From Candidatus Methanoperedentaceae archaeon (lineage in GTDB: Archaea > Halobacteriota > Methanosarcinia > Methanosarcinales > Methanoperedenaceae), in assembly GCA_003104905.1 (NCBI GenBank), contig PQAS01000042.1:1-64000 (forward strand): a stretch of 64,000 nucleotides of DNA, given 5' to 3'. The position numbers and the translations under genes were made by a program. The notes under the pieces are model-generated. The model ran no database searches. It was not told the DNA's origin and saw nothing but the letters and a program-made list of their open reading frames with translations. This document shows positions 1 through 64,000 of this stretch, piece after piece. Each line of letters opens with the position of its first letter. Positions within the stretch are counted from its first letter, which is position 1.

Positions 1-20
1 GAGAGTAATATAGGAACAAG

Positions 21-629
21 TTGGAAACAGATGAACAAAGAATCCAACGCTTAGTAAAAGAAGGGATAGCAAAAGAACAGGCAGAAAAGAATAAAAACAC
101 AGCATCTCAAGCGTTTAATATTATTACATGGGGTTTTATATTTATTGTTATAATATATTCATTTAGTAATAGTTTATCAAATACTGAAGCAGGACAAACA
201 AGAGCACAAATATTTGCTAAAGCAACGGAGTTAAATGAAGCTTGTTCCAATTCAAAGGGGGCAGATAGTTATATTAAATGTCAACAGGAAATTGATTATC
301 TACGTGCAAATAGAGCAGTTCTTGATAGTGGAAATCCAACAAATTGGGCAACTGATACTATAATACTACTTGAAGATTATATAAACAATAATAAACAAAC
401 TTCAGGTTCAAGTACTGGAACTCTTTCAATTTCAGTCGGTTCTTATACAGATATTTATGTTGGAAATGATTATGTAGGACGGGGAAGTGCATTTCTTTAT
501 TTAAATCCTGGGTCTTATGGTGTAAGAGGTTATGGAGCATCAACTGGAAAACTATGTTGGAATAAGAATATGATCATATATAGTGGAAAACCAAGCGTTT
601 TAAGTATTGGTGGAGATAATTGTAAATGA
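21..629 (+). CDS. Membrane-anchored protein with PEGA-like C-terminal domain
   Basis: A 202-residue protein read from a TTG codon; an in-frame stop lies 12 bases upstream, so the 5' end is complete. Residues 1-30 are charged and probably cytoplasmic. Residues about 33-50 form one hydrophobic membrane helix, so the rest is probably outside the cell. The last 70 residues (beta-rich, with IYVGNDYVGRG and LNPGSYGVRGYG) resemble PEGA domains, which are short beta modules of surface proteins. Two cysteines near the C-terminus could pair. I do not recognise a specific function. It is not in an operon with the next gene, which lies 328 bases downstream. Confidence 0.6.
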   Translation: METDEQRIQRLVKEGIAKEQAEKNKNTASQAFNIITWGFIFIVIIYSFSNSLSNTEAGQTRAQIFAKATELNEACSNSKGADSYIKCQQEIDYLRANRAVLDSGNPTNWATDTIILLEDYINNNKQTSGSSTGTLSISVGSYTDIYVGNDYVGRGSAFLYLNPGSYGVRGYGASTGKLCWNKNMIIYSGKPSVLSIGGDNCK

Positions 630-957
630 AAGGTTAAATAAACGCAATGTCAAATCGGAACGTTCATTTATGCCCTTCATGGCCTAAGAACAAATCCCGT
701 TCCACAACCTTAGACGTCATCATGCTTTTCTGATAAGTCCTTTGAGGCGCGAAATGTTTGCATATTGAAGAAGGGATCTTTTTCATCAAACCCGAATTTT
801 TCTCTGACCCTTCCCGGTACATCTTTTCTTATCACTTCTGACATTCAGTATCAACATTCAAAGATTAAATTTAACCATTAAATAAATATCATTACAAAAT
901 TTGTATTTTCAAATGAATAAAATTATACGTTAAACCGACATATAAAAACAAAAACTT
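630..957. other. AT-rich intergenic stretch
   Basis: These 328 bases lie between two plus-strand genes. The only coding candidate is a 44-codon minus-strand ORF (710-844). The last 100 bases are very AT-rich and should hold the promoter of the HD-domain gene. Candidate TATA-like stretches are near 918-929 and 941-950, and neither stands out. No RNA gene or long repeat was seen. Confidence 0.5.
710..844 (-). CDS. Possible 44-residue small protein
   Basis: A short minus-strand ORF from an ATG, with an in-frame TGA directly before it, so the start cannot lie further upstream. The product is charged (starting MSEVIRKDVPGRVREKFGF) and ends KHDDV. No good ribosome binding site is visible. It is not recognised; it could be a real small protein, the remnant of a longer gene, or chance. 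It overlaps nothing else. Confidence 0.25.
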   Translation of the reverse strand: MSEVIRKDVPGRVREKFGFDEKDPFFNMQTFRASKDLSEKHDDV

Positions 958-2142
958 ATGAAAGTTATACGCGACCCGATACATGATTATATTGAACTGG
1001 ACGACCTTGCTCTTTCACTGATCGAAACCCCGCAGGTGCAGAGGCTCCGAAGGATAAGGCAGCTGGGTTTTTCCAATCTTGTTTATCCGGGCGCAAATCA
1101 TACGCGTTTTGAACATTCACTGGGTGTCTATCACCTTGCAAAACATCTTGTTAAACAGGTAGATGAACATCAGCGTAATGAACTTCTGGCGGCAGCGCTG
1201 CTCCACGATATCGGTCATGGGCCTTTTTCCCATGCCACTGAAAGTGTGATTTCCCATTATACAAGAAAAAGCCATGAGGATATAGAAGAATTATTACGAA
1301 AAGGAGAAATTTCCGATATACTCAAAAAATATTCTCTCTCCCCATCAGCAATTACCAGGCATATCAGGGGAGAAACAAATGCCGGGCAGATAATCCACAG
1401 CGAAATTGATGTGGACAGGATGGATTATCTTGTACGGGATGCCCATTATACTGGTGTGGCTTTTGGTCTTATTGACCATGTCAGGTTGATCCATGAACTG
1501 AAGTTCAATGAAAATAAACTCGTACTTAATATCGCAGGGCTGCAGGCTGCTGAGTCTCTCCTTGTTTCAAGGTTCCTTATGCATCCTACCGTATATTTCC
1601 ATCATGTCAGCAGGATAGCAGAATCCATGTGCCATCATGCTGCACAATTCATGATAGAGAACGGACTTAACCCAAAGTTATTAAAAAGAATGGACGATCA
1701 CACTTTTATGATGGAAATGAAAAATGCAGGAGGCTACGCATCCGAGATAGTGAAAAGGCTTGATGAAAGGCGGCTTTTCAAGAGGGCATTATATACCGAC
1801 TTCCATTCTGTGAATATTGATGTTGCAAAACTTCGAAAAAACATACCCAGGATCGAGAATGAAATAGCACAACGCGCAGGCATTGAACCTGGATATGTGC
1901 TCGTAGACATTCCTGAAACACCCGATATCGCCGAAATGAAAGCCAAGGTAATGATTAACGATAAAATGATATCCATTGATAAAGCTTCAAATCTTGTGGC
2001 ATCACTTGAAAAAGCGCAGCTTGATAATTGGCGGTTTGGTGTTTATACACCTGCAGAATACAGGGTTAAAGTGGGAAATATCACAAGAGAATTGTTTGAA
2101 GTCAAAAAAGATATTAAACAGTTCAAATTGACCGGGATTTAA
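958..2142 (+). CDS. HD-domain phosphohydrolase (dNTPase-like)
   Basis: This 394-residue protein belongs to the HD superfamily of metal-dependent phosphohydrolases, in the branch that includes dGTPase-like and SAMHD1-like enzymes. The N-terminus (KVIRDPIHDYIELDDL) is typical of this branch. Metal ligands are visible as H53 in RFEHSLGVYHL, H83-D84 in LLHDIGHGPFSH, and a later Asp in SEIDVDRMDYLVRDA. The substrate cannot be read from sequence; nucleotides are likely from family knowledge. The gene runs convergently into cofE, and the two coding regions overlap by 20 bases at their 3' ends. The ATG start follows an AT-rich region. Confidence 0.85.
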   Translation: MKVIRDPIHDYIELDDLALSLIETPQVQRLRRIRQLGFSNLVYPGANHTRFEHSLGVYHLAKHLVKQVDEHQRNELLAAALLHDIGHGPFSHATESVISHYTRKSHEDIEELLRKGEISDILKKYSLSPSAITRHIRGETNAGQIIHSEIDVDRMDYLVRDAHYTGVAFGLIDHVRLIHELKFNENKLVLNIAGLQAAESLLVSRFLMHPTVYFHHVSRIAESMCHHAAQFMIENGLNPKLLKRMDDHTFMMEMKNAGGYASEIVKRLDERRLFKRALYTDFHSVNIDVAKLRKNIPRIENEIAQRAGIEPGYVLVDIPETPDIAEMKAKVMINDKMISIDKASNLVASLEKAQLDNWRFGVYTPAEYRVKVGNITRELFEVKKDIKQFKLTGI

Positions 2143-2887
2143 GGATCGCCTTACGTATTACGTCTTCGCTTTCAGGTCTGTACAATTCCTGTATCCCATT
2201 TGATTCATTATAAAAGTCAAGACCCCTTATTATGATGATCGGCAATCCCCCATTGCCTTCACCCATAATTATATTTGCAAAACCTGCTATTTCATCAGCG
2301 ATGCCTTCATTCTTTACCTCGAGGATCCTTCCGAAAAGGTCTTTTGTACCACGCCAGTCCCTGGTTGGTTTAATTCCCGCGCATCCTATTGCAGCCCCTG
2401 TCTGTCCTGTGCGAAAAGCCCTTCCATTGGTATCTGTGATAATCACACTGACATTCTTGCCCGTATAATTGAATAATGATCTTTTAATGTCCAGTGCGCT
2501 CTTATCAGGGTCCTCCGGCAGCATCAGGATATTGTCGCAGCCTTCTACATTGGAATGGTCAATTCCTGCATTTACACAGATACTTCCATTTTTTGTTCTA
2601 ACTAGAAGAAAGGGGGAGTCGAGTAATATTTCCGTGCTTTCGTCAAGCACAGCCTGGACAAATCGGGAGTCTATTTTATTCTTCATAGCTATTTGGTTAG
2701 CCTTTTCTGTGGGTATCACGATTTCCAGGGGAATTATCCTTCCTTCCGACTTAGAAACAACGGTAGATGAAATAACAAAGATATCATGTTCATGAAGTTC
2801 TGCTCGCTGCAAAAAAATGCGGGCTATATCATCGCCTTTCTTGATAAGTGGAATATTTTCTACGGCAAATACTGCTGCATTCAACAA
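2123..2887 (-). CDS. cofE: Coenzyme F420-0:L-glutamate ligase
   Basis: CofE adds glutamates to coenzyme F420-0 with GTP, a late step of making the deazaflavin cofactor used by methanogens and relatives. The 254-residue length matches the family. Diagnostic stretches are IPLIKKGDDIARIF near the N-terminus, KSEGRIIPL, and FRTGQTGAAIGCAGI followed by RDWRGTKDLFGRIL in the second half. The reading frame begins with two TTG codons (2887 and 2884), and a GAGG lies just upstream; the second TTG has the better spacing. It is a single gene with no obvious operon partner. Confidence 0.9.
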   Translation of the reverse strand: MLNAAVFAVENIPLIKKGDDIARIFLQRAELHEHDIFVISSTVVSKSEGRIIPLEIVIPTEKANQIAMKNKIDSRFVQAVLDESTEILLDSPFLLVRTKNGSICVNAGIDHSNVEGCDNILMLPEDPDKSALDIKRSLFNYTGKNVSVIITDTNGRAFRTGQTGAAIGCAGIKPTRDWRGTKDLFGRILEVKNEGIADEIAGFANIIMGEGNGGLPIIIIRGLDFYNESNGIQELYRPESEDVIRKAILKSRSI

Positions 2888-3152
2888 AATTCCTCACACC
2901 CTTAAAAGCGGTTGGAATAATAATTGTTTCCAATGCAAGTTATCAATAGCGCAAAGTATTAATGTCAAAAAGAACAATTATTATTTATAGTGGATATGTG
3001 GGAAAATAGGGAAATAATTCAATAAGTTTGTCTTTATTGTGGGCATGTGTTCTATAATGATTAAAATGATGGTCTTGCATTATTCAAAAGGTAAATTGTG
3101 AAATATGTCACCCGAGCACCCCGGGACCTAAGGGTGCACCTCCTACTTATAT
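2888..3152. other. Intergenic region with a small hairpin
   Basis: 265 bases between the diverging 5' end of cofE and the 3' end of the second aglB copy. A perfect 6-base stem (GCACCC at 3116-3121 with GGGTGC at 3132-3137) lies just past the aglB stop codon. It has no following T-tract, so a terminator role is only possible. No gene was seen. Confidence 0.4.
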
Positions 3153-5726
3153 TCACACAAGATCAACTTTTTCCGTGCCGCCATCGAGCACCATTCTCTC
3201 ATTTACAGAAACCTCGCGGGAAATATTGCCGGCAGTCAGTGTATATTTTCCAATCGGTTTTGTGTCAAAATTTGTTTCACCTGATATTGAACCTTCTGTG
3301 GAGTAAGGCACGATCAATTCAAATTCGCCATTTGAAACTGTCTTCTGGGAATAGGAATACTCACGTCCCTGGTTTGTCTTTACTTTCAAGGATATCGAAA
3401 CCGTCGCGTTCTGGGGGGCTTTTCCGGTGATACGAGCACCTTTTACATGTTCGAATATCTTCACATGGCCGGTATATTCAACAGGAAGGTTCCCGCCATA
3501 TAATTTATTATATATATCTTTATATCCCGCTTCCCCCATATCCCCAACATTTCCATCGCCAGTCGGCGCAGGAACTGATTCATGCACCAGCCTGTACGTC
3601 TTCAAGCCGTCACCATCGAACAGTTGAAGGCGCATCATCATTGCATTGTATCTCTTTGTGTATGGGACAAGCTGTTCCCCTTTATTGGTCTTCACCATTG
3701 CATAATATCCATCATACGGGACTTTCGCCCATTCAAGGACAGCCCCGAAAGCTGCGAAATTTATGTAATCATCCGTTATTACATACCTTGCGACAGGTTT
3801 GCCATTCACTCCGATCGCATCAAGCACTGCATTTGCCTCTTCTTCAGATTGAGCTGATAAAAACGTGGAGGCGCCCGGGACATGTGTCAGTCCTCCGCCT
3901 ATTCCTGACTGGAAAGGATTTGCATTCGGGATCCTGTGCGCCCATGCTGTTATTACATGACCATAATCCCACCAGCTCATAACCCCATAAGCAGAGTCAG
4001 GATAAGAATAATTTTCTGCAGCGGATGGTTTCTGGTACTTCCCGTAGAAATCAACGCCCGGGTCCGGTGTGTTATACCGCATCCATGTGAGGGATTCATA
4101 CCAGTAGGTTTTCATACCTCTTCCGTTTTCTCCGTAATTTATTGCCGGACCGATAAGTGGATACACAAGATATGCGACTAGGAATAAAGCGGCCAGAAGC
4201 GATATTAAATGGGAAACTTTGATATTTTTGAAGGCAAAACCATTCGGACCAAGTGCTTCAGATCCATGCGTTTTTGATGCTTTCTTAATATCTTTCTTTT
4301 TATCGGCTCTCGTAATACTCTTTTTTCCGAGCAATTCATTCCAACCACCTGACTCAAGGACTTTATCAGCAACCGCCACTCCAAAATAAGCAGAAAGTAT
4401 AGCCACATTTACTGCGTAGTAATAAGCGAACCTGTTCTGCTGGAATAATGCCCACAGCATCATTATTGTCCATACAAGAAAAACCGTTTTTTCCTGTCTC
4501 TCTTTCTTGAAAACTCCATAGGCTAAAAAAGCCAATCCTATGAATGACAGGATCGCATTGTTCCCAAAATCACGTATAAAAGGCTCAATTGTAAAAGAAC
4601 CCCCATACCGTTCAAAATAAGAACCTGCTTCAGCGATAGTCTGACCTCCTCCCTCACGGACGAAAAAAGTGAGGGAATTTTTGAGGGTATCAAAAATCGG
4701 AGGAATTGCAACATTGATCAAAAGAAGTCCGCCAATAATAATAATCGCCAAAAACAGAGGATAATAATATTTCTCATATCCCTTTTTATTTAATAATATT
4801 GATAATCCGCTTAATATTGGAAAGAGGATAATCCCGACAGTCAGACCTACATAATAAAGGTTCTTTTCCCCCCCGATATCAGGAACTATTATCACGATGA
4901 TCAGTGGGATCAGGAATATAATAGTACCCAGGACGCCAAGATATTCTGTTGGCTTATTATGCATATGGTCCACAATATGCTGGACCATTATGTAAATCCC
5001 GATAAAAAAGGCAAATAGCAGCGCTCCTTTCCATGTGAGGGCATAAAGGCTCAGGAAAAGACCTGTTAATATGAAATAATATATCGAAGGTTTCAACGCG
5101 CTCCAATTAAGGGATTTAATGTCAGAAAAAGTAAAGCTGTTTTTACGTGCGACTTTTACAGATAGGACAAGATACAGCATCGTGACCGTACTGAGCAAGG
5201 TCTCTGCAATATGATGATCTGTAAATCCGAGAAGAGATCTTGAAAGGAATTGGCCCGGGATAATGGCAATGATGAAGGCTGAAAGAATACCAATCCGCCT
5301 GTCATCAAAAACATTCTTTGCAATATAATATGTCGGGATAACTACAAGAGCACCAAGAATTGCCGGATAATAAGCGCCCACCGTATATATTGTATTAAGT
5401 GAGGGGGAGCCCAGACCCGCTATCAGTGCTATTATGGCAAGGCTGTATGTGAAAAACGGCGCCCAGGGCATAGCCTGCCCATGGGGATATAATGTATATG
5501 CGTCAAACCAGAGGAAATCCGGAAAATTATGGACTATCCATTCCACTATCCTCATCTGGTAAACACCATCATCTTCGGAAATTGAGATAACGCCATTTCC
5601 AAGAAAAACACTGTCGTGGGGTAGAACCGTTCGTATATAGAGGGAGAGGAGAAATGCCGCGAGGATCGAAATAACTACCATCGGATTTTTGATTTTTTCA
5701 ATTATGTCTTTTAAGTCTGTGGTCAT
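3153..5726 (-). CDS. aglB: AglB oligosaccharyltransferase, copy 2
   Basis: AglB (STT3 family, GT66) moves a lipid-linked glycan to Asn in N-X-S/T sites of proteins outside the membrane. This 857-residue copy has an N-terminal region of about 13 membrane helices (residues about 17-530) and a soluble C-terminal domain. Visible motifs are the acidic pair of the first external loop (DD at 52-53), DHH at 170-172, TIAE at 363-366 in external loop 5, the QNRF arginine near 432, and WWDYG at 585-589. The C-terminal 100 residues form a beta domain. Compared with copy 1, loop 5 differs and is 6 residues longer, suggesting a changed donor or acceptor preference. Confidence 0.93.
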   Translation of the reverse strand: MTTDLKDIIEKIKNPMVVISILAAFLLSLYIRTVLPHDSVFLGNGVISISEDDGVYQMRIVEWIVHNFPDFLWFDAYTLYPHGQAMPWAPFFTYSLAIIALIAGLGSPSLNTIYTVGAYYPAILGALVVIPTYYIAKNVFDDRRIGILSAFIIAIIPGQFLSRSLLGFTDHHIAETLLSTVTMLYLVLSVKVARKNSFTFSDIKSLNWSALKPSIYYFILTGLFLSLYALTWKGALLFAFFIGIYIMVQHIVDHMHNKPTEYLGVLGTIIFLIPLIIVIIVPDIGGEKNLYYVGLTVGIILFPILSGLSILLNKKGYEKYYYPLFLAIIIIGGLLLINVAIPPIFDTLKNSLTFFVREGGGQTIAEAGSYFERYGGSFTIEPFIRDFGNNAILSFIGLAFLAYGVFKKERQEKTVFLVWTIMMLWALFQQNRFAYYYAVNVAILSAYFGVAVADKVLESGGWNELLGKKSITRADKKKDIKKASKTHGSEALGPNGFAFKNIKVSHLISLLAALFLVAYLVYPLIGPAINYGENGRGMKTYWYESLTWMRYNTPDPGVDFYGKYQKPSAAENYSYPDSAYGVMSWWDYGHVITAWAHRIPNANPFQSGIGGGLTHVPGASTFLSAQSEEEANAVLDAIGVNGKPVARYVITDDYINFAAFGAVLEWAKVPYDGYYAMVKTNKGEQLVPYTKRYNAMMMRLQLFDGDGLKTYRLVHESVPAPTGDGNVGDMGEAGYKDIYNKLYGGNLPVEYTGHVKIFEHVKGARITGKAPQNATVSISLKVKTNQGREYSYSQKTVSNGEFELIVPYSTEGSISGETNFDTKPIGKYTLTAGNISREVSVNERMVLDGGTEKVDLV

Positions 5727-5771
5727 GATTTGCCTTTTAGATATTGGATTTTTAATATTACTAATTCCATT

Positions 5772-5780
5772 GGATATAAG
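5772..5780 (-). promoter_or_regulatory. TATA element of aglB copy 2
   Basis: On the minus strand this reads CTTATATCC, a good archaeal TATA box about 50 bases upstream of the ATG. The predicted transcript start leaves a leader of about 25 bases containing AAGG before the ATG. The same element precedes copy 1, so both should be transcribed from equivalent promoters. Confidence 0.55.
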
Positions 5781-5830
5781 TATTATGAGGTAAGGGTGGC
5801 TACCAACGCCTGCTCACTGGTAAACTCTTT

Positions 5831-8377
5831 TCATACAAGGTCAACTTTTTCCGTGCCGCCATCGAGCACCATTCTCTCATTTACAGAAACCTCGCGGGAA
5901 ATATTGCCGGCAGTCAGTGTATATTTTCCAATCGGTTTTGTGTCAAAATTTGTTTCGCCTGATATTGGTCCTTCTGTGGAGTAAGGCACGATCAATTCAA
6001 ATTCGCCATTTGAAACTGTCTTCTGGGAATAGGAATACTCACGTCCCTGGTTTGTCTTTACTTTCAAGGATATCGAAACCGTCGCGTTCTGGGGGGCTTT
6101 TCCTGTGATATGAGCGCCTTTTACATGTTCGAATATCTTCACGTGGCCGGTAGATTCAACAGTAAGGTTCCCGCCATATAATTTATTATATATATCTTTA
6201 TATCCCGCTTCGGTCAATCCACCAACATTAGGATCGCCAGTCGGCACAGGGACTGATTCATGCACCAGCCTGTATGTCTTCAAGCCGTTACCGTCGAACA
6301 GTTGAAGGCGCATCATCATTGCATTGTATCTCTTTGTGTATGGAACGGGCTGATCCCCTTTATTGGTCTTCACCATTGCATAATATCCATCATAAGGGAT
6401 ATCCGCCCATTCAATGACAGCGCTAAATACATGGATATTTATGTAATCATCCGTTATGACATACCTCGCGCCGGGTTTGCCATTCACTCCGATCGCATCA
6501 AGCACTGCGTTTGCTTCATCTTCGGATTGAGCTGATAAAAAGGTGGAAGCTCCAGGCACATGTGTCGATCCTCCGCCTATTCCTGACTGGAAAGGATTTG
6601 CATTCGGGATCCTGTGCGCCCATGCTGTTATCTTGTGACCATAATCCCACCAGCTCATAACTCCATAGGCAGAGTCGGGATAAGAATAATTTTCTCCGGC
6701 GGATGGTTTCTGGTACTTCCCGTAGAAATCAACGCCTGGGTCCGGTGTGTTATACCGCATCCATGTAAGGGATTCATACCAGTAGGTTTCCAGGGATGTT
6801 CCTTGTTTTCCTCTAATTGTTGCAGGTTCGATAAGCGGATATACTAGAAATGCAACCAGGAATAAGGCGGCCAGAAGCGATATAATATGAGTGGCTTTAA
6901 TCATCTTGAAGTCAAGACCATTCGGTTCGGATCTATGCGTTTTTGATGCTTTCTTGATATCTTTCTTTCTATCGGCTCTCGTAATACTCTTTTTTCCGAG
7001 CAATTCATTCCAACCACCTGATTCAAGGATTTTATCTGCGACCGCTATTCCAAAATAAGCGGAAAGTATAGCCACATTTACTGCATAGTAATAAGCAAAC
7101 CTGTTCTGCTGGTTTAATGCCCACAGCATCATAATCGTCCATACAAGAAAAACCGTTTTTTCCTGTCTCTCTTTCTTGAAAACTCCATAGGCTAAAAAAG
7201 CCAGGCCGATGAATGCAAGAACACCATTGATCCCGAAATCACCCTTGAAACTCTCAAAAGTAAAAGGGAAAGGCCATGCCTCTCCGATGGTCAACCCGCC
7301 CTTGGAGCGGGTGAAAAAAGTGAGGGAATTTTTCAGGGTATCAAAAATAGAAGGCATTGCAGCATATATCAAAAGAAGTCCGCCGATTATAACAACCGCT
7401 AAAGATAACGGATAATAATATTTCTCATATCCCTTTTTATTCAATAATATTGATAATACGCTCAACAATGGGAAGAGGATAATCCCGACAGTCAGACCTA
7501 CATAATAAAGGTTCTTTTCCCCCCCGATATCAGGAACTATTATCACGATGATCAGCGGAATCAGGAATATAATAGTACCCAGGACGCCAAGATATTCTGT
7601 TGGCTTATTATGCATATGGTCCACAATATGCTGGACCATTATGTAGATCCCGATAATAAAAGCAAATAGCAGCGCTCCTTTCCATGTGAGGGCATAAAGG
7701 CTCAGGAAAAGACCTGTTAATATGAAATAATATATCGAAGGTTTCAACGCACTCCAATTAAGGGATTTAATGTCAGAAAAAGTAAAGCTGTTTTTACGTG
7801 CGACTTTTACCGATAGGACAAGGAACAGCATCGTGACCGTACTGAGCAAGGTCTCTGCAATATGATGATCTGTGAATCCGAGAAGAGATCTTGAAAGGAA
7901 TTGGCCCGGGATAATGGCAATGATGAAGGCTGAAAGAATACCAATCCGCCTGTCATCAAAAACATTCTTAGCAATATAATATGTCGGGATAACTACAAGA
8001 GCACCAAGAATTGACGGGTAATAAGCGCCCACCGTATATATTGTATCAAATGAGGGGGACCCAAGCCCGGCTATCAGTGCTATTATGGCAAGACTGTATG
8101 TGAAAAACGGCGCCCATGGCATAGCCTGCCCATGGGGGTATAATGTATAGGGGTCAAACCAGAGGAAATCCGGAAAATTATGGACTATCCAATCCACTAT
8201 CCTCATCTGGTAAACACCGTCATCTCCGGAAATAGAGAACACGCCATTTCCAAGAAAAACAGTATCGTGGGGTAGAACAACTCGTATATAGAGGGAGAGG
8301 ATAAATGCCGCAAGGATCGATATAACTACCATCGGATTTTTGATTTTTTCAATTATGTCTTTTAAGTCTGTGGTCAT
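5831..8377 (-). CDS. aglB: AglB oligosaccharyltransferase, copy 1
   Basis: An 848-residue paralogue of copy 2 with the same plan: about 13 membrane helices then a soluble catalytic domain. It keeps the catalytic signatures: DD at 52-53 in loop 1, DHH at 170-172, TIGE at 363-366 in loop 5, QNRF, and WWDYG at 576-580. Most residues match copy 2. Divergence is concentrated in loop 5 (TRSKGGLTIGEAWPFPF here), the linker after KKASKTH, and a stretch just before WWDYG. All catalytic motifs are intact, so neither copy looks like a pseudogene. It is divergent from the glycan locus starting at 8489, which probably makes its donor. Confidence 0.93.
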   Translation of the reverse strand: MTTDLKDIIEKIKNPMVVISILAAFILSLYIRVVLPHDTVFLGNGVFSISGDDGVYQMRIVDWIVHNFPDFLWFDPYTLYPHGQAMPWAPFFTYSLAIIALIAGLGSPSFDTIYTVGAYYPSILGALVVIPTYYIAKNVFDDRRIGILSAFIIAIIPGQFLSRSLLGFTDHHIAETLLSTVTMLFLVLSVKVARKNSFTFSDIKSLNWSALKPSIYYFILTGLFLSLYALTWKGALLFAFIIGIYIMVQHIVDHMHNKPTEYLGVLGTIIFLIPLIIVIIVPDIGGEKNLYYVGLTVGIILFPLLSVLSILLNKKGYEKYYYPLSLAVVIIGGLLLIYAAMPSIFDTLKNSLTFFTRSKGGLTIGEAWPFPFTFESFKGDFGINGVLAFIGLAFLAYGVFKKERQEKTVFLVWTIMMLWALNQQNRFAYYYAVNVAILSAYFGIAVADKILESGGWNELLGKKSITRADRKKDIKKASKTHRSEPNGLDFKMIKATHIISLLAALFLVAFLVYPLIEPATIRGKQGTSLETYWYESLTWMRYNTPDPGVDFYGKYQKPSAGENYSYPDSAYGVMSWWDYGHKITAWAHRIPNANPFQSGIGGGSTHVPGASTFLSAQSEDEANAVLDAIGVNGKPGARYVITDDYINIHVFSAVIEWADIPYDGYYAMVKTNKGDQPVPYTKRYNAMMMRLQLFDGNGLKTYRLVHESVPVPTGDPNVGGLTEAGYKDIYNKLYGGNLTVESTGHVKIFEHVKGAHITGKAPQNATVSISLKVKTNQGREYSYSQKTVSNGEFELIVPYSTEGPISGETNFDTKPIGKYTLTAGNISREVSVNERMVLDGGTEKVDLV

Positions 8378-8422
8378 GATTTGCCTTTTCGATATTGGAT
8401 TTTTAATATTACTAATTCCATT

Positions 8423-8433
8423 GGATATAAGTA
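8423..8433 (-). promoter_or_regulatory. TATA element of aglB copy 1
   Basis: Minus-strand CTTATATCC about 50 bases before the ATG, with AAGG in the leader about 7 bases before the start codon. It is identical in position and sequence to the element of copy 2. Confidence 0.55.
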
Positions 8434-8488
8434 TTTTGAGATAAATTAAAAGGGATATATCTAAAATATAAAAAAATAAGTTGGTCCA

Positions 8489-9208
8489 ATGGAATTATTA
8501 AAAAACATATCAGATCAGATACAGACAAATCTTACTTCTAATTTTCATATACGGGCAAGATATCTTCATGATCTATATCGACCATTGAAAATACCAGATA
8601 AATACGATTATTTGGATATTGGGTGTGGAGCCGGTGTAAATTCGGCAGTTTTTGGTGAAGGATTTAATAATGTCTATTGTTCTGATCTCAGCCTGACTGA
8701 CCTTGGAATATGCAGGAAATATATGCGGGAGAAAAAGAATTGCCATTACATAGCTGCAGATGCACAGTCCCTTCCATTCAACAACAAGTGCTTTGATCTT
8801 GTGACAGCGTTCTCGCTGATAGAACATGTGCCTTTCCAGGAAAAAATGCTCCGGGAAACTTTCAGGATATTAAAAAATCAGGGACAGCTTGTCCTGCAAT
8901 TTCCGAACAAACATTTTTTTATGGAACTGCATACAGGTATCCCTTTTTTCTGTCTGGTCCCTGATTCTATGAAAACGTGGGTACTTGAAAAAAAATCATA
9001 TGGCGGTTTTCTAAATATACCAACGCCTGGACAGGTAAAGGATATCATTCGCGTAATTGACCCGTCTGTGAATGTCAGAGTAGTCAATGTAATATATCCC
9101 GATGAACTTGTCCCGGCAAGTTTTAGAAAAGTGTATTCATTGCTCAAAAAGACAGGAATTTTCAGAAAAATACCATTTGGCTGGCTTCTCATATGCGAAA
9201 AACGTTAA
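8489..9208 (+). CDS. Class I SAM-dependent methyltransferase
   Basis: A 239-residue methyltransferase. The SAM-binding glycine motif is YDYLDIGCGAGVNSAVF (residues about 43-60), followed by the acidic ribose-binding YCSDLS, an IAADAQSLPF motif II and FDLVTAFSLIEHVP, the usual order of the Methyltransf_11 family. The substrate is unknown. It heads the plus-strand glycan region and is divergent from aglB copy 1, so a sugar or lipid-linked glycan is plausible. It is separated from the next gene by 115 bases. Confidence 0.8.
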   Translation: MELLKNISDQIQTNLTSNFHIRARYLHDLYRPLKIPDKYDYLDIGCGAGVNSAVFGEGFNNVYCSDLSLTDLGICRKYMREKKNCHYIAADAQSLPFNNKCFDLVTAFSLIEHVPFQEKMLRETFRILKNQGQLVLQFPNKHFFMELHTGIPFFCLVPDSMKTWVLEKKSYGGFLNIPTPGQVKDIIRVIDPSVNVRVVNVIYPDELVPASFRKVYSLLKKTGIFRKIPFGWLLICEKR

Positions 9209-9323
9209 GATTTCAAATACAAACATTTATTAAATAACATGTATAATAGGATAAACCATCGGAACATCGAATGCGAGATACATATTTCCCTATTCAAACC
9301 CAGAATATGCACGGAATGATATA

Positions 9324-10673
9324 ATGTACAAAAAAGTTTTGCTTATAAATCCACCATTTTACAGATTAATGAACAGTCATTTTAATGGACTATCTCTTGG
9401 TCTATGTTATATGGCCAGCGTTTTGAAGAATGCAGGTTTTCACGTCGGGATATATAATGCAGATTATTTAAATGATACAAAATATATTACTCAAACGGAT
9501 CTGCTTGAAAATTATGAGAATTACAAAGCAATTCTTGGAAATTCGTCTCACCCCATATGGCAGGAAATAAGAAACGTGGTGGAAAAATTTGAACCCGACC
9601 TTGTGGGGATAACAGCATTGACCGGGACATATAAAAGCGCAGAAATGATAGCTGAAATCGTAAAAAATCACGACCCCAAAATAACTACCGTCATCGGAGG
9701 AGTTCATCCCATGATCTTGCCCGATGAGGTTACTAAAAACAAAATGTTCGATTATGTGGTAAGGGGCGAAGGTGAAAACACTTTCCTGGAGATAGCAAGA
9801 GGAGACAAAAAAGAGAATATTATGGGATTAACATACCGGGATGATAATGGTCTCGTTGTCCATAATCCTGAAAGGCCATTTATTAAAGACCTGGATACTA
9901 TTCCTTTCCCGGCAAGGGATCTGTATATCAATGAAACCGAAAGAATGGATTACGGATATATCATGACAGGGAGGGGCTGCCCTTTCCAGTGCACTTATTG
10001 CGCGAGCAAGAAAATATGGAACAGAAAGTCACGGTTTCGGTCTGAACAAAATGTGATTGATGAATTAAAATATGTCCGAAGGACATTTGGCACAAGATCA
10101 TTTTATTTCATTGATGATACCTTTACATTGGATAGGAAACGCGCAAAGAAAATTTGCCAGATGATCATCGATGAGGGTATGGATATTGAATGGATATGCG
10201 ATACCCGCGTTGATACACTCGATGAAGAACTTCTTATTCTTATGAAAAGATCAGGATGCAACCGGGTGAAAATAGGCGTGGAATCAGGCAGCGACCGCAT
10301 CCTGAAAAAGATAAAAAAAGGCATCACCAAAGACCAGATACGCCGTGCGGTTTCATTGATGAGGAAAGTAGGACTCGATTTCACAATATATCTAATGATA
10401 GGTTTTCCAACAGAAACAGATGAAGAAGTGCATGAGACAATCGATTTTGCAAGAGAGCTAAATCCGAAATACTACAGTTTAAGCATCCTTGCGCCATATC
10501 CCGGAACAGAAATATACGACGATGTGATCCAGTCCGGAATAACTCTTCCTAAAGAGCATTGGGAATATTTTTTCCACCAGAGTAAGGATATGATCCTGAC
10601 TTTGAATATTAATAAAAAAACCATAGATGAGTTCTTATCATTAAATGATGATGCAGGGAAGTCGAGAACATGA
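9324..10673 (+). CDS. B12-binding radical SAM protein
   Basis: A 449-residue protein with an N-terminal cobalamin-binding domain (residues about 1-150; LLINPPFY, then IGGVHPMILPDEV and YVVRGEGENTFLEI) and a radical SAM barrel. The [4Fe-4S] cysteines are C219, C223 and C226 in GRGCPFQCTYCAS. Members of this class methylate unactivated carbons or do other radical chemistry on lipids, antibiotics and sugars. The C-terminus is shorter than in many relatives and lacks the usual basic tail. It overlaps the DegT gene downstream by 4 bases (ATGA), so it is co-translated with sugar-modifying enzymes. Confidence 0.85.
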   Translation: MYKKVLLINPPFYRLMNSHFNGLSLGLCYMASVLKNAGFHVGIYNADYLNDTKYITQTDLLENYENYKAILGNSSHPIWQEIRNVVEKFEPDLVGITALTGTYKSAEMIAEIVKNHDPKITTVIGGVHPMILPDEVTKNKMFDYVVRGEGENTFLEIARGDKKENIMGLTYRDDNGLVVHNPERPFIKDLDTIPFPARDLYINETERMDYGYIMTGRGCPFQCTYCASKKIWNRKSRFRSEQNVIDELKYVRRTFGTRSFYFIDDTFTLDRKRAKKICQMIIDEGMDIEWICDTRVDTLDEELLILMKRSGCNRVKIGVESGSDRILKKIKKGITKDQIRRAVSLMRKVGLDFTIYLMIGFPTETDEEVHETIDFARELNPKYYSLSILAPYPGTEIYDDVIQSGITLPKEHWEYFFHQSKDMILTLNINKKTIDEFLSLNDDAGKSRT

Positions 10674-11800
10674 AGATACCAATACTTCGGATTCCATTTA
10701 CGGATAAAGATATCGAATATATAAAGAACGGCATTGAAGATATTTTGAGAAGCGGACAGCTGACGCTTGGAAAGAACGTCATTGATTTTGAGAAGAGGTT
10801 CGCCGATTTTGCAGGCACAAAATATGCTCTTGGAGTGAACAGCGGAACAAGTGCTCTTGAGATATTCCTGCGCTCAATCGACGTTAGCAAATCTTCGGTC
10901 ATTGTGCCCACGAACACTTTTATGGCTACCGCCACCTCGGTTATCCACGCCGGCGGGAAAGTAATATTCACTGATGTGATGCGCGAAAACCTGTGTATGG
11001 ACCCTGACGACCTGCAGGAAAAGATACGGAAAGACACAAAAGCTGTCATTCTTGTTCATCTTGGGGGCATAATAACTCCGGAACTCAAAGCTATACAGCG
11101 TATTTGCGAAGATAATGACCTGTACCTTCTGGAGGATGCAGCACATGCACATGGAAGCTCCATTGACGGAAAGATGGCCGGCTCCCTTGGCGACGGGGGT
11201 GCCTTCTCATTCTATCCCACAAAAGTTATGACCTGCGGGGAAGGCGGGATACTGACCACAAACGACGAATCGATATATAAAAATGCAGAAACCCTGAGAG
11301 ACCACGGCAAGCCTGATCACAGGTTCAATAAGCATACAGAGTTTGGCTATAACTGGAGGCTCAGCGAGATACATGCGGTGGTGGCGCTCCAGCAGATGAA
11401 CACTGTAGACTGGATACTTGGCGAACGCAGGCGCATCGCAAAAGCTTATGATAAAAAACTAAAGAATATTAGCGGTTTGTCTCCTGTAAAAATTCCTTCG
11501 AATGTAAAGTCCTCATACTACAAGTACATCGCATATCTTGACGACGGTATTGATAGGGACCCGATAAAAACAAAGTTAAATGAGGACTATGGTATATCAC
11601 TTACCGGCGAAGTTTACGCGGATCCATGCCATTCCCAGCCCGTATTCAAGAATTACCCGGGCACGATGGTGAATAAGTCTGGCGATAAATTCCCTGAAGC
11701 TGAGTACGTATCTGAAAAACACATTTGTCTGCCGCTTTATCCCGGTTTGAGCGAACAGGAAATAGATTATGTTGTAGAAGCCCTTGGGGAAGTCCTGTAA
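10670..11800 (+). CDS. DegT/DnrJ/EryC1/StrS sugar aminotransferase
   Basis: A 376-residue PLP enzyme of the family that converts keto-sugars (usually nucleotide-linked) into amino sugars. The PLP lysine is K185 in SFYPTKVMTCGEGG, the cofactor Asp lies in LLEDAAHAHG, and the N-terminal NSGTSAL motif is present. The exact sugar is not deducible. It overlaps the radical SAM gene before it and the epimerase after it (TAATG, 1 base), forming a tightly coupled trio. Confidence 0.88.
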   Translation: MKIPILRIPFTDKDIEYIKNGIEDILRSGQLTLGKNVIDFEKRFADFAGTKYALGVNSGTSALEIFLRSIDVSKSSVIVPTNTFMATATSVIHAGGKVIFTDVMRENLCMDPDDLQEKIRKDTKAVILVHLGGIITPELKAIQRICEDNDLYLLEDAAHAHGSSIDGKMAGSLGDGGAFSFYPTKVMTCGEGGILTTNDESIYKNAETLRDHGKPDHRFNKHTEFGYNWRLSEIHAVVALQQMNTVDWILGERRRIAKAYDKKLKNISGLSPVKIPSNVKSSYYKYIAYLDDGIDRDPIKTKLNEDYGISLTGEVYADPCHSQPVFKNYPGTMVNKSGDKFPEAEYVSEKHICLPLYPGLSEQEIDYVVEALGEVL

Positions 11801-12651
11801 TGACTGTTCTGGTCACAGGAGGAAGCGGATTTATCGGAAGCCACGTTGTTGATAAACTCAGGGAGTCCGGATTTGATGTGCTTGTTTTTGATATTATAAA
11901 ACCGCACAGGAATGATATTACATTCATAAAAGGGGATATCACATCCCGGGATCAGCTAAACAATGCCATGAAAGATATCGAATATGTCTATCATATTGCA
12001 GGAGCGTCTGATATTAATAAGGTTGAGAAACAACCCGTAAATGCAGTTGATCTGAATATTCTTTCCACGGCGAAAGTGCTTGATGCAGCAAGACTAAATG
12101 ATGTTGCAAGGGTGCTGTTTGCCAGCAGTTATTTTGTGGATAGTGGAAAAGGTCATTTATATGCTACAACAAAAAAAGCTTCGGAAATGATATGCAGTGA
12201 TTATAATACCCTGTATGGTCTGCCATTCACGATCCTGCGATATGGCACAGCATACGGTCCGCGCAGCCGTGGAGAAGATGTAATTTCACTTTTTGTAAAA
12301 AGAGCCCTTTCAGGGGAACCGCTTGAAATACATGGAAGCGGCGTTCAATCCCGCAATTTTATCTATGTTGAAGACCTGGCAAAAGGGAATGTTGCAGCAT
12401 TATCGCAAGTTGCAAAGAACAGGACTTATATATTGGAGGGAAGCCGTGCTGTAACTATCAGGGAACTTGCCGAAATCGTTACCCGGATATTCGATGAAGA
12501 CATTGACATCCGGTTCGGGTCAAAAAGACCTGACGATTATAGCGGCGATAAAGCATCAGATATTTCGTATAAAGAACTCAAATGGGAACCAGAGACAGAT
12601 ATCCAAGATGGTATACGAAGATACATTAAATGGTACACGGAAAATAAATAA
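11800..12651 (+). CDS. NAD-dependent sugar epimerase/dehydratase
   Basis: An extended-SDR enzyme of 283 residues. The ATG at 11800 overlaps the previous stop codon and directly gives the Rossmann motif TVLVTGGSGFIGSH; the 25 extra codons upstream in the frame overlap the DegT gene and are not conserved-looking. The catalytic Tyr-Lys pair is in LYATTKKASE, preceded by FASSYFVDS. YGTAYGPRS and IYVEDLAKG are typical of UDP-sugar epimerases. The substrate is unknown. It probably works with the aminotransferase upstream. Confidence 0.85.
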   Translation: MTVLVTGGSGFIGSHVVDKLRESGFDVLVFDIIKPHRNDITFIKGDITSRDQLNNAMKDIEYVYHIAGASDINKVEKQPVNAVDLNILSTAKVLDAARLNDVARVLFASSYFVDSGKGHLYATTKKASEMICSDYNTLYGLPFTILRYGTAYGPRSRGEDVISLFVKRALSGEPLEIHGSGVQSRNFIYVEDLAKGNVAALSQVAKNRTYILEGSRAVTIRELAEIVTRIFDEDIDIRFGSKRPDDYSGDKASDISYKELKWEPETDIQDGIRRYIKWYTENK

Positions 12652-12685
12652 AAGATAATTTAAAAATCGAATATACATATAACTC

Positions 12686-13813
12686 ATGAAAATATTTTAC
12701 CTGACAAACGGAGAAAGCGTTCATGATGAAAGATTTCTCAAAAAGATGATAGAACAGGGCTACGAGATATACCTTGTAAGTTATTCAAAAGACAAGATAC
12801 CAAAAGAAATACCAGGGCTGAAAAAAGTTATCTATAAACCTCTTGTCCCTTCACTCGTTCCGTTTTCTATCTATTTTAATTATTTTCCTTTCGGATTTTT
12901 ACATCTCAAATATTTAATCCGGAAATACAAGCCTGATATCCTTCATGCCGGATGGGTGCAGCACTATGGTTTTATTTCAGCTCTATCCGGTTTTCATCCT
13001 CTGGTCATCATCCCGTGGGGCTCGGATATTTTGATAGAGCCTCACAAATCAATCCTGCACAGAATGCTCACAAAATATGCATTGAACCGGGCGGATATGA
13101 TCTCCTGCGACGCCCGGTTCGTAAAGGATGAAATTGTACGCATAAGCGGATATCCGGAAGAGAAAATAGTGGTATTCCCGCAGGGGATAGACCAGAAGAT
13201 ATTTAATGAAAACGTTGATGGAATGGGGATAAGAGAAAACCTTGGCTGGAAGGAAAAAAAAATATTGATAATGGCAAGGACGTTCAAACCTGTATATGGG
13301 ATAGAATTTTTCCTGCAGGCTATGACCGAAGTCGTAAAAAAAGTCCCTGATGTGCGTGTTCTGATGTGCGGGGATGGACCGCTAAGGGAAGAGTTTATCG
13401 ATTTCGTTATCAAGAATTCACTTAGTGAATATATTCATTTTTCAGGCAATGTGAAAAATGATGACCTGCCAAAATACTATAACGCTGCTGACATTTATGT
13501 TTCCTCCTCATTGAGTGACGGCACTTCACTGGCTCTGCTTGAGTCTATGGCCTGCGGTCTTCCTTCGGTTGTTACTGATGTTCCCGCCATACTTGAATGG
13601 GTGAAAGATGGAGAGAATGGTTTTATTGTTCCGAGGAAAGATTCAAAAGTCCTTGCAGAAAAACTTATTGAACTGCTCAATAATGATAATATGCGCAGGG
13701 AATTCGGCAGGAAAAACCTGGCGATCGCAAAAGAGCGGGCAAACTGGGATGATAATTTCATGAAACTTGTCTATATATATGATAAACTATGTCCGCAAAA
13801 AGAGGTGAAATAA
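12686..13813 (+). CDS. GT4-type glycosyltransferase
   Basis: A 375-residue GT-B glycosyltransferase of the GT4 family, using a nucleotide sugar to extend a glycan at the inner membrane face. The C-terminal half has MARTFKPVYGIEFFLQAM, MCGDGPLREEF, FSGNV and the E-x7-E region SDGTSLALLESMACGLPSVV. The N-terminal half has HAGWVQHYGFI and IPWGSDI. The donor and acceptor are unknown. A 34-base AT-rich gap precedes it. The following gene starts at the next base after its stop. Confidence 0.88.
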   Translation: MKIFYLTNGESVHDERFLKKMIEQGYEIYLVSYSKDKIPKEIPGLKKVIYKPLVPSLVPFSIYFNYFPFGFLHLKYLIRKYKPDILHAGWVQHYGFISALSGFHPLVIIPWGSDILIEPHKSILHRMLTKYALNRADMISCDARFVKDEIVRISGYPEEKIVVFPQGIDQKIFNENVDGMGIRENLGWKEKKILIMARTFKPVYGIEFFLQAMTEVVKKVPDVRVLMCGDGPLREEFIDFVIKNSLSEYIHFSGNVKNDDLPKYYNAADIYVSSSLSDGTSLALLESMACGLPSVVTDVPAILEWVKDGENGFIVPRKDSKVLAEKLIELLNNDNMRREFGRKNLAIAKERANWDDNFMKLVYIYDKLCPQKEVK

Positions 13814-14725
13814 TTGAATGTTTTAATAACAGGTGGTCTGGGACAGGTAGGTTCTTATCTGACAGAAGAACTCGCAAAGAAAAAATCCAATAAAATCACA
13901 GTATTGGATAATTTCTCAAGCAAGATAAAGGATTTTAAAGTCCCGGAAGGAGTTGTTATTGAAAAAGGAGATATCCGGGATGACAGGATCGTAAATAAAC
14001 TTGTTTCTGAAAATGAAATAATAATTCATACGGCTGCACAGGTCAGCGTTGTAAATTCAATAGAGAATCCGGTTTATGATGCGGAAAATAATATCCAAGG
14101 AACACTTACTCTCCTTAATGCGGCACGAAAAAGCAATATCAGCAGATTCCTCTATTTTAGTTCAGCCGCAGTTTATGGGTCTCCGCAATATTTGCCAATA
14201 GATGAAAAACATCCTGTCAATCCTATGTCGCCATATGGTTTGAGTAAGCTTACAGGAGAAAAGTATGCAATGATGTTCCATTCTCTTTACAGGATTCCGG
14301 TTGTCTGCCTGCGCCCTTTTAATATATACAGTCCACGGCAGAATCCCGGGAGTCCGTATTCGGGGGTGATAACAAAGTTCTTGGAGCGGGCTAAAGCAGG
14401 AAAACCGCCCATTATTTTCGGAGATGGCAAACAGACCCGTGATTTCGTGAGCGTATATGATGTGGTCGATGTTGTCGCCAGGTGTATCGAAAGTGAGAAT
14501 GCAATAGGAGAAGTGTTTAATGCAGGTACAGGCACAGCGACAAACCTGAACCAGCTTGCTCGATTGTGCAGCAGTATGACGCCTGAATATCAGGGGGCGA
14601 TAATCGGTGATATTCATGATAGTTACGCTGATATTTCCAAAGCTATGAAATTCCTTGAATATAAACCCAAATATTTATTAGAAAAGGGGCTTAAGTCAGG
14701 TATGCAAAACAATGAAACGATTTAA
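13814..14725 (+). CDS. NAD-dependent epimerase (GalE-like)
   Basis: An extended-SDR enzyme of 303 residues. It starts at TTG with GGTGA 6-10 bases upstream, a good archaeal ribosome site; no ATG lies at the right place. Motifs are NVLITGGLGQVGSYL (NAD binding), FSSAAVYG, the Tyr-Lys pair in SPYGLSKLTGE, and LRPFNIYSPRQNPGSPYSGV, typical of UDP-sugar 4-epimerases. It overlaps the PseB-like gene by 14 bases, and probably supplies or modifies UDP-HexNAc for the pathway. The exact substrate is inferred. Confidence 0.85.
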   Translation: MNVLITGGLGQVGSYLTEELAKKKSNKITVLDNFSSKIKDFKVPEGVVIEKGDIRDDRIVNKLVSENEIIIHTAAQVSVVNSIENPVYDAENNIQGTLTLLNAARKSNISRFLYFSSAAVYGSPQYLPIDEKHPVNPMSPYGLSKLTGEKYAMMFHSLYRIPVVCLRPFNIYSPRQNPGSPYSGVITKFLERAKAGKPPIIFGDGKQTRDFVSVYDVVDVVARCIESENAIGEVFNAGTGTATNLNQLARLCSSMTPEYQGAIIGDIHDSYADISKAMKFLEYKPKYLLEKGLKSGMQNNETI

Positions 14726-15764
14726 AAATAAAAAAATACTTATTACCGGGGGAACAGGTTCACTCGGTAAAGAACTTGTATATTCTCTTCTGAGAAATGA
14801 AGAACCCAAAATAATACGAATATATGATGTCGATGAAACCGAACAGTTCAATTTTCTACAAGAACTGAAGCATGATTTCAGGAATGATCCAAAACATTAT
14901 GAAGATACCGTAAGATTTCTTCTGGGAGATGTAAGGGATAAGGAGCGCCTGAATCGAGCCGTCGAAGGTATAGATATAATTATCCATACAGCTGCATTGA
15001 AACATGTTGGAGCATGCGAATATAATCCTTTTGAGGCCGTAAAGACCAATGTACTTGGCACGCAGAATATCATCGATGTGGCGATAGATAATAATGTTGG
15101 TAAAATAATATTTACAAGCAGCGATAAAGCAGTAAATCCATCCAATACCATGGGTGCGACAAAACTTCTGGCAGAAAAACTCATGACTGCGGCAAATTAT
15201 TATAAAGGCGACCGGAAATGCATATTCTCCAGCGTTCGTTTTGGGAATGTCATGGGCTCTCGCGGCTCAGTAATTCCTTTATTCACCCAACAAATAAAAA
15301 CAAAAAACCCTGTAACAATCACCGAACCGACCATGACACGTTTTATGATGTCGATGTCTCAGGCTGTGGATCTTGTTTTTGAATCAGTTGAAATGACACA
15401 GGGAGGAGAGGTATTTATTTTCAAAATGCCTGTTGTAAACATATTGGATCTGGCAGAAGTATTGATAGAAGGATTAGCTCCAAAATATGGTCATCGCGTT
15501 GAAGATATCAGAATTAATACAATAGGAACAAAGCCCGGAGAGAAAATGTATGAAGAGTTGATGACTGAAGATGAAGCAGCAAGATCTCTTGAACGGGAAG
15601 ATATGTTTATCATCCCTCCTGAGATGCGTGAGGAATTGCCAGATTGGGACGAATCAAAGTATAATGCGACTTCTATCAAGTCAAAGGATTTTATCTCAAA
15701 AGATGTTCTTCCTATAACAAAAGAACAGATCAAATCAATTTTGAGAAATGATGGAATTATTTAA
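14712..15764 (+). CDS. UDP-GlcNAc 4,6-dehydratase (PseB/CapD-like)
   Basis: A 350-residue soluble dehydratase of the PseB/FlaA1/CapD group. It is expected to act on UDP-GlcNAc to give a 4-keto-6-deoxy sugar, the first step to pseudaminic acid and other deoxyamino sugars. Motifs are ILITGGTGSLGKEL, AALKHV and SSDKAVNPSNTMGATK. The usual catalytic Tyr is Met in the last motif, as in the CapD/WbpM type rather than PseB proper. RFGNVMGSRGSVIPLF and TRFMMSMSQAVDL fit the family. There are no membrane helices, unlike long WbpM. It lies at the start of the nonulosonate module. Confidence 0.85.
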   Translation: MKRFKNKKILITGGTGSLGKELVYSLLRNEEPKIIRIYDVDETEQFNFLQELKHDFRNDPKHYEDTVRFLLGDVRDKERLNRAVEGIDIIIHTAALKHVGACEYNPFEAVKTNVLGTQNIIDVAIDNNVGKIIFTSSDKAVNPSNTMGATKLLAEKLMTAANYYKGDRKCIFSSVRFGNVMGSRGSVIPLFTQQIKTKNPVTITEPTMTRFMMSMSQAVDLVFESVEMTQGGEVFIFKMPVVNILDLAEVLIEGLAPKYGHRVEDIRINTIGTKPGEKMYEELMTEDEAARSLEREDMFIIPPEMREELPDWDESKYNATSIKSKDFISKDVLPITKEQIKSILRNDGII

Positions 15765-15774
15765 ATGGTGAAAT

Positions 15775-16719
15775 ATGAATATTCTTGTAACAGGCGGCGC
15801 TGGTTTTATAGGACGATGGGTAGTAAAACAATTGCTTGAACATGGGGAAAAAGTTCGTGTGCTGGATGACATATCAAATGGACTTCCGGGTAATCTTCAT
15901 GAATTCAGTAATAATCCGGATTTTGAACTGACGATAGGAGATATAAAGAACGTTGATGTATTATCTCAATTATTTGAAAATATTGATGTCTGCATACATT
16001 TGGCTGCAAGTATCATTGTCCAGGATAGCATAGATAATCCCAGGAAAACTTTTGAGAATGATGTCATAGGTACTTTCAATGTGCTTGAAGAGGCCCGAAA
16101 AAACAATACCAAATTAGTGTTCATGAGCACATGCATGGTGTATGATTCTGCATCCGCAAATGGTGCGATTTCTGAAATCCACCCCACGAAAGCCGCATCT
16201 CCTTATGCAGGGGCAAAGCTGGCTGGAGAAAATATGGTGCAATCCTATTATCATGCCTATGGTCTGCCTGTTGTGATACTTCGTCCTTTTAATACATATG
16301 GGCCTTATCAGAAATCAACCGGAGAAGGAGGAGTCGTTTCCATATTCATCCAAAATGAACTGCATGAAGATACACTGAATATATATGGAAACGGAACCCA
16401 GACGCGCGACCTCATGTATGTGGAAGATTGCGCTGATTTCGTGGTAAAAGCTGCATATTCCGATAAAGTGAGCGGTGAGATCCTGAATGCCGGATTTGGG
16501 CAGGATATCACTATAAATGAGCTTGCTGTGATGATATGTAAGGATCAAAAGCGAATAAAGCACATCAGGCATATACATCCACAGAGCGAAATACCAAAGT
16601 TGTTATGCAATAACCAGAAGGTCAAGAGATTGTTAGGATGGGAGCCATCAACTTCTCTTAAAGAGGGGATTATCAAAACGAAAAAATGGATTGAAGGGAA
16701 AGAATTAAAAGGAAGATAA
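15775..16719 (+). CDS. NAD-dependent sugar epimerase
   Basis: An extended-SDR enzyme of 314 residues with MNILVTGGAGFIGRWV, LAASIIVQDSIDNP, the Tyr-Lys pair in SPYAGAKLAGE, and LRPFNTYGPYQKSTGEGGV. The stretch around MSTCMVYDS replaces the usual SSxxVYG. The substrate is unknown. It sits between the PseB-like dehydratase and the PseC-like aminotransferase, so it may act on UDP-HexNAc or the keto intermediate; canonical pseudaminate synthesis uses no separate epimerase here. Confidence 0.83.
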   Translation: MNILVTGGAGFIGRWVVKQLLEHGEKVRVLDDISNGLPGNLHEFSNNPDFELTIGDIKNVDVLSQLFENIDVCIHLAASIIVQDSIDNPRKTFENDVIGTFNVLEEARKNNTKLVFMSTCMVYDSASANGAISEIHPTKAASPYAGAKLAGENMVQSYYHAYGLPVVILRPFNTYGPYQKSTGEGGVVSIFIQNELHEDTLNIYGNGTQTRDLMYVEDCADFVVKAAYSDKVSGEILNAGFGQDITINELAVMICKDQKRIKHIRHIHPQSEIPKLLCNNQKVKRLLGWEPSTSLKEGIIKTKKWIEGKELKGR

Positions 16720-17853
16720 ATGGATTTCATACCTTATGGTTTGCAGTGGATCGATGAAGAAGACATCGATGAAGTTGTCAGGGTCTTGAAAAGTGACTGG
16801 ATCACCACAGGTCCAAAGATTAAGGAATTTGAAGACGCATTGAGTTATTATATAGGATGCAGATATTGTGCTGCCGTCAACAGCGGAACAAGCGCTCTTG
16901 ATATTGCGGTTCAATCACTTGATTTGCCGCAAGGAAGTGAAATCATCACAACGCCTTTTACTTTTGTGGCTACTTCTAATGCCATAATCTATAATGGTCA
17001 TAAGCCGATTTTTGTGGATATTTGCAGTGATACGTTTAATATTAATTCCGATGAGATCAGAAAAAAAATCACACCAAGGACAAAAGCCATAATCTATGTG
17101 GATTTTGCAGGACATCCATGTGATATTAAAGAAATAAAAGAAATTGCCAGGGAGTATGATCTTTATTTGATCGAGGATGCCTGTCATGCAATTGGAGCGG
17201 AATATGATCATGAAAAAGTGGGAAATTTTGCAGATCTTACAATCTTCAGTTTTCACCCTGTGAAGCACATAACCACAGGCGAAGGCGGTGCTGTGGCAAC
17301 GAATAATGAAGAGTTATATGAGAAAATGTTGCTTCTTAGAAGCCACGGGATTGATAAAAATGCATTCGATAGATATGGTCCAGATGCTTCATGGGCATAT
17401 GATATGAAATATCTTGGACGAAACTACAGAATGACAGACTTCCAGGCAGCTCTTGGGATATCGCAATTGAAGAAACTGGATTTCTTCATCAAGAAACGAA
17501 TGGAACTGGTATCGATGTATAATGAATTAATTGGCGATATTGAATTTATCAGACTTCCTTGTGTGAAAAATAATGTCAGGCATGCATGGCATATCTATAC
17601 TGTCCTTCTTGAAGGATCAATCGACAGGGATGAATTCTTTAAGCATATGAGAACTTCAGGTATAGGTGTAAATGTGCATTACATACCGGCATATAGACAT
17701 AGCTATTATATCCGGAACTTTGATATTAATAGAGATGATTATCCTGTGGCAGAGGATGTCTTCAGCAGAATAATCACCCTGCCATTGTATTCAAGAATGG
17801 GGAATGACAAATTAGAGTATGTATGCAATAGTATTAAAAAATATAAAAAATGA
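16720..17853 (+). CDS. PseC-like UDP-4-amino-sugar aminotransferase
   Basis: A 377-residue DegT-family PLP enzyme. The context and the motif SFHPVKHITTGEGGAV (K182 binds PLP) closely fit PseC, which aminates C4 of the keto sugar made by PseB. NSGTSALDIAVQSL, TPFTFVATSNAI and LIEDACHAIGA are also present. The start follows the previous stop codon directly. It overlaps the aldo/keto reductase by 4 bases (ATGA). Perosamine-type activity cannot be excluded from sequence alone, but the pseH- and pseI-like genes nearby favour PseC. Confidence 0.83.
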   Translation: MDFIPYGLQWIDEEDIDEVVRVLKSDWITTGPKIKEFEDALSYYIGCRYCAAVNSGTSALDIAVQSLDLPQGSEIITTPFTFVATSNAIIYNGHKPIFVDICSDTFNINSDEIRKKITPRTKAIIYVDFAGHPCDIKEIKEIAREYDLYLIEDACHAIGAEYDHEKVGNFADLTIFSFHPVKHITTGEGGAVATNNEELYEKMLLLRSHGIDKNAFDRYGPDASWAYDMKYLGRNYRMTDFQAALGISQLKKLDFFIKKRMELVSMYNELIGDIEFIRLPCVKNNVRHAWHIYTVLLEGSIDRDEFFKHMRTSGIGVNVHYIPAYRHSYYIRNFDINRDDYPVAEDVFSRIITLPLYSRMGNDKLEYVCNSIKKYKK

Positions 17854-18731
17854 CCTTAAATAATAGACTCGTGCTTGGAACCGCGCAATTCGGATTGGAC
17901 TATGGTATCAATAATAAAAGAGGGAAAATACCCAAGAGAGAAGTTTTTGACATCCTGAATATAGCACTGGATTTTGGGATCAATACGCTTGATACTGCGT
18001 ATGCATATGGGGAAAGCGAAGATGTGGTCGGGGACTTTATAAAAGAAACGGGAAAAGAATTTAAGATAGTTTCAAAATCCCCAAATTGTGAAGCCTGTGA
18101 ATTGGAAAGGTCACTTGATTTCACCCTATCAAAACTTGGAGCTACATCATTGTACGGGTATATGATCCACACCTTTTCGCATTATATGAAGAAACCTGAA
18201 ATATGGAATATCCTGGAAGATTTAAAGTCAACAGGAAAGATAGAAAAAATAGGATTTTCACTTTATTATCCTGAAGAACTCGATTATATCAATAGAAATA
18301 AATTAAAAATAGATATTATTCAGGTACCTTATAGCATTTTTGACCAGAGATTCTCACAATTATTCAGGAAACTTAAAAAAGATGGCGTAGAAATATATAT
18401 TAGATCAGTTTTTCTTCAGGGATTGGTTTTTAAGAAATCCCATGATCTTGACAGCTTTTTTTTAAAAATAAAAGATAAATTGATGGCACTGGATCAGGTC
18501 TCAGAAAGATCGAATATTCCCGTTGCAGCATTATGTCTTAATTTTGCTTTTCTCACAGAATATATTGACAAGATCGTCGTAGGCGTTGACAGTGTAAACA
18601 ATCTTAATGAAATTATTATGTCATTAAAATATATTCCAGAAGTGGAAAAGATATTTTCTGAACTCGCCTCTTTAAGAGAAGACGACGAAAATATGATAGT
18701 TCCTACTAATTGGAAGGTGTCTGCAAAATGA
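17850..18731 (+). CDS. Aldo/keto reductase
   Basis: A 293-residue NAD(P)H-dependent reductase with the AKR barrel signatures: LGTAQFGLDYGI, the catalytic Asp and Tyr in TLDTAYAYGESEDVV, a Lys in VSKSPNC, and a His in YGYMIHTFSHY. The C-terminal cofactor site (VVGVDSVNNLNEI) is present. It is coupled to pseC- and spsF-like genes by ATGA overlaps. AKRs next to SpsF-like genes also occur in bacterial surface-sugar clusters (general knowledge). The substrate is probably an oxidised sugar of this pathway and is not established. Confidence 0.85.
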   Translation: MTLNNRLVLGTAQFGLDYGINNKRGKIPKREVFDILNIALDFGINTLDTAYAYGESEDVVGDFIKETGKEFKIVSKSPNCEACELERSLDFTLSKLGATSLYGYMIHTFSHYMKKPEIWNILEDLKSTGKIEKIGFSLYYPEELDYINRNKLKIDIIQVPYSIFDQRFSQLFRKLKKDGVEIYIRSVFLQGLVFKKSHDLDSFFLKIKDKLMALDQVSERSNIPVAALCLNFAFLTEYIDKIVVGVDSVNNLNEIIMSLKYIPEVEKIFSELASLREDDENMIVPTNWKVSAK

Positions 18732-19507
18732 GGATAATCGCTATCATTCAGGCAAGACTTGGTTCAACAAGATTGTCCGGAAAAGTCCTGCTAGATCTTA
18801 AGGGCAAAACAGTGCTGGAACAGGTAATTGATCGAGTAAGAGCTTCACGATTTATTGATGATGTTATAATTGCCACCACAATCATCAAGGAAGACCTTAA
18901 AATCGTTAAACTCTGTGCTGATCATGGAATAAGAGTTTATTGCGGTTCTGAAAATGATGTGCTTGAAAGATATTATGAAACAGCAAGACTTTTTGGAGCC
19001 GACCATATCGTAAGAATAACATCAGATTGCCCGATGATCGATCCTTCGATAATTGACGATGTTATAGACTTGCATCTGAAGGAGAAAGCAGATTATACCA
19101 GCAATACATTGAAGGAAACATATCCGGATGGTCAGGATGTTGAAATATTTACCTTTATGTCATTGAAGAATGCCTGGAAAAATGCAAAATTGACCTCAGA
19201 GCGTGAACATGTAACTCCCTATATCAGGAATAATCCTGAATTTAAGCTTGTTAATATGGAATGTGGAGAAGATATGTCCAATAAAAGATGGACACTGGAT
19301 AATTCCGAGGATTATGAGTTCATTAAGATAATATTTGAAAATCTGTATGATAAGAATCCACTTTTTAGCATGGAAGAAATAGTTAAGTTAATAAATGAAA
19401 AGCCTGAGATAGAAAGAATAAATGAAAATATAGATAGAAATGAAGGTTATAAGAAATCATTGAGAGAAGATAGACTTTTAAATTCAGATAACATTCAGGA
19501 GAAATGA
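18728..19507 (+). CDS. SpsF-like cytidylyltransferase
   Basis: A 259-residue nucleotidyltransferase of the SpsF/NeuA fold, expected to activate a nonulosonic acid as CMP-sugar. The ATG at 18728 overlaps the previous stop (ATGA) and has GGAAGG at good spacing, so it is preferred over a TTG 18 bases upstream. The N-terminus reads IIAIIQARLGSTRLSGKVL, then RITSDCPMIDP. After residue about 230 the tail is charged. A second CMP-sugar synthetase-like gene lies at 29057, so the two may serve different acids. Confidence 0.85.
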   Translation: MRIIAIIQARLGSTRLSGKVLLDLKGKTVLEQVIDRVRASRFIDDVIIATTIIKEDLKIVKLCADHGIRVYCGSENDVLERYYETARLFGADHIVRITSDCPMIDPSIIDDVIDLHLKEKADYTSNTLKETYPDGQDVEIFTFMSLKNAWKNAKLTSEREHVTPYIRNNPEFKLVNMECGEDMSNKRWTLDNSEDYEFIKIIFENLYDKNPLFSMEEIVKLINEKPEIERINENIDRNEGYKKSLREDRLLNSDNIQEK

Positions 19508-19508
19508 A

Positions 19509-20819
19509 ATGGGAAGATCGCAGGAGCTTTACAGGAAAGCCAGGAAAATAATTCCCGGAGGAACACAGCTTTTATCAAAAAGGCCAGAGATGTTCCTCCC
19601 TGGACTCTGGCCTGCATATTACGACAGGGCAAAGGGTTGCGAAGTATGGGATCTTGATGGGAAAAAATACATCGATATGAGCACAATGGGGGTTGGTTCC
19701 TGTATCCTTGGGTATGCCGATGATGATGTAAATAAAGCTGTCAAATCTGCTGTTGACAGGGGCAGTATGTGCACATTGAATGCGCCTGAAGAAGTAGAGC
19801 TTGCAGAGCTTCTACTTGAACTTCATCCATGGGCGGAAATGGTGAGATATGCAAGAACAGGAGGCGAATCTATGATGATCGCGGTAAGAATAGCAAGGGC
19901 AAAATCCGGAAAAGATACTGTGCTCTTTTGCGGCTACCACGGCTGGCATGACTGGTATCTCTCATCAAATCTTTCCGATGAGAAGTCACTGGACGGGCAT
20001 TTGCTGCCTGGATTGAATCCTCTTGGTGTGCCCAGGGCCTTGAAAGGTTTGACATATCCATTTAATTACAACGATACAGAAGGTTTCTTGAGACTTGTGG
20101 AAGAACATAAAGGCAATATTGGAGTTGTGGTAATGGAGCCTATAAGGAATCTTGAACCGGATATGGATTTTATTAAGACCATAAGGCAGGTAACAAATGA
20201 TCTGGGAATAGTCTTGATCGTGGATGAAATCACAGCAGGCTTTAGATTGAATAATGGGGGAGCGCATCTGCTTTATGATCTGGAACCGGATATGGCAGTT
20301 TTTGCAAAGGGTATGAGCAATGGATTTCCCATGGCTGCGATAATAGGTAAGAGCGATGTTATGGAAGTTGCACAGGATACCTTCATAAGCAGTACATATT
20401 GGACAGATAGAGTTGGACCAACTGCTGCTCTGGCAACGATATGGAATATAAAGGAAAAGAATGTATCCGGACACTTAATCAGAACAGGGAAAAAAATGAA
20501 AGAATCCTGGAAATCGCTAGCTTCCAGTCATGATCTTAATATTGAAGTTTCCGGAATAGATCCCCTCGGGCATTTTGATTTCAAATATGAGAATCCATTG
20601 GTTTTAAAAACATTGTTCACTCAATTGATGCTGGACAAAGGTTTTCTTGCTTCAACGGCTTTTTATGCTTCGTTTGCCCATAAAGAAGCGCATTTAAAAA
20701 ACTATTTGAAGGCTGCTGATGAAGCATTTGGATTCATATCAAAATCAATTGCAGAAGGAAAAACAGAAAGATATTTAAAAGGACCAGTCTGTCATTCAGG
20801 ATTCAAGAGATTGACATGA
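19509..20819 (+). CDS. Class III aminotransferase (GSA-aminomutase-like)
   Basis: A 436-residue PLP enzyme resembling glutamate-1-semialdehyde 2,1-aminomutase. The PLP lysine is K267 in FAKGMSNGFPM, and the Asp lies in LIVDEITAGFR. GGTQLLSKRPEMFLPG and YARTGGESMMIAVRIARA replace the more usual heme-pathway sequences. The location inside the nonulosonate module, between spsF-like and pseH-like genes, suggests it aminates a carbonyl of a sugar or nonulosonate rather than making heme. It could explain an extra amino group, perhaps with the aldo/keto reductase. This role is inferred. Confidence 0.82.
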   Translation: MGRSQELYRKARKIIPGGTQLLSKRPEMFLPGLWPAYYDRAKGCEVWDLDGKKYIDMSTMGVGSCILGYADDDVNKAVKSAVDRGSMCTLNAPEEVELAELLLELHPWAEMVRYARTGGESMMIAVRIARAKSGKDTVLFCGYHGWHDWYLSSNLSDEKSLDGHLLPGLNPLGVPRALKGLTYPFNYNDTEGFLRLVEEHKGNIGVVVMEPIRNLEPDMDFIKTIRQVTNDLGIVLIVDEITAGFRLNNGGAHLLYDLEPDMAVFAKGMSNGFPMAAIIGKSDVMEVAQDTFISSTYWTDRVGPTAALATIWNIKEKNVSGHLIRTGKKMKESWKSLASSHDLNIEVSGIDPLGHFDFKYENPLVLKTLFTQLMLDKGFLASTAFYASFAHKEAHLKNYLKAADEAFGFISKSIAEGKTERYLKGPVCHSGFKRLT

Positions 20820-20841
20820 TTTTCAACTGGATATTCAGACC

Positions 20842-21375
20842 ATGAACGTGGAAACAATAGACCTGAAAAAAAATATTGAATTAAAATATGCTGAACTTAT
20901 TAACTTTATCAATCTTAATGATGACGAAAAGGAAATGATCAGGAACTGGAGAAATCATGAAAATGTTAGAAATATGATGTATTCAGATCATATCATAACG
21001 ATTGAAGAGCATTCTAAATTTATAGCAGGATTAAGAAATGATATCAAGAATTCTTTTTGGATAGTAAGAAGGAATCGAGAAAACATAGGTGTTATTTCAT
21101 TGAACAGAGTGGATTTAAAGAATTCCAATGCTTATATAGGTATATATACAAATCCTTATTTATCTGGAATGGGCGGACTGCTTATTGAGTGCCTTAAAAA
21201 GTTAGCGTTTGATAAGGTAAAATTGCATACACTAAAACTTGAAGTGATTGAAGAAAATGAAAGGGCAATACATTTTTATAAAAAGGCAGGATTTGAAGAA
21301 GAAGGACGGCTCAGAGAATTCGTTTTCAAGACTGGCAAATGGCTTGATGTGATCGTAATGGGAATTTTAGGATAA
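20842..21375 (+). CDS. PseH-like GNAT N-acetyltransferase
   Basis: A 177-residue GNAT protein. PseH acetylates the 4-amino group of the PseC product using acetyl-CoA. The pattern RNWRNHENVRNMMYSDHIIT followed by EEHSKFI is characteristic of PseH-type enzymes. The acetyl-CoA site is in the C-terminal half (YLSGMGGLLIECLKKLAF, then NERAIHFYKKAGFEEEGRLRE). It lies directly upstream of the pseI-like gene. Confidence 0.85.
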   Translation: MNVETIDLKKNIELKYAELINFINLNDDEKEMIRNWRNHENVRNMMYSDHIITIEEHSKFIAGLRNDIKNSFWIVRRNRENIGVISLNRVDLKNSNAYIGIYTNPYLSGMGGLLIECLKKLAFDKVKLHTLKLEVIEENERAIHFYKKAGFEEEGRLREFVFKTGKWLDVIVMGILG

Positions 21376-21395
21376 TATACGATGTTATAATTAAT

Positions 21396-22448
21396 ATGAA
21401 ACTAGAAATAGGAAACAGGTACATTGGAAATGATAATCCGGTTTTCATAATCGCAGAGCTTTCAGCAAATCATCTCCAGGATTTTGACCTTGCAGCAAAA
21501 ACCATTACAGCCATGAAAGAGGCAGGAGCGGATGCTGTTAAGCTTCAAACCTATACACCGGATACATTAACAATCGACTGCGACAATGAATATTTCCGGA
21601 TAAAACAGGGAACACTCTGGAATGGCAGAACGCTCTACCAGTTATATAAGGAAGCTTACACACCCTGGGAATGGCAGCCAGAATTGAAAAAATTTGCAGA
21701 GGACCTTGGACTTATCTTTTTCTCATCCCCTTTTGATAAAACTTCGGTTGACTTTCTTGAAAGAATGAATGTTCCAGCTTATAAGGTGGCCTCTTTTGAG
21801 ATTACGGACATACCGCTCATTGAATATATAGCATCCAGGGGAAAACCAGTGATAATCTCTACGGGAATTGCGACATTATCGGATATAGAAGAAGCTGTGA
21901 ATGCCTGCAAAAGAGCGGGTAATAATCAGATAGCTCTCTTAAAATGCACATCCGAATATCCAGCTTTATTGGAAGATGTTAACGTGAGGACAATTCCAAA
22001 CTTAAAGGAAACTTTTAATGTTGTCGTTGGTCTATCCGACCATACATTAGGTATTGAAGTACCATTAGCTGCAGTGAGTCTTGGGGCAAGGATCATAGAA
22101 AAACATTTTACTATCGACAGAGAGCTTGGAGGCCCTGATTCAGCATTTTCATTAGAACCAGCAGAGTTTAGGGAAATGGTAACATCGATACGAAATGTGG
22201 AAAAGGCGCTCGGAGAGATCAAATATGAACTCAGTGATAGAATTGTGAAATCCAGGGATTTCTCGCGATCTTTGTTTGTTGTAACGGATATGAAAGCAGA
22301 AGATATATTTACCGAAATAAATATAAAATCTATCAGACCGGGTTTTGGACTTCATCCCAAATATCTAAGAAAAATTATGGGAAAAAAAGCAATAGTTGAT
22401 ATCAAAAAAGGAACGCCTTTGGATTGGAATTTAATAAAATGGATTTGA
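21396..22448 (+). CDS. pseI: Pseudaminic acid synthase-like (NeuB family)
   Basis: A 350-residue enzyme that condenses a 6-carbon 2,4-diamino sugar with phosphoenolpyruvate to form a nonulosonic acid. The NeuB barrel has FIIAELSANH, DAVKLQTYTPDTLTID, FFSSPFDKTSVDFLE, AYKVASFEITDIPLI, KCTSEYPA, GLSDHTLG and EKHFTIDR. The C-terminal 60 residues form an antifreeze-like SAF domain (SRSLFVVTDMKAEDIF, then SIRPGFGLHPKYL). YKEAYTPWEWQPELKKFA fits PseI better than NeuB. It expects a free sugar, so a hydrolase to remove UDP is required, but no PseG is visible nearby. Confidence 0.88.
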   Translation: MKLEIGNRYIGNDNPVFIIAELSANHLQDFDLAAKTITAMKEAGADAVKLQTYTPDTLTIDCDNEYFRIKQGTLWNGRTLYQLYKEAYTPWEWQPELKKFAEDLGLIFFSSPFDKTSVDFLERMNVPAYKVASFEITDIPLIEYIASRGKPVIISTGIATLSDIEEAVNACKRAGNNQIALLKCTSEYPALLEDVNVRTIPNLKETFNVVVGLSDHTLGIEVPLAAVSLGARIIEKHFTIDRELGGPDSAFSLEPAEFREMVTSIRNVEKALGEIKYELSDRIVKSRDFSRSLFVVTDMKAEDIFTEINIKSIRPGFGLHPKYLRKIMGKKAIVDIKKGTPLDWNLIKWI

Positions 22449-23206
22449 AATTCGGTCTGAAACTGTGGTCGATCAATACAGATTTAATCGATGAGGCTAT
22501 TGCGCTTATCGATGAGAAAATCTTTTATTACATAGAATTATTTGTTATACCAGAAACTGATGTCTTTCCATTCTTATTTGATGTACCATATATCATTCAT
22601 ATCCCGCATCATAAATTCAAAGTTAATATTGGTGATTCCAGTTTAAAAGAATATAATTTGCACAAAATAGATGAATCCATAGAGTGGGCTGATAAACTTA
22701 ATGCAAAATTCCTTATACTGCATTCGGGGCATGGTTCTATGAAAGATGCAAAAGATATTTTGTATGAAATTGATGATAAACGAATTTTGATAGAAAATAT
22801 GCCTAAAGTAGGTCTTGATAATGAAGATATGATCGGGTATTCACCAGGACAAATAGAAGAACTGCTCGATATCAGGGATTTTGGTATGTGTTTGGATTTT
22901 GGGCATGCAGTGAAAGCGGCGTTGAGTCTTGGGGTAGATTATAAGGAGTTTGTTCAGGAATTCATGAAACTTGAACCGAGGGTGTTTCATATAAGTGACG
23001 GTAAGTTGAACTACGAGAAGGATGAGCATCTCGGAATTGGGTTTGGAGAGTATGATATTGATTTCTTTATGAGGTCTGTTAAGAGGAGACATCATAATAT
23101 GGTGACGGTGGAGACGCCGAGGGCAACACAAAAGTCTCTGGCTGAGGATGTTGAAAACGTTGAAAAAATATATGACATGACCAAACAAAGTTTCAAGGGG
23201 GATTAG
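22439..23206 (+). CDS. Sugar isomerase/epimerase-like TIM-barrel protein
   Basis: A 255-residue protein from the ATG at 22439, which overlaps the end of pseI by 10 bases; a TTG 15 bases upstream is the alternative. It resembles xylose isomerase-like TIM barrels (AP_endonuc_2 family): LILHSGHGS, RILIENMPKV, FGMCLDFGHA, VFHISDG and MVTVETPR carry the likely metal ligands (Glu, His, Asp). The role is unknown. It lies between pseI and a glycosyltransferase, so a part in nonulosonate formation is possible. Confidence 0.75.
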   Translation: MDLKFGLKLWSINTDLIDEAIALIDEKIFYYIELFVIPETDVFPFLFDVPYIIHIPHHKFKVNIGDSSLKEYNLHKIDESIEWADKLNAKFLILHSGHGSMKDAKDILYEIDDKRILIENMPKVGLDNEDMIGYSPGQIEELLDIRDFGMCLDFGHAVKAALSLGVDYKEFVQEFMKLEPRVFHISDGKLNYEKDEHLGIGFGEYDIDFFMRSVKRRHHNMVTVETPRATQKSLAEDVENVEKIYDMTKQSFKGD

Positions 23207-23207
23207 A

Positions 23208-25043
23208 ATGAAATTATACCTTCTGGAGGCATTTCATCCTAATATGCAATTTGACGATGGGGTCATTGTTGCATTAACTCCAGAAGTTTGTTATCATCTT
23301 GATAAAAACGGAATTAACTACAGCATAATTGAAGACCATTATGATGAACATGAATTATTGATAAATCGTTATGAATTTTTGGAAGATCAAAATGATTGGT
23401 TTATAGATTTTGATAATTTTCTGAAGTATAATATTAATATACTAAATATATATGAACTAAATTTAGCAAGTATATACTCGTTGCACTTGAAAAATATATT
23501 AGATACACTGATTCTTAAATCTTATATATTAAAAAAATTATTTGAAAAATTTAATCCTTCAAGTGTCATCTTTGTAGCATTACCTCCTAAGAAAGAATTG
23601 ATAAACAATGATTTGGGATATCACGATAAAAGTGTATATGCACATTTAATTCCAATTTTATGTAAAGAAAAATCAATTCCTATTGTTGAACATTATGGAT
23701 ATTCTGCACAAAATACAAAGATTGTGGCAGCAAATAATATCGATAAGGTCGCTAATATTTGGAGATATATACCAATTATTTTCAAAATGGTTTTCAGTAT
23801 TTTTAAAACAAAAAACAAAAAAAATGCATTGAATGTTTTGCAGATGAGCCTTGCATATAATGGTTTTGCTCTCCTGAAAAATGCCTTCATCAGAGGTCAC
23901 AACGTATATTTATTGGCAGGTAATAAGATATTAAAATTTCATCATTTTGGATTTAAAACATTTGATATTAAACATAGTAATGATAATATTGAAAATATGC
24001 TTTCTGACTGGAGCCAAACGGCTCAATTATTGGAAACACATGAATTGATAAAATGGATAAATGAAAAATGCTCTTTTGATGTTAGTAATATTGTTTTGCC
24101 AAATCTAAAACATTTTGTTTCAAAAATTTGTCCTGATTTATTTCAATATTATAAAACTTTCCTTGCATTTTATGAATCCGAATCAATAGATGTTGTTGTC
24201 TCACCTTATAATAATCAAAGTACAGTCGGGCTTGCAGGAATAGCAGCAGCAAACAAATGCGAACATACAAAGACAATATGTGTTGAACACGGTGATGATA
24301 TTTTCATAAATTTTTTTTGGAGGCGCAAAGAGTTAATTAATTTTGATATTTTAATTGTATCTGAAAACGAGAATAAAAGATTTTTGGAATCTATCTGTTA
24401 TAAATATAACTTCGGGATAAAAATATATAGCAATCTTGAAAGAATGTCACCAAATATCGAAATCGCTAAAAACAGGAAAACAAGAAGATTTAATAGTAAT
24501 GGCAATAAAACGGAAATAATTTATCTGCCAACCTTTTTCAATTGGGACCTTCTACGGATAGATGTTGATATACATCTATCTCCAACTCGATATTACAAAT
24601 TCCAAAAATTATTATTAGAATATTTTTCTGAAAGAAAGGATTTTACATTTATTTGGAAAGCTTTATTCAGCTCTGATTCGCTATATAATCCAATCCCAGA
24701 CCTCATAAAAGACAAAAATATCAAGAATGTTAGAGTGGAATCAAAATCATTTAATAAATATCTTCGTTATGCATATAAAGTAATTTTAGATTATCCCAGC
24801 ACAGGAATGTACGAATCTGTTATTGCTGGAGTTCCAACCATGTGCCTGTGCTCTGATGCACTGCATGTGAGAAAGAGTGCAATTGAAGTTTTCAAAAATA
24901 TTGTTAAAATTTACCTTAATCCTGATGAAGCGATCGCCCACATAGACGAATTTATTAATGCTGACTCTGAACAATACAAAATGTCCATAAAAACATGTGA
25001 CCCGAATTTGATTGATATAATTGAATTTGAATGTAGAAACTAA
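23208..25043 (+). CDS. Putative GT-B glycosyltransferase, AT-rich
   Basis: A 611-residue soluble protein not assigned to a numbered family. The C-terminal half resembles capsule-type and CDP-glycerol-phosphotransferase-like GT-B proteins: KTICVEHGDD, IIYLPTFFNWDL, FTFIWKALF, and a nucleotide-site-like LDYPSTGMYESVIAGVPTMC. The N-terminal half is rich in Leu, Ile and Asn. The gene is visibly more AT-rich than its neighbours, which suggests separate origin. Start and stop fit tightly between the isomerase and the flippase. It is a good candidate for transferring the nonulosonate. Confidence 0.6.
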   Translation: MKLYLLEAFHPNMQFDDGVIVALTPEVCYHLDKNGINYSIIEDHYDEHELLINRYEFLEDQNDWFIDFDNFLKYNINILNIYELNLASIYSLHLKNILDTLILKSYILKKLFEKFNPSSVIFVALPPKKELINNDLGYHDKSVYAHLIPILCKEKSIPIVEHYGYSAQNTKIVAANNIDKVANIWRYIPIIFKMVFSIFKTKNKKNALNVLQMSLAYNGFALLKNAFIRGHNVYLLAGNKILKFHHFGFKTFDIKHSNDNIENMLSDWSQTAQLLETHELIKWINEKCSFDVSNIVLPNLKHFVSKICPDLFQYYKTFLAFYESESIDVVVSPYNNQSTVGLAGIAAANKCEHTKTICVEHGDDIFINFFWRRKELINFDILIVSENENKRFLESICYKYNFGIKIYSNLERMSPNIEIAKNRKTRRFNSNGNKTEIIYLPTFFNWDLLRIDVDIHLSPTRYYKFQKLLLEYFSERKDFTFIWKALFSSDSLYNPIPDLIKDKNIKNVRVESKSFNKYLRYAYKVILDYPSTGMYESVIAGVPTMCLCSDALHVRKSAIEVFKNIVKIYLNPDEAIAHIDEFINADSEQYKMSIKTCDPNLIDIIEFECRN

Positions 25044-25058
25044 AATAATTCTAATTAT

Positions 25059-26516
25059 ATGTCAACTATGATTTTATCCCGTATCATGAATATAAGTCCG
25101 GTTCAGAGGCAGAGCATGATCACTCTGTTCTGGCAAATAGTGTTCACAGCCCTTGGATTTATCAGTACTATATATTTTGCACATGCTGTGGGAGCAAATG
25201 TTCTGGGAGCATATTTCCTGTTCATGGCATATTACGGGTTCATTGGCATGGTCGCCGATGGTGGTATTGGTGGCGCTGCACTGAAACGCATAAGTGAAAA
25301 TGAAGAAGCTGATGCATTTTTTACCGCTTTTTTAGTAATACGTACCATCTTTATCATATTTTCTATGATTGTCCTGGTTTTATTCCGAGAATATTTAGTG
25401 GATTTAAATAATTCAGGACTGTATTTATGGTTTTATCTCTTATTACTGGTTTCTTCATTTGAAGGAACGGTAAGTATAGGGGTAGCTGGTAGAGGAAAAA
25501 TGGGCGTAAGATCCACCTGCAATGCAATTACCAGGATTTCAACCTTAATTTTCCAGGTAATCGGTATTTATATGGGATTCGGCGCCGCAGGACTTGTTGG
25601 AGGGACAATTCTTGGTATGTTAGCTGGCAGTTTAATAGAATTTCATTTTCTCGATCTTCATCTTACGAGATTCAGGGGATACCATATAAAGAGCTTATTT
25701 ATATTCTCTTTCTGGCTATTTTTAACATCAGGCGGCGTGCTGGTCTTTTCCCAGGCAGATACGATTTTGATAGGATATTTTATGAAAAACTCTGATGTAG
25801 GCATCTATCGAGTGATTCTCCAATTCACAACAGTAGCAACATTTACAACTTATGCTCTTAAAAATACTCTATGGCCAAGAGTAAGCCAATGGGGTAAAAG
25901 CTGCAATACAGGTCTTGTTGAGGAATCTCTTGCCCGTGCAATTAGTTATTCTCTTATTCTTGCAGTTCCTGTATTGGCTGGAGGGATACTTCTGGGAGAT
26001 AAGCTTCTGTATCATTTTTATGGAACTGAATTCGCTTCAGGTTATATAGCACTTGTAATTTTACTGATAGTTCAATTAGTAAATGTGTTCCAGTTCTTTT
26101 TCACAACGTACCTTGATGCTCTAAATTTTCCAAAAGAATCATTTAAAGTGACAATAATTGCAGCATCTGCCAATATATTACTTGATATAATTCTTATTCC
26201 AGTATATGGTATTGAAGGGGCTGCAGCTGCTACTTTAGTATCAATGATTTTGAACGCGTTCCTTGCTAGACGTTCATTAGCGCGAATAATTAAGGTGAAT
26301 CTGGAAACTAAAACTTTGTTCAATATTTTGAAAGCCTCGGCTATCATGACTTTGTTCATCGGAATATATATATGGTATATACCATTATCCAGTCTCTGGC
26401 TAACAATAATGCCGGTGGTATTGGGTGGGATAATATTCGGTGTAGCTCTATTGAAGTCCGATAAAAAAGTATATGACGATATAAAGACTATTGCATTACA
26501 ATTACAATTACCATAG
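25059..26516 (+). CDS. Polysaccharide flippase (MOP superfamily, Wzx-like)
   Basis: A 485-residue integral membrane protein with about 14 hydrophobic helices. It fits the polysaccharide transporter branch of the MOP/MATE superfamily, which flips lipid-linked glycans outward. Features are YFAHAVGANVLGAYFLFMAYYG near the N-terminus, a GGIGGAALKRISEN motif, FSQADTILIGYF, and YGIEGAAAATLVS near helix 11. It directly follows the nonulosonate genes, so its cargo may carry the nonulosonate. Confidence 0.87.
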   Translation: MSTMILSRIMNISPVQRQSMITLFWQIVFTALGFISTIYFAHAVGANVLGAYFLFMAYYGFIGMVADGGIGGAALKRISENEEADAFFTAFLVIRTIFIIFSMIVLVLFREYLVDLNNSGLYLWFYLLLLVSSFEGTVSIGVAGRGKMGVRSTCNAITRISTLIFQVIGIYMGFGAAGLVGGTILGMLAGSLIEFHFLDLHLTRFRGYHIKSLFIFSFWLFLTSGGVLVFSQADTILIGYFMKNSDVGIYRVILQFTTVATFTTYALKNTLWPRVSQWGKSCNTGLVEESLARAISYSLILAVPVLAGGILLGDKLLYHFYGTEFASGYIALVILLIVQLVNVFQFFFTTYLDALNFPKESFKVTIIAASANILLDIILIPVYGIEGAAAATLVSMILNAFLARRSLARIIKVNLETKTLFNILKASAIMTLFIGIYIWYIPLSSLWLTIMPVVLGGIIFGVALLKSDKKVYDDIKTIALQLQLP

Positions 26517-26561
26517 AATATAAACTATAATAAATAAAAATAATTATGTATAAATATTATT

Positions 26562-27530
26562 ATGATTGAAGTCAATGCAAATTTTCATACATTGAGTGGA
26601 AATATTATGAATAGAAAAGACGATACCTTTAGAGAGTATCGCAAGAAATGGGAAGACTGGCCTAAGAATTTCCATACCGGCGATTTCCCGCTCCACCTGG
26701 ATATCGAAGCATCAAGTGTATGCAACCTGCGATGCGAATTTTGTGAGACCAACTATGATAAAATCGGAACCAAATATGGCTATATGGGTTTTGACCTATT
26801 TAAAAAGATTATTGACGAAGGCGCAGGCCTCGGACTTTATGCGATCAAATTGAATTCGGGGGCAAGAGGAGAGCCGCTGCTTCATAAAAATATTGTAGAG
26901 ATGGTTGAATATGCAAAACAAAAAGGCATAATAGATGTCTATATGAATACAAACGCTGCTCTCCTGACCAAAGAATTAGGGAGAAGGTTGATCGAAGCTG
27001 GACTGGATAGGATTTCAATTTCGTTTGAGGGAACAAAGGCTGAAATTTATGAGAAGAACAGGATTGGTGCAAAATTTGAAAAAGTTCGCAGGAATATCAT
27101 CGAATTTATAGAATTGAGAAATAGTTTAAATCCAGAGATGCCCAAGATCAGGATACAAACAGTAGCTACACCTGAAATCTTGCCAACGATAAAAGAATAT
27201 GGAGAATATTGGAGTAAACTCGTTGATGAAGTTGCATTCATAGATTTCAAAGATTATTCTAATAAAAAGAAAGATCTGGTTTCAGACTGGATATGTCCTT
27301 ATCTATGGCAGAGGATGATGATAACTTGGGATGGAAACATATCAGTATGTGGATTTGATTATACAGACAACCATAGACTCGAAAATGTGAAAAAAGACTC
27401 AATACAAAAAGCATGGAAAGGAAAAGAGATGGAACGCATACGTAAGCTTCATAGAGAAGGAAAGTCCCATATGATAGCTATATGCAATGGATGCCCTTTC
27501 AGGACAACAGAAATATTGAAAAGAAAATGA
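26562..27530 (+). CDS. Radical SAM/SPASM-type protein
   Basis: A 322-residue radical SAM protein. The [4Fe-4S] motif is CNLRCEFC (EASSVCNLRCEFCETNY, residues about 48-64). A SPASM-like C-terminus binds extra clusters: WICPYLWQRMMITWDGNISVCGFDY, then ICNGCPF. ATGs at 26562 and 26607 are both possible; I used the first. SPASM proteins often mature peptides, but in glycan clusters some act on sugars or aglycones. No precursor-peptide gene is visible next to it. The next gene, another radical SAM, follows after 4 bases. Confidence 0.83.
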   Translation: MIEVNANFHTLSGNIMNRKDDTFREYRKKWEDWPKNFHTGDFPLHLDIEASSVCNLRCEFCETNYDKIGTKYGYMGFDLFKKIIDEGAGLGLYAIKLNSGARGEPLLHKNIVEMVEYAKQKGIIDVYMNTNAALLTKELGRRLIEAGLDRISISFEGTKAEIYEKNRIGAKFEKVRRNIIEFIELRNSLNPEMPKIRIQTVATPEILPTIKEYGEYWSKLVDEVAFIDFKDYSNKKKDLVSDWICPYLWQRMMITWDGNISVCGFDYTDNHRLENVKKDSIQKAWKGKEMERIRKLHREGKSHMIAICNGCPFRTTEILKRK

Positions 27531-27534
27531 AACT

Positions 27535-29025
27535 ATGTCCAACAAATTCAAAATATTGCTTGTATATCCAAATCTTCAGATGATCAATTTATTGCCAAGC
27601 AATATATCCATTCTCGCGGCCTGCCTTAAACAAAAAGGATTTGATGTAGAACTTTTTGACACTACATTCTATAAAATTGAAGAAAAAAGTGTTGACGAAA
27701 AAAGAGTTGAAATATTACAATTAAGACCATTCAACCTCTCTAGATATGGCATTCAATACAAAGATACCGATGTATATGATGATTTCCGCAAAAAAGTGGA
27801 AAGTTATAAGCCCGATCTCATAGCACCTACAATTGTAGATGATACATTAGATCTGACAATTAATTTATTAAAGACTATACATGACCTTGAAATTCCGGTT
27901 TGTGCTGGCGGCGTGCATACTATTTTTGCCCCTGAATCAAGTCTATCGCATGATGAAATTGATTATGTTTGCTGGGGAGAAGGGGAAGAAGCATTGCCGG
28001 AATTGTGCCAGCATCTGAAAGAAGGCGCATCTGTAGAGAAAATCCAGAATATATGGTCTAAATCAAATGGAAAAATCTTACGAAAAGGAATGAGAGGACT
28101 TGTTGATCTGGATAAGTTGCCTTATAACGATTTTTCTTTATTTGAAGAAAAACGGTTTTTCAGGCCAATGCAGGGAAAGGTGTATAGAATGGTACCCGTA
28201 GAAATAGATAGGGGTTGCCCTTATAGCTGCAAATTTTGCGCCGCACCTTACCTCAGGAAGTTATACAAAAAAGAAACAGGATGTAATTATTACAGAATGA
28301 AATCTCCGGATAGGGTCATTAATGAAATTAAACATTATATTGACAAATATAATGCAGAGTATATATATTTTAATTCCGAAACATTCCTGGCCATGAGCGA
28401 AGAAAAATTTGATTATTTTGCCCGGGAATATATTTCCGAAATTCATATTCCTTTCTGGTGCCAATCCAGGGTGGAGACTATATCAGATTTTAAAATCAGC
28501 AGACTGGCACAGATGGGATGTGACAGGATTTCTATAGGACTTGAACATGGGAACGAAGAATTCAGGAAGAAAATATTAAACAAAACATTTACAAATGTGC
28601 AGGCTATTGATGCTTTTAAAACAATTAGAAAATATTCAATTCCCATAACGGTCAATAATATGATTGGTTTTCCGGATGAAACACGTGAAATGGTTTTTGA
28701 TACAATAAATTTAAATCGGGAATTATATGCGGATAGCATTAATGCTTATATTTTTGTCCCCTACCATGGAACTGAACTAAGAGAGATAGCTTTGAAAAAG
28801 GGCTATTTAAAAAAGGATACAAGAACTCATTCACTCATTAATCCAACTCTTGATATGCCACAATTATCCCGGAAGTCCATTGAAGGTCTATTAAGGACAT
28901 TCCCTTTATACGTTAAAATGCCTAAAAATATGTATGATGAAATCAGGATTGCTGAGCATTTCACAGAAGAGGGTAATGCTGTAATTGCACAATTAGCAAT
29001 AGAATATGCGAAGAAGTATTGGTGA
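27535..29025 (+). CDS. B12-binding radical SAM protein
   Basis: A 496-residue protein with an N-terminal cobalamin-binding region (ILLVYPNLQMINLLPSNISI, then CAGGVHTIFAPES and YVCWGEGEEALPEL) and a radical SAM domain with cysteines in DRGCPYSCKFCAAPY. The middle YFNSETFLAMSEEKF and RISIGLEHGNEEFRKKIL are typical. The target is unknown. It sits just downstream of a SPASM radical SAM gene and upstream of a CMP-sugar synthetase-like gene. Confidence 0.85.
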   Translation: MSNKFKILLVYPNLQMINLLPSNISILAACLKQKGFDVELFDTTFYKIEEKSVDEKRVEILQLRPFNLSRYGIQYKDTDVYDDFRKKVESYKPDLIAPTIVDDTLDLTINLLKTIHDLEIPVCAGGVHTIFAPESSLSHDEIDYVCWGEGEEALPELCQHLKEGASVEKIQNIWSKSNGKILRKGMRGLVDLDKLPYNDFSLFEEKRFFRPMQGKVYRMVPVEIDRGCPYSCKFCAAPYLRKLYKKETGCNYYRMKSPDRVINEIKHYIDKYNAEYIYFNSETFLAMSEEKFDYFAREYISEIHIPFWCQSRVETISDFKISRLAQMGCDRISIGLEHGNEEFRKKILNKTFTNVQAIDAFKTIRKYSIPITVNNMIGFPDETREMVFDTINLNRELYADSINAYIFVPYHGTELREIALKKGYLKKDTRTHSLINPTLDMPQLSRKSIEGLLRTFPLYVKMPKNMYDEIRIAEHFTEEGNAVIAQLAIEYAKKYW

Positions 29026-29056
29026 TTATTTTCAAAAAAAACTAAGGAGATAAAAT

Positions 29057-29812
29057 ATGATCGCAGCGCTATTACTCGGCCGGGAAGGAAGTCTGGGTTT
29101 CCCAGGAAAGAATATCTATTCTGTCCTCGGACGTCCACTTATGGTCTATCCACTACTGGCCGCCAACAATGCAAAATATATCGATAAAGTATATATTTCA
29201 ACTGACTCTAACAAAATAAAGGATATCGGTTGTCAATATGGTGCAGAAATCATCGATAGACCCGCTGAATTATGCACACCTCAGGCATTGGGTGAACATG
29301 CCTTTGTACATGGATTTGAAGTCATTAAGGAAATAAATGATGAAGAAGTCGAATTGATGGTATTGCTTTTTTGTAATGGCGCCACAATTACATCAGAAAC
29401 AATAAATGAAGGAATAAAAATCCTGAGAGATAATCAGGGAATCGATTCTGCGGTTACAGTATCCAGATATAATATGTGGAGCCCTTTACGTGCCAGGAAA
29501 GTCGGTGATGATGGACTCCTTCATCCATTTGTGCCTTTTGAAAAATTCGGTGACCCAGCCACATTAAACTGCGATAGGGACTCGCAGGGTGATGTCTGGT
29601 TTGCGGATATGAGTGTTTCAATAGTAAGACCCCGATGTCTTGAACACCTTGAAGATGGGCTTTTGCCGCAGAAATGGATGGGACAGAAGATACATCCTTT
29701 GAAACAGTGGGGCGGATTGGACGTTGATTATGAATGGCAAATTCCACAGGTAGAATACTGGCTTAAGAAACATGGTTTTACTGAGAAAGATACACCGTAT
29801 AGGGAGAAGTGA
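29057..29812 (+). CDS. NeuA-like CMP-sugar cytidylyltransferase
   Basis: A 251-residue nucleotidyltransferase of the acylneuraminate cytidylyltransferase group. The N-terminal P-loop-like motif is LLLGREGSLGFPGKNI, a variant of the usual ARGGSKGIPGKN, then KVYISTDSNKIKDI and LLFCNGATIT. The C-terminal WGGLDVDYEWQIPQVEYWL fits. It would form a CMP-nonulosonate or a related CMP-sugar. The gene pair with the SDR downstream recalls the ptmB-ptmA order in Campylobacter legionaminic-acid genes. It is a second such enzyme besides the SpsF-like one. Confidence 0.82.
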   Translation: MIAALLLGREGSLGFPGKNIYSVLGRPLMVYPLLAANNAKYIDKVYISTDSNKIKDIGCQYGAEIIDRPAELCTPQALGEHAFVHGFEVIKEINDEEVELMVLLFCNGATITSETINEGIKILRDNQGIDSAVTVSRYNMWSPLRARKVGDDGLLHPFVPFEKFGDPATLNCDRDSQGDVWFADMSVSIVRPRCLEHLEDGLLPQKWMGQKIHPLKQWGGLDVDYEWQIPQVEYWLKKHGFTEKDTPYREK

Positions 29813-29816
29813 TCTC

Positions 29817-30563
29817 TTGCTCAAAGTTGAAGGAAAGCGAGTCTTGATTACAGGGGCAAGCACAGGGATAGGGGCATGTACTGCAGAGCTTTTTGCATCA
29901 TGTGGCGCAAATGTGGGCTTGCATTACAATAAAAGTGAGATTGAAGTAAAAAATGTATTACAGAGAATTGAGGATTCAGGCGGCAAAGCCATAATTTTGA
30001 AAAGAGATTTATTAAATACTTCTTCATACAGTGAACTTGTGGATTCGTTCATAGAAGCATTCGGGGGAATAGATGTACTGATAAATAATGCGGGTGGAGT
30101 ATATGGTTTCAAGCATTTCCTAGAATTGGATGAAGATTCATGGGATAATACATTTACCTTAAATGTTAAGGCACCTTTTTTTATTTCGAAAGAAGTATTT
30201 TCTTTTATGAAAGAGCATGAGGGAGGTAAAATTATAAATATCACTTCCATATCCGCAAAATATGGCGGATCTGTGAATTCAATGCATTATGGTGCCTCCA
30301 AAGCTGCAATGGATGCTTTGACAATTGGTTTTGCAAAAGCCGGAGCCAAATATAATATACTTGTTAACTCTGTAAGAGCCGGATTCATAGACACGCCCTT
30401 CCACAAAAAAATTGGACGTGAGAGTATTGAAGAAAGGGTAAAACTCATCCCGCTTAATAGAGCAGGCAAACCAATCGATGTTGCAAGGATGGTATTGTTC
30501 CTGGCTTCGGATGCAGGAGATTATATCACAGGTGAGATATTTACAGTTGCTGGAGGAGATTGA
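29817..30563 (+). CDS. Short-chain dehydrogenase/reductase
   Basis: A 248-residue classical SDR. I place the start at TTG 29817, with GGGAG about 11 bases upstream, because it gives LLKVEGKRVLITGASTGIG at once; a start at 29772 would overlap the NeuA-like gene by 41 bases. NAD(P) binding GASTGIG, NNAGG, the Ser in ITSISAKYGG and the Tyr-Lys in HYGASKAA are all present. RAGFIDTPF and YITGEIFTVAGGD are typical. The neighbourhood suggests a sugar-acid or nucleotide-sugar substrate (PtmA-like position). Confidence 0.85.
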   Translation: MLKVEGKRVLITGASTGIGACTAELFASCGANVGLHYNKSEIEVKNVLQRIEDSGGKAIILKRDLLNTSSYSELVDSFIEAFGGIDVLINNAGGVYGFKHFLELDEDSWDNTFTLNVKAPFFISKEVFSFMKEHEGGKIINITSISAKYGGSVNSMHYGASKAAMDALTIGFAKAGAKYNILVNSVRAGFIDTPFHKKIGRESIEERVKLIPLNRAGKPIDVARMVLFLASDAGDYITGEIFTVAGGD

Positions 30564-30566
30564 AAT

Positions 30567-31613
30567 ATGAAATCTGCATTGATTACGGGAATAACCGGCC
30601 AGGACGGCGCTTATCTGGCAAACTTTCTTTTGGAAAAAGACTATAATGTTTATGGAATATACCGCAGGCTCTCAACACCAAACTTTTGGAGATTACAAAA
30701 TTTGGAGGTTTTTGATAAAATTAATTTGATCCCGGCTGATCTTATAGATGGCAGCTCAATGGTGGAGGCGGTTAAAATTTCTGAACCTGATGAAATATAT
30801 CATTTAGCGGCACAGAGCTTTGTAGGCGCTTCTTTTGAACAACCGATTGGCACAGGCGAGATAACAGGTCTGGGTACAGCAAGAATCTTAGAAGCTATAA
30901 GGCAAATTGATCCAGAAATGAAGTTTTATCAGGCTTCAACAAGTGAACTTTACGGGAACGGACATTCTTCAAGCTTATCAGAGAATTCGCCATTTCAGCC
31001 ATCCAGTCCATATTCGGCTGCTAAGTTGTACGGATACTGGCTCACAAAAATATATCGAGAGGGCTATAATTTTTTCGCCTGCAATGGGATTTTGTTTAAC
31101 CATGAAAGTCCTTTGAGGGGACTGGAATTTGTAACCAGGAAAATCAGCAATGCCGTTGCAAAGATCTCCTTCGGAATGGAAAAAGAATTGAATCTTGGCA
31201 ATATGGATGCTAAAAGAGACTGGGGTTATGCACCTGAATATGTAAAGTCAATGTGGTTGATGCTTCAGCAAAAAGAACCGGATGATTATGTGATAGCAAC
31301 GAATGAGTCCCATACCATTAGAGAATTCGTGGAAAAGGCTTTTGATGTAGCAGGTCTTGACTGGCAGGACTATGTCAAGGTTGATAGAAGGTTCAAGAGG
31401 CCGATAGATGTTAATTATTTACAGGGAGATTATTCAAAATCAAAACAAAAGCTTGGGTGGGAGCCAAAGATTAAATTTAATAAACTGGTTGAGATAATGG
31501 TAAAGGAAGATTTAAGCAGATGGGAAAAATGGCAAAATGGACAAATATTCCCCTGGGATGCTCCAAATTATTCAAATGAAGCTAATATTTTGACAAGAGC
31601 GTTGAAAGCATGA
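30567..31613 (+). CDS. gmd: GDP-mannose 4,6-dehydratase
   Basis: A 348-residue extended SDR that turns GDP-mannose into GDP-4-keto-6-deoxymannose, the branch point to fucose, rhamnose and perosamine. Diagnostic stretches are LITGITGQDGAYLANFLL, YGIYRRLSTPNF, EIYHLAAQSFVG, QASTSELYG, SPYSAAKLYGYW, FNHESPLRG and NMDAKRDWGYAPEYVKSMW. Length is as expected. It overlaps the C-methyltransferase by 4 bases and is followed by a perosamine synthase-like gene, so the route probably leads to an amino sugar. Confidence 0.93.
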   Translation: MKSALITGITGQDGAYLANFLLEKDYNVYGIYRRLSTPNFWRLQNLEVFDKINLIPADLIDGSSMVEAVKISEPDEIYHLAAQSFVGASFEQPIGTGEITGLGTARILEAIRQIDPEMKFYQASTSELYGNGHSSSLSENSPFQPSSPYSAAKLYGYWLTKIYREGYNFFACNGILFNHESPLRGLEFVTRKISNAVAKISFGMEKELNLGNMDAKRDWGYAPEYVKSMWLMLQQKEPDDYVIATNESHTIREFVEKAFDVAGLDWQDYVKVDRRFKRPIDVNYLQGDYSKSKQKLGWEPKIKFNKLVEIMVKEDLSRWEKWQNGQIFPWDAPNYSNEANILTRALKA

Positions 31614-32881
31614 TAAAAATCAAGGAAATTAATACGTGTCGTATTTGTGGAAATCCTGAGTTAATACCGGTTTTAAACCTTGGAGTCCAGGCATTATCAG
31701 GAAGATTCCCTTCTAAAGATGAACCTGATCCGCCTGATGCGCCTCTGGAATTAGTAAAATGCAATACTAATAGTTCTGGTGCATGCGGGCTGCTGCAGCT
31801 TAAACATACGGTTTCCCCGGAAGAGATGTATCAGCAAAGTTATGGCTACAGGTCAGGAATAAATCAAACCATGAGAAGTCATCTTAAAGGAATCGTCCAG
31901 AGAATAAGTAAGATAGTACTATTAAATAAAGGTGACGTGGTTCTTGATATAGGGAGCAATGATGCGACTTTACTAAAATGTTATGAAGTGGAGGGACTTC
32001 GAAAGATCGGAATCGATCCTACCGGGAAACAATTTTCAGAATATTATACAGAAGATATCGAACTGGTCAGTGATTATTTCAATTCATCGAATTTCAAGTT
32101 AGTCTCCCCCGATACGCAGGCAAAAGTGATCACATCCATATCGATGTTCTATGATCTGGAAGCTCCGATGGATTTTGTGAAAGACATAAGGCAGATATTG
32201 CATCCAGATGGGATTTGGGTGATGGAGCAGAGCTACATGCCAACAATGCTTGAGATGAATTCATTTGATACCTTATGTCATGAACATTTAGAGTATTATT
32301 CGCTCAAACAGATCGATTGGATGATGAGGAATAACGATTTGAGAATACTGGATGTGGAGTTTAATGATATTAACGGGGGCAGTTTCAGGATATACGTATG
32401 TCACAGCAACTCGATACTAAAATCAAATCAGAATAATATCAAGAAAGTTCTATTAAAAGAGGAAAAACTAAAACTTGATTCTGAACGACCTTACAGGGAT
32501 TTTAAAAATCGCGTATTTCGTATAAGGGATGAGCTATATGGGCTTATCAAAAATGAGAAAGAAAAAGGAAAAATGATCTATATCTATGGCGCATCAACTA
32601 AAGGTAACACGCTGCTGCAGTTTTGTAGCCTGGATCACACCCTGATAACTGCAGCAGCAGACAGGAATTCTGAGAAATGGGGTTGCAGAACACCCAGGAC
32701 TGCTATACCAATAATCTCAGAAGAAGATGCACGAAAAGCGAGGCCGGACTATTTCCTTGTCCTTCCATGGCACTTCAGAAAGGAGTTTATTCAACGGGAG
32801 TCTGATTTTCTGGCATCGGGTGGAAAATTCATATTCCCTCTTCCAGAGATAGAAATAGTAAACGGAAGGAAGAAAAGATGA
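31610..32881 (+). CDS. Sugar C-methyltransferase-like protein
   Basis: A 423-residue protein with the architecture of nucleotide-sugar C-methyltransferases (TylC3/NovU-like): an N-terminal zinc-binding region (CRICG, then LVKCN and ACGLLQL), a central SAM-binding domain (VLDIGSNDATLL) and a C-terminal domain (YIYGASTKGNTLLQF). FDTLCHEHLEYYSLKQIDWM holds the conserved His-Glu active-site region. The family adds a methyl to carbon, giving branched sugars. Between gmd and the perosamine-synthase-like gene, it may methylate a GDP-keto-sugar. It overlaps both neighbours by 4 bases. Confidence 0.82.
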   Translation: MIKIKEINTCRICGNPELIPVLNLGVQALSGRFPSKDEPDPPDAPLELVKCNTNSSGACGLLQLKHTVSPEEMYQQSYGYRSGINQTMRSHLKGIVQRISKIVLLNKGDVVLDIGSNDATLLKCYEVEGLRKIGIDPTGKQFSEYYTEDIELVSDYFNSSNFKLVSPDTQAKVITSISMFYDLEAPMDFVKDIRQILHPDGIWVMEQSYMPTMLEMNSFDTLCHEHLEYYSLKQIDWMMRNNDLRILDVEFNDINGGSFRIYVCHSNSILKSNQNNIKKVLLKEEKLKLDSERPYRDFKNRVFRIRDELYGLIKNEKEKGKMIYIYGASTKGNTLLQFCSLDHTLITAAADRNSEKWGCRTPRTAIPIISEEDARKARPDYFLVLPWHFRKEFIQRESDFLASGGKFIFPLPEIEIVNGRKKR

Positions 32882-33969
32882 TACCCTGGGCAAAACCATG
32901 CTTGTTCGGGAATGAGAAAGACCTTGTAATGGATGCTCTTCAATCCACATGGATATCCGGAGGGGAGTATGTTGACAGGTTTGAAAAAGATTTTGCAGGG
33001 ACAATAGGTACAAAATATGCGGTCACAACCTCGAATGGGACAACGGCCCTTCACCTTGCATTGCTTGCCCTTGAAGTGGGACCGGGAGATGAGGTGATCG
33101 TTCCTGACTTTACATTTGTTGCATGTGCCAACACGGTCCTCTATACAGGCGCAATACCAGTATATGTGGATATAGATCCGAGAACATGGTGCATAGATCC
33201 CGAAGAAGTCGAAAATGCTATCTCAAGGAGGACTAAAGCCATAATCCCTGTCCATTTGTATGGCAATGTATGCGACATGGAGGCATTAACAGATATTTCA
33301 AAAAAGCATGATCTATTTCTGATAGAGGACGTCGCAGAAGCCCTTTTTTCAAAGTACAGGGGGAGATACGCCGGCAGTTTTGGAGATGTATCCTGTTTCA
33401 GTTTTCAGGCAACGAAAACCATAACAATGGGTGAAGGCGGCGCCGTCCTCACCGACGATAAGAGACTTATGGAGCGGATGAGAATATTGCGCAGCCACGG
33501 GATGCGCGAGGGAAAACGATACTGGCATGATTTCGTAGGATACAACTACAGATTGACTAATATGCAGGCAGCTCTCGGATGTGCACAGTTTGAAAAGAAG
33601 AATCTTTTGATAACTGAGAAAAAGAGGATATATGAAAGATACCGTGATAACCTCTCCGATATGGAAGGAATTGAGCTTCAATACATCGCAAAGGAAGTTG
33701 AACCTGTTATATGGGCGATAGCATTGAAAATAGATCCTGAATATTTCAAAGGAGAGAGGGAATTCTTGATCAAAGAGTTATTGAGGAGAGGTATCGAGAC
33801 AAGGCCGGGATTCTACCCATTCAGCGTTATGCCGATATACGATGCCCCTTCCTTCCCTGTTGCCGAATCTGTTGGCAGGAATGTGTTGAGCCTGCCCTCA
33901 TTTCCTTTTATTACAGATGCAGAGATTGATTATATCTGTGAACAGATGAGAGACTTAAGGATTGAGTAA
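32878..33969 (+). CDS. GDP-perosamine synthase-like aminotransferase
   Basis: A 363-residue DegT-family enzyme. PDFTFVACANTVLYTGAIPVY, DIDPRTWCIDPEEVE and PVHLYGNVCDMEAL strongly recall perosamine synthases, which aminate C4 of GDP-4-keto-6-deoxymannose made by Gmd. PLP Lys is in SFQATKTITMGEGGAV, Asp in LIEDVAEAL. The family normally has AAEALG at the last motif; here it is VAEALF. The C-terminus is complete. Confidence 0.83.
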   Translation: MIPWAKPCLFGNEKDLVMDALQSTWISGGEYVDRFEKDFAGTIGTKYAVTTSNGTTALHLALLALEVGPGDEVIVPDFTFVACANTVLYTGAIPVYVDIDPRTWCIDPEEVENAISRRTKAIIPVHLYGNVCDMEALTDISKKHDLFLIEDVAEALFSKYRGRYAGSFGDVSCFSFQATKTITMGEGGAVLTDDKRLMERMRILRSHGMREGKRYWHDFVGYNYRLTNMQAALGCAQFEKKNLLITEKKRIYERYRDNLSDMEGIELQYIAKEVEPVIWAIALKIDPEYFKGEREFLIKELLRRGIETRPGFYPFSVMPIYDAPSFPVAESVGRNVLSLPSFPFITDAEIDYICEQMRDLRIE

Positions 33970-33973
33970 TGTT

Positions 33974-34675
33974 ATGAAGGAAGAAAAGAAAATGTCTTCA
34001 ACGAAAGAGTACTGGCAAAAGAATATAGAAGCGTTTGGCAAATTCTATGATCAGACTTCGGAAGAAAATATCATTGCCTCTCCAATATTAGTGCCTCTTT
34101 ACAGAAAAATTATTTTTCCGTTGGAAAAAAAAGTGACTTTAGGAAGATATACGAAGACTGTGGATTTCATCGATAAAAATGTGAAACCGGGAATGATTGC
34201 AGTTGATCTTGGATGCGGGACAGGTGTATTTACAGTTGAACTTTTGCTGAAAGGGGCTAAGGTTCTTGCAGTTGATTATGTCGAACAAGCGCTTTCTTTA
34301 ACTGAGAAAAGAGTTAAAGAGATGATGCCGCAACTGGCTGACAGGGTCGATTATTTATTGCTGGATATAATGGAAAAGCCTCTTCCTAAATCTGATATTG
34401 TAATTGCAATAGGGGTGACGCCGTATGTGAATACAGAGGGCATCTTTCTTGATCATATTCTGCCTACCACGAATGAATTCTATTGCCTTTTCCTCAACAA
34501 ATGGCACTGGGCAAACCTATTAAGAAACTACATAAAGTTCTTGAATGTAAGAAAGTACTATTTTTTTGATGATAAAATTCTAGAAATGGCATTGCTTAAA
34601 TATAATTTCAGACGAATCTCAAGGGAGATATGTGGAACTGGATTTCTGGATACCATGAAGAGAATCGAACCATGA
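33974..34675 (+). CDS. Class I SAM-dependent methyltransferase
   Basis: A methyltransferase of about 233 residues. Three starts are possible: TTG 33962, ATG 33974 and ATG 33992; the last has AAGGAAG at ideal spacing, the second gives better coverage. SAM motif: AVDLGCGTGVFTVELLL (about residue 75), then LAVDYVEQALSL and YLLLDIMEKPLPKSDIVI. The substrate is unknown; O- or N-methylation of a glycan sugar is likely from context. It overlaps the next gene by ATGA. Confidence 0.78.
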   Translation: MKEEKKMSSTKEYWQKNIEAFGKFYDQTSEENIIASPILVPLYRKIIFPLEKKVTLGRYTKTVDFIDKNVKPGMIAVDLGCGTGVFTVELLLKGAKVLAVDYVEQALSLTEKRVKEMMPQLADRVDYLLLDIMEKPLPKSDIVIAIGVTPYVNTEGIFLDHILPTTNEFYCLFLNKWHWANLLRNYIKFLNVRKYYFFDDKILEMALLKYNFRRISREICGTGFLDTMKRIEP

Positions 34676-35535
34676 AAAATAAGAAAAATATGGCCTTACT
34701 ATCTTTTAAAAAGAAGGATGACTGTGAATCTACCAGTTTGGAAAGGAACTATCTTAAAGAATACCTGAACATCGCTCCGACATCGCTTGCTCTTGTGAGA
34801 GCGATCGAATGCCGGCTTCTCTCAAGAATCGAGTTCAAGCACCCCCTTCTTGATATCGGATGCGGGGATGGTCTTTTCGCATCTTTATTTTTTGAAGACG
34901 AGATCGAAGAAGGCATAGATATCTCTGTTGTTGAGATCAAAAGCGCAGGGATGAGAGGTATATATAGGAACTTGAAGATCGCAAATGTACTTGATCTGCC
35001 CTATGAAGATGGCACGTTTGAAACGATATTCAGTAACTGCGTGCTTGAGCATATACAGGACATAGATAATGCACTAAAAGAGATCTCGCGAGTTTTAAAA
35101 AAAGATGGAACACTGATATTCACTGTACCATCAGATACATATGGTGAGAACCTTTTCATCAGCTCTCTTTTCAAGCAAATCGGGATGAATTGGATCGGGA
35201 ATTTATATGCCCAGAAGCTAAATTCACTCTGCAGACATCTTAATCTGCATAATCCCACGATATGGGAGCAAAAGCTGGAAAGGGCTGGATTGAAAATGGT
35301 TAGCTGCACAAGATATCTTTCGCCTGGCGCCACAAAAGTACATGATATCATGCTTATTTTCAGCGTTCCTTCAATAATAAATAAAAAATTATTCAGAAGA
35401 ATGATACTGTTCCCTGCACTTCGAAGATGGATAGTTGTACCCATCCTGAGTCCTGTCTTGAGGGGATATTATGAGTCCGATTCTGAAAAAGGTAGTTCTC
35501 TCTTGATTGTTGCAAGGAAACAAGGAGAAAAATAA
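34672..35535 (+). CDS. Class I SAM-dependent methyltransferase
   Basis: A 287-residue methyltransferase. The ATG at 34672 overlaps the previous stop (ATGA) and is preferred over an in-frame ATG 42 bases upstream that lies inside the previous gene. SAM motif: LLDIGCGDGLFASLFF, then EEGIDISVVEI, VLDLPYEDGTFETIFSNCVLEHI and GTLIFTVPSD. The C-terminal hydrophobic segment could touch the membrane. Its stop shares one base with the start of the Dpm1-like gene, suggesting work on a lipid-linked intermediate. Confidence 0.8.
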   Translation: MKNKKNMALLSFKKKDDCESTSLERNYLKEYLNIAPTSLALVRAIECRLLSRIEFKHPLLDIGCGDGLFASLFFEDEIEEGIDISVVEIKSAGMRGIYRNLKIANVLDLPYEDGTFETIFSNCVLEHIQDIDNALKEISRVLKKDGTLIFTVPSDTYGENLFISSLFKQIGMNWIGNLYAQKLNSLCRHLNLHNPTIWEQKLERAGLKMVSCTRYLSPGATKVHDIMLIFSVPSIINKKLFRRMILFPALRRWIVVPILSPVLRGYYESDSEKGSSLLIVARKQGEK

Positions 35536-36242
35536 TGGAAGTAACAAAGAAAGTATCAGTGATCCTGCCGACGTATAATGAAAAGGGAAATATTATAGAA
35601 TTAATTAATGCTCTCAAAGAGCAATTATCCTTAATCAAGGTAGAAAAGGAAATAGTTGTTGTCGATGATAACAGTCCAGACCAAACTGGAAAGATCGTAC
35701 AGGATGCTTTTGCCAATGATAAGGGTGTCAGGGTATTTATCCGAAAAGAAGAAAGAGGATTAGCAACGGCAATCCGATATGGAATAGAAAAATCCACTGG
35801 TGATTTTATCGTTGTAATGGATACAGATTTCAATCATGATCCTAAAATGATTCCACAAATGGTTGAGTTTTTAAAATACTATGATGTAATCGGAGGATCG
35901 CGTTTTACCCTTGGCGGAGGGATGAAACCAGTTTACAGATACTTAGGCAGTTTTTTTTACAACCTGTTTATCAGAATTATTCTACGCACACAGATTCAAG
36001 ATAATCTTAGTGGTTTTTTTTCCATTAGAAGAGATAAACTATTTTCATTAGATTTTGATAAAATATTCTTCGGATATGGGGATTATTTCTTCAGATTATT
36101 ATTTTATGCATTAAAAGAAAAATGTAAAATTTTGGAGACACCAGTATTTTATCAATCGAGGAAGAGTGGCGAAAGTAAAACAAATTTATTACCTGTCTTA
36201 TTTCGATACACGATAGCTTTACTGAAGTTAAGGTTTTTGTAA
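35535..36242 (+). CDS. Dolichol-phosphate mannosyltransferase-like GT2
   Basis: A 235-residue GT2 enzyme resembling Dpm1, which loads a sugar from GDP- or UDP-sugar onto dolichyl phosphate. Motifs: VILPTYNEKGNIIELI, VVVDDNSPDQTG, VMDTDFNHDP, IGGSRFTLGGG and DNLSGFFSIRRD. It has no C-terminal membrane extension, like the short soluble-type Dpm1. It is followed by a GT-C-like membrane protein that could use the dolichyl-phosphate sugar. Confidence 0.87.
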   Translation: MEVTKKVSVILPTYNEKGNIIELINALKEQLSLIKVEKEIVVVDDNSPDQTGKIVQDAFANDKGVRVFIRKEERGLATAIRYGIEKSTGDFIVVMDTDFNHDPKMIPQMVEFLKYYDVIGGSRFTLGGGMKPVYRYLGSFFYNLFIRIILRTQIQDNLSGFFSIRRDKLFSLDFDKIFFGYGDYFFRLLFYALKEKCKILETPVFYQSRKSGESKTNLLPVLFRYTIALLKLRFL

Positions 36243-36258
36243 TAATAGAGGAGTTGAA

Positions 36259-38136
36259 GTGCAAAATATTCTCAAAGAATTGAACTGCAAACTGGAAACT
36301 TTTGAATCTTCTAAGTACGGTCAACTCAAATTTTTTTTTGGATTGCTAGTTTTTTATACTGTGCTGCATATTCCAAATATTCTTGTAATTGGAAATTTTG
36401 CTTCTTCAGCGTTTCCATTAGATTCGTTGTATATTGCAGATAATCTCTTATTGCCTGGAGGAAAGTTAAACCATGACTTGGTAACAACGGTTGTATCTCC
36501 CTCTAACGCTATTTTAATAACACTGCCGGGGATTTATCTTTTGTGCAGTATTTTGAGTAATGTAAAAAATATTTTTCTGTTATCCTTTATAGTTCAATCA
36601 ATTGTCCCTGTTCTTTCGTACAAACTTTACCGTTCGATTAGCTCTCCATTGGTTTCTTTATTGGTATCCATCTTCTCTTCATACTATTTTCTGGATACTA
36701 CCTGGTGGAGTCCTGATTTCCAAATTCAGCCTTTAATCATTATTGGTCTATTAATTCTATTGTCCACTCTAAATAGATATAAGATTATCGAATTGCATAA
36801 ATTGTTATTTATTGGTTCATTGACCGGTATTGTCATAATTCTCAAACACAACGAAGGTATTTTTTGGGGGGTACTTGTTGTGAGCTTCTTGTTATTCAAT
36901 TCAATTATGTTTTCTAGTGACAAACGATTTATTAAAAACCGACTAATTTTGTTTGCCCTATTTTTTGGGTTTTTTGCATTTGGATTTTATTTTATCTCAA
37001 AACTTATTTATGAAGATGAAATCGTTTACTATTTATTTCCTTATTTTGCTTTCTATGGTTTGCTTAGTTTTTATATTTTTAAAAATAAATCCGCCGGATT
37101 CGATCTTATTTCATTTCTAAAGAATATCTTCTCATTTTCTATCGCAGCTTTGATACTTCCACTCATCATTTTTCTCTGGATGGGAAATACAGTGGGCTAT
37201 TCTCGTTATTTAAGTTCATTCGGAATGGGGCTTGAGTATCTTCCTATCTGGGACCATGGAATTACCGGGATAATGGGAACTTATTTCAAATTGCAGAATA
37301 CTTTTTCCCTGAAAAACATTTTCTTAAACTACAATGCACTCATCTTTGCCATTTTGTTCCTGGTACCTTTCGTGGTCAATGTCCTCGTAAATGCCAAATT
37401 ATTCCTTTTAATTCGTGATAAAAACACGGGCACTGAAGATTTAAAAAAATATTTGGAAATCGCCTCATTAGGCATTATGGGAGTATTCATGTTATTCCCG
37501 CTGGAAGGATATCATATTCTTTCCACCAAGCTCTTCATATTTTTATATATAATATTATATATTCTAAGAAATATTTCTGTGGAATATTCCGTGATCTTAA
37601 AAAGTATTATGATCTTAATGATAATTCCGGTTGTTCTATATGCTGTCTATCAACCTATAGCATTGTCCAGAATCGAAACCTCTCAAGGTTCTCCAAAAGT
37701 AGAGAAAGCTATCGGGATGCCAATGGAAAAAAAGCTGGCAGATGAGTTAAGTAAACAGGTTGATGTTATCGAAAGGGCTACGCAGGGCAGTCCATATTAT
37801 GTGATAGACTCAGCCGGCGCCACTCTTGCATCGTTAATGGCTATTGAGAATAACAACTATCCTCAGTATTATCTTGAGATGAGAAAGGGGATTATGAATC
37901 AGGAAGTTACCGATGCTATAATATCTTCAGTTAATCAGGTTCCATTTGTTCTGGTTAACTACGATGATTACCAGAAATATTTGCAGGAACAACAGGATGA
38001 CCCTTACATGACTCAGATACTGGAGTACATTCAAAAGAATTATACTATTGTTGATCAATATGAAAAATCGAAAGAACAATCCCCTTCTATTGCACAGATT
38101 CATAGCTTCTTAATAATGAAAAAATCCACAGTTTAA
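36259..38136 (+). CDS. Multi-pass GT-C-like membrane protein
   Basis: A 625-residue membrane protein from a GTG start (AGGAG 10 bases upstream). About 11-13 hydrophobic helices span residues 25-470; a soluble domain fills the last 150 residues. The first external loop contains FPLDSLYIADNLLL, with an acidic residue where GT-C enzymes have a catalytic Asp. This is only suggestive. Directly after a Dpm1-like gene, it could transfer a dolichyl-phosphate sugar on the outer face. The gene is AT-rich. Not assigned to a known family. Confidence 0.55.
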   Translation: MQNILKELNCKLETFESSKYGQLKFFFGLLVFYTVLHIPNILVIGNFASSAFPLDSLYIADNLLLPGGKLNHDLVTTVVSPSNAILITLPGIYLLCSILSNVKNIFLLSFIVQSIVPVLSYKLYRSISSPLVSLLVSIFSSYYFLDTTWWSPDFQIQPLIIIGLLILLSTLNRYKIIELHKLLFIGSLTGIVIILKHNEGIFWGVLVVSFLLFNSIMFSSDKRFIKNRLILFALFFGFFAFGFYFISKLIYEDEIVYYLFPYFAFYGLLSFYIFKNKSAGFDLISFLKNIFSFSIAALILPLIIFLWMGNTVGYSRYLSSFGMGLEYLPIWDHGITGIMGTYFKLQNTFSLKNIFLNYNALIFAILFLVPFVVNVLVNAKLFLLIRDKNTGTEDLKKYLEIASLGIMGVFMLFPLEGYHILSTKLFIFLYIILYILRNISVEYSVILKSIMILMIIPVVLYAVYQPIALSRIETSQGSPKVEKAIGMPMEKKLADELSKQVDVIERATQGSPYYVIDSAGATLASLMAIENNNYPQYYLEMRKGIMNQEVTDAIISSVNQVPFVLVNYDDYQKYLQEQQDDPYMTQILEYIQKNYTIVDQYEKSKEQSPSIAQIHSFLIMKKSTV

Positions 38137-38168
38137 GATAAAAATAGTAAACCAAGAAAGGATATGAT

Positions 38169-39389
38169 ATGGAAGATAAATTGTTAAAGCATGGAGGCAT
38201 AATGTTCTCTGCCTCCATGTTTTCGTTCTTTTTTGCATATGTTTTCCATTTCTATATGGCAAGAACACTTGGGCCTGAAAACTATGGGATCCTGGGTGCG
38301 ATGCTTTCGCTCCTGTATATTTTTTCTGTACCAAGCATGGTTATAACCACAACTTTAGCTCAAATTATTTCGGAGCAAAAAGGAAAAGAAGAGTACGGGA
38401 AAATTAAATCTGTTCTTCTGCTCTCAGCTAAGAGGTTGGTATACATAGGCTTGATTATTTTTTTTATTTTAATGCTATTAAGCCCCTTTCTCAAAAACAT
38501 GTTGAATCTACCGTCTGAATTTCCTGTGATAGCGCTTGGTTTCTCTCTTATCTTCATAACAATACTTCCTTCTCCGAGGGGAGTACTCCAGGGTATGCAG
38601 GATTTTTCAAGCCTTGGTTTTAATCTAGCGGTAGAAAAGCCTGCCCTTTTGTTATTTGGTGCTATTTTAATATCTATTAATATGGGTATAAACGGAGCGA
38701 TACTATCATATGGTATGGCATCAATATTGGTTTTGATAATGGCATTTATCCCATTAATACCCATTTTGAGATTAAAAAGCGAAAAAGTAAGCCTGTCAGT
38801 TTATAAGTATGCGTCCCCGATTTTCATATTGATATTGTGCATAACGATTATGAGTAGCATTGATGTACTTTTTATTAGAAAATACTATCCTGCTGAAATA
38901 TCCGGCTATTTTACCGCAATGAAAATGCTGGGTGAAGTGATATATTTCCTTGCTATTGCCCTTGGTGGTGTCCTTCTTCCTAAAGTGAGTGAGCTAAATA
39001 CACTTAACAAAAGACATAGTTTCTTATTAAGAAAAACCTTATTTTATTTTGGGCTATTCCTGGGAGTAGTGCTTTCTGCCTATGCCTTTGCCCCGGGTTT
39101 AATTATGAGAATACTTTTCGGTGGGGGATATGCCTCCATATCGCAATATCTGGTATTTTATACTCTGGCAATGGGGTTATTATCTCTTGCAATAATCTAC
39201 ATGTTCTATGATATATCTGTAAAAAGAACGGTATTCAGGTACCCTTTGATTATATTTACATTGCTGGAAATATTTCTATTGATAATATTTCATAAAACGA
39301 TAGAACAAATAATACTTGTTCAGATGATAACTTTCTTCCTGCTTTTTGTAACTGTAATGATAATTAACAGAAGGTTAAACCTTGCTTGA
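38169..39389 (+). CDS. Second MOP-family polysaccharide flippase
   Basis: A 406-residue membrane protein with about 12 helices. The N-terminus (ASMFSFFFAYVFHFYMARTLGPENYGILGAMLSLL) is characteristic of the MOP polysaccharide-flippase branch. LPSPRGVLQGMQDF and SSIDVLFIRKYYPAEISGYFTAMKML follow. It is shorter than the first flippase (25059), which suggests a distinct substrate. It is the last gene of the first glycan transcription block, before an 80-base gap containing a promoter. Confidence 0.85.
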   Translation: MEDKLLKHGGIMFSASMFSFFFAYVFHFYMARTLGPENYGILGAMLSLLYIFSVPSMVITTTLAQIISEQKGKEEYGKIKSVLLLSAKRLVYIGLIIFFILMLLSPFLKNMLNLPSEFPVIALGFSLIFITILPSPRGVLQGMQDFSSLGFNLAVEKPALLLFGAILISINMGINGAILSYGMASILVLIMAFIPLIPILRLKSEKVSLSVYKYASPIFILILCITIMSSIDVLFIRKYYPAEISGYFTAMKMLGEVIYFLAIALGGVLLPKVSELNTLNKRHSFLLRKTLFYFGLFLGVVLSAYAFAPGLIMRILFGGGYASISQYLVFYTLAMGLLSLAIIYMFYDISVKRTVFRYPLIIFTLLEIFLLIIFHKTIEQIILVQMITFFLLFVTVMIINRRLNLA

Positions 39390-39429
39390 AATCAAAAGAC
39401 TTAAGGACATGCTTGTAAAATCAGCTAAA

Positions 39430-39440
39430 AAATATAAATA
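39430..39440 (+). promoter_or_regulatory. TATA element for the second glycan block
   Basis: AAATATAAATA within an A-rich run, about 30 bases before the ATG at 39470. The predicted transcript start falls close to the start codon, so the leader would be very short. It lies in the largest intergenic gap of the glycan locus and would drive the genes from 39470 onward. Confidence 0.5.
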
Positions 39441-39469
39441 CTTATGTGCATATTAGCTTAGAAGGATAA

Positions 39470-40399
39470 ATGAAAATTCTAATTTCAAGTGCATCATTCG
39501 GAAAGATCAACAGAGACCCGCTGAAAATTCTTGAAGATGCCGGGTATACGCCAATTCTAAATCCTTATGGCAGAAAACTTGAGTTTGGTGAGTTTATTGA
39601 ACTTATCAAAGATGCTTCAGGCTTAATTGCAGGGACTGAGAAGGTAACGGCAGAAATCCTGGAAAAGGCCCCTTTGTTGAAGGTCATATCCAGGTACGGT
39701 GTAGGTGTGGACAATATTGATCTTGAAGCAGCAAAGAAAATGGGAATAATCGTCAAGAGCACTCCGGAAGCTCCATCGCAGGCTGTAGCAGAGCTTACTC
39801 TGGCCCTTATGCTTGATATTTCAAGGCGCACCAGTGAAGCGGACAGGAATGTGAGGAACAATAAATGGACGCAATTGATGGGAAGGCTCATATCGGGAAA
39901 GACCCTGGGTATCATAGGGCTTGGAAGGATCGGAAAAAAACTTGTAAAGCTCGTCCAGCCTTTCGAAATGAAAATATATGCTTTTGAGCCTTATCCTGAT
40001 AAGGATTTTGTTTTATCCAACAATATTATTCTCGTCCCATTTCATGAAGTCCTTAAAGTAAGCGATATAATTTCACTGCATTTGCCTTTATCAGATAAAA
40101 CGTTTCATATGATAGCTAAAAAGGAATTATCATTGATGAAAAAAGACGCAATAATCATAAATAGTTCCAGGGGCAGCCTTGTGGATGAGAATGCCCTTAT
40201 TTCGGCTTTAAGGAATAGAACAATCGGCGGCGCAGCTATCGACACATTTGAACAAGAACCGTACAAAGGCGATCTTATTGGCTTTGAAAATGTTCTTCTT
40301 ACATGCCATATGGGCTCTGCGGCCCAGGAGACAAGAAAACTGATGGAAATCGAAACAGTGAATAACTTACTTGATGCTTTGAAGGAGGTAGATATATGA
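39470..40399 (+). CDS. D-2-hydroxyacid dehydrogenase (SerA-like)
   Basis: A 309-residue NAD-dependent D-isomer-specific 2-hydroxyacid dehydrogenase, similar to the catalytic part of phosphoglycerate dehydrogenase without the regulatory ACT domain. VISRYGVGVDNID, TLGIIGLGRIGKKLVKL (NAD binding), LPLSDKTFHMI, NSSRGSLVDENAL (Arg), FEQEP (Glu) and LTCHMGSA (His) are all visible. It overlaps the epimerase after it by 4 bases, so a substrate in sugar-acid metabolism is more likely than serine synthesis. Confidence 0.87.
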   Translation: MKILISSASFGKINRDPLKILEDAGYTPILNPYGRKLEFGEFIELIKDASGLIAGTEKVTAEILEKAPLLKVISRYGVGVDNIDLEAAKKMGIIVKSTPEAPSQAVAELTLALMLDISRRTSEADRNVRNNKWTQLMGRLISGKTLGIIGLGRIGKKLVKLVQPFEMKIYAFEPYPDKDFVLSNNIILVPFHEVLKVSDIISLHLPLSDKTFHMIAKKELSLMKKDAIIINSSRGSLVDENALISALRNRTIGGAAIDTFEQEPYKGDLIGFENVLLTCHMGSAAQETRKLMEIETVNNLLDALKEVDI

Positions 40400-41304
40400 A
40401 AGCAATTGTGTTTGGTGGATCTGGTTTTTTGGGAAGCCATGTTGCTGATTCCCTGACAAAAGAGGGGTACGAAGTTACGATTTTTGATCTTCTCCCATCT
40501 CCCTATAAGCAAATAAATCAAGATATGATAGTAGGGAACATTCTTGAAAAAGAATTGGTCAGAAATGCAGTAAAAGGGTGTGATGTAGTATATAATTTTG
40601 CAGGAGTGGCGGACCTTGAAATAGCAAAGGAAAATCCTCTAAAGACTGTTGAAATAAACATCCTTGGAAATACTATTATTCTGGACGCATGCAGAGAACA
40701 CGGCGTCAAAAGATATGTTTTTGCAAGCAGCCTATATGTTTACAGTAAAACCGGCTCAATATACCGGAGCAGCAAACAGGCTTGCGAGTTGATAATAGAA
40801 AATTATCATGAAGATTACGGACTACCTTATGCTATTCTCAGGTACGGCTCTCTGTACGGTCCAAGGTCAGATGAGAATAACTGGATACGCAAGGTCATAA
40901 ATCAGGCAATTTCCGAAGGAAAGATCACACGCTATGGAGATGGTGAAGAGATCAGGGAATACATCCATGTGGAGGATGCTGCAAGGTGCAGTGTCGATAT
41001 TCTCTCAAAAGAGTTTGAAAATGAATATGTGATCCTCACCGGGTTCCAGCAGATGAAAATAAAAAATATGATGAAAATGATAAATGAGATGCTTGGCAAT
41101 CGATTAGAACTTGAGTTCTTACCAGCAAACTCGAATTTACATTACGAAATCACACCTTATTCCTTCAGCCCGAAAATTGCCAAGAAATATGTAAGCAAGT
41201 ATTATCTTGATATAGGTCAGGGATTATTGCAGTGTCTTGAGGATGCTTATAAAAGATATCATAAGTATAAAGAAGTCAATGGTTTGATGATGCAGGATGA
41301 ATAA
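40396..41304 (+). CDS. NAD-dependent epimerase
   Basis: A 302-residue extended SDR. The NAD motif is AIVFGGSGFLGSHV, then NFAGVADLEIAKENP and FASSLYVYSKTGSIYRSSKQACE, where the Tyr-Lys pair stands. LRYGSLYGPRSDENNWIRK follows. The N-terminal part matches nucleotide-sugar epimerases. The substrate is unknown. It belongs to the cassette of dehydrogenase, epimerase, HAD phosphatase and cyclase. Confidence 0.83.
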   Translation: MKAIVFGGSGFLGSHVADSLTKEGYEVTIFDLLPSPYKQINQDMIVGNILEKELVRNAVKGCDVVYNFAGVADLEIAKENPLKTVEINILGNTIILDACREHGVKRYVFASSLYVYSKTGSIYRSSKQACELIIENYHEDYGLPYAILRYGSLYGPRSDENNWIRKVINQAISEGKITRYGDGEEIREYIHVEDAARCSVDILSKEFENEYVILTGFQQMKIKNMMKMINEMLGNRLELEFLPANSNLHYEITPYSFSPKIAKKYVSKYYLDIGQGLLQCLEDAYKRYHKYKEVNGLMMQDE

Positions 41305-41307
41305 TAT

Positions 41308-41937
41308 ATGGTCAAGGCATTAGTTTTTGATTTTGATGGTGTTATTATTGAATCCTTCGATATAAAGACTCAGGCTTTCCGGGAGTTATTTAAAGATTCA
41401 GATAAAGTAAATGAAATCGTGGAATATCATAAGCAGAATGGCGGTGTATCCAGATATAAAAAGTTCAAGTACATATACAAAGAGATATTGAAGCAGCCGC
41501 TTGATGATAAAACTTTGAATGATCTTGGAGAAAAATTTTCGAATCTTGTTGTTGAAGAAGTGAGTAAATGTCCTTATGTTCCTGGAGTGATTGAATTCAT
41601 CTGCAATAACTATCGAAAATTGAAACTATTTATCGCATCGGGGACGCCTGAAGAAGAGCTGCGCAGTATTGTGTCTGTACGTGGAATCTCAAAATATTTT
41701 AAAGGTATATATGGAAGTCCTGCGACAAAATCCGAAATACTGCTTGAAATTCTTGGCAGGGAGAATATCAATAATAACGAAGTCATCTTTATTGGAGATA
41801 CGATTACAGATTACAATGAAGCTGCCAAAACCGAAGTGCCCTTTATTGCAAGAATTAATGACTTAGTCAGCAATCCATTACTTGATCTGGATGTGCCCAA
41901 ATTCCATGATTTTTATGAACTCAAATTGCAGATATAG
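41308..41937 (+). CDS. HAD-superfamily hydrolase
   Basis: A 209-residue haloacid-dehalogenase-like phosphatase. Motif I is LVFDFDGVIIES, motif II includes IASGTPEEEL, motif III lies near TKSEILLEIL, and motif IV is IFIGDTITDYNEA. A helical cap lies between motifs I and II. It probably removes a phosphate from a sugar phosphate or related intermediate. The cyclase-like gene overlaps its end by 23 bases. Confidence 0.85.
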   Translation: MVKALVFDFDGVIIESFDIKTQAFRELFKDSDKVNEIVEYHKQNGGVSRYKKFKYIYKEILKQPLDDKTLNDLGEKFSNLVVEEVSKCPYVPGVIEFICNNYRKLKLFIASGTPEEELRSIVSVRGISKYFKGIYGSPATKSEILLEILGRENINNNEVIFIGDTITDYNEAAKTEVPFIARINDLVSNPLLDLDVPKFHDFYELKLQI

Positions 41938-42604
41938 AGTGCTTTCTTATCCGATAAATGCAGCTACTCCCATGTATGGGACAGCGCCAGGACCCGTTCT
42001 TGAAAATTATCGCCGGATTGCAGACAAAGATCAAAGCAATAGTTATATCATCTCAGTGCATAATCACACAGGGACACATATCGATGCGCCGAAACATTTT
42101 GCTGATGACGGTAAATCAATTTCAGATTATCATGTTGGTGAACTTATTTTCAATAATCCAATTATAATAGATTGTCCAAAGACTGGTGCTACACTGATAA
42201 CACCTGATGATCTCCAACCTGTCCTGAACCAGCTTCAAGTAATTGATTGCTTGCTTCTTCATACAGGTTATGGGCAGTTTAGAAATAAAGAAAAATATCG
42301 AACTCATAATCCAGGCATTGCTCCTGAAACTATTCTAAGGATAAGAGAAGATTATCCAAATATCAGATGCGTTGGTATTGACTGCATTTCAATATCTTCG
42401 TTTCAGCACAGAAGTGAAGGATGGGAAGCGCATAGAGCTGCGTTCATTGAAGGAGTTGGATTTGGGGAACCATTATTATTAATTGAAGATATGAAACTTG
42501 ATGCAGTATCCGGAGAAAACATTGAAAAGATGTTCATAATCCCATGGCAGATAGAAGGAATAGATAGCTCACCCTGCAAGATAATAGCAGTTATTAAAAA
42601 TTGA
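41915..42604 (+). CDS. Cyclase/kynurenine-formamidase-like metal hydrolase
   Basis: A 229-residue member of the cyclase family (PF04199). The metal-binding motif is HNHTGTHIDAPKHF, and LLHTGYGQFR and GIDCISISSFQHR follow; C-terminal LLIEDMKLDAVSG fits. I place the start at ATG 41915, since upstream codons overlap the HAD gene and are not family-like. Known members hydrolyse N-formylkynurenine or cyclic amides/esters. In a glycan locus it could open or close a lactone or lactam, or deformylate an amino sugar; this is inferred. Confidence 0.82.
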   Translation: MNSNCRYRVLSYPINAATPMYGTAPGPVLENYRRIADKDQSNSYIISVHNHTGTHIDAPKHFADDGKSISDYHVGELIFNNPIIIDCPKTGATLITPDDLQPVLNQLQVIDCLLLHTGYGQFRNKEKYRTHNPGIAPETILRIREDYPNIRCVGIDCISISSFQHRSEGWEAHRAAFIEGVGFGEPLLLIEDMKLDAVSGENIEKMFIIPWQIEGIDSSPCKIIAVIKN

Positions 42605-42616
42605 CTGAGTTTAAAT

Positions 42617-44488
42617 ATGCGAAAAAATCATCTGTTGTTAATTTTTCCTTATAAGCCTGCAAAACATATAAAAAAAATGTTTCCTGATAGTAAATCAATT
42701 CTATGGCTATATTTGGGACAGGATTTTTTCAAAAGGCGTTTTATGGAGCAAGAGCTGGGAAACAGATTCGAGCGAATAAACATCGCAAAAATTCATGAAG
42801 AAGTTGCAGCGGATATAAGGCATGAATATGTCACCTGGATTGATGAATTGAACAGGCTTTATGGGAAGAAAATAGAGTGGTGGTTTGGCAACATTTCATC
42901 CAGAAATGTTTATAATAGCAATATTTTCCAGTATATTTGTTACATAGAGATACTGGAAAAGTTATTGTCAGAAAACGAGAGAAGGCCAGAGCTCATAGTT
43001 ACAGAATCATTAGGGCTTGCAAGAGCCATCCAAAAATGGGCTTACAAAAAGAATATCGCAGTGGATGTCTTAAATTATGATCAGGCAAAGCAAAAGTCTT
43101 TGATTAATCAATTGTTTTTTTTTCTTAGCTGGGGCAACTTCACCGCAATATTAGCATTGCGCTGTTTAGCTGCGTATATTTCAGGGAAAAAGACCGCCAA
43201 AAAACAAATAAAAATTGATCCGGGTATAATTGTGAATACCTTCATTCATGATTACTGCCTTTCAGAAGATGGCACTTTCAAAGATCGTTATTTCCCTTAT
43301 CTGCATGAATATTTATCCGGAAAAGGATTGTATATATTGATCCATCCTGTTCTTGTTGGTTTCCAGTATAATTATTTTCAAATATACAGAAAGATGAGAA
43401 GAAGCCGCAGTAATTTTATTATACAAGAAGATTATTTACACTTATCTGACTATTTATCAGCTGTGAAGTATCCAATATATAATTTACAACATAAAATAAA
43501 AGCCCCTCCATTTCATAATTTAGATCTTTATGATATCTTGAAAGAAGAACAAAGAGAACAATCAATTACATCAAGTATGGAAGCGGTATTGATTTATCGG
43601 TTGTTTTTGCGTCTTGGAAAGCATGGACTGCGGCCAGGACAGGTCATTGACTGGTATGAAAACCAGATCATAGATAAAGCATTGATAGCCGGAACACGCA
43701 ACGCTTTTCCACAAACGAAAGTAATTGGAGCCCAGATGTTTATTCATAGTCCTAACTTTGTTAGTTTGTTCCCCTCTCAATCAGAATCTGAAGCAAAAAT
43801 TGTTCCTCATATTCTACTTGAAACAAGTCAATATCAATGTAAAATAGCTCAGACTTTTACTAAGACCATTCCCTGTCAATCTGCCGCAGCTTTACGTTAT
43901 GCGCATCTCTTTGATGATGAAAATACACCTGACCGCCGAATAGAGCAAGATTCAAAGACAATTTTAGTATTACTGCCATTCAGTATCGCAGAAGCCCTTG
44001 AACTGCTGGATATACTACGGCAGGGACTTGACAAAATCAGAAATGAGGTCCATATATTTATCAAGGGACACCCGGATTATACTCCTGAAGAACTGGTAAA
44101 ATCATTTGGGGTGAATGTTTGGCCGAATCGATTCGAAATTTTCCAGGGTAATATGCCTCAGGCGTTGAATTCGGCATCATTAATTATTTCTTCAAATTCG
44201 AGCTCTATGGTCGAAGCAGCAGCAAGAGGAATACCTGTTATTTTTCTCGGCAGGCAAACAACATTAAACCAAAATATTTTATCTGGTTTAAATCTGGATA
44301 TTATGACCGAATGTTTTTGTATCTCAGAAGTAATAGAATCTATTGAAAAGTATCTTAATCTTACCCGGGCAGAAAAAATCAGATATAAAGAAATAGGAAA
44401 AAAAGTCCGGGATCTTTTTTTTGAACCAGTGAATGAAGATACATTATTGCCATTTCTTTATAAAGAGGGGACATATAACTGCCAATGA
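42617..44488 (+). CDS. Putative GT-B surface-glycan transferase
   Basis: A 623-residue protein resembling capsule-type GT-B proteins. The C-terminal part has ILVLLPFSIAEALELLDIL, VHIFIKGHPDY and the nucleotide-site-like IISSNSSSMVEAAARGIPVI. A short hydrophobic stretch lies near residues 170-190, so it may be membrane associated. It has the same general layout as the protein at 23208 but is not closely similar. Overlaps the DegT gene by 4 bases. The family is not assigned. Confidence 0.6.
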   Translation: MRKNHLLLIFPYKPAKHIKKMFPDSKSILWLYLGQDFFKRRFMEQELGNRFERINIAKIHEEVAADIRHEYVTWIDELNRLYGKKIEWWFGNISSRNVYNSNIFQYICYIEILEKLLSENERRPELIVTESLGLARAIQKWAYKKNIAVDVLNYDQAKQKSLINQLFFFLSWGNFTAILALRCLAAYISGKKTAKKQIKIDPGIIVNTFIHDYCLSEDGTFKDRYFPYLHEYLSGKGLYILIHPVLVGFQYNYFQIYRKMRRSRSNFIIQEDYLHLSDYLSAVKYPIYNLQHKIKAPPFHNLDLYDILKEEQREQSITSSMEAVLIYRLFLRLGKHGLRPGQVIDWYENQIIDKALIAGTRNAFPQTKVIGAQMFIHSPNFVSLFPSQSESEAKIVPHILLETSQYQCKIAQTFTKTIPCQSAAALRYAHLFDDENTPDRRIEQDSKTILVLLPFSIAEALELLDILRQGLDKIRNEVHIFIKGHPDYTPEELVKSFGVNVWPNRFEIFQGNMPQALNSASLIISSNSSSMVEAAARGIPVIFLGRQTTLNQNILSGLNLDIMTECFCISEVIESIEKYLNLTRAEKIRYKEIGKKVRDLFFEPVNEDTLLPFLYKEGTYNCQ

Positions 44489-45822
44489 ATAAAATTATTT
44501 ACTTTGAAAAGAAAGCGCTGGAGCTATTAAAAATCTTAACATTGCCTTACATGATAGGATTTGTTCAGGGTCATTCTTATCTAACTCAACAACAGATTAT
44601 GGATGTCAAAAATGCTTTGAATTCCAATGATAACAATAAAGATATCGTTACGGATTATGAGCAACGTTTGTCTGATCTTATCGGGAATGGATATGGCATA
44701 AGTTTTGCGTCCGGAAGAATGGCATTTTATTCAATCCTGAAAACACTGAATATCGGGAAAGGTGATGAAGTCATATTACCTGCATTTACATGTTCCGTAA
44801 TGCTAAATGCGATCTGGCGCACCGGAGCGACACCTGTTTTTACTGAGATCGATCCTGAGACATTTGGATCGGATGCCGACGGGATCAAAAAGAAGATCAC
44901 GCCAAGAACAAAAGCTATCGTTGCACAACATTCCTTTGGAATTCCTTGTAACATTAATGAAATACTTGAGCTGGCTGAAAAATATGGTATTTATGTAATA
45001 GAGGACTGTGCAATCACATTCGATTCAACTATCAATGGTATTAAGGTAGGCAACTTTGGAGATGCCGCCATATTCTCAACAGACCATAGCAAACCAGTCA
45101 ATACTATAATAGGTGGTTTTTTCTATTCGAATAATAGATCATTGTATGAAAAAGTAAAAGTATTTTCCAGTGAACTGCTGCAACTTGATAATAGGCATCA
45201 AAAGAGGTTATATGAACAATTCCTGTTCGAACGCAAATATTATACTCCCGAAAAATATCCCCGTTCGATTATTTTAAATAATTATAATGCTTTGAAAAAG
45301 AGATTATCATCCGGAAAAAATGAATTTACTTTCTTGGAAGGAGATTATAAAAAACAGGGATCTCAAGATTCCGGTTATCCTTATCCTTCAAGAATCCCAT
45401 CATTTCTTGCACAAATCGGGATTTTTGAATTGGAGAGGTGGGAAAAAGAAAAGAAACATAGGAAGAATTTATTAAATCAATATCTTGATATAATTTCAGA
45501 ATCGAATTCTAATAAGTTCATTTCTCGAGAGTATTTTAATCCTGAAAAGGACATAGTGCCCTTACGATTTGTATTCCGGCATCCAGATCATAAAAATATG
45601 ATGAGAAGAATGTCACAATTCATTGACGTCAACTGGACGTGGTTCATGGAGCCGATCATCTGTTGTCCAGATGGGCCAGGTAGTCTTGGATACAATCAGG
45701 GAACCTGCAATAAAACCGAAAAGGTATGTAATGAAATAATAAACTGGCCGTGTGTCCTGGATGAATCATGGGATTCAAAATTGATGGAAATATTCAGGAA
45801 AATTATAAATGATGAAAAATGA
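44485..45822 (+). CDS. DegT-family aminotransferase, long variant
   Basis: A 445-residue DegT-like PLP enzyme, longer than its relatives in this locus. FASGRMAFYSIL, LPAFTCSVMLNAI and DPETFGSDADGI are family motifs, with VIEDCAITF and the PLP Lys in STDHSKPVNTIIGG. The last motif departs from the usual GEGG. An insertion near residues 235-300 accounts for the length. The substrate is unknown. It overlaps the small gene downstream by 4 bases. Confidence 0.78.
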   Translation: MNKIIYFEKKALELLKILTLPYMIGFVQGHSYLTQQQIMDVKNALNSNDNNKDIVTDYEQRLSDLIGNGYGISFASGRMAFYSILKTLNIGKGDEVILPAFTCSVMLNAIWRTGATPVFTEIDPETFGSDADGIKKKITPRTKAIVAQHSFGIPCNINEILELAEKYGIYVIEDCAITFDSTINGIKVGNFGDAAIFSTDHSKPVNTIIGGFFYSNNRSLYEKVKVFSSELLQLDNRHQKRLYEQFLFERKYYTPEKYPRSIILNNYNALKKRLSSGKNEFTFLEGDYKKQGSQDSGYPYPSRIPSFLAQIGIFELERWEKEKKHRKNLLNQYLDIISESNSNKFISREYFNPEKDIVPLRFVFRHPDHKNMMRRMSQFIDVNWTWFMEPIICCPDGPGSLGYNQGTCNKTEKVCNEIINWPCVLDESWDSKLMEIFRKIINDEK

Positions 45823-46034
45823 ATGAATACGGAATTATGAGTTTCAAATACTGGAATGAATCTGATCTTCAAAATATGCTTGTAAAAGCATATTTATATC
45901 TGAATTTCCGATGTTTATTCACCGATCCGGGTTTAATATTGAAACAATTAGTCAGACGTTTACGTCATCCGTTATCAATAGTTGCTAATTTAAAAGGAAT
46001 GATATTAAAGCGAAATAATGTTAATAATAATTGA
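45819..46034 (+). CDS. 71-residue protein resembling a radical SAM C-terminal tail
   Basis: A small basic protein coupled to the DegT gene by an ATGA overlap. Its pattern (ESDLQNMLVKAYLYLNFR, then LILKQLVRRLRHPLSI) resembles the C-terminal tail found after the barrel of many B12-binding radical SAM proteins. It may be the remnant of a deleted radical SAM gene, or a working small accessory protein. No catalytic residues are present. The resemblance is by eye. Confidence 0.5.
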   Translation: MNEYGIMSFKYWNESDLQNMLVKAYLYLNFRCLFTDPGLILKQLVRRLRHPLSIVANLKGMILKRNNVNNN

Positions 46035-46044
46035 TTAAATCATT

Positions 46045-47166
46045 ATGCAAACAAATAATCCATACCTCTTCGGCAATATTTACCGAAACAAGAAAGTCCT
46101 GATCACAGGAAACACCGGCTTTAAGGGCTCCTGGCTGAGCATATGGCTTTTGCAGCTTGGCGCAAAGGTGTATGGCATCTCCAACGGCATCCCGACTAAA
46201 CCTTCACATTTTGCAGCCGCAAAACTGGAAGATAAAATCACATATTTTGAAAAGGATGTAAGGTCCCTGCATGATGTAAAAACCATCCTGGATGAAGTGA
46301 AACCGGATTTTGTTTTTCATCTTGCAGCGCAGCCGCTTGTTCGGTTATCTTATGAAAATCCAGCCCTGACCATAGAAACAAATGTTATGGGAACAATGAA
46401 TATACTGGAAGCTCTGAGACTAATAAATTCTCCATGCAGCGCTATAATGATTACGAGCGATAAATGCTATGATAACAGGGATTGGGTATGGGGATACAGG
46501 GAAACAGACGCTCTTGGGGGCAGTGATCCTTACAGTGCATCAAAGGGCGCAGCTGAACTTGTAATAAAAACTTACGCGAATTCTTTTTTCAATAAATCTG
46601 AAAGTAATGTAAAAGCGGCATCAGTAAGAGCAGGGAATGTCATAGGCGGAGGAGACTGGGCTCAGGACCGGATTGTTGCTGACTGTGTAAGAGCCTGGTC
46701 ACAAGGAACGAATGTGCAGGTGCGTAATCTCATGGCAACAAGACCATGGCAGCATGTTCTTGAGCCTCTAAGCGGTTATCTTCTGCTTGGAGAGAAACTT
46801 TCCAGAAATCATGAATTAAACGGAGAGCCGTTTAATTTCGGTCCGAATGGCGACCAGAATTTTACTGTTTCATATCTTATTTCAGAAATGCAAAAGACAT
46901 GGCAGGGAACGGGAGTGGAAGTTGTTCAAAATTCAAGAGCAGAGAAAAAAGAACATGCTTTGCTTAAACTCTGCTGTGATAAATCTTTGCACATTTTGGG
47001 CTGGAAAGCAAACCTCGACTTTAAGGAGATGGTTGAATTTACCATCGACTGGTATCGAAAGTATTATGAACATAAAGAAGATATTTATAATATATCATGC
47101 AGCCAGATTGAAGAGTATGTTAAAATTGCAAGATCAAGAAGGCATATATGGGTGACAAATGATTGA
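46045..47166 (+). CDS. rfbG: CDP-glucose 4,6-dehydratase
   Basis: A 373-residue extended SDR that makes CDP-4-keto-6-deoxyglucose. The family N-terminus RNKKVLITGNTGFKGSWLSIWLLQLGAKV is seen (16 or more residues match), then FHLAAQPLVRLSYENP, ITSDKCYDN, the Tyr-Lys in DPYSASKGAAEL and RAGNVIGGGDWAQDRIV. TRPWQHVLEPLSGYLLLG is diagnostic for RfbG. It overlaps the RmlC-like gene by 8 bases and works with rfbF at 47603. Confidence 0.93.
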   Translation: MQTNNPYLFGNIYRNKKVLITGNTGFKGSWLSIWLLQLGAKVYGISNGIPTKPSHFAAAKLEDKITYFEKDVRSLHDVKTILDEVKPDFVFHLAAQPLVRLSYENPALTIETNVMGTMNILEALRLINSPCSAIMITSDKCYDNRDWVWGYRETDALGGSDPYSASKGAAELVIKTYANSFFNKSESNVKAASVRAGNVIGGGDWAQDRIVADCVRAWSQGTNVQVRNLMATRPWQHVLEPLSGYLLLGEKLSRNHELNGEPFNFGPNGDQNFTVSYLISEMQKTWQGTGVEVVQNSRAEKKEHALLKLCCDKSLHILGWKANLDFKEMVEFTIDWYRKYYEHKEDIYNISCSQIEEYVKIARSRRHIWVTND

Positions 47167-47596
47167 GGGCGTTATTCTTACTCCTGTAAAGATTATTCCG
47201 GGAGATACAGGGGATGTTCTTCATGCTATGAAGAAAATAGAGTCTTCATTTCATGGATTCGGAGAAGCTTACTTTTCAACAATCAAAAAAGGAGCTGTAA
47301 AAGCATGGAAACGGCACCATGAAATGACTCTTAATGTGGTTGTTCCATGCGGAAAAATAAAATTTGTTCTATATGATGATAGAAAGAAATCTTCAAGTTA
47401 TAAAGAATTTTTTCAAATCAGCCTGTCTCGTGAAAATTATCAAAGGTTAACAATACCTCCAATGATATGGATGGGATTCAAGGGTCTGGATGATGATTTA
47501 AATATGCTGCTGAATATTTCCGATATACCGCATAATCCGGATGAATCTGACAGGTTAGATCTTATTAATAACATAATTGATTATAAATGGGATTAG
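47159..47596 (+). CDS. RmlC-like sugar 3,5-epimerase
   Basis: A 145-residue cupin of the dTDP-4-dehydrorhamnose 3,5-epimerase group. AYFSTIKKGAVKAWKRHHEM contains the likely catalytic His region, VPCGKIKFVLYDDR and IPPMIWMGFKGLD the cupin core. It is a short version of RmlC (usual length about 180). Being between rfbG and rfbF, it probably epimerises the CDP-4-keto-6-deoxyglucose product rather than a dTDP sugar. This is inferred. Confidence 0.8.
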   Translation: MIEGVILTPVKIIPGDTGDVLHAMKKIESSFHGFGEAYFSTIKKGAVKAWKRHHEMTLNVVVPCGKIKFVLYDDRKKSSSYKEFFQISLSRENYQRLTIPPMIWMGFKGLDDDLNMLLNISDIPHNPDESDRLDLINNIIDYKWD

Positions 47597-47602
47597 ATAT
47601 TT

Positions 47603-48376
47603 ATGAAAACAATTATTTTAGCCGGTGGATTTGGAACGCGGCTTGCTGAATATACCGACATGAAGCCAAAACCTATGGTGGAAATAGGAGGACAGCCGAT
47701 TCTATGGCATATAATGAACATATATGCTCATTACGGATTTGATGATTTCATAATAGCTCTGGGATATAAAGGAGAATCCATAAAAGAATATTTTCTAAAT
47801 TATTATTCATTGAAATCTGATTTTTCAGTGGACCTATCCAGCGGGAAGATAGAATATCTAAAAAAGAAAACGGTAGATTGGAAAATAACGCTCGTGGATA
47901 CGGGGCTAAATTCCATGACCGGAGGACGGATCAAACGTCTCGGGAAATACATCAACAATGAAACTTTCATGCTTACTTATGGGGACGGAGTTGCAAATAT
48001 CGATATCCGAAAATTAATAGAATTTCATAAAAACCATGGAAAGATGGCTACTATTACCGCAGTTCACCCTGCGGCAAGATTTGGTGAAATGATCCTTTCA
48101 AAAGATAACGATGTATTTTCGTTTAAAGAAAAACCTCAGACAACTCAGGGCTGGATAAACGGAGGATTTTTTGTGCTTGAGCCTGAATTCCTTGACCTCA
48201 TAGAAGACGATAGTACCGTGCTTGAAGAAGAACCGCTGATACGGGCGGCAGAAAAAGGGGAACTTAAAGCGTATCTTCATGAAGGATTCTGGCAATGTAT
48301 GGATACAGTAAGAGATAGAAAAGTGCTTGAGGATCTCTGGCAAAATGAAAATGCAAAATGGAAGGTATGGAAGTAA
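47603..48376 (+). CDS. rfbF: Glucose-1-phosphate cytidylyltransferase
   Basis: A 257-residue nucleotidyltransferase making CDP-glucose from glucose 1-phosphate and CTP. Diagnostic: ILAGGFGTRLAEYTDMKPKP, MVEIGGQPILWHIM, LVDTGLNSMTGGRI (RfbF-specific), LTYGDGVANID and GWINGGFFVLEPEFLD. The C-terminus FWQCMDTVRDRKVLEDLW is normal. Together with rfbG it defines a CDP-sugar branch. Confidence 0.94.
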   Translation: MKTIILAGGFGTRLAEYTDMKPKPMVEIGGQPILWHIMNIYAHYGFDDFIIALGYKGESIKEYFLNYYSLKSDFSVDLSSGKIEYLKKKTVDWKITLVDTGLNSMTGGRIKRLGKYINNETFMLTYGDGVANIDIRKLIEFHKNHGKMATITAVHPAARFGEMILSKDNDVFSFKEKPQTTQGWINGGFFVLEPEFLDLIEDDSTVLEEEPLIRAAEKGELKAYLHEGFWQCMDTVRDRKVLEDLWQNENAKWKVWK

Positions 48377-49488
48377 TGGCTGACAGGTTGATACGTCTTG
48401 CCAAATCAGTTATTGGTGATGAAGAAAAAAAGGCGGTAATGGGTGTTCTTGATCGTGAATATCTTGGTATGGGAAATGAAGTCCAGGTCTTTGAAAAAGA
48501 ACTGGGCTCATTTTTCAACAGGCAGGCCGTTTGTGTCAATACCGGGACAGCGGCGCTGCATCTGGCATTGCAGGCTCTGGGTTTGGGGCCGGGAGATGAA
48601 GTTCTTGTACAATCTTTGACCTATATTGCATCATTCCAGGCAATTTCAGCAACAGGGGCCAGACCTATCCCATGTGACATCGATCCGGATACAATCACTA
48701 TTGATATCCATGATGCAAAAAAGCGTTTAACAAAGAGAACAAAAGCAATTATGCCCGTTCATTATTCAGGCGGTGTTGGCTCTCTGGATGAGATATATTC
48801 CTTTGCCCGGGAGAATGGTCTTCGCGTAGTAGAAGATGCCTGTCATGCATTTGGAGGTTATTATAAAGGAAGAAAAGTAGGAAGTTTTGGAGATATCTCC
48901 TGTTTTAGTTTTGATGGGATCAAGAACATTACATGCGGAGAAGGAGGTGCTATTGTTACTGATGATGATAAAGTTCTAAAAAGAGCAAGGGATGCCCGCC
49001 TTCTGGGAGTGGAAAATGACACCGAAAGAAGATATAAAGGTGAGCGAAGCTGGGATTTCGATGTTAAGAACCAGGGGTGGCGATACCATATGAGCAACAT
49101 TATGGCTGCAATCGGGATCGAACAATTGAAAAAATTCCCTGAATTTGCAAAAAGGCGTAAATATTTTGCAAAAAAATATTATAGCAATTTGAATTCATCC
49201 GGTTCAGTCGATCTGCTGAAACAGGATTTTGATTCAATTGTTCCTCACATTTTTGTGGTGAAATTAAGATCTAATGAAAGAGAAAAAATCAGGAGATCAT
49301 TGCTTGCCGAAGGAATTCAAACAGGAGTGCATTACCAGCCAAATCATGAATTAAGTATGTATCAGAGTAGCTCTCTTACATTCACTGAAAAAATTTTCCC
49401 CAAATTATTGAGCCTGCCGCTTCATCCCGATCTGAAAGATGAGGATATTGATTTTGTGTGTGAGAAGCTCTTTGATTGCACAAAATGA
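48376..49488 (+). CDS. DegT-family aminotransferase of the CDP-sugar module
   Basis: A 370-residue PLP enzyme from ATG 48376, which shares one base with the rfbF stop; in-frame ATGs at 48358 and 48367 lie within rfbF. PLP Lys is in SFDGIKNITCGEGGAIV, and VVEDACHAFGG is seen. The retained Lys argues against RfbH, the dehydratase of the CDP-3,6-dideoxy route, which has His instead and extra Fe-S cysteines. So an aminated CDP-sugar is the likely product. It is the fifth DegT gene of the window. Confidence 0.85.
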   Translation: MADRLIRLAKSVIGDEEKKAVMGVLDREYLGMGNEVQVFEKELGSFFNRQAVCVNTGTAALHLALQALGLGPGDEVLVQSLTYIASFQAISATGARPIPCDIDPDTITIDIHDAKKRLTKRTKAIMPVHYSGGVGSLDEIYSFARENGLRVVEDACHAFGGYYKGRKVGSFGDISCFSFDGIKNITCGEGGAIVTDDDKVLKRARDARLLGVENDTERRYKGERSWDFDVKNQGWRYHMSNIMAAIGIEQLKKFPEFAKRRKYFAKKYYSNLNSSGSVDLLKQDFDSIVPHIFVVKLRSNEREKIRRSLLAEGIQTGVHYQPNHELSMYQSSSLTFTEKIFPKLLSLPLHPDLKDEDIDFVCEKLFDCTK

Positions 49489-49507
49489 TGGATCAAGGAG
49501 ATAATAA

Positions 49508-50344
49508 ATGCCCACCACTCAAAATATTCCCAAAGTCAGTGTTATAATGAATTGTTATAACTGCTCAAAATATTTGCATGAAGCGATAGATAGTGTTTAT
49601 GCCCAGACCTTCATGGACTGGGAAATAATATTCTGGGATAATGCCTCAACTGACAATAGTTCAAATATTGCAAAAAGTTATGATGCAAAATTACGTTATT
49701 TTTGCAGTGATAAAACCACACCGCTTGGGAATGCCCGAAACCTGGCAGTTCAACAGGCACGCGGAGAATATATTGCTTTTCTTGATTGCGATGATTTATG
49801 GCTGCCGGAAAAACTAAAATTTCAGGTAGATCTCCTGGATAACAAACCGGAAGTAATGTTAGTATTTTCCGACGACTACATCGTTGATCATACGGGAAAT
49901 ATCCTGAAAAGTGCCTTTGATAATCAAAAACCAGAGAGGGGAAACGTATTTATAGATTTATTATTGTCCCGGAATTTCATTCAACTATTAACAGTCATCA
50001 TCAGAAAGAAAGTCCTGGATGAGGTGGGGCTATTCAATTCGAATTATAAATCTGCTGAAGAATATGATTTGTTTTTGAAAATTGCCTATTTGCATCCTAT
50101 TGACTATATTAATATGCCGCTGGCTAAATACCGCCTCCATGAGAACAATCTAAGCAGGAATCTGAGTATAGGGATCAAAGAAGATCTTGAAATCATGGAT
50201 GAATGGTCTAAAAAATATCCTGAAATTAAAAAAGAATATTTCCTTCGATTATTAATTAAGAAAATGAGGCTTTATAGGGCATTATATTATTATAATATTA
50301 TTACACACGCACATTTACCAAAAAGATTTATTAAATTTTATTAA
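49508..50344 (+). CDS. GT2 family glycosyltransferase
   Basis: A 278-residue soluble GT2 enzyme. NCYNCSKYLHEAIDSVYAQT and IIFWDNASTDNS are the N-terminal motifs, the DxD equivalent is FLDCDDLWLPEKL. After residue about 200 the sequence is variable, ending without membrane segments. The acceptor and donor are unknown. It follows the CDP-sugar genes, so it may use their product. Confidence 0.85.
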   Translation: MPTTQNIPKVSVIMNCYNCSKYLHEAIDSVYAQTFMDWEIIFWDNASTDNSSNIAKSYDAKLRYFCSDKTTPLGNARNLAVQQARGEYIAFLDCDDLWLPEKLKFQVDLLDNKPEVMLVFSDDYIVDHTGNILKSAFDNQKPERGNVFIDLLLSRNFIQLLTVIIRKKVLDEVGLFNSNYKSAEEYDLFLKIAYLHPIDYINMPLAKYRLHENNLSRNLSIGIKEDLEIMDEWSKKYPEIKKEYFLRLLIKKMRLYRALYYYNIITHAHLPKRFIKFY

Positions 50345-50369
50345 GACATTACTAATATTGATAAAGAAT

Positions 50370-51497
50370 ATGAACATATTGATAATCATAACTCTACTGA
50401 CATCATCGATACCCCTTTTTGTTTATTTAATCTATTTGACAGCTGTTCTCTTTACAAGGGAATCCCAGCCACCGGAAAATTTTACAAACCCCGAAATCAC
50501 GGTTGTCATTCCGGCATATAATGAAAGTAAAGTGATAGAACATCGAATTCAGAACTTTAAAGACATAAATTACCCTTCAGAAAAAATCCATATTATTGTT
50601 GTTGATGACCGATCCACGGATGATACAATTGAACTTGCAAAAAAAGCTTTTAAAATGTATGATCTTTCAGGTGAAGTGCTCATCAAACAAAAACGCAGTG
50701 GCACTAATGCTTCGGTAAATCTGGGGATCGAAAAAGCCATGACTGATATCATCGTTACAACGGATGCGGATGTTATTTTTGAAAAAGACGCGCTGAAAAA
50801 TGCCATAGGAATGTTATTGAGCGATGAAAAAATAGGAGCGGTATGCGGCGAGCTTGAACCTATAATTGATGAAAAAACATTCACAACACGTTCAGAAACA
50901 GCATATCGCTCGGTTTATGGGAAAATGTGCACCTGGGAAAGCAAAATATATTCTACATACTGTTTCAATGGTCCGCTCATTGTCCTGCGTAAGAAAGCTT
51001 TTTCTGCGCTCCCGGAAAAACACGGCGCATCAGATGCAGGAATGGCGCTGAATATTATCCGCAATGGTTACAGGTGCATTTATGTTTCTTCCGCAAAATT
51101 CAGTGAATACATCGCAAAACAACTTGATCAACAGCGCCGCCAGAAACTCCGCAGGTCATCAAGATTAATTGAGGCAACACTTTATAATATCGACATGATC
51201 TCTTCTAAATATGGAAGATTTGGCACTATCGTATTTCCATTAAGAATACTGATGTTCGTCTTTGTTCCGGCATTATTTTTCATCAGTATAATATTGTGGT
51301 CATATATCCTGGGAGAAATTAATATATTATATGGATTGATTGTCTGGATAGGTGTATTTCTCGCGCTTCTTACTGGCATATGGAGTTCAAATATTATCTC
51401 CTCATTTATATGGCACCAGATATATCTACTATTAAGCCTGGTATATTTATTCAGGGGCATGCATATGTGGAAATCTGTTGACAGGGAGAAAGTTTGA
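50370..51497 (+). CDS. Membrane GT2 glycosyltransferase (processive-type)
   Basis: A 375-residue enzyme from ATG 50370; a TTG 12 bases upstream is possible. One N-terminal helix (residues about 3-25) and three C-terminal helices flank a GT2 domain: VVIPAYNESKVIEHRI, VVDDRSTDDTIEL, TTDADVIFE, EYIAKQLDQQRRQKLRRSSR (a QxxRW-like site). The architecture resembles cellulose/hyaluronan-type synthases. It overlaps the next gene by 4 bases (TTGA). Confidence 0.83.
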   Translation: MNILIIITLLTSSIPLFVYLIYLTAVLFTRESQPPENFTNPEITVVIPAYNESKVIEHRIQNFKDINYPSEKIHIIVVDDRSTDDTIELAKKAFKMYDLSGEVLIKQKRSGTNASVNLGIEKAMTDIIVTTDADVIFEKDALKNAIGMLLSDEKIGAVCGELEPIIDEKTFTTRSETAYRSVYGKMCTWESKIYSTYCFNGPLIVLRKKAFSALPEKHGASDAGMALNIIRNGYRCIYVSSAKFSEYIAKQLDQQRRQKLRRSSRLIEATLYNIDMISSKYGRFGTIVFPLRILMFVFVPALFFISIILWSYILGEINILYGLIVWIGVFLALLTGIWSSNIISSFIWHQIYLLLSLVYLFRGMHMWKSVDREKV

Positions 51498-52603
51498 AGT
51501 ATCAAAGTCATTTCAGGTTTTTCAAAAAGAACATGCAAAGCATAGCGGTCCTTGTGCCTCTTGTTCCGGGATCGGATATAGTGGAACAGTCCTGTGACGG
51601 CATAATGATCTATAGCTTTGCATCACCCCAGGCCCCCTCCATTTTCCAGGAAGTGTCCAGGGCGCGGACAGAATCCATATTCATAGCCGGCGGTCCTCAT
51701 CCTTCTGCCCGGCCCAATGAAGCGCTGCGATTTTTTAATTATGTGGTTATAGGCGAAGGTGAGGAAACATTGCCTGAATTGATCGATGTAATTCGAAATA
51801 AGGGAGATATTTCATCAGTCAGGGGAATTGCTTATAAAAATGACTCGGATAATATCGTTTTCACGGAAAAAAGAAATGAGATCGATTTGGATAAATATCC
51901 GCCATTTGACTGCCGGATCATGCACAATACTATAGAGATCACACGCGGTTGTCCTTTTTCTTGCGCTTACTGCCAGACTCCCCAATTGTTCGGGCACCTT
52001 TTGAGACACAGGAGCATTGATGAGATTTCAAAATATGCAAAGTATCTCAGGGATATAAGGTTCACATCTCCAAACGCTTTTGCCTATGGTTCTGATGGAA
52101 TACATCCCCGCATTGAAAAAATCGAATCGCTTCTTCGTGCATTATCACCGGGAAGGATTTTTTTTGGTACATTTCCTTCGGAGGTGAGGCCGGAATTCAT
52201 AACTGACAGAATACTTGAGCTTATTTCGGATTATTGCAAAAATACCACGATAAACATGGGGGGACAATCCGGAAGCCAGAGGATACTTGAAAACATAAAG
52301 CGAAAACATACCGTGGAAGATATTATCATCGGGGCTGAGAAATGCATTGCCCATGGCTTTACTCCCGTAGTTGATTTTATATTCGGGCTTCCTGATGAGA
52401 CTGAAGAGGACCAGCTTGAAACTCTTAAATTAATAAAATGGCTTACCGGAAAGGGAGGAAATGTGCATTCCCATTATTTCATGCCGCTTCCCGGTACACC
52501 ATTTGAAAATGATTTGCCTGCCCCATTGTCAAGACAGGTGGAAAAGGTTATGGGCGAGCTTGCCCTTCTTGGAAAAACTACAGGCGTGTGGTCTAAAGCT
52601 TGA
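51494..52603 (+). CDS. B12-binding/radical SAM protein, archaeal type
   Basis: A 369-residue protein from TTG 51494, with GGGAG 6 bases upstream; an ATG at 51533 is an alternative. The N-terminal B12-binding-like region shows FIAGGPHPSARPNEAL and YVVIGEGEETLPEL; the radical SAM cysteines are in TRGCPFSCAYCQTPQ. INMGGQSGSQRILENIKRKH and VDFIFGLPDETEEDQ are typical. It recalls families of methanogens (MJ_0865/MJ_1487-like), whose substrate is unknown. It converges with and overlaps the coiled-coil gene by 11 bases, so it could belong to the neighbouring core block. Confidence 0.8.
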   Translation: MKYQSHFRFFKKNMQSIAVLVPLVPGSDIVEQSCDGIMIYSFASPQAPSIFQEVSRARTESIFIAGGPHPSARPNEALRFFNYVVIGEGEETLPELIDVIRNKGDISSVRGIAYKNDSDNIVFTEKRNEIDLDKYPPFDCRIMHNTIEITRGCPFSCAYCQTPQLFGHLLRHRSIDEISKYAKYLRDIRFTSPNAFAYGSDGIHPRIEKIESLLRALSPGRIFFGTFPSEVRPEFITDRILELISDYCKNTTINMGGQSGSQRILENIKRKHTVEDIIIGAEKCIAHGFTPVVDFIFGLPDETEEDQLETLKLIKWLTGKGGNVHSHYFMPLPGTPFENDLPAPLSRQVEKVMGELALLGKTTGVWSKA

Positions 52604-53585
52604 TATCCTCGCTTTCAACAAGCAGCCTGAATTCATCAAGGCTCAAACGCCCGTCTTTCTTGAACTTCTCCCTGGCATGCTCGCGTTTTCCAAGATTTTT
52701 CTGCTCGTCGCGGCCAAGCTGGTATTCTTTGAGCTGTTCAAGATAAACCCCGAGTTCATCTCGAAGATTCGGGATTTGTGCCTTTATAACGCTTATTCTC
52801 TTTCGAAGCGGTGCAATTCCTTTAAATTTCTCATTCAATTGGGCATGATAGGAGTCAGCTTCCTTGCGAATCGTATCAATTTCATTATAAAGGGCTATCA
52901 TCTCTTCATGATCTTTCTGGGATTCACCTGCAAGCGCCTGGATGCGGGCATGCAAAGTATCCATATCCGTGTAAATCTCCTTTCCCTTCGCATACTCGAT
53001 TGAGATCACAGAATGTATTTCATTAGCTTTCTTAGTGGCTTTTAGCCTCTCGTTTAACTCATTCAAACGGTTGAAAATATTGATCTCATGTTCAAGCGGC
53101 AGATCCGCTGTCAAAAAGAGATTCAGCTCCTCTTGATAAGCCTTTTCCAGGGTTTCAAACCTTCCCCGTGCCGAAAGGTTCAATTCATCGCGTGATTTCT
53201 TAAGCTCCCCGATTCTCTCGCTGAATTCTTTCCCCTTACCCCTCATCTGGTCCCGCTGTATTTTCAGTTCCGCGATTTTTGCATTTGTTTCATCACGCCT
53301 TTTTCTCAATTCAGCAGCTTTTGGAGAAAGTTCCTTGACACGGGCATTTAAGCCGTCACGTTTGGCTTTAAGTTCATTACCTCCAGTGCTATGAAGGGAA
53401 ATATCCCTGAATATTATTTTCAATTCCCTTTCATCCTGTTCGATACGCTGCCGCAGGAGATTGATTTTCTCTTTTAGCTCACGTTCTGATAATTTCGGAT
53501 ATACTTTAGGAGTTTCAGCCTGTGTTTCCACTTTAGGGGCTTCAGCCTGTGTTTCTACTTCAGGGGTATCTTCAGGTTCACTCAA
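52593..53585 (-). CDS. COG1340-like archaeal coiled-coil protein
   Basis: A 330-residue protein, nearly all charged heptad-like helices (residues 35-310), matching the archaeal coiled-coil family COG1340. A tail of unstructured residues precedes, with two tandem copies of a 9-residue unit (VETQAEAPK then VETQAETPK). Such proteins often co-occur with replication genes; the role is unknown. It overlaps the next minus-strand gene by 8 bases. Confidence 0.75.
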   Translation of the reverse strand: MSEPEDTPEVETQAEAPKVETQAETPKVYPKLSERELKEKINLLRQRIEQDERELKIIFRDISLHSTGGNELKAKRDGLNARVKELSPKAAELRKRRDETNAKIAELKIQRDQMRGKGKEFSERIGELKKSRDELNLSARGRFETLEKAYQEELNLFLTADLPLEHEINIFNRLNELNERLKATKKANEIHSVISIEYAKGKEIYTDMDTLHARIQALAGESQKDHEEMIALYNEIDTIRKEADSYHAQLNEKFKGIAPLRKRISVIKAQIPNLRDELGVYLEQLKEYQLGRDEQKNLGKREHAREKFKKDGRLSLDEFRLLVESEDIKL

Positions 53586-54237
53586 CTTTGATCCCCCCTT
53601 TTTGTTTATCCCAGTAGGCTAAAGCATTGGTATGGCTTTCGATCCTTCTTTTTAGCCAGTTATGCCTTCCCTCTATTTCACCTGTCTGTTTATCTAATTC
53701 CTTTGCGCAAGTGGCATCATCTTTTGGTTTATTCTGAATAGATATGAGTTCTTTGTGCGATTCATTCGCTTCATTTAATTTATCGATAACTGCTCTGGAA
53801 GTAACAATGATTCCTGCTTTTCGTGCCTCGCTTACAAAATCATAAAGTAGTTTCTTAACTTCGGCGATAGCTTTGTCTTCATCGTCAATATTTCTTGAAT
53901 TTTGTAGTTTTTTCTCAAATTCTTCTATTCTTGCGCACAGGCGCACGATATCATGGGTATTGGGCGCTTTAGCCTCGCGCATCTTATCCAGCACATTATT
54001 GGAAAGCTCTTCCCTTTGTTTTTTTGCCTGGTGGAAAAACAGGAAATATTTTTCATTAAGAACATTGATCTTTGATTCGTTTGTCTCAATCTCTTTTTTA
54101 AGATCTTCGGTCTGATTCCTGATAGCATTGAGCTTATTATCAAGGTCAGAGAATTCACCCTTAAAAGCTTCAAGGAACTTATTATGTTTTTCAATAACAA
54201 GCTCCATTAATGTATTATTGTCAATTATCTGAGTCAT
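53578..54237 (-). CDS. Second coiled-coil protein
   Basis: A 219-residue protein made of long charged helices with heptad patterns (LDNKLNAIRNQTEDLKKEIE and FEKKLQNSRNID). No other domain. It lies between a DUF424 gene and COG1340, overlapping the DUF424 gene by 4 bases. It may pair with the COG1340 product in a coiled-coil complex. I do not recognise a specific function. Confidence 0.65.
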   Translation of the reverse strand: MTQIIDNNTLMELVIEKHNKFLEAFKGEFSDLDNKLNAIRNQTEDLKKEIETNESKINVLNEKYFLFFHQAKKQREELSNNVLDKMREAKAPNTHDIVRLCARIEEFEKKLQNSRNIDDEDKAIAEVKKLLYDFVSEARKAGIIVTSRAVIDKLNEANESHKELISIQNKPKDDATCAKELDKQTGEIEGRHNWLKRRIESHTNALAYWDKQKGGIKVE

Positions 54238-54530
54238 ATTTGTACCATCTGTGCGTGGGGTATCCCATCGATAAAAATCACGGTATCAGGTTCAATACAT
54301 CCGCATTCAACTGCGCAGGCTATGGATTTCTCACCGGCGATATTTGCGATCGTGGCGCAGCTAAGAGCTTCCTTTACATCATTATCGCCAACTTCCTCGC
54401 CTTTGTAGAAACTTTCATCCAGTTTAAGGACAAGTTTCCCTTCTTTGAATTTTTTTCCAAGAATATCACTGTCGCATACCGCTACGATCACATGCCCGTC
54501 CGTATCATATCTTTTCATATACATATTCAA
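54234..54530 (-). CDS. DUF424 protein
   Basis: A 98-residue archaeal protein of the DUF424 family, with the signature VIVAVCDSDILGKKFKEGKL, then ATIANIAGEKSI and VIFIDGIPHAQ at the C-terminus. In many archaea it is linked with translation or replication genes. It is tightly coupled to mcm upstream (4-base overlap). The function is unknown. Confidence 0.83.
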   Translation of the reverse strand: MNMYMKRYDTDGHVIVAVCDSDILGKKFKEGKLVLKLDESFYKGEEVGDNDVKEALSCATIANIAGEKSIACAVECGCIEPDTVIFIDGIPHAQMVQI

Positions 54531-56602
54531 ACGACCCTGAACCTTTCATTGCTTGATTCAATTATCTCTCCTGCGCTCTTTAACTTTTGTATCATATCTT
54601 CAACGGTTTCTTTTTTGATACCTGATTCTTCAGCTTTTAATATAATCTCTTCTATGGGTGCAGCACCCAATTCTTTCTGGAGATCCCTTATTATCTCCCT
54701 GAGTACCTTGATCCTGTCCCGCTGGCTTTTGCCCATTCCTACATTTACGATATCCGCATCAAGTCTTCCCGTTTCCGGATCTGTCATCACCTGCTTTAAG
54801 CTTGCCATAACGATGCGGATTATCCTGCTCGTATCATCTGTGGTTATTTCATTACTCAAGCGTACGCGGGCGCTTGCTTCGGCCAGGCGTATCAGGGCTT
54901 CGAGCTGGCGGGCTGTAACAGGGACCGGGGAATCCGGGGCTTCACCCTGTTTCCTGAGGCCAAGATAGAAGTCGATCAAATGTTTCCTCGCATCCTCCCT
55001 GATGATCGGGAATATATTCCTCTTAGTATATGCAATATATTTCCTGAGTTTCTCTGATTCCAATACCGGCTGGATGACCTCCATGGCTTTCGTGATCTCA
55101 TCCTGGCTGATTCCTGAATTTATAACGTTGTTTTTCCTGACTGATAGTTCCCCCGCATAATGTGCTTTCAGGATATGTTCGGCAATTGCAGTATCCCTGT
55201 TGACAGAAGGCTCATCCGTAAGGATAAATATCAGGTCAAATCGGGAAAGGAGTGCCGGAGGCATGTTTATTTGTTTTGCGATGGGTTCGTACCTGTCAAA
55301 CCTTCCGAATTTCGGGTTAGCCGCCCCCAGAAGAGCGCAGCGTGATTTCAATGTCGCCATGATACCTGCTTTTGCAATGCTTATGGTCTGCTGTTCCATC
55401 GCTTCATGCATGGAACTCCTGTCATCAGGTTCCATCTTGTCCAGTTCATCAACACATGCCAGACCCATATCTGCAAGCACAAGGGCTCCGGCTTCAAGTG
55501 TCCAGCGGCCGTCTCCGAACTCATCCTTGACGGCCGTGGCAGTGAGACCCGCCGAGGTTGAGCTTTTACCGCTTGTGTAAATACCGCGCGGCGCAAGTTT
55601 TACGGCATACCGCAATAGCTGGGATTTGGCCACGCCGGGATCCCCCACCAGGAGTATATGCACATCTCCGCGAATTCGTGCGCCGTCGGGCAGGTATTTA
55701 GCTATGCCTGAGAAAAGCTGGAGAGCCATGGCTTCCTTTACTTCCTCATAACCGTAGATCGAAGGAGCTATTGAACCTATTATCTTATTGTATATTTTCG
55801 GATCATTTCCAAGAGTTATGATTTCTTCGATATCCTCTTTTGATATCTCGATATCCTCGAACTCCTTGTCTTCTATATCAATTGATATCCCGTCAAGCAA
55901 GAGATCAAAAAAAGTGCTTTTTCCCTCCCGGTTGCTTCGCTGGAATGAACGCAATACCCCGGATATGACTACCCTATCCCCCGGCGAGACCAGTCCTGCA
56001 AGATCGTCGTCAACATCCACATCGAGAGTCTGAGGCTGCTCACCGCCCCGGAGGTCGTCGGGTGATTCCTGTATCCTCAGTTTCTGGGCATCGATAAACA
56101 CGGATTCCTCGTGAATGAGTTTGAACTGGCCTTTGCGTTCGCACTGCTCGCACTGGAAAGGCTCCACAAATTTCCCTTCATTCTGCGGCAATTTTGTAAG
56201 TTCCTCACAATATTTGCATTTGAAAGCAGCTATCCTGATCTTTGGTCTTACTTCTGTTGCTTTCCTGATAAGACCTGAGACAGCAATGAATTTATTGATA
56301 TTGTCGCTTCGGAGTTCCCTTATCTGGATTCGCTCCGGGATTTTGATGATCCTTACATGCGTATCAGTAAAAACAACGTCAGCGGGCAGGTCAATTCCAC
56401 TTAAGGCCTCATTTGCATGTTTTATTACTTTGTCGGGATGCTCAAGCAGCTCATGCGCAATATCCATATCGAACCGGTTGATATCGGGAAATTGAATGAT
56501 CAGACTTCGTTTTTCAGGATAATCCCTTGCCAATTCAAGGATGTTCTCCCAGTAATAGCGCTTAAAGAAATCTTCCCAGACCTGGATAGATGATTGTACC
56601 AT
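54527..56602 (-). CDS. mcm: Replicative minichromosome maintenance helicase
   Basis: The 691-residue MCM is the archaeal replicative DNA helicase. The N-terminal domain has a zinc site (CKYC, then CEQC), the AAA+ core shows GDPGVAKSQLLRYA (Walker A), LACVDELDKM (Walker B) and LLSRFDLIFIL with the arginine finger; a C-terminal winged-helix domain ends the protein. No intein is present. It heads the minus-strand operon mcm, DUF424 and two coiled-coil genes. Confidence 0.95.
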   Translation of the reverse strand: MVQSSIQVWEDFFKRYYWENILELARDYPEKRSLIIQFPDINRFDMDIAHELLEHPDKVIKHANEALSGIDLPADVVFTDTHVRIIKIPERIQIRELRSDNINKFIAVSGLIRKATEVRPKIRIAAFKCKYCEELTKLPQNEGKFVEPFQCEQCERKGQFKLIHEESVFIDAQKLRIQESPDDLRGGEQPQTLDVDVDDDLAGLVSPGDRVVISGVLRSFQRSNREGKSTFFDLLLDGISIDIEDKEFEDIEISKEDIEEIITLGNDPKIYNKIIGSIAPSIYGYEEVKEAMALQLFSGIAKYLPDGARIRGDVHILLVGDPGVAKSQLLRYAVKLAPRGIYTSGKSSTSAGLTATAVKDEFGDGRWTLEAGALVLADMGLACVDELDKMEPDDRSSMHEAMEQQTISIAKAGIMATLKSRCALLGAANPKFGRFDRYEPIAKQINMPPALLSRFDLIFILTDEPSVNRDTAIAEHILKAHYAGELSVRKNNVINSGISQDEITKAMEVIQPVLESEKLRKYIAYTKRNIFPIIREDARKHLIDFYLGLRKQGEAPDSPVPVTARQLEALIRLAEASARVRLSNEITTDDTSRIIRIVMASLKQVMTDPETGRLDADIVNVGMGKSQRDRIKVLREIIRDLQKELGAAPIEEIILKAEESGIKKETVEDMIQKLKSAGEIIESSNERFRVV

Positions 56603-56626
56603 TTTTGTCTACTTGAGCCCGATGGG

Positions 56627-56633
56627 TATTTAA
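56627..56633 (-). promoter_or_regulatory. Putative mcm TATA element
   Basis: TTAAATA on the minus strand, centred 28 bases before the mcm ATG. The predicted start of transcription would fall at or within a few bases of the start codon, implying a leaderless mRNA; no ribosome binding site precedes the ATG, which agrees. Confidence 0.45.
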
Positions 56634-56713
56634 TCTTTCGAGACGGGAAAAATAATGTTTACAGGCCGAAAAAAATAAACAATTTGATATAACGGGGAGA
56701 TAAATTAACATAT

Positions 56714-57277
56714 ATGATAGAGATAGAAGTGAAGGCATTTGTGGAAGACCCAAAAAAGATGGAAAGATCAATAATTGAATTGGGGGCTACACCTATCGGG
56801 ATAGAATCACAGGCAGATACATATTATAATGCGCCATACCGTGATTTCGGGAAGACCGATGAAGCTTTGAGGATCAGGGTACAGGATGGGAAATCCATTT
56901 TAACCTATAAGGGACCTAAAATGGATTCAATTTCAAAAACAAGAAAAGAAGTGCAAACTGAGATTCTGGATACGGAAAATATGGGAAATATACTTTCATC
57001 TCTTGGTTTTTTTCCAGTTGCTACCGTATCAAAAAAAAGAAAAAACTTCAGGATGGGGGATTTCTATATTTCCCTGGATGAAGTGCGTAACCTCGGGAAT
57101 TTCATAGAGGTAGAGATTACTGTCAAGGATCCAAGGAATCACCAGGAAAAAGTTGAAACCATTTTTAAATTCATAGCCAAACTGGGAATAAACAGAGAAT
57201 CAACTATCCGCAAATCATATCTGGAAATGATACTTGAAAAAAATTTAACCGATATTCGTTCGCATGTAGTAGAATAG
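56714..57277 (+). CDS. cyaB: CYTH-domain protein (CyaB/ThTPase-like)
   Basis: A 187-residue CYTH protein with the N-terminal EIEVKA motif, alternating basic and acidic strands (LRIRVQDG, LTYKGP, RKEVQTEI) and SLDEVRNLGNFIEVEI. Known members make cAMP (class IV adenylate cyclase) or hydrolyse triphosphate compounds such as thiamine triphosphate. The biological substrate in archaea is not settled. GGGGAG lies 13-18 bases upstream of the ATG. Divergent from mcm. Confidence 0.85.
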   Translation: MIEIEVKAFVEDPKKMERSIIELGATPIGIESQADTYYNAPYRDFGKTDEALRIRVQDGKSILTYKGPKMDSISKTRKEVQTEILDTENMGNILSSLGFFPVATVSKKRKNFRMGDFYISLDEVRNLGNFIEVEITVKDPRNHQEKVETIFKFIAKLGINRESTIRKSYLEMILEKNLTDIRSHVVE

Positions 57278-57310
57278 TTATATATATTGATTCCGCTTTT
57301 TCAGTATAAT

Positions 57311-60133
57311 ATGAGCGTGTTCGGTTTACTTGATCCCAGGATCCAGGAAGCTCTGGCAAAGCAGGGATTTATTTCCCCCACGCAGCCCCAGGTACTTACA
57401 ATCCCGTACGTGATGGCAAAAGAACATGTTCTTCTTATAGCTCCAACAGGTTCCGGCAAAACCGAATCGGTGGTCCTTCCGGTTTTTCACAGCGTAATGC
57501 AGGCTAAAGAAAAGGAAGAAAGACGCGGGATCCATGTCCTGTATATCACACCGCTTCGCGCCCTTAACAGGGATATGTTGTTGCGACTTGAGTGGTGGGG
57601 AAAAGAACTGGGACTTAAAGTCGCAGTGCGTCATGGGGATACGACGGCATACGAGAGGCAGAAACAATCTTTAAAACCCCCGGATTTTCTTGTAACAACA
57701 CCTGAAACTTTGCAGATAATGCTTACCGGAAAAAGGCTTCGGAATAACCTCAAAACAGTCACGCACGTGATAATTGATGAAGTGCATGAGCTTGCTTCCT
57801 CAAAAAGAGGCGCACAGCTATCTATTGCGCTGGAGCGTCTAGTGGAAGTGACCGGCGAATTCCAGAGGCTTGGTTTATCTGCAACCGTAGGGAAACCCGG
57901 TGAGATAGCGCATTTTCTTGCAGGAACGGATCGGACCGCCCGTGTTATTGAAGTCCCGCTCCTGAAACGGCTTGAGTTCAATGTTTTATGTCCCAAACCA
58001 ACAAAGGCGGATAATGAATCATCGAGAAAACTCATGTGCACACCTGAAATGGCAGCTCATCTTCGGATAATTTCCGAAATTGTGGAAAATCATAAATCCA
58101 CTCTCATATTTGTGAATACGAGAGAATCCGCGGAAATGCTAGGTTCGAGATTCAAAATGCTTGGGCTTTCCATCGGGGTGCATCACGGTTCTTTATCAAA
58201 AGAGACGCGCATCGAAGCTGAGATAAATTTCAAGAATGGAAGCCTCCGCGGTCTTATCTGTACATCCTCAATGGAACTGGGTATCGATATCGGGGATGTT
58301 GATCATGTTATCCAGTACATGTCACCGCGCGAGGTTACCCGTTTGATACAGAGAGTGGGAAGAGCGGGTCACTGGGTGGGCGAGAAGTCAAGCGGGACAA
58401 TAATTACAACCGGCGCAGACGATGCAGCGGAATCAGCAGCCATCACACGCAGGGCAAAGTCAGGCGAAATCGAAATTATCAACATACATGAGAACAGCAC
58501 AGACACACTTGCCAACCAGATATGCGGGATGGCACTTGATTTTGGACAAATATCAACGGATGGTATTTTTTCCATTGTGAAAAGAGCGTATCCTTTTGGC
58601 ACGCTTAAGATCGAACTCTTAAGGGCAGTCATAAAACAGCTGGAGGATACCCGCCTTATCCGGTTTGAGAACGATAATATTGGCAAGAAAATGAAAACCT
58701 GGCAGTATTATTACGAAAATCTCTCAATGATCCCTGATGAGAAGCGCTATGAGATATTTGATATTGTCAGCGGCCGGACGGTTGGCGCTCTTGATGAGGC
58801 ATTCGTAGTTGATTTTGCAGAAGCTGGAGCCGTATTTATAGCAAAAGGCGAGATGTGGCGCATCATTGAGGTGATAACTGAAAAAAGCAGGATCAAAGTC
58901 GAACCGATAAGCGATCCTGGCGCTGACGTCCCAAACTGGATCGGCGATGAGATACCTGTTCCTTATGCGGTTTCACAGGAAGTAGGATCGATCCGAAAGC
59001 GCCTGACAGAAGAGGTCAGAAGCAAAAAGAGCGCCCATACCATCATTGAGGCATACAGGAAAGACTATCCAGCCGATAATGATGCGGTTACTGAAATCCT
59101 GGAATTGGTGACCCGGCAGGTCAATAAGGGCCTTACTGTGCCTTCCAATGATAATGTTGTCATTGAACAGGACGGGACATCGATCATAATTAACGTATGC
59201 GGCGGGCATAAAGTGAATGAAACCCTGGGGCGCGTTATTACATCGCTTCTTACCGCAAGGTTCGGGGCAAGTGTTGCAATGGAGATTGATCCTTACAGGA
59301 TAAAACTTGAGCTTCCGAGATTGTTCAATGCGCAAAAGATTCAGGAAATGCTGCTTACAATAGACCCCGGCCATATTGAGCCTATTATCGAGATGACGCT
59401 TAAGAATTCCATGCTGCTTAAATGGAAGATGGTACATGTGGCCAGGAAATTCGGGGCGATAAGCAGGGATGTGGATTATGAAAGAATAAGCATGAAAAAG
59501 CTGCTTGATGTTTTTGAGCGAACCCCGATGTACGATGAAGCGGTGCGTGAAATATTTCAGGATAAACTTGATATTGCCCGTTCCATAGATGTCATGAAAA
59601 GCATACAGGGCGGGAGCCTGGAGCTTGTCATCCAGCCCGTAAGCCCCATAGGCGAGGCTGGTTTTATGGGCGGTCGCGAATTAATGGCGCCTGAGAGGGC
59701 TGACAGTTCCATAATCATGATCTTAAAAAGCAGAATTCTGGAAGACAGGGTTATACTTTTCTGCATTAACTGCAAGAAATGGCGCTCCACCAGGGCTGTA
59801 AAAAACGTCCCTGAGCGCCCTGAATGTCCACTGTGCGGCAGCAGGATGATAGCTGCGCTTAAGCCCTGGGAGGAAGAGGAGATAAAGATTGCAAAAAGGC
59901 CGGAGAAGGACAAAACCGAAGAGGAAAGAAAAAGGACGGCGCGGGTTTTTAAGAACGCGAACCTTGTACTCTCTCACGGGAAGACCGCAGCGATAGCGCT
60001 TGCTTCAAGGGGGATAGGACCCGAGACGGCATCAAGAGTTATCGGGAAGCTGAGGGTTGATGAAATGGAATTTTACAGGGATATTTTGATCGCGGAGAGG
60101 AATTATGCAAAGACCAAGAGGTTCTGGGAATAG
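57311..60133 (+). CDS. lhr: Lhr-type large SF2 helicase
   Basis: An Lhr-type SF2 helicase of 940 residues from ATG 57311; the frame could also begin at TTG 57287. Walker A is LIAPTGSGKT, Walker B IIDEVHEL, then LSATVGKP, VNTRESAEML, STSMELGIDIGDV-like and QRVGRAGH. A C-terminal zinc-ribbon-like pair (CINC, CPLC) follows. Archaeal Lhr acts on DNA repair intermediates and replication stress (family knowledge). The position beside mcm fits a DNA-maintenance block. Confidence 0.9.
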   Translation: MSVFGLLDPRIQEALAKQGFISPTQPQVLTIPYVMAKEHVLLIAPTGSGKTESVVLPVFHSVMQAKEKEERRGIHVLYITPLRALNRDMLLRLEWWGKELGLKVAVRHGDTTAYERQKQSLKPPDFLVTTPETLQIMLTGKRLRNNLKTVTHVIIDEVHELASSKRGAQLSIALERLVEVTGEFQRLGLSATVGKPGEIAHFLAGTDRTARVIEVPLLKRLEFNVLCPKPTKADNESSRKLMCTPEMAAHLRIISEIVENHKSTLIFVNTRESAEMLGSRFKMLGLSIGVHHGSLSKETRIEAEINFKNGSLRGLICTSSMELGIDIGDVDHVIQYMSPREVTRLIQRVGRAGHWVGEKSSGTIITTGADDAAESAAITRRAKSGEIEIINIHENSTDTLANQICGMALDFGQISTDGIFSIVKRAYPFGTLKIELLRAVIKQLEDTRLIRFENDNIGKKMKTWQYYYENLSMIPDEKRYEIFDIVSGRTVGALDEAFVVDFAEAGAVFIAKGEMWRIIEVITEKSRIKVEPISDPGADVPNWIGDEIPVPYAVSQEVGSIRKRLTEEVRSKKSAHTIIEAYRKDYPADNDAVTEILELVTRQVNKGLTVPSNDNVVIEQDGTSIIINVCGGHKVNETLGRVITSLLTARFGASVAMEIDPYRIKLELPRLFNAQKIQEMLLTIDPGHIEPIIEMTLKNSMLLKWKMVHVARKFGAISRDVDYERISMKKLLDVFERTPMYDEAVREIFQDKLDIARSIDVMKSIQGGSLELVIQPVSPIGEAGFMGGRELMAPERADSSIIMILKSRILEDRVILFCINCKKWRSTRAVKNVPERPECPLCGSRMIAALKPWEEEEIKIAKRPEKDKTEEERKRTARVFKNANLVLSHGKTAAIALASRGIGPETASRVIGKLRVDEMEFYRDILIAERNYAKTKRFWE

Positions 60134-60361
60134 GGCTGAAGGGAGTTTTACGATCAATGTTTTTCAAGTTTGTTTTTCATCATTAGACATGTTATATAAG
60201 TTTTCTGTACAACAATTGGCGCCGATGTCCACTTTCGTGACCTGATGTCTTATGTGTCTTTTTCAGACAGGATCAACAGTATTTACAGGATTAACCTTAA
60301 AAATCGTATCCTGTTATCCTGTCAAATTACACCAAGTTCAAAAAATAGGGAATTTAGGATT
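60134..60361. other. Convergent intergenic region
   Basis: 228 bases between the 3' ends of lhr and the DUF169 gene. It holds a TATA-like TTATATAAG (60192-60200) without an obvious downstream gene, and the ATCCTGT inverted repeat at 60266-60323. The only short ORF on the plus strand runs into the DUF169 gene on the opposite strand and does not look coding. Confidence 0.5.
60266..60323. repeat. ATCCTGT inverted repeat, possible terminator
   Basis: The outer arms GACAGGAT (60266-60273) and ATCCTGTC (60316-60323) pair perfectly. A second inner pair ACAGGAT (60285-60291) and ATCCTGT (60308-60314) also pairs, leaving a 16-base loop. The layout suggests a stem-loop, perhaps a two-way terminator between convergent genes or a member of a dispersed repeat family. 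Confidence 0.6.
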
Positions 60362-61114
60362 TTATCTTTCCCCAATCCTTTTCTGCACGATTTTCCATGA
60401 CCCTGTTATAAGAAAACTCTCCTCCATATTTTCGATCATTCTCTCAAACTTGTTCATGGGCGCTGCGAACGTAAGTTCATCCGCCGAAACAAAAGGACGC
60501 GCCGAAACATCAAACATCCCGATTATCCCTCTTGGATCACTTGAATCCTTCTCAAGATAAGGATTCTGGACAATAGCCGCACACCCGGAGGAGAAAGGGG
60601 CAATTACGCCATTTGGTTCCGACACATCAAAACCTGCAAGAGTGAACAGCCCTGAGAGCACATCTGGTTTTGCATAAAAGATTACAACTTCAGGTTCATC
60701 GGATTCTTCAAGAATATCCCACCTCTTAAAAACAATATACCTGGCAGGCGCCCTGAAAACAGGTTGTTTTTTCATCAAATCCTTCACGATCTCGGGGGAT
60801 TTCTTATATCGTTCTCCCTCAAGTTCTCCGGGAATACCGCATGAAAGGAAATATTCAAAATTCGGCCTTATTTTTTCTGCAAAACCAAGATACCTCTTTC
60901 CGCCGAAGCAGCTAATGGAACCGGCATCGAAACAACATGGTTTTCCCTTTCTCACATTTGACAAAGCTCCGATCAAACACCTTGAAACCGTTCCAGACTT
61001 TACAATTTCGGCATGTCCTTCTTCATCAGTATAATAGAAAGTTATGGGAAGTTCCGCATTATTAAAATATTTCTTCCAGAGTTTGATGAATTTTTCTTTC
61101 AATTCCATATCCAT
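60362..61114 (-). CDS. DUF169 protein
   Basis: A 250-residue protein of DUF169, found mostly in archaea and anaerobic bacteria. PITFYYTDEE, RCLIGALSNVRKGKPCCFDA and SCFGGKRYLGF are family stretches, with several conserved cysteines (CLIG, CCF, CFGG, SCGIPGE) that could bind a metal or cluster. The C-terminal part is beta-rich. Not in an operon. The function is unknown. Confidence 0.8.
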   Translation of the reverse strand: MDMELKEKFIKLWKKYFNNAELPITFYYTDEEGHAEIVKSGTVSRCLIGALSNVRKGKPCCFDAGSISCFGGKRYLGFAEKIRPNFEYFLSCGIPGELEGERYKKSPEIVKDLMKKQPVFRAPARYIVFKRWDILEESDEPEVVIFYAKPDVLSGLFTLAGFDVSEPNGVIAPFSSGCAAIVQNPYLEKDSSDPRGIIGMFDVSARPFVSADELTFAAPMNKFERMIENMEESFLITGSWKIVQKRIGER

Positions 61115-61233
61115 TGTTTAATCTCCTATATTGAATCCGATATTATTATATTGAATCTGACAGTATTCATTTTGGTATTAAGAATAGATATAATTTTCCA
61201 TTTCTCAAAACAACAGAAACGAACGACACAAAA

Positions 61234-61243
61234 GCTTAAATAG
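61234..61243 (+). promoter_or_regulatory. Putative vapBC TATA element
   Basis: CTTAAATAG preceded by purine-rich AAAG, about 30 bases before the ATG of the antitoxin gene. A start of transcription about 25 bases downstream falls inside the direct repeat that follows, so the repeat could block initiation when bound. Confidence 0.5.
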
Positions 61244-61250
61244 AAATATC

Positions 61251-61274
61251 AGTACAACTATTTAGTACAACTAT
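61251..61274 (+). promoter_or_regulatory. Direct repeat, candidate VapB operator
   Basis: AGTACAACTAT occurs at 61251-61261 and again at 61264-61274, with a 2-base spacer. The second copy overlaps the start codon of the antitoxin gene. Antitoxins with AbrB folds often bind repeated sites at their own promoter (family knowledge). The location at the predicted transcript start fits autoregulation. Confidence 0.55.
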
Positions 61275-61512
61275 GCCTTTAACGAAAGTAAGTCATAAGT
61301 TCCAGGTCGTAATTCCAAAAGAAGTCAGAGAGAGTCTGGGTATCTCTCAAGGTGATAAATTGGAAGTTTACGGAAAAAATCATGAGATCATCATGAAAAA
61401 GTCAAAAGTTAAAAAACCATTATCTCTGAGAGATCTAAAAGGACTTGGTAAAGAAATCTGGAAAGAAGTCGATGTTGAGGACTATATAAAAAAGGAGAGG
61501 GAAAGTTGGTAA
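61273..61512 (+). CDS. vapB: AbrB/SpoVT-type antitoxin (VapB-like)
   Basis: A 79-residue protein. The N-terminal swapped-hairpin DNA-binding fold is seen as KVSHKFQVVIPKEVRESLGI followed by QGDKLEVYGK. The C-terminal 35 residues are charged and probably block the toxin (LKGLGKEIWKEVDVEDYI). It overlaps the PIN toxin gene by 7 bases, the normal order of VapBC modules. A direct repeat spans the start codon. Confidence 0.87.
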   Translation: MPLTKVSHKFQVVIPKEVRESLGISQGDKLEVYGKNHEIIMKKSKVKKPLSLRDLKGLGKEIWKEVDVEDYIKKERESW

Positions 61513-61922
61513 AATATAAACGTATCGGGCTTGATACAAATGTTTTGATTTATTATATTGAAGAACATCCGATTTTCCTGAAAAAAATTGAGCCTTTGAT
61601 TGATAAAATTGTTCAAGGTAAAGCGATAGGTATAACATCGTATGTTACGCTGCTTGAATTGCTTGTAAAACCTTTCAGGGAAGGAAGGGTGGATCTGGTT
61701 GATCAATATAAGACAATATTGACCGAGCAACTTGAAATGGTTCAAATGGACGAAGCAGTATCTATAAAAGCTGCCCAACTCCGGGCAAAATACGGATTAA
61801 AAACCCCTGATGCAATACAATTAGCATCGGTGATCCGAAAGAAGGGGGATATCTTCATTACCAATGATAGGGGATTGAAACATGTGAAGGAAATCAAGAT
61901 TTTGACATTAGAGGAGATGTGA
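61506..61922 (+). CDS. vapC: PIN-domain toxin (VapC-like)
   Basis: A 138-residue PIN ribonuclease from a TTG start, with GGAGAGGG 6-13 bases upstream. Acidic catalytic residues are seen in GLDTNVLIYYI, VTLLELL, TPDAIQLAS and TNDRGLK. The toxin cleaves RNA, usually tRNA or rRNA, when the antitoxin is lost. All four acidic positions are intact, so it should be active. Confidence 0.88.
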   Translation: MVKYKRIGLDTNVLIYYIEEHPIFLKKIEPLIDKIVQGKAIGITSYVTLLELLVKPFREGRVDLVDQYKTILTEQLEMVQMDEAVSIKAAQLRAKYGLKTPDAIQLASVIRKKGDIFITNDRGLKHVKEIKILTLEEM

Positions 61923-61990
61923 TTTGCTTTTTCCCTCTACTAAAGGACATTGGCCTGATATGTTCAAATTTCCTTCGTGGTCAGCCGTTA

Positions 61991-62000
61991 CTTTTATATA
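61991..62000 (+). promoter_or_regulatory. TATA element for the RLAN/ATP-grasp pair
   Basis: CTTTTATATA, a strong archaeal TATA box, about 43 bases before ATG 62040. The transcript is predicted to begin near 62023, which lies after the in-frame TTG at 62013 and so supports ATG 62040 as the real start. Confidence 0.6.
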
Positions 62001-62039
62001 CTCAGCTTATAATTGTATATTAGCGGACTGATATCAAAA

Positions 62040-62687
62040 ATGATTATAGTCAGTGAAGACGAAGATGAAGGGGACTCTAATCCGTTTCTTTTTTTGGGGC
62101 AACCAGTACACGACAGCGTACTTAATATCAACCATGACTACCGTTATTTGAGAATGGGTTATTATGTATCTGCTCATGCTGAAACCTTTGGAGTAGATGT
62201 CACACCGAATTGTACGGAAATAATGGATGCATACAGGAACCCGCTTTTGATAGAAAAAGCGAGAAGACATGGCCTTCGCACCAATAATTACAGGCTTATA
62301 ACATCTGCACGAAGCGAAATTGACGCTCCTGCAGTATTGTTCGCAGTAAATCCGTTTACAAATAACTCAATGAAAGTGGTGGATTCCGGCTCAAAACTTC
62401 CCGGAATGATAAAGAGAATGAGTATGGGAGCAAGATTTCCTGTTTCATTACATCCTCTGACAGGTGAAGTATTGGAAATAATACAGATATTCGGGGAATC
62501 AACCAACGAAGAAACATCAGAATTCGCAAAAAAATTCTATAAGATATTCAATATCCCCATCTGTAAATTAATAGTTCAGATAGACGATGGCGGTGTTTTG
62601 CTTAACCATTGCGAACCTGCATTGAAAAAGGAAGTGAAATGGGATATTGTTCATGATAAAGTGCGTAAGATAAAACAGAGCGTATAA
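62040..62687 (+). CDS. RLAN-domain protein (RimK-like N-terminal)
   Basis: A 215-residue protein from ATG 62040, chosen because the TATA box predicts a transcript start downstream of the earlier TTG. The first 60 residues (NINHDYRYLRMGYYVSAHAE) match the RLAN domain, normally fused to the N-terminus of RimK-like ATP-grasp ligases. The rest (LLNHCEPALKKEV at the C-terminus) is a domain I do not recognise. The ATP-grasp part is a separate gene 5 bases downstream, so the usual fusion is split here. Confidence 0.72.
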   Translation: MIIVSEDEDEGDSNPFLFLGQPVHDSVLNINHDYRYLRMGYYVSAHAETFGVDVTPNCTEIMDAYRNPLLIEKARRHGLRTNNYRLITSARSEIDAPAVLFAVNPFTNNSMKVVDSGSKLPGMIKRMSMGARFPVSLHPLTGEVLEIIQIFGESTNEETSEFAKKFYKIFNIPICKLIVQIDDGGVLLNHCEPALKKEVKWDIVHDKVRKIKQSV

Positions 62688-62692
62688 GTCTT

Positions 62693-63559
62693 ATGAAAAT
62701 AGCATGCTTTGTTGAAGCCTATAATTTTATTGTTAAATCCGAGCGCAGCGCTCTTATGAAATTCAAGTCCACCGCTGAAACTATGGGGCATGAGTTTGAA
62801 TTTATCTATAAAAATGATATTTCGAAAATCGCGGAATATGATGCCCTTTTCATACGGGCGACCACTGATCCGAGCAGCTCGGCGTACATCGTTTCAAGGC
62901 TTGCCGAACAATCAGGTTTGAAAGTCATTGATGACCCTCATTCTATCAGGACATGTTCCAATAAAGCGATATTGCATGATCTTTTCTATAAGAATAATAT
63001 ACCTTCGCCAAAGTCCATTTTATTTCACGGGGATTATTCCAGGGAAACTCTTGATTCGATATTTATCACTCTTGGATTACCCGTAATAATTAAGACACCA
63101 TATACGCGATTTTCATCCCATGTCGAAAAAGCCAGTGATGAGACACAATTCATTGAAATATCGAAACATTTGCTCAGGAAGGCCAAAGTTCTCGTACTCC
63201 AGGAATACGTCCAATCGGATTTTGACTGGCGTGTGGGTATCCTTCGCAACGAGATCATTTATTTATGCAAATATTGCATCCCTGACGGGGGATGGAAAGT
63301 AAGATCAAAGATAAATGGAAGAAATGTATGGGGAGATACTATTGCATTATCAAGGGATTCAATTTCTCCGGGATTGAAAGAGCTCTCCATTAAGCTGTCA
63401 AAATGTGTAGGCAATGGTCTTTATGGTCTTGATGTGAAAGAAATAAATGACGAATACAAGGTCATCGAGATAAACGATAATCCAAGTATATATGACGGTT
63501 ATGAGGATACTGTAGATGGGGATATTTATGAGAAGATCATAAATGCTCTCGTCTCGTGA
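62693..63559 (+). CDS. RimK-like ATP-grasp ligase
   Basis: A 288-residue ATP-grasp enzyme that joins a carboxylate to an amine, usually adding amino acids. KAILHDLFYKNNIPSPKSI, PVIIKTPYTRFSSHVEKA, LVLQEYVQSDFDWRVGIL and LYGLDVKEINDEYKVIEINDNPS are the nucleotide and metal binding regions. Relatives modify F420, tetrahydromethanopterin, ribosomal S6 or make peptides; the substrate here is unknown. It depends on the RLAN protein upstream, and converges with the RimI-like gene, overlapping by 23 bases. Confidence 0.84.
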   Translation: MKIACFVEAYNFIVKSERSALMKFKSTAETMGHEFEFIYKNDISKIAEYDALFIRATTDPSSSAYIVSRLAEQSGLKVIDDPHSIRTCSNKAILHDLFYKNNIPSPKSILFHGDYSRETLDSIFITLGLPVIIKTPYTRFSSHVEKASDETQFIEISKHLLRKAKVLVLQEYVQSDFDWRVGILRNEIIYLCKYCIPDGGWKVRSKINGRNVWGDTIALSRDSISPGLKELSIKLSKCVGNGLYGLDVKEINDEYKVIEINDNPSIYDGYEDTVDGDIYEKIINALVS

Positions 63560-64000
63560 ACTGCCCTCTGGAACAGGCTTCTCTTCCCAATTTTTTTATA
63601 AGATGAAGCGCATCATCACCGTTCTTATAGTAACGGGGTAGTTCTTTATCGACAATAAAATCCTTTGACCTGTATAGATTCTGTGCGATCCTGTTATTAA
63701 TTCCCACTTCCAGTGTCACATTATCATATCCTTTTTCTTCCAGTATATCCAGGGCAGTATCCATGAGCGAACCTGCGATCCCCTTTCTCCTGTGTTCGGG
63801 ATGTACGTTCAAGGAATATATCCTTGCATTTAGTATACGTTCTCTTAAAAGGATTATAATAGACCCGACTATATTGCCGCTAATTTCCGCGACCAAAACC
63901 ATCGATCTGGCTTTTAACAACAGGTATTTTAGCTGCTTTCTATGAAATGTTTCTTCTTTATAACATATTTGTTCAAGACCCAAAAGTGAATCAAGATCTT
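63537..64000 (-). CDS. RimI-like GNAT acetyltransferase (5' partial)
   Basis: A GNAT N-acetyltransferase resembling RimI, which acetylates protein N-termini. The frame continues open to the window edge and adds DLDSL before LGLEQICYKEETF, the usual RimI start region, so the first few residues lie outside the window. The acetyl-CoA motif is YSLNVHPEHRRKGIAGSLMDTAL, then NVTLEVGINNRIAQNLYRSKDF. The C-terminal tail (EACSRGQFTRREHL) is not conserved-looking and overlaps the ATP-grasp gene. Confidence 0.83.
   Translation of the reverse strand, partial: DLDSLLGLEQICYKEETFHRKQLKYLLLKARSMVLVAEISGNIVGSIIILLRERILNARIYSLNVHPEHRRKGIAGSLMDTALDILEEKGYDNVTLEVGINNRIAQNLYRSKDFIVDKELPRYYKNGDDALHLIKKLGREACSRGQFTRREHL

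Follow-up and report, generated by a model that had tools for sequence, protein, structure and literature searches.

The gene cluster at 14712–23206 of the window (the whole 64,000-nucleotide stretch of DNA that was analysed) is best explained, from its gene content, as making a CMP-activated pseudaminic-type nonulosonate, and its last gene probably encodes a non-homologous replacement for PseG, the enzyme that normally releases the sugar from UDP in the pseudaminic pathway. We assign the role of UDP-sugar hydrolase to this gene product, an endonuclease-IV-superfamily TIM barrel, from genomic context: genomes that carry the barrel lack PseG, the neighbors of the barrel are nonulosonate genes, barrel and PseG exchange slots and fusion partners, and the PseI enzymes linked to the barrel are scattered over the PseI tree. 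All nine cluster genes described in the earlier note were recovered on the + strand with overlaps or gaps of at most ~30 bases, and are listed in order together with two downstream genes.

14712–15764, +, UDP-GlcNAc dehydratase for the first step, with a Met-type motif SDKAVNPSNTMGATK (Polysacc_synt_2, 349 bits; PseB model TIGR03589, 340 bits, below the cut-off of 408)
15775–16719, +, second SDR, Pal-like (the 'extra epimerase'; 418 bits to the solved Pal 6bwl)
16720–17853, +, PseC aminotransferase (TIGR03588, 451 bits, above the cut-off of 423.5)
17850–18731, +, aldo/keto reductase (AKR) of the accessory unit, overlapping pseC and spsF (PF00248)
18728–19507, +, SpsF-type cytidylyltransferase, probable CMP-nonulosonate synthetase (PF02348)
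19509–20819, +, class III aminotransferase of a branch distinct from HemL (PF00202; HemL model TIGR00713, 217 bits, below the cut-off of 527)
20842–21375, +, PseH N-acetyltransferase (TIGR03585, 167 bits, above the cut-off of 93)
21396–22448, +, PseI synthase (TIGR03586, 505 bits, above the cut-off of 340)
22439–23206, +, endonuclease-IV-superfamily TIM barrel, proposed PseG substitute (PF01261)
23208–25043, +, 611-aa protein, perhaps a glycosyltransferase, outside the proposed mechanism (TIGR04331, LIC12162-transferase, weak at 22 bits)
29057–29812, +, second PseF/NeuA-like cytidylyltransferase of uncertain role (PF02348; PseF model TIGR03584, 71 bits, below the cut-off of 206)

The PseB, PseC, PseF, PseG, PseH, PseI and HemL calls were made with NCBIfam models and their curated cut-offs. 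PseC, PseH and PseI each score above the equivalog cut-off, in support of the pseudaminic-acid-like pathway proposed in the earlier note, and the nearest solved chain to PseI is a pseudaminic acid synthase (8h2c). The gene assignments made there hold for these three proteins but not for 'PseB', which falls short of its model. Similarly, the CMP-transferase is indeed a cytidylyltransferase, but of the SpsF and not the PseF type, as it reaches only 24 bits with TIGR03584; the second, weakly PseF-like enzyme downstream fails the same model. The coordinates bear out the coupling of the AKR gene to pseC and spsF. The window is archaeal, as indicated by the two AglB-type oligosaccharyltransferases within it, and belongs to a 2.9-Mb genome in 59 contigs that is 98.5% complete.

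The opening of the pathway resembles the Pen-Pal route of Bacillus thuringiensis, in which Pen and Pal jointly perform the job of PseB (PMC7439481; the reactions are also described in PMC8987622). The best solved relative of the dehydratase is 6bwc (334 bits, against 246 bits for Helicobacter pylori PseB, 2gn4), which is B. thuringiensis Pen according to a review (PMC8987622). The gene between this Pen-like dehydratase and PseC is present as described in the earlier note but is not 'extra', since it closely matches B. thuringiensis Pal (runner-up 151 bits); Pal-like orthologues occupy the same position in loci L141 (72% identical) and L143 (62% identical). The active site of the dehydratase carries Met, like the non-inverting PglF-type enzymes, whereas Pen and PseB carry Tyr, and it departs from the Pen motif [ST]DKxnYx3K (PMC8987622) by this replacement; the crystallized 6bwc is itself substituted beside this site. 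In a Tyr/Met typing that covered about half of the homologues, L141 and L143, both also of the Met type, were the only loci with Pal-like neighbors, and four Leg-type clusters (L055, L067, L068, L144) were of the Met type with no Pal detected. We infer that the Met-type enzyme and Pal stand in for PseB, with the Pal-like SDR probably completing UDP-4-keto-6-deoxy-L-AltNAc, although the Met type leaves the stereochemistry of the first step open. The 'extra epimerase' is thereby explained as the partner of a Met-type dehydratase that had been taken for PseB.

The earlier note had reported that PseG is missing from the window, and we found no PseG-like motif in any of its six frames. It had also named a PseG homologue elsewhere in the genome, combined with normal pseudaminic acid as the sole product, as evidence against its reading; the profile TIGR03590 gave no match in the whole genome, while the same search was positive in five of 14 control genomes. 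In related loci, the slot after the aminotransferase is often filled by PseG or a PseG-acetyltransferase fusion. Two other proteins were considered for the hydrolase step and set aside. No relative of the 611-aa protein, considered as a possible GT-B hydrolase, occurs among the compared loci, and a HAD hydrolase of clusters that lack both PseG and the barrel is not specific to them, because its module partners are also present in the PseG cluster L142.

To place the barrel relative to PseG, we searched for it in about 900 genomes of four phyla, namely 345 of the window's own phylum, 247 of the phylum of the Mailhella genome, 249 of the G303 phylum and 74 of the Termititenax phylum. Strong members occur in 16 genomes (4, 3, 0 and 9, respectively) with 17 copies; the zero among the 249 genomes of the G303 phylum comes from a phylum with no positive control, and a search of plasmids found nothing. 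The family is sharply bimodal, with eight of 43 genomes at E < 1e-106 and the next best at 4e-27. All 17 strong copies adjoin nonulosonate genes, most of the copies having PseB, PseC and PseI beside them, and in three loci (L215, L217, L218) the synthase next to the barrel is only 32–42% identical to PseI. Two further archaeal matches, both weaker (L157 and L158), are located away from nonulosonate loci. PseG was found in none of the 16 barrel genomes (two sets of eight), where the best matches were 26 bits, which is noise, and 32 bits; these weak matches are C-terminal fragments, and similar ones turn up in barrel-less genomes. In two phyla with 42 PseI-positive genomes in total, PseG occurs in 0 of the seven that carry the barrel and in 26 of the 35 that do not (Fisher p = 4e-4, a value inflated by the relatedness of the genomes). 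By phylum, the association gave p = 0.009 in the G325 phylum, p = 0.10 in the window's own phylum, which is not significant, and p = 0.33 in the Termititenax phylum, counted there without regard to PseI status.

The phylogeny of PseI also suggests that the two genes alternate. Barrel-linked sequences are scattered among PseG-linked ones, a single clade of them is rejected, and nine changes are needed, at least four of them on supported branches, with PseG never changing in the same direction as the barrel. The supported branches give just four independent contrasts (sign test p = 0.125), too few for this test to reach 0.05. The gene order offers a second view of the exchange. The canonical order of the pathway genes is pseBCFGHI. 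In L210, the order is PseB-PseC-PseF-barrel-formyltransferase-PseH...PseI, so that the barrel occupies the place of PseG. In the Termititenax locus L051, the barrel is fused to a GNAT (N-acetyltransferase) domain between the aminotransferase and PseI, and in L145 a PseG-GNAT fusion lies in the matching slot. In addition, no aminotransferase is encoded in the stretch fetched around eight of the 17 barrel copies (L155, L156, L210–L215; L212 and L215 are near contig ends), implying that the barrel is tied to the core pathway rather than to the decorating unit discussed below.

The sequence and the predicted fold both place the barrel with the Nfo-related TIM barrels of the endonuclease IV superfamily. 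Its profile matches endonuclease IV and MJ1311 (3wqo) in the PDB, and its AlphaFold2 model (pLDDT 86) retrieved the same proteins in a fold search, with 9.5e-11 to 3aam. From the PDB profile alignment and the known ligands of endonuclease IV, all nine metal ligands are present in the window barrel and in 15 of the 17 family members; eight are invariant in all 17, and the ninth (the His69 equivalent) is Thr in two. The barrel thus shares fold and metal ligands with the endonuclease IV/AP endonuclease 2 superfamily, whose members, including CbiR, hydrolyse phosphodiesters (PMC7733943). Unlike them, it carries Glu33 and Asp187, which are family-specific and are Gln and Asn in the two outside relatives L157 and L158, it scores below the cut-off of the CbiR model NF041277 (30 bits against 105), and it sits in nonulosonate loci. 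The superfamily also contains sugar isomerases and epimerases, which we counted against the hydrolase reading. A literature search, mostly of papers outside subscription, found no link between the barrel family and pseudaminate.

The AKR, SpsF and the class III aminotransferase make up a unit that is widespread. We examined both flanks of 54 aminotransferase loci from many phyla; a cytidylyltransferase was near 39 (in 13 of those as a single SpsF-aminotransferase polypeptide), an AKR or a GFO/IDH/MocA-type oxidoreductase near 36, and a nonulosonate synthase near 40. The AKR adjoins SpsF or the aminotransferase in many phyla and is elsewhere exchanged for the GFO/IDH/MocA-type oxidoreductase. 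The aminotransferase fails the HemL model, and a separate HemL-like copy is present on another contig (G000:C30). Parts of the same unit are already in print, as a Vibrio Pse cluster has SpsF fused to an aldo/keto reductase (PMC7371886) and the Legionella Sg6 O-antigen locus has a 'glutamate-1-semialdehyde aminomutase' and a cytidylyltransferase beside PseG (PMC3694923). Unlike the window, both of these loci contain PseG, and the reductase and aminotransferase are given no function there; B. subtilis SpsF is required for Leg transfer (PMC7439481). The earlier note had suggested that the AKR or the aminotransferase replaces the hydrolase step, and both genes are indeed in a cluster without PseG. 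However, PseG lies within 6 kb of the same unit in 19 of the 54 loci and NeuC in three (the barrel is also near three), neither fold is that of a hydrolase, and several PseG-less barrel clusters do without the aminotransferase. Because the unit adjoins PseG in many other clusters, we rejected it as the PseG replacement, and regard this explanation as extremely improbable. The broader suggestion, that some other gene of the cluster fills the step, probably stands by way of the barrel, which the earlier note had also mentioned and which alternates with PseG.

The barrel could instead be an isomerase or epimerase acting on the free sugar or another intermediate. The cluster would then yield a stereoisomer of pseudaminic acid, and hydrolysis would fall to a housekeeping enzyme or to one that escaped recognition. 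PF01261 also contains isomerases, and epimerases were among the near matches of the fold search. Furthermore, four related archaeal genomes (G061, G135, G187, G261) carry PseI but lack both PseG and the barrel, implying that another enzyme can fill the hydrolase step or that the barrel has another role; since their PseI form one clade, beside the window PseI, this state looks like a single event. We consider an isomerase rather unlikely, as it leaves unexplained why the barrel and PseG were not found together in any genome and why they share a slot, and the barrel's sequence matches among PDB entries are to endonuclease IV and MJ1311. It is even less probable that a PseG of divergent sequence, or another GT-B enzyme, escaped the profile or lies in assembly gaps and that the barrel is incidental. 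A 39-bit PseG-like stretch next to PseI in G583 indicates that a divergent PseG can be missed, and the window's genome is split over many contigs. Nevertheless, the single-contig genomes G130 and G237 lack PseG too, no PseG-like motif turned up in the window, and only one of the 16 barrel loci gave a match to it, which looks like chance.

With the barrel as the hydrolase, the pathway could run as follows. The Met-type dehydratase and its Pal-like partner would convert UDP-GlcNAc to UDP-4-keto-6-deoxy-L-AltNAc, and PseC and PseH, judged by family, would aminate and acetylate it. The barrel would then hydrolyse the UDP-sugar, PseI would join the freed sugar to PEP, and SpsF would activate the product with CMP. 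More speculatively, by analogy with endonuclease IV, a metal-activated water could attack the beta-phosphorus, with the sugar O1 leaving and UDP released; we hold this P-O attack with less confidence than the hydrolase function itself. PseG, by contrast, is reported to cleave the C-O bond. In this reading, the AKR and the class III aminotransferase are a separate, optional decorating unit. An oxidoreductase and an aminotransferase fit the amination of a hydroxyl, and our guess is that a nonulosonate hydroxyl is oxidised and then transaminated, possibly giving an undescribed nonulosonate with an extra amino group, as the earlier note had proposed. The most far-reaching version combines a new metal-dependent UDP-sugar hydrolase family of endonuclease IV fold, cutting P-O and not C-O, that took over from PseG more than once among archaea and bacteria, with a cluster product that is an undescribed nonulosonate bearing a third amino group from the reductase/aminotransferase unit; as a whole, we put it forward as doubtful but conceivable.

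The cluster follows the same logic from UDP-GlcNAc as the PseB-C-H-G-I-F pathway of Campylobacter and Helicobacter, with equivalogs of PseC, PseH and PseI, but differs in its first step, which is not PseB, in the lack of a PseF-type synthetase from its core, and in having the barrel instead of PseG. It is like the B. thuringiensis route in that a dehydratase nearest to Pen precedes an evident Pal homologue and PseC, and unlike it in the Met for Tyr and in the proposed use of the barrel in place of a PseG-type hydrolase. The pathway thus appears modular, with PseB, Pen-Pal and Met-type plus Pal openings and, if our reading of the barrel is true, at least two unrelated hydrolases. In that case, the barrel would fill the pathway hole of PseG-less pseudaminate clusters, would define a new UDP-sugar hydrolase class whose fold is unexpected, and would give annotators one gene by which to recognise such clusters.

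The PseI clusters of four related archaea (L192-L195, in G061, G135, G187 and G261, respectively) contain neither PseG nor the barrel proposed to replace it, and carry GNAT, SDR, ATP-grasp, HAD, PseI and methyltransferase genes in place of PseH-PseI-barrel. A unit consisting of an ATP-grasp-like protein, a methyltransferase-like protein and a HAD or calcineurin-like phosphoesterase recurs in five other nonulosonate clusters (L142, L141, L162, L163 and L217), accompanied there by PseG or by the barrel. Two endonuclease-IV-like barrels (L157 and L158) are located away from nonulosonate loci; they share the metal ligands, but Gln stands where the nonulosonate-linked family has Glu33, and Asn where it has Asp187.

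The window contains an SDR gene following a second, weak PseF/NeuA-like cytidylyltransferase (29057-30563), and in the Leg-type clusters L055 and L144 a similar cytidylyltransferase/SDR pair lies beside the class III aminotransferase. SpsF and the class III aminotransferase form a single polypeptide of ~675-700 residues in L093, L094, L100, L108, L110, L145 and L162. The window also encodes three radical SAM proteins, all within the surface-sugar region, and one further protein:

9324-10673, first of two B12-binding radical SAM proteins
26562-27530, SPASM radical SAM protein
27535-29025, second B12-binding radical SAM protein
42617-44488, 623-aa protein with a weak match to TIGR04326 (LIC13510), surface-carbohydrate

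The last is close in size to the 611-aa protein encoded downstream of the barrel.

Two AglB-type oligosaccharyltransferase genes of similar length lie side by side on the minus strand of the window (3153-8377), which suggests that the nonulosonate cluster supplies protein N-glycosylation.
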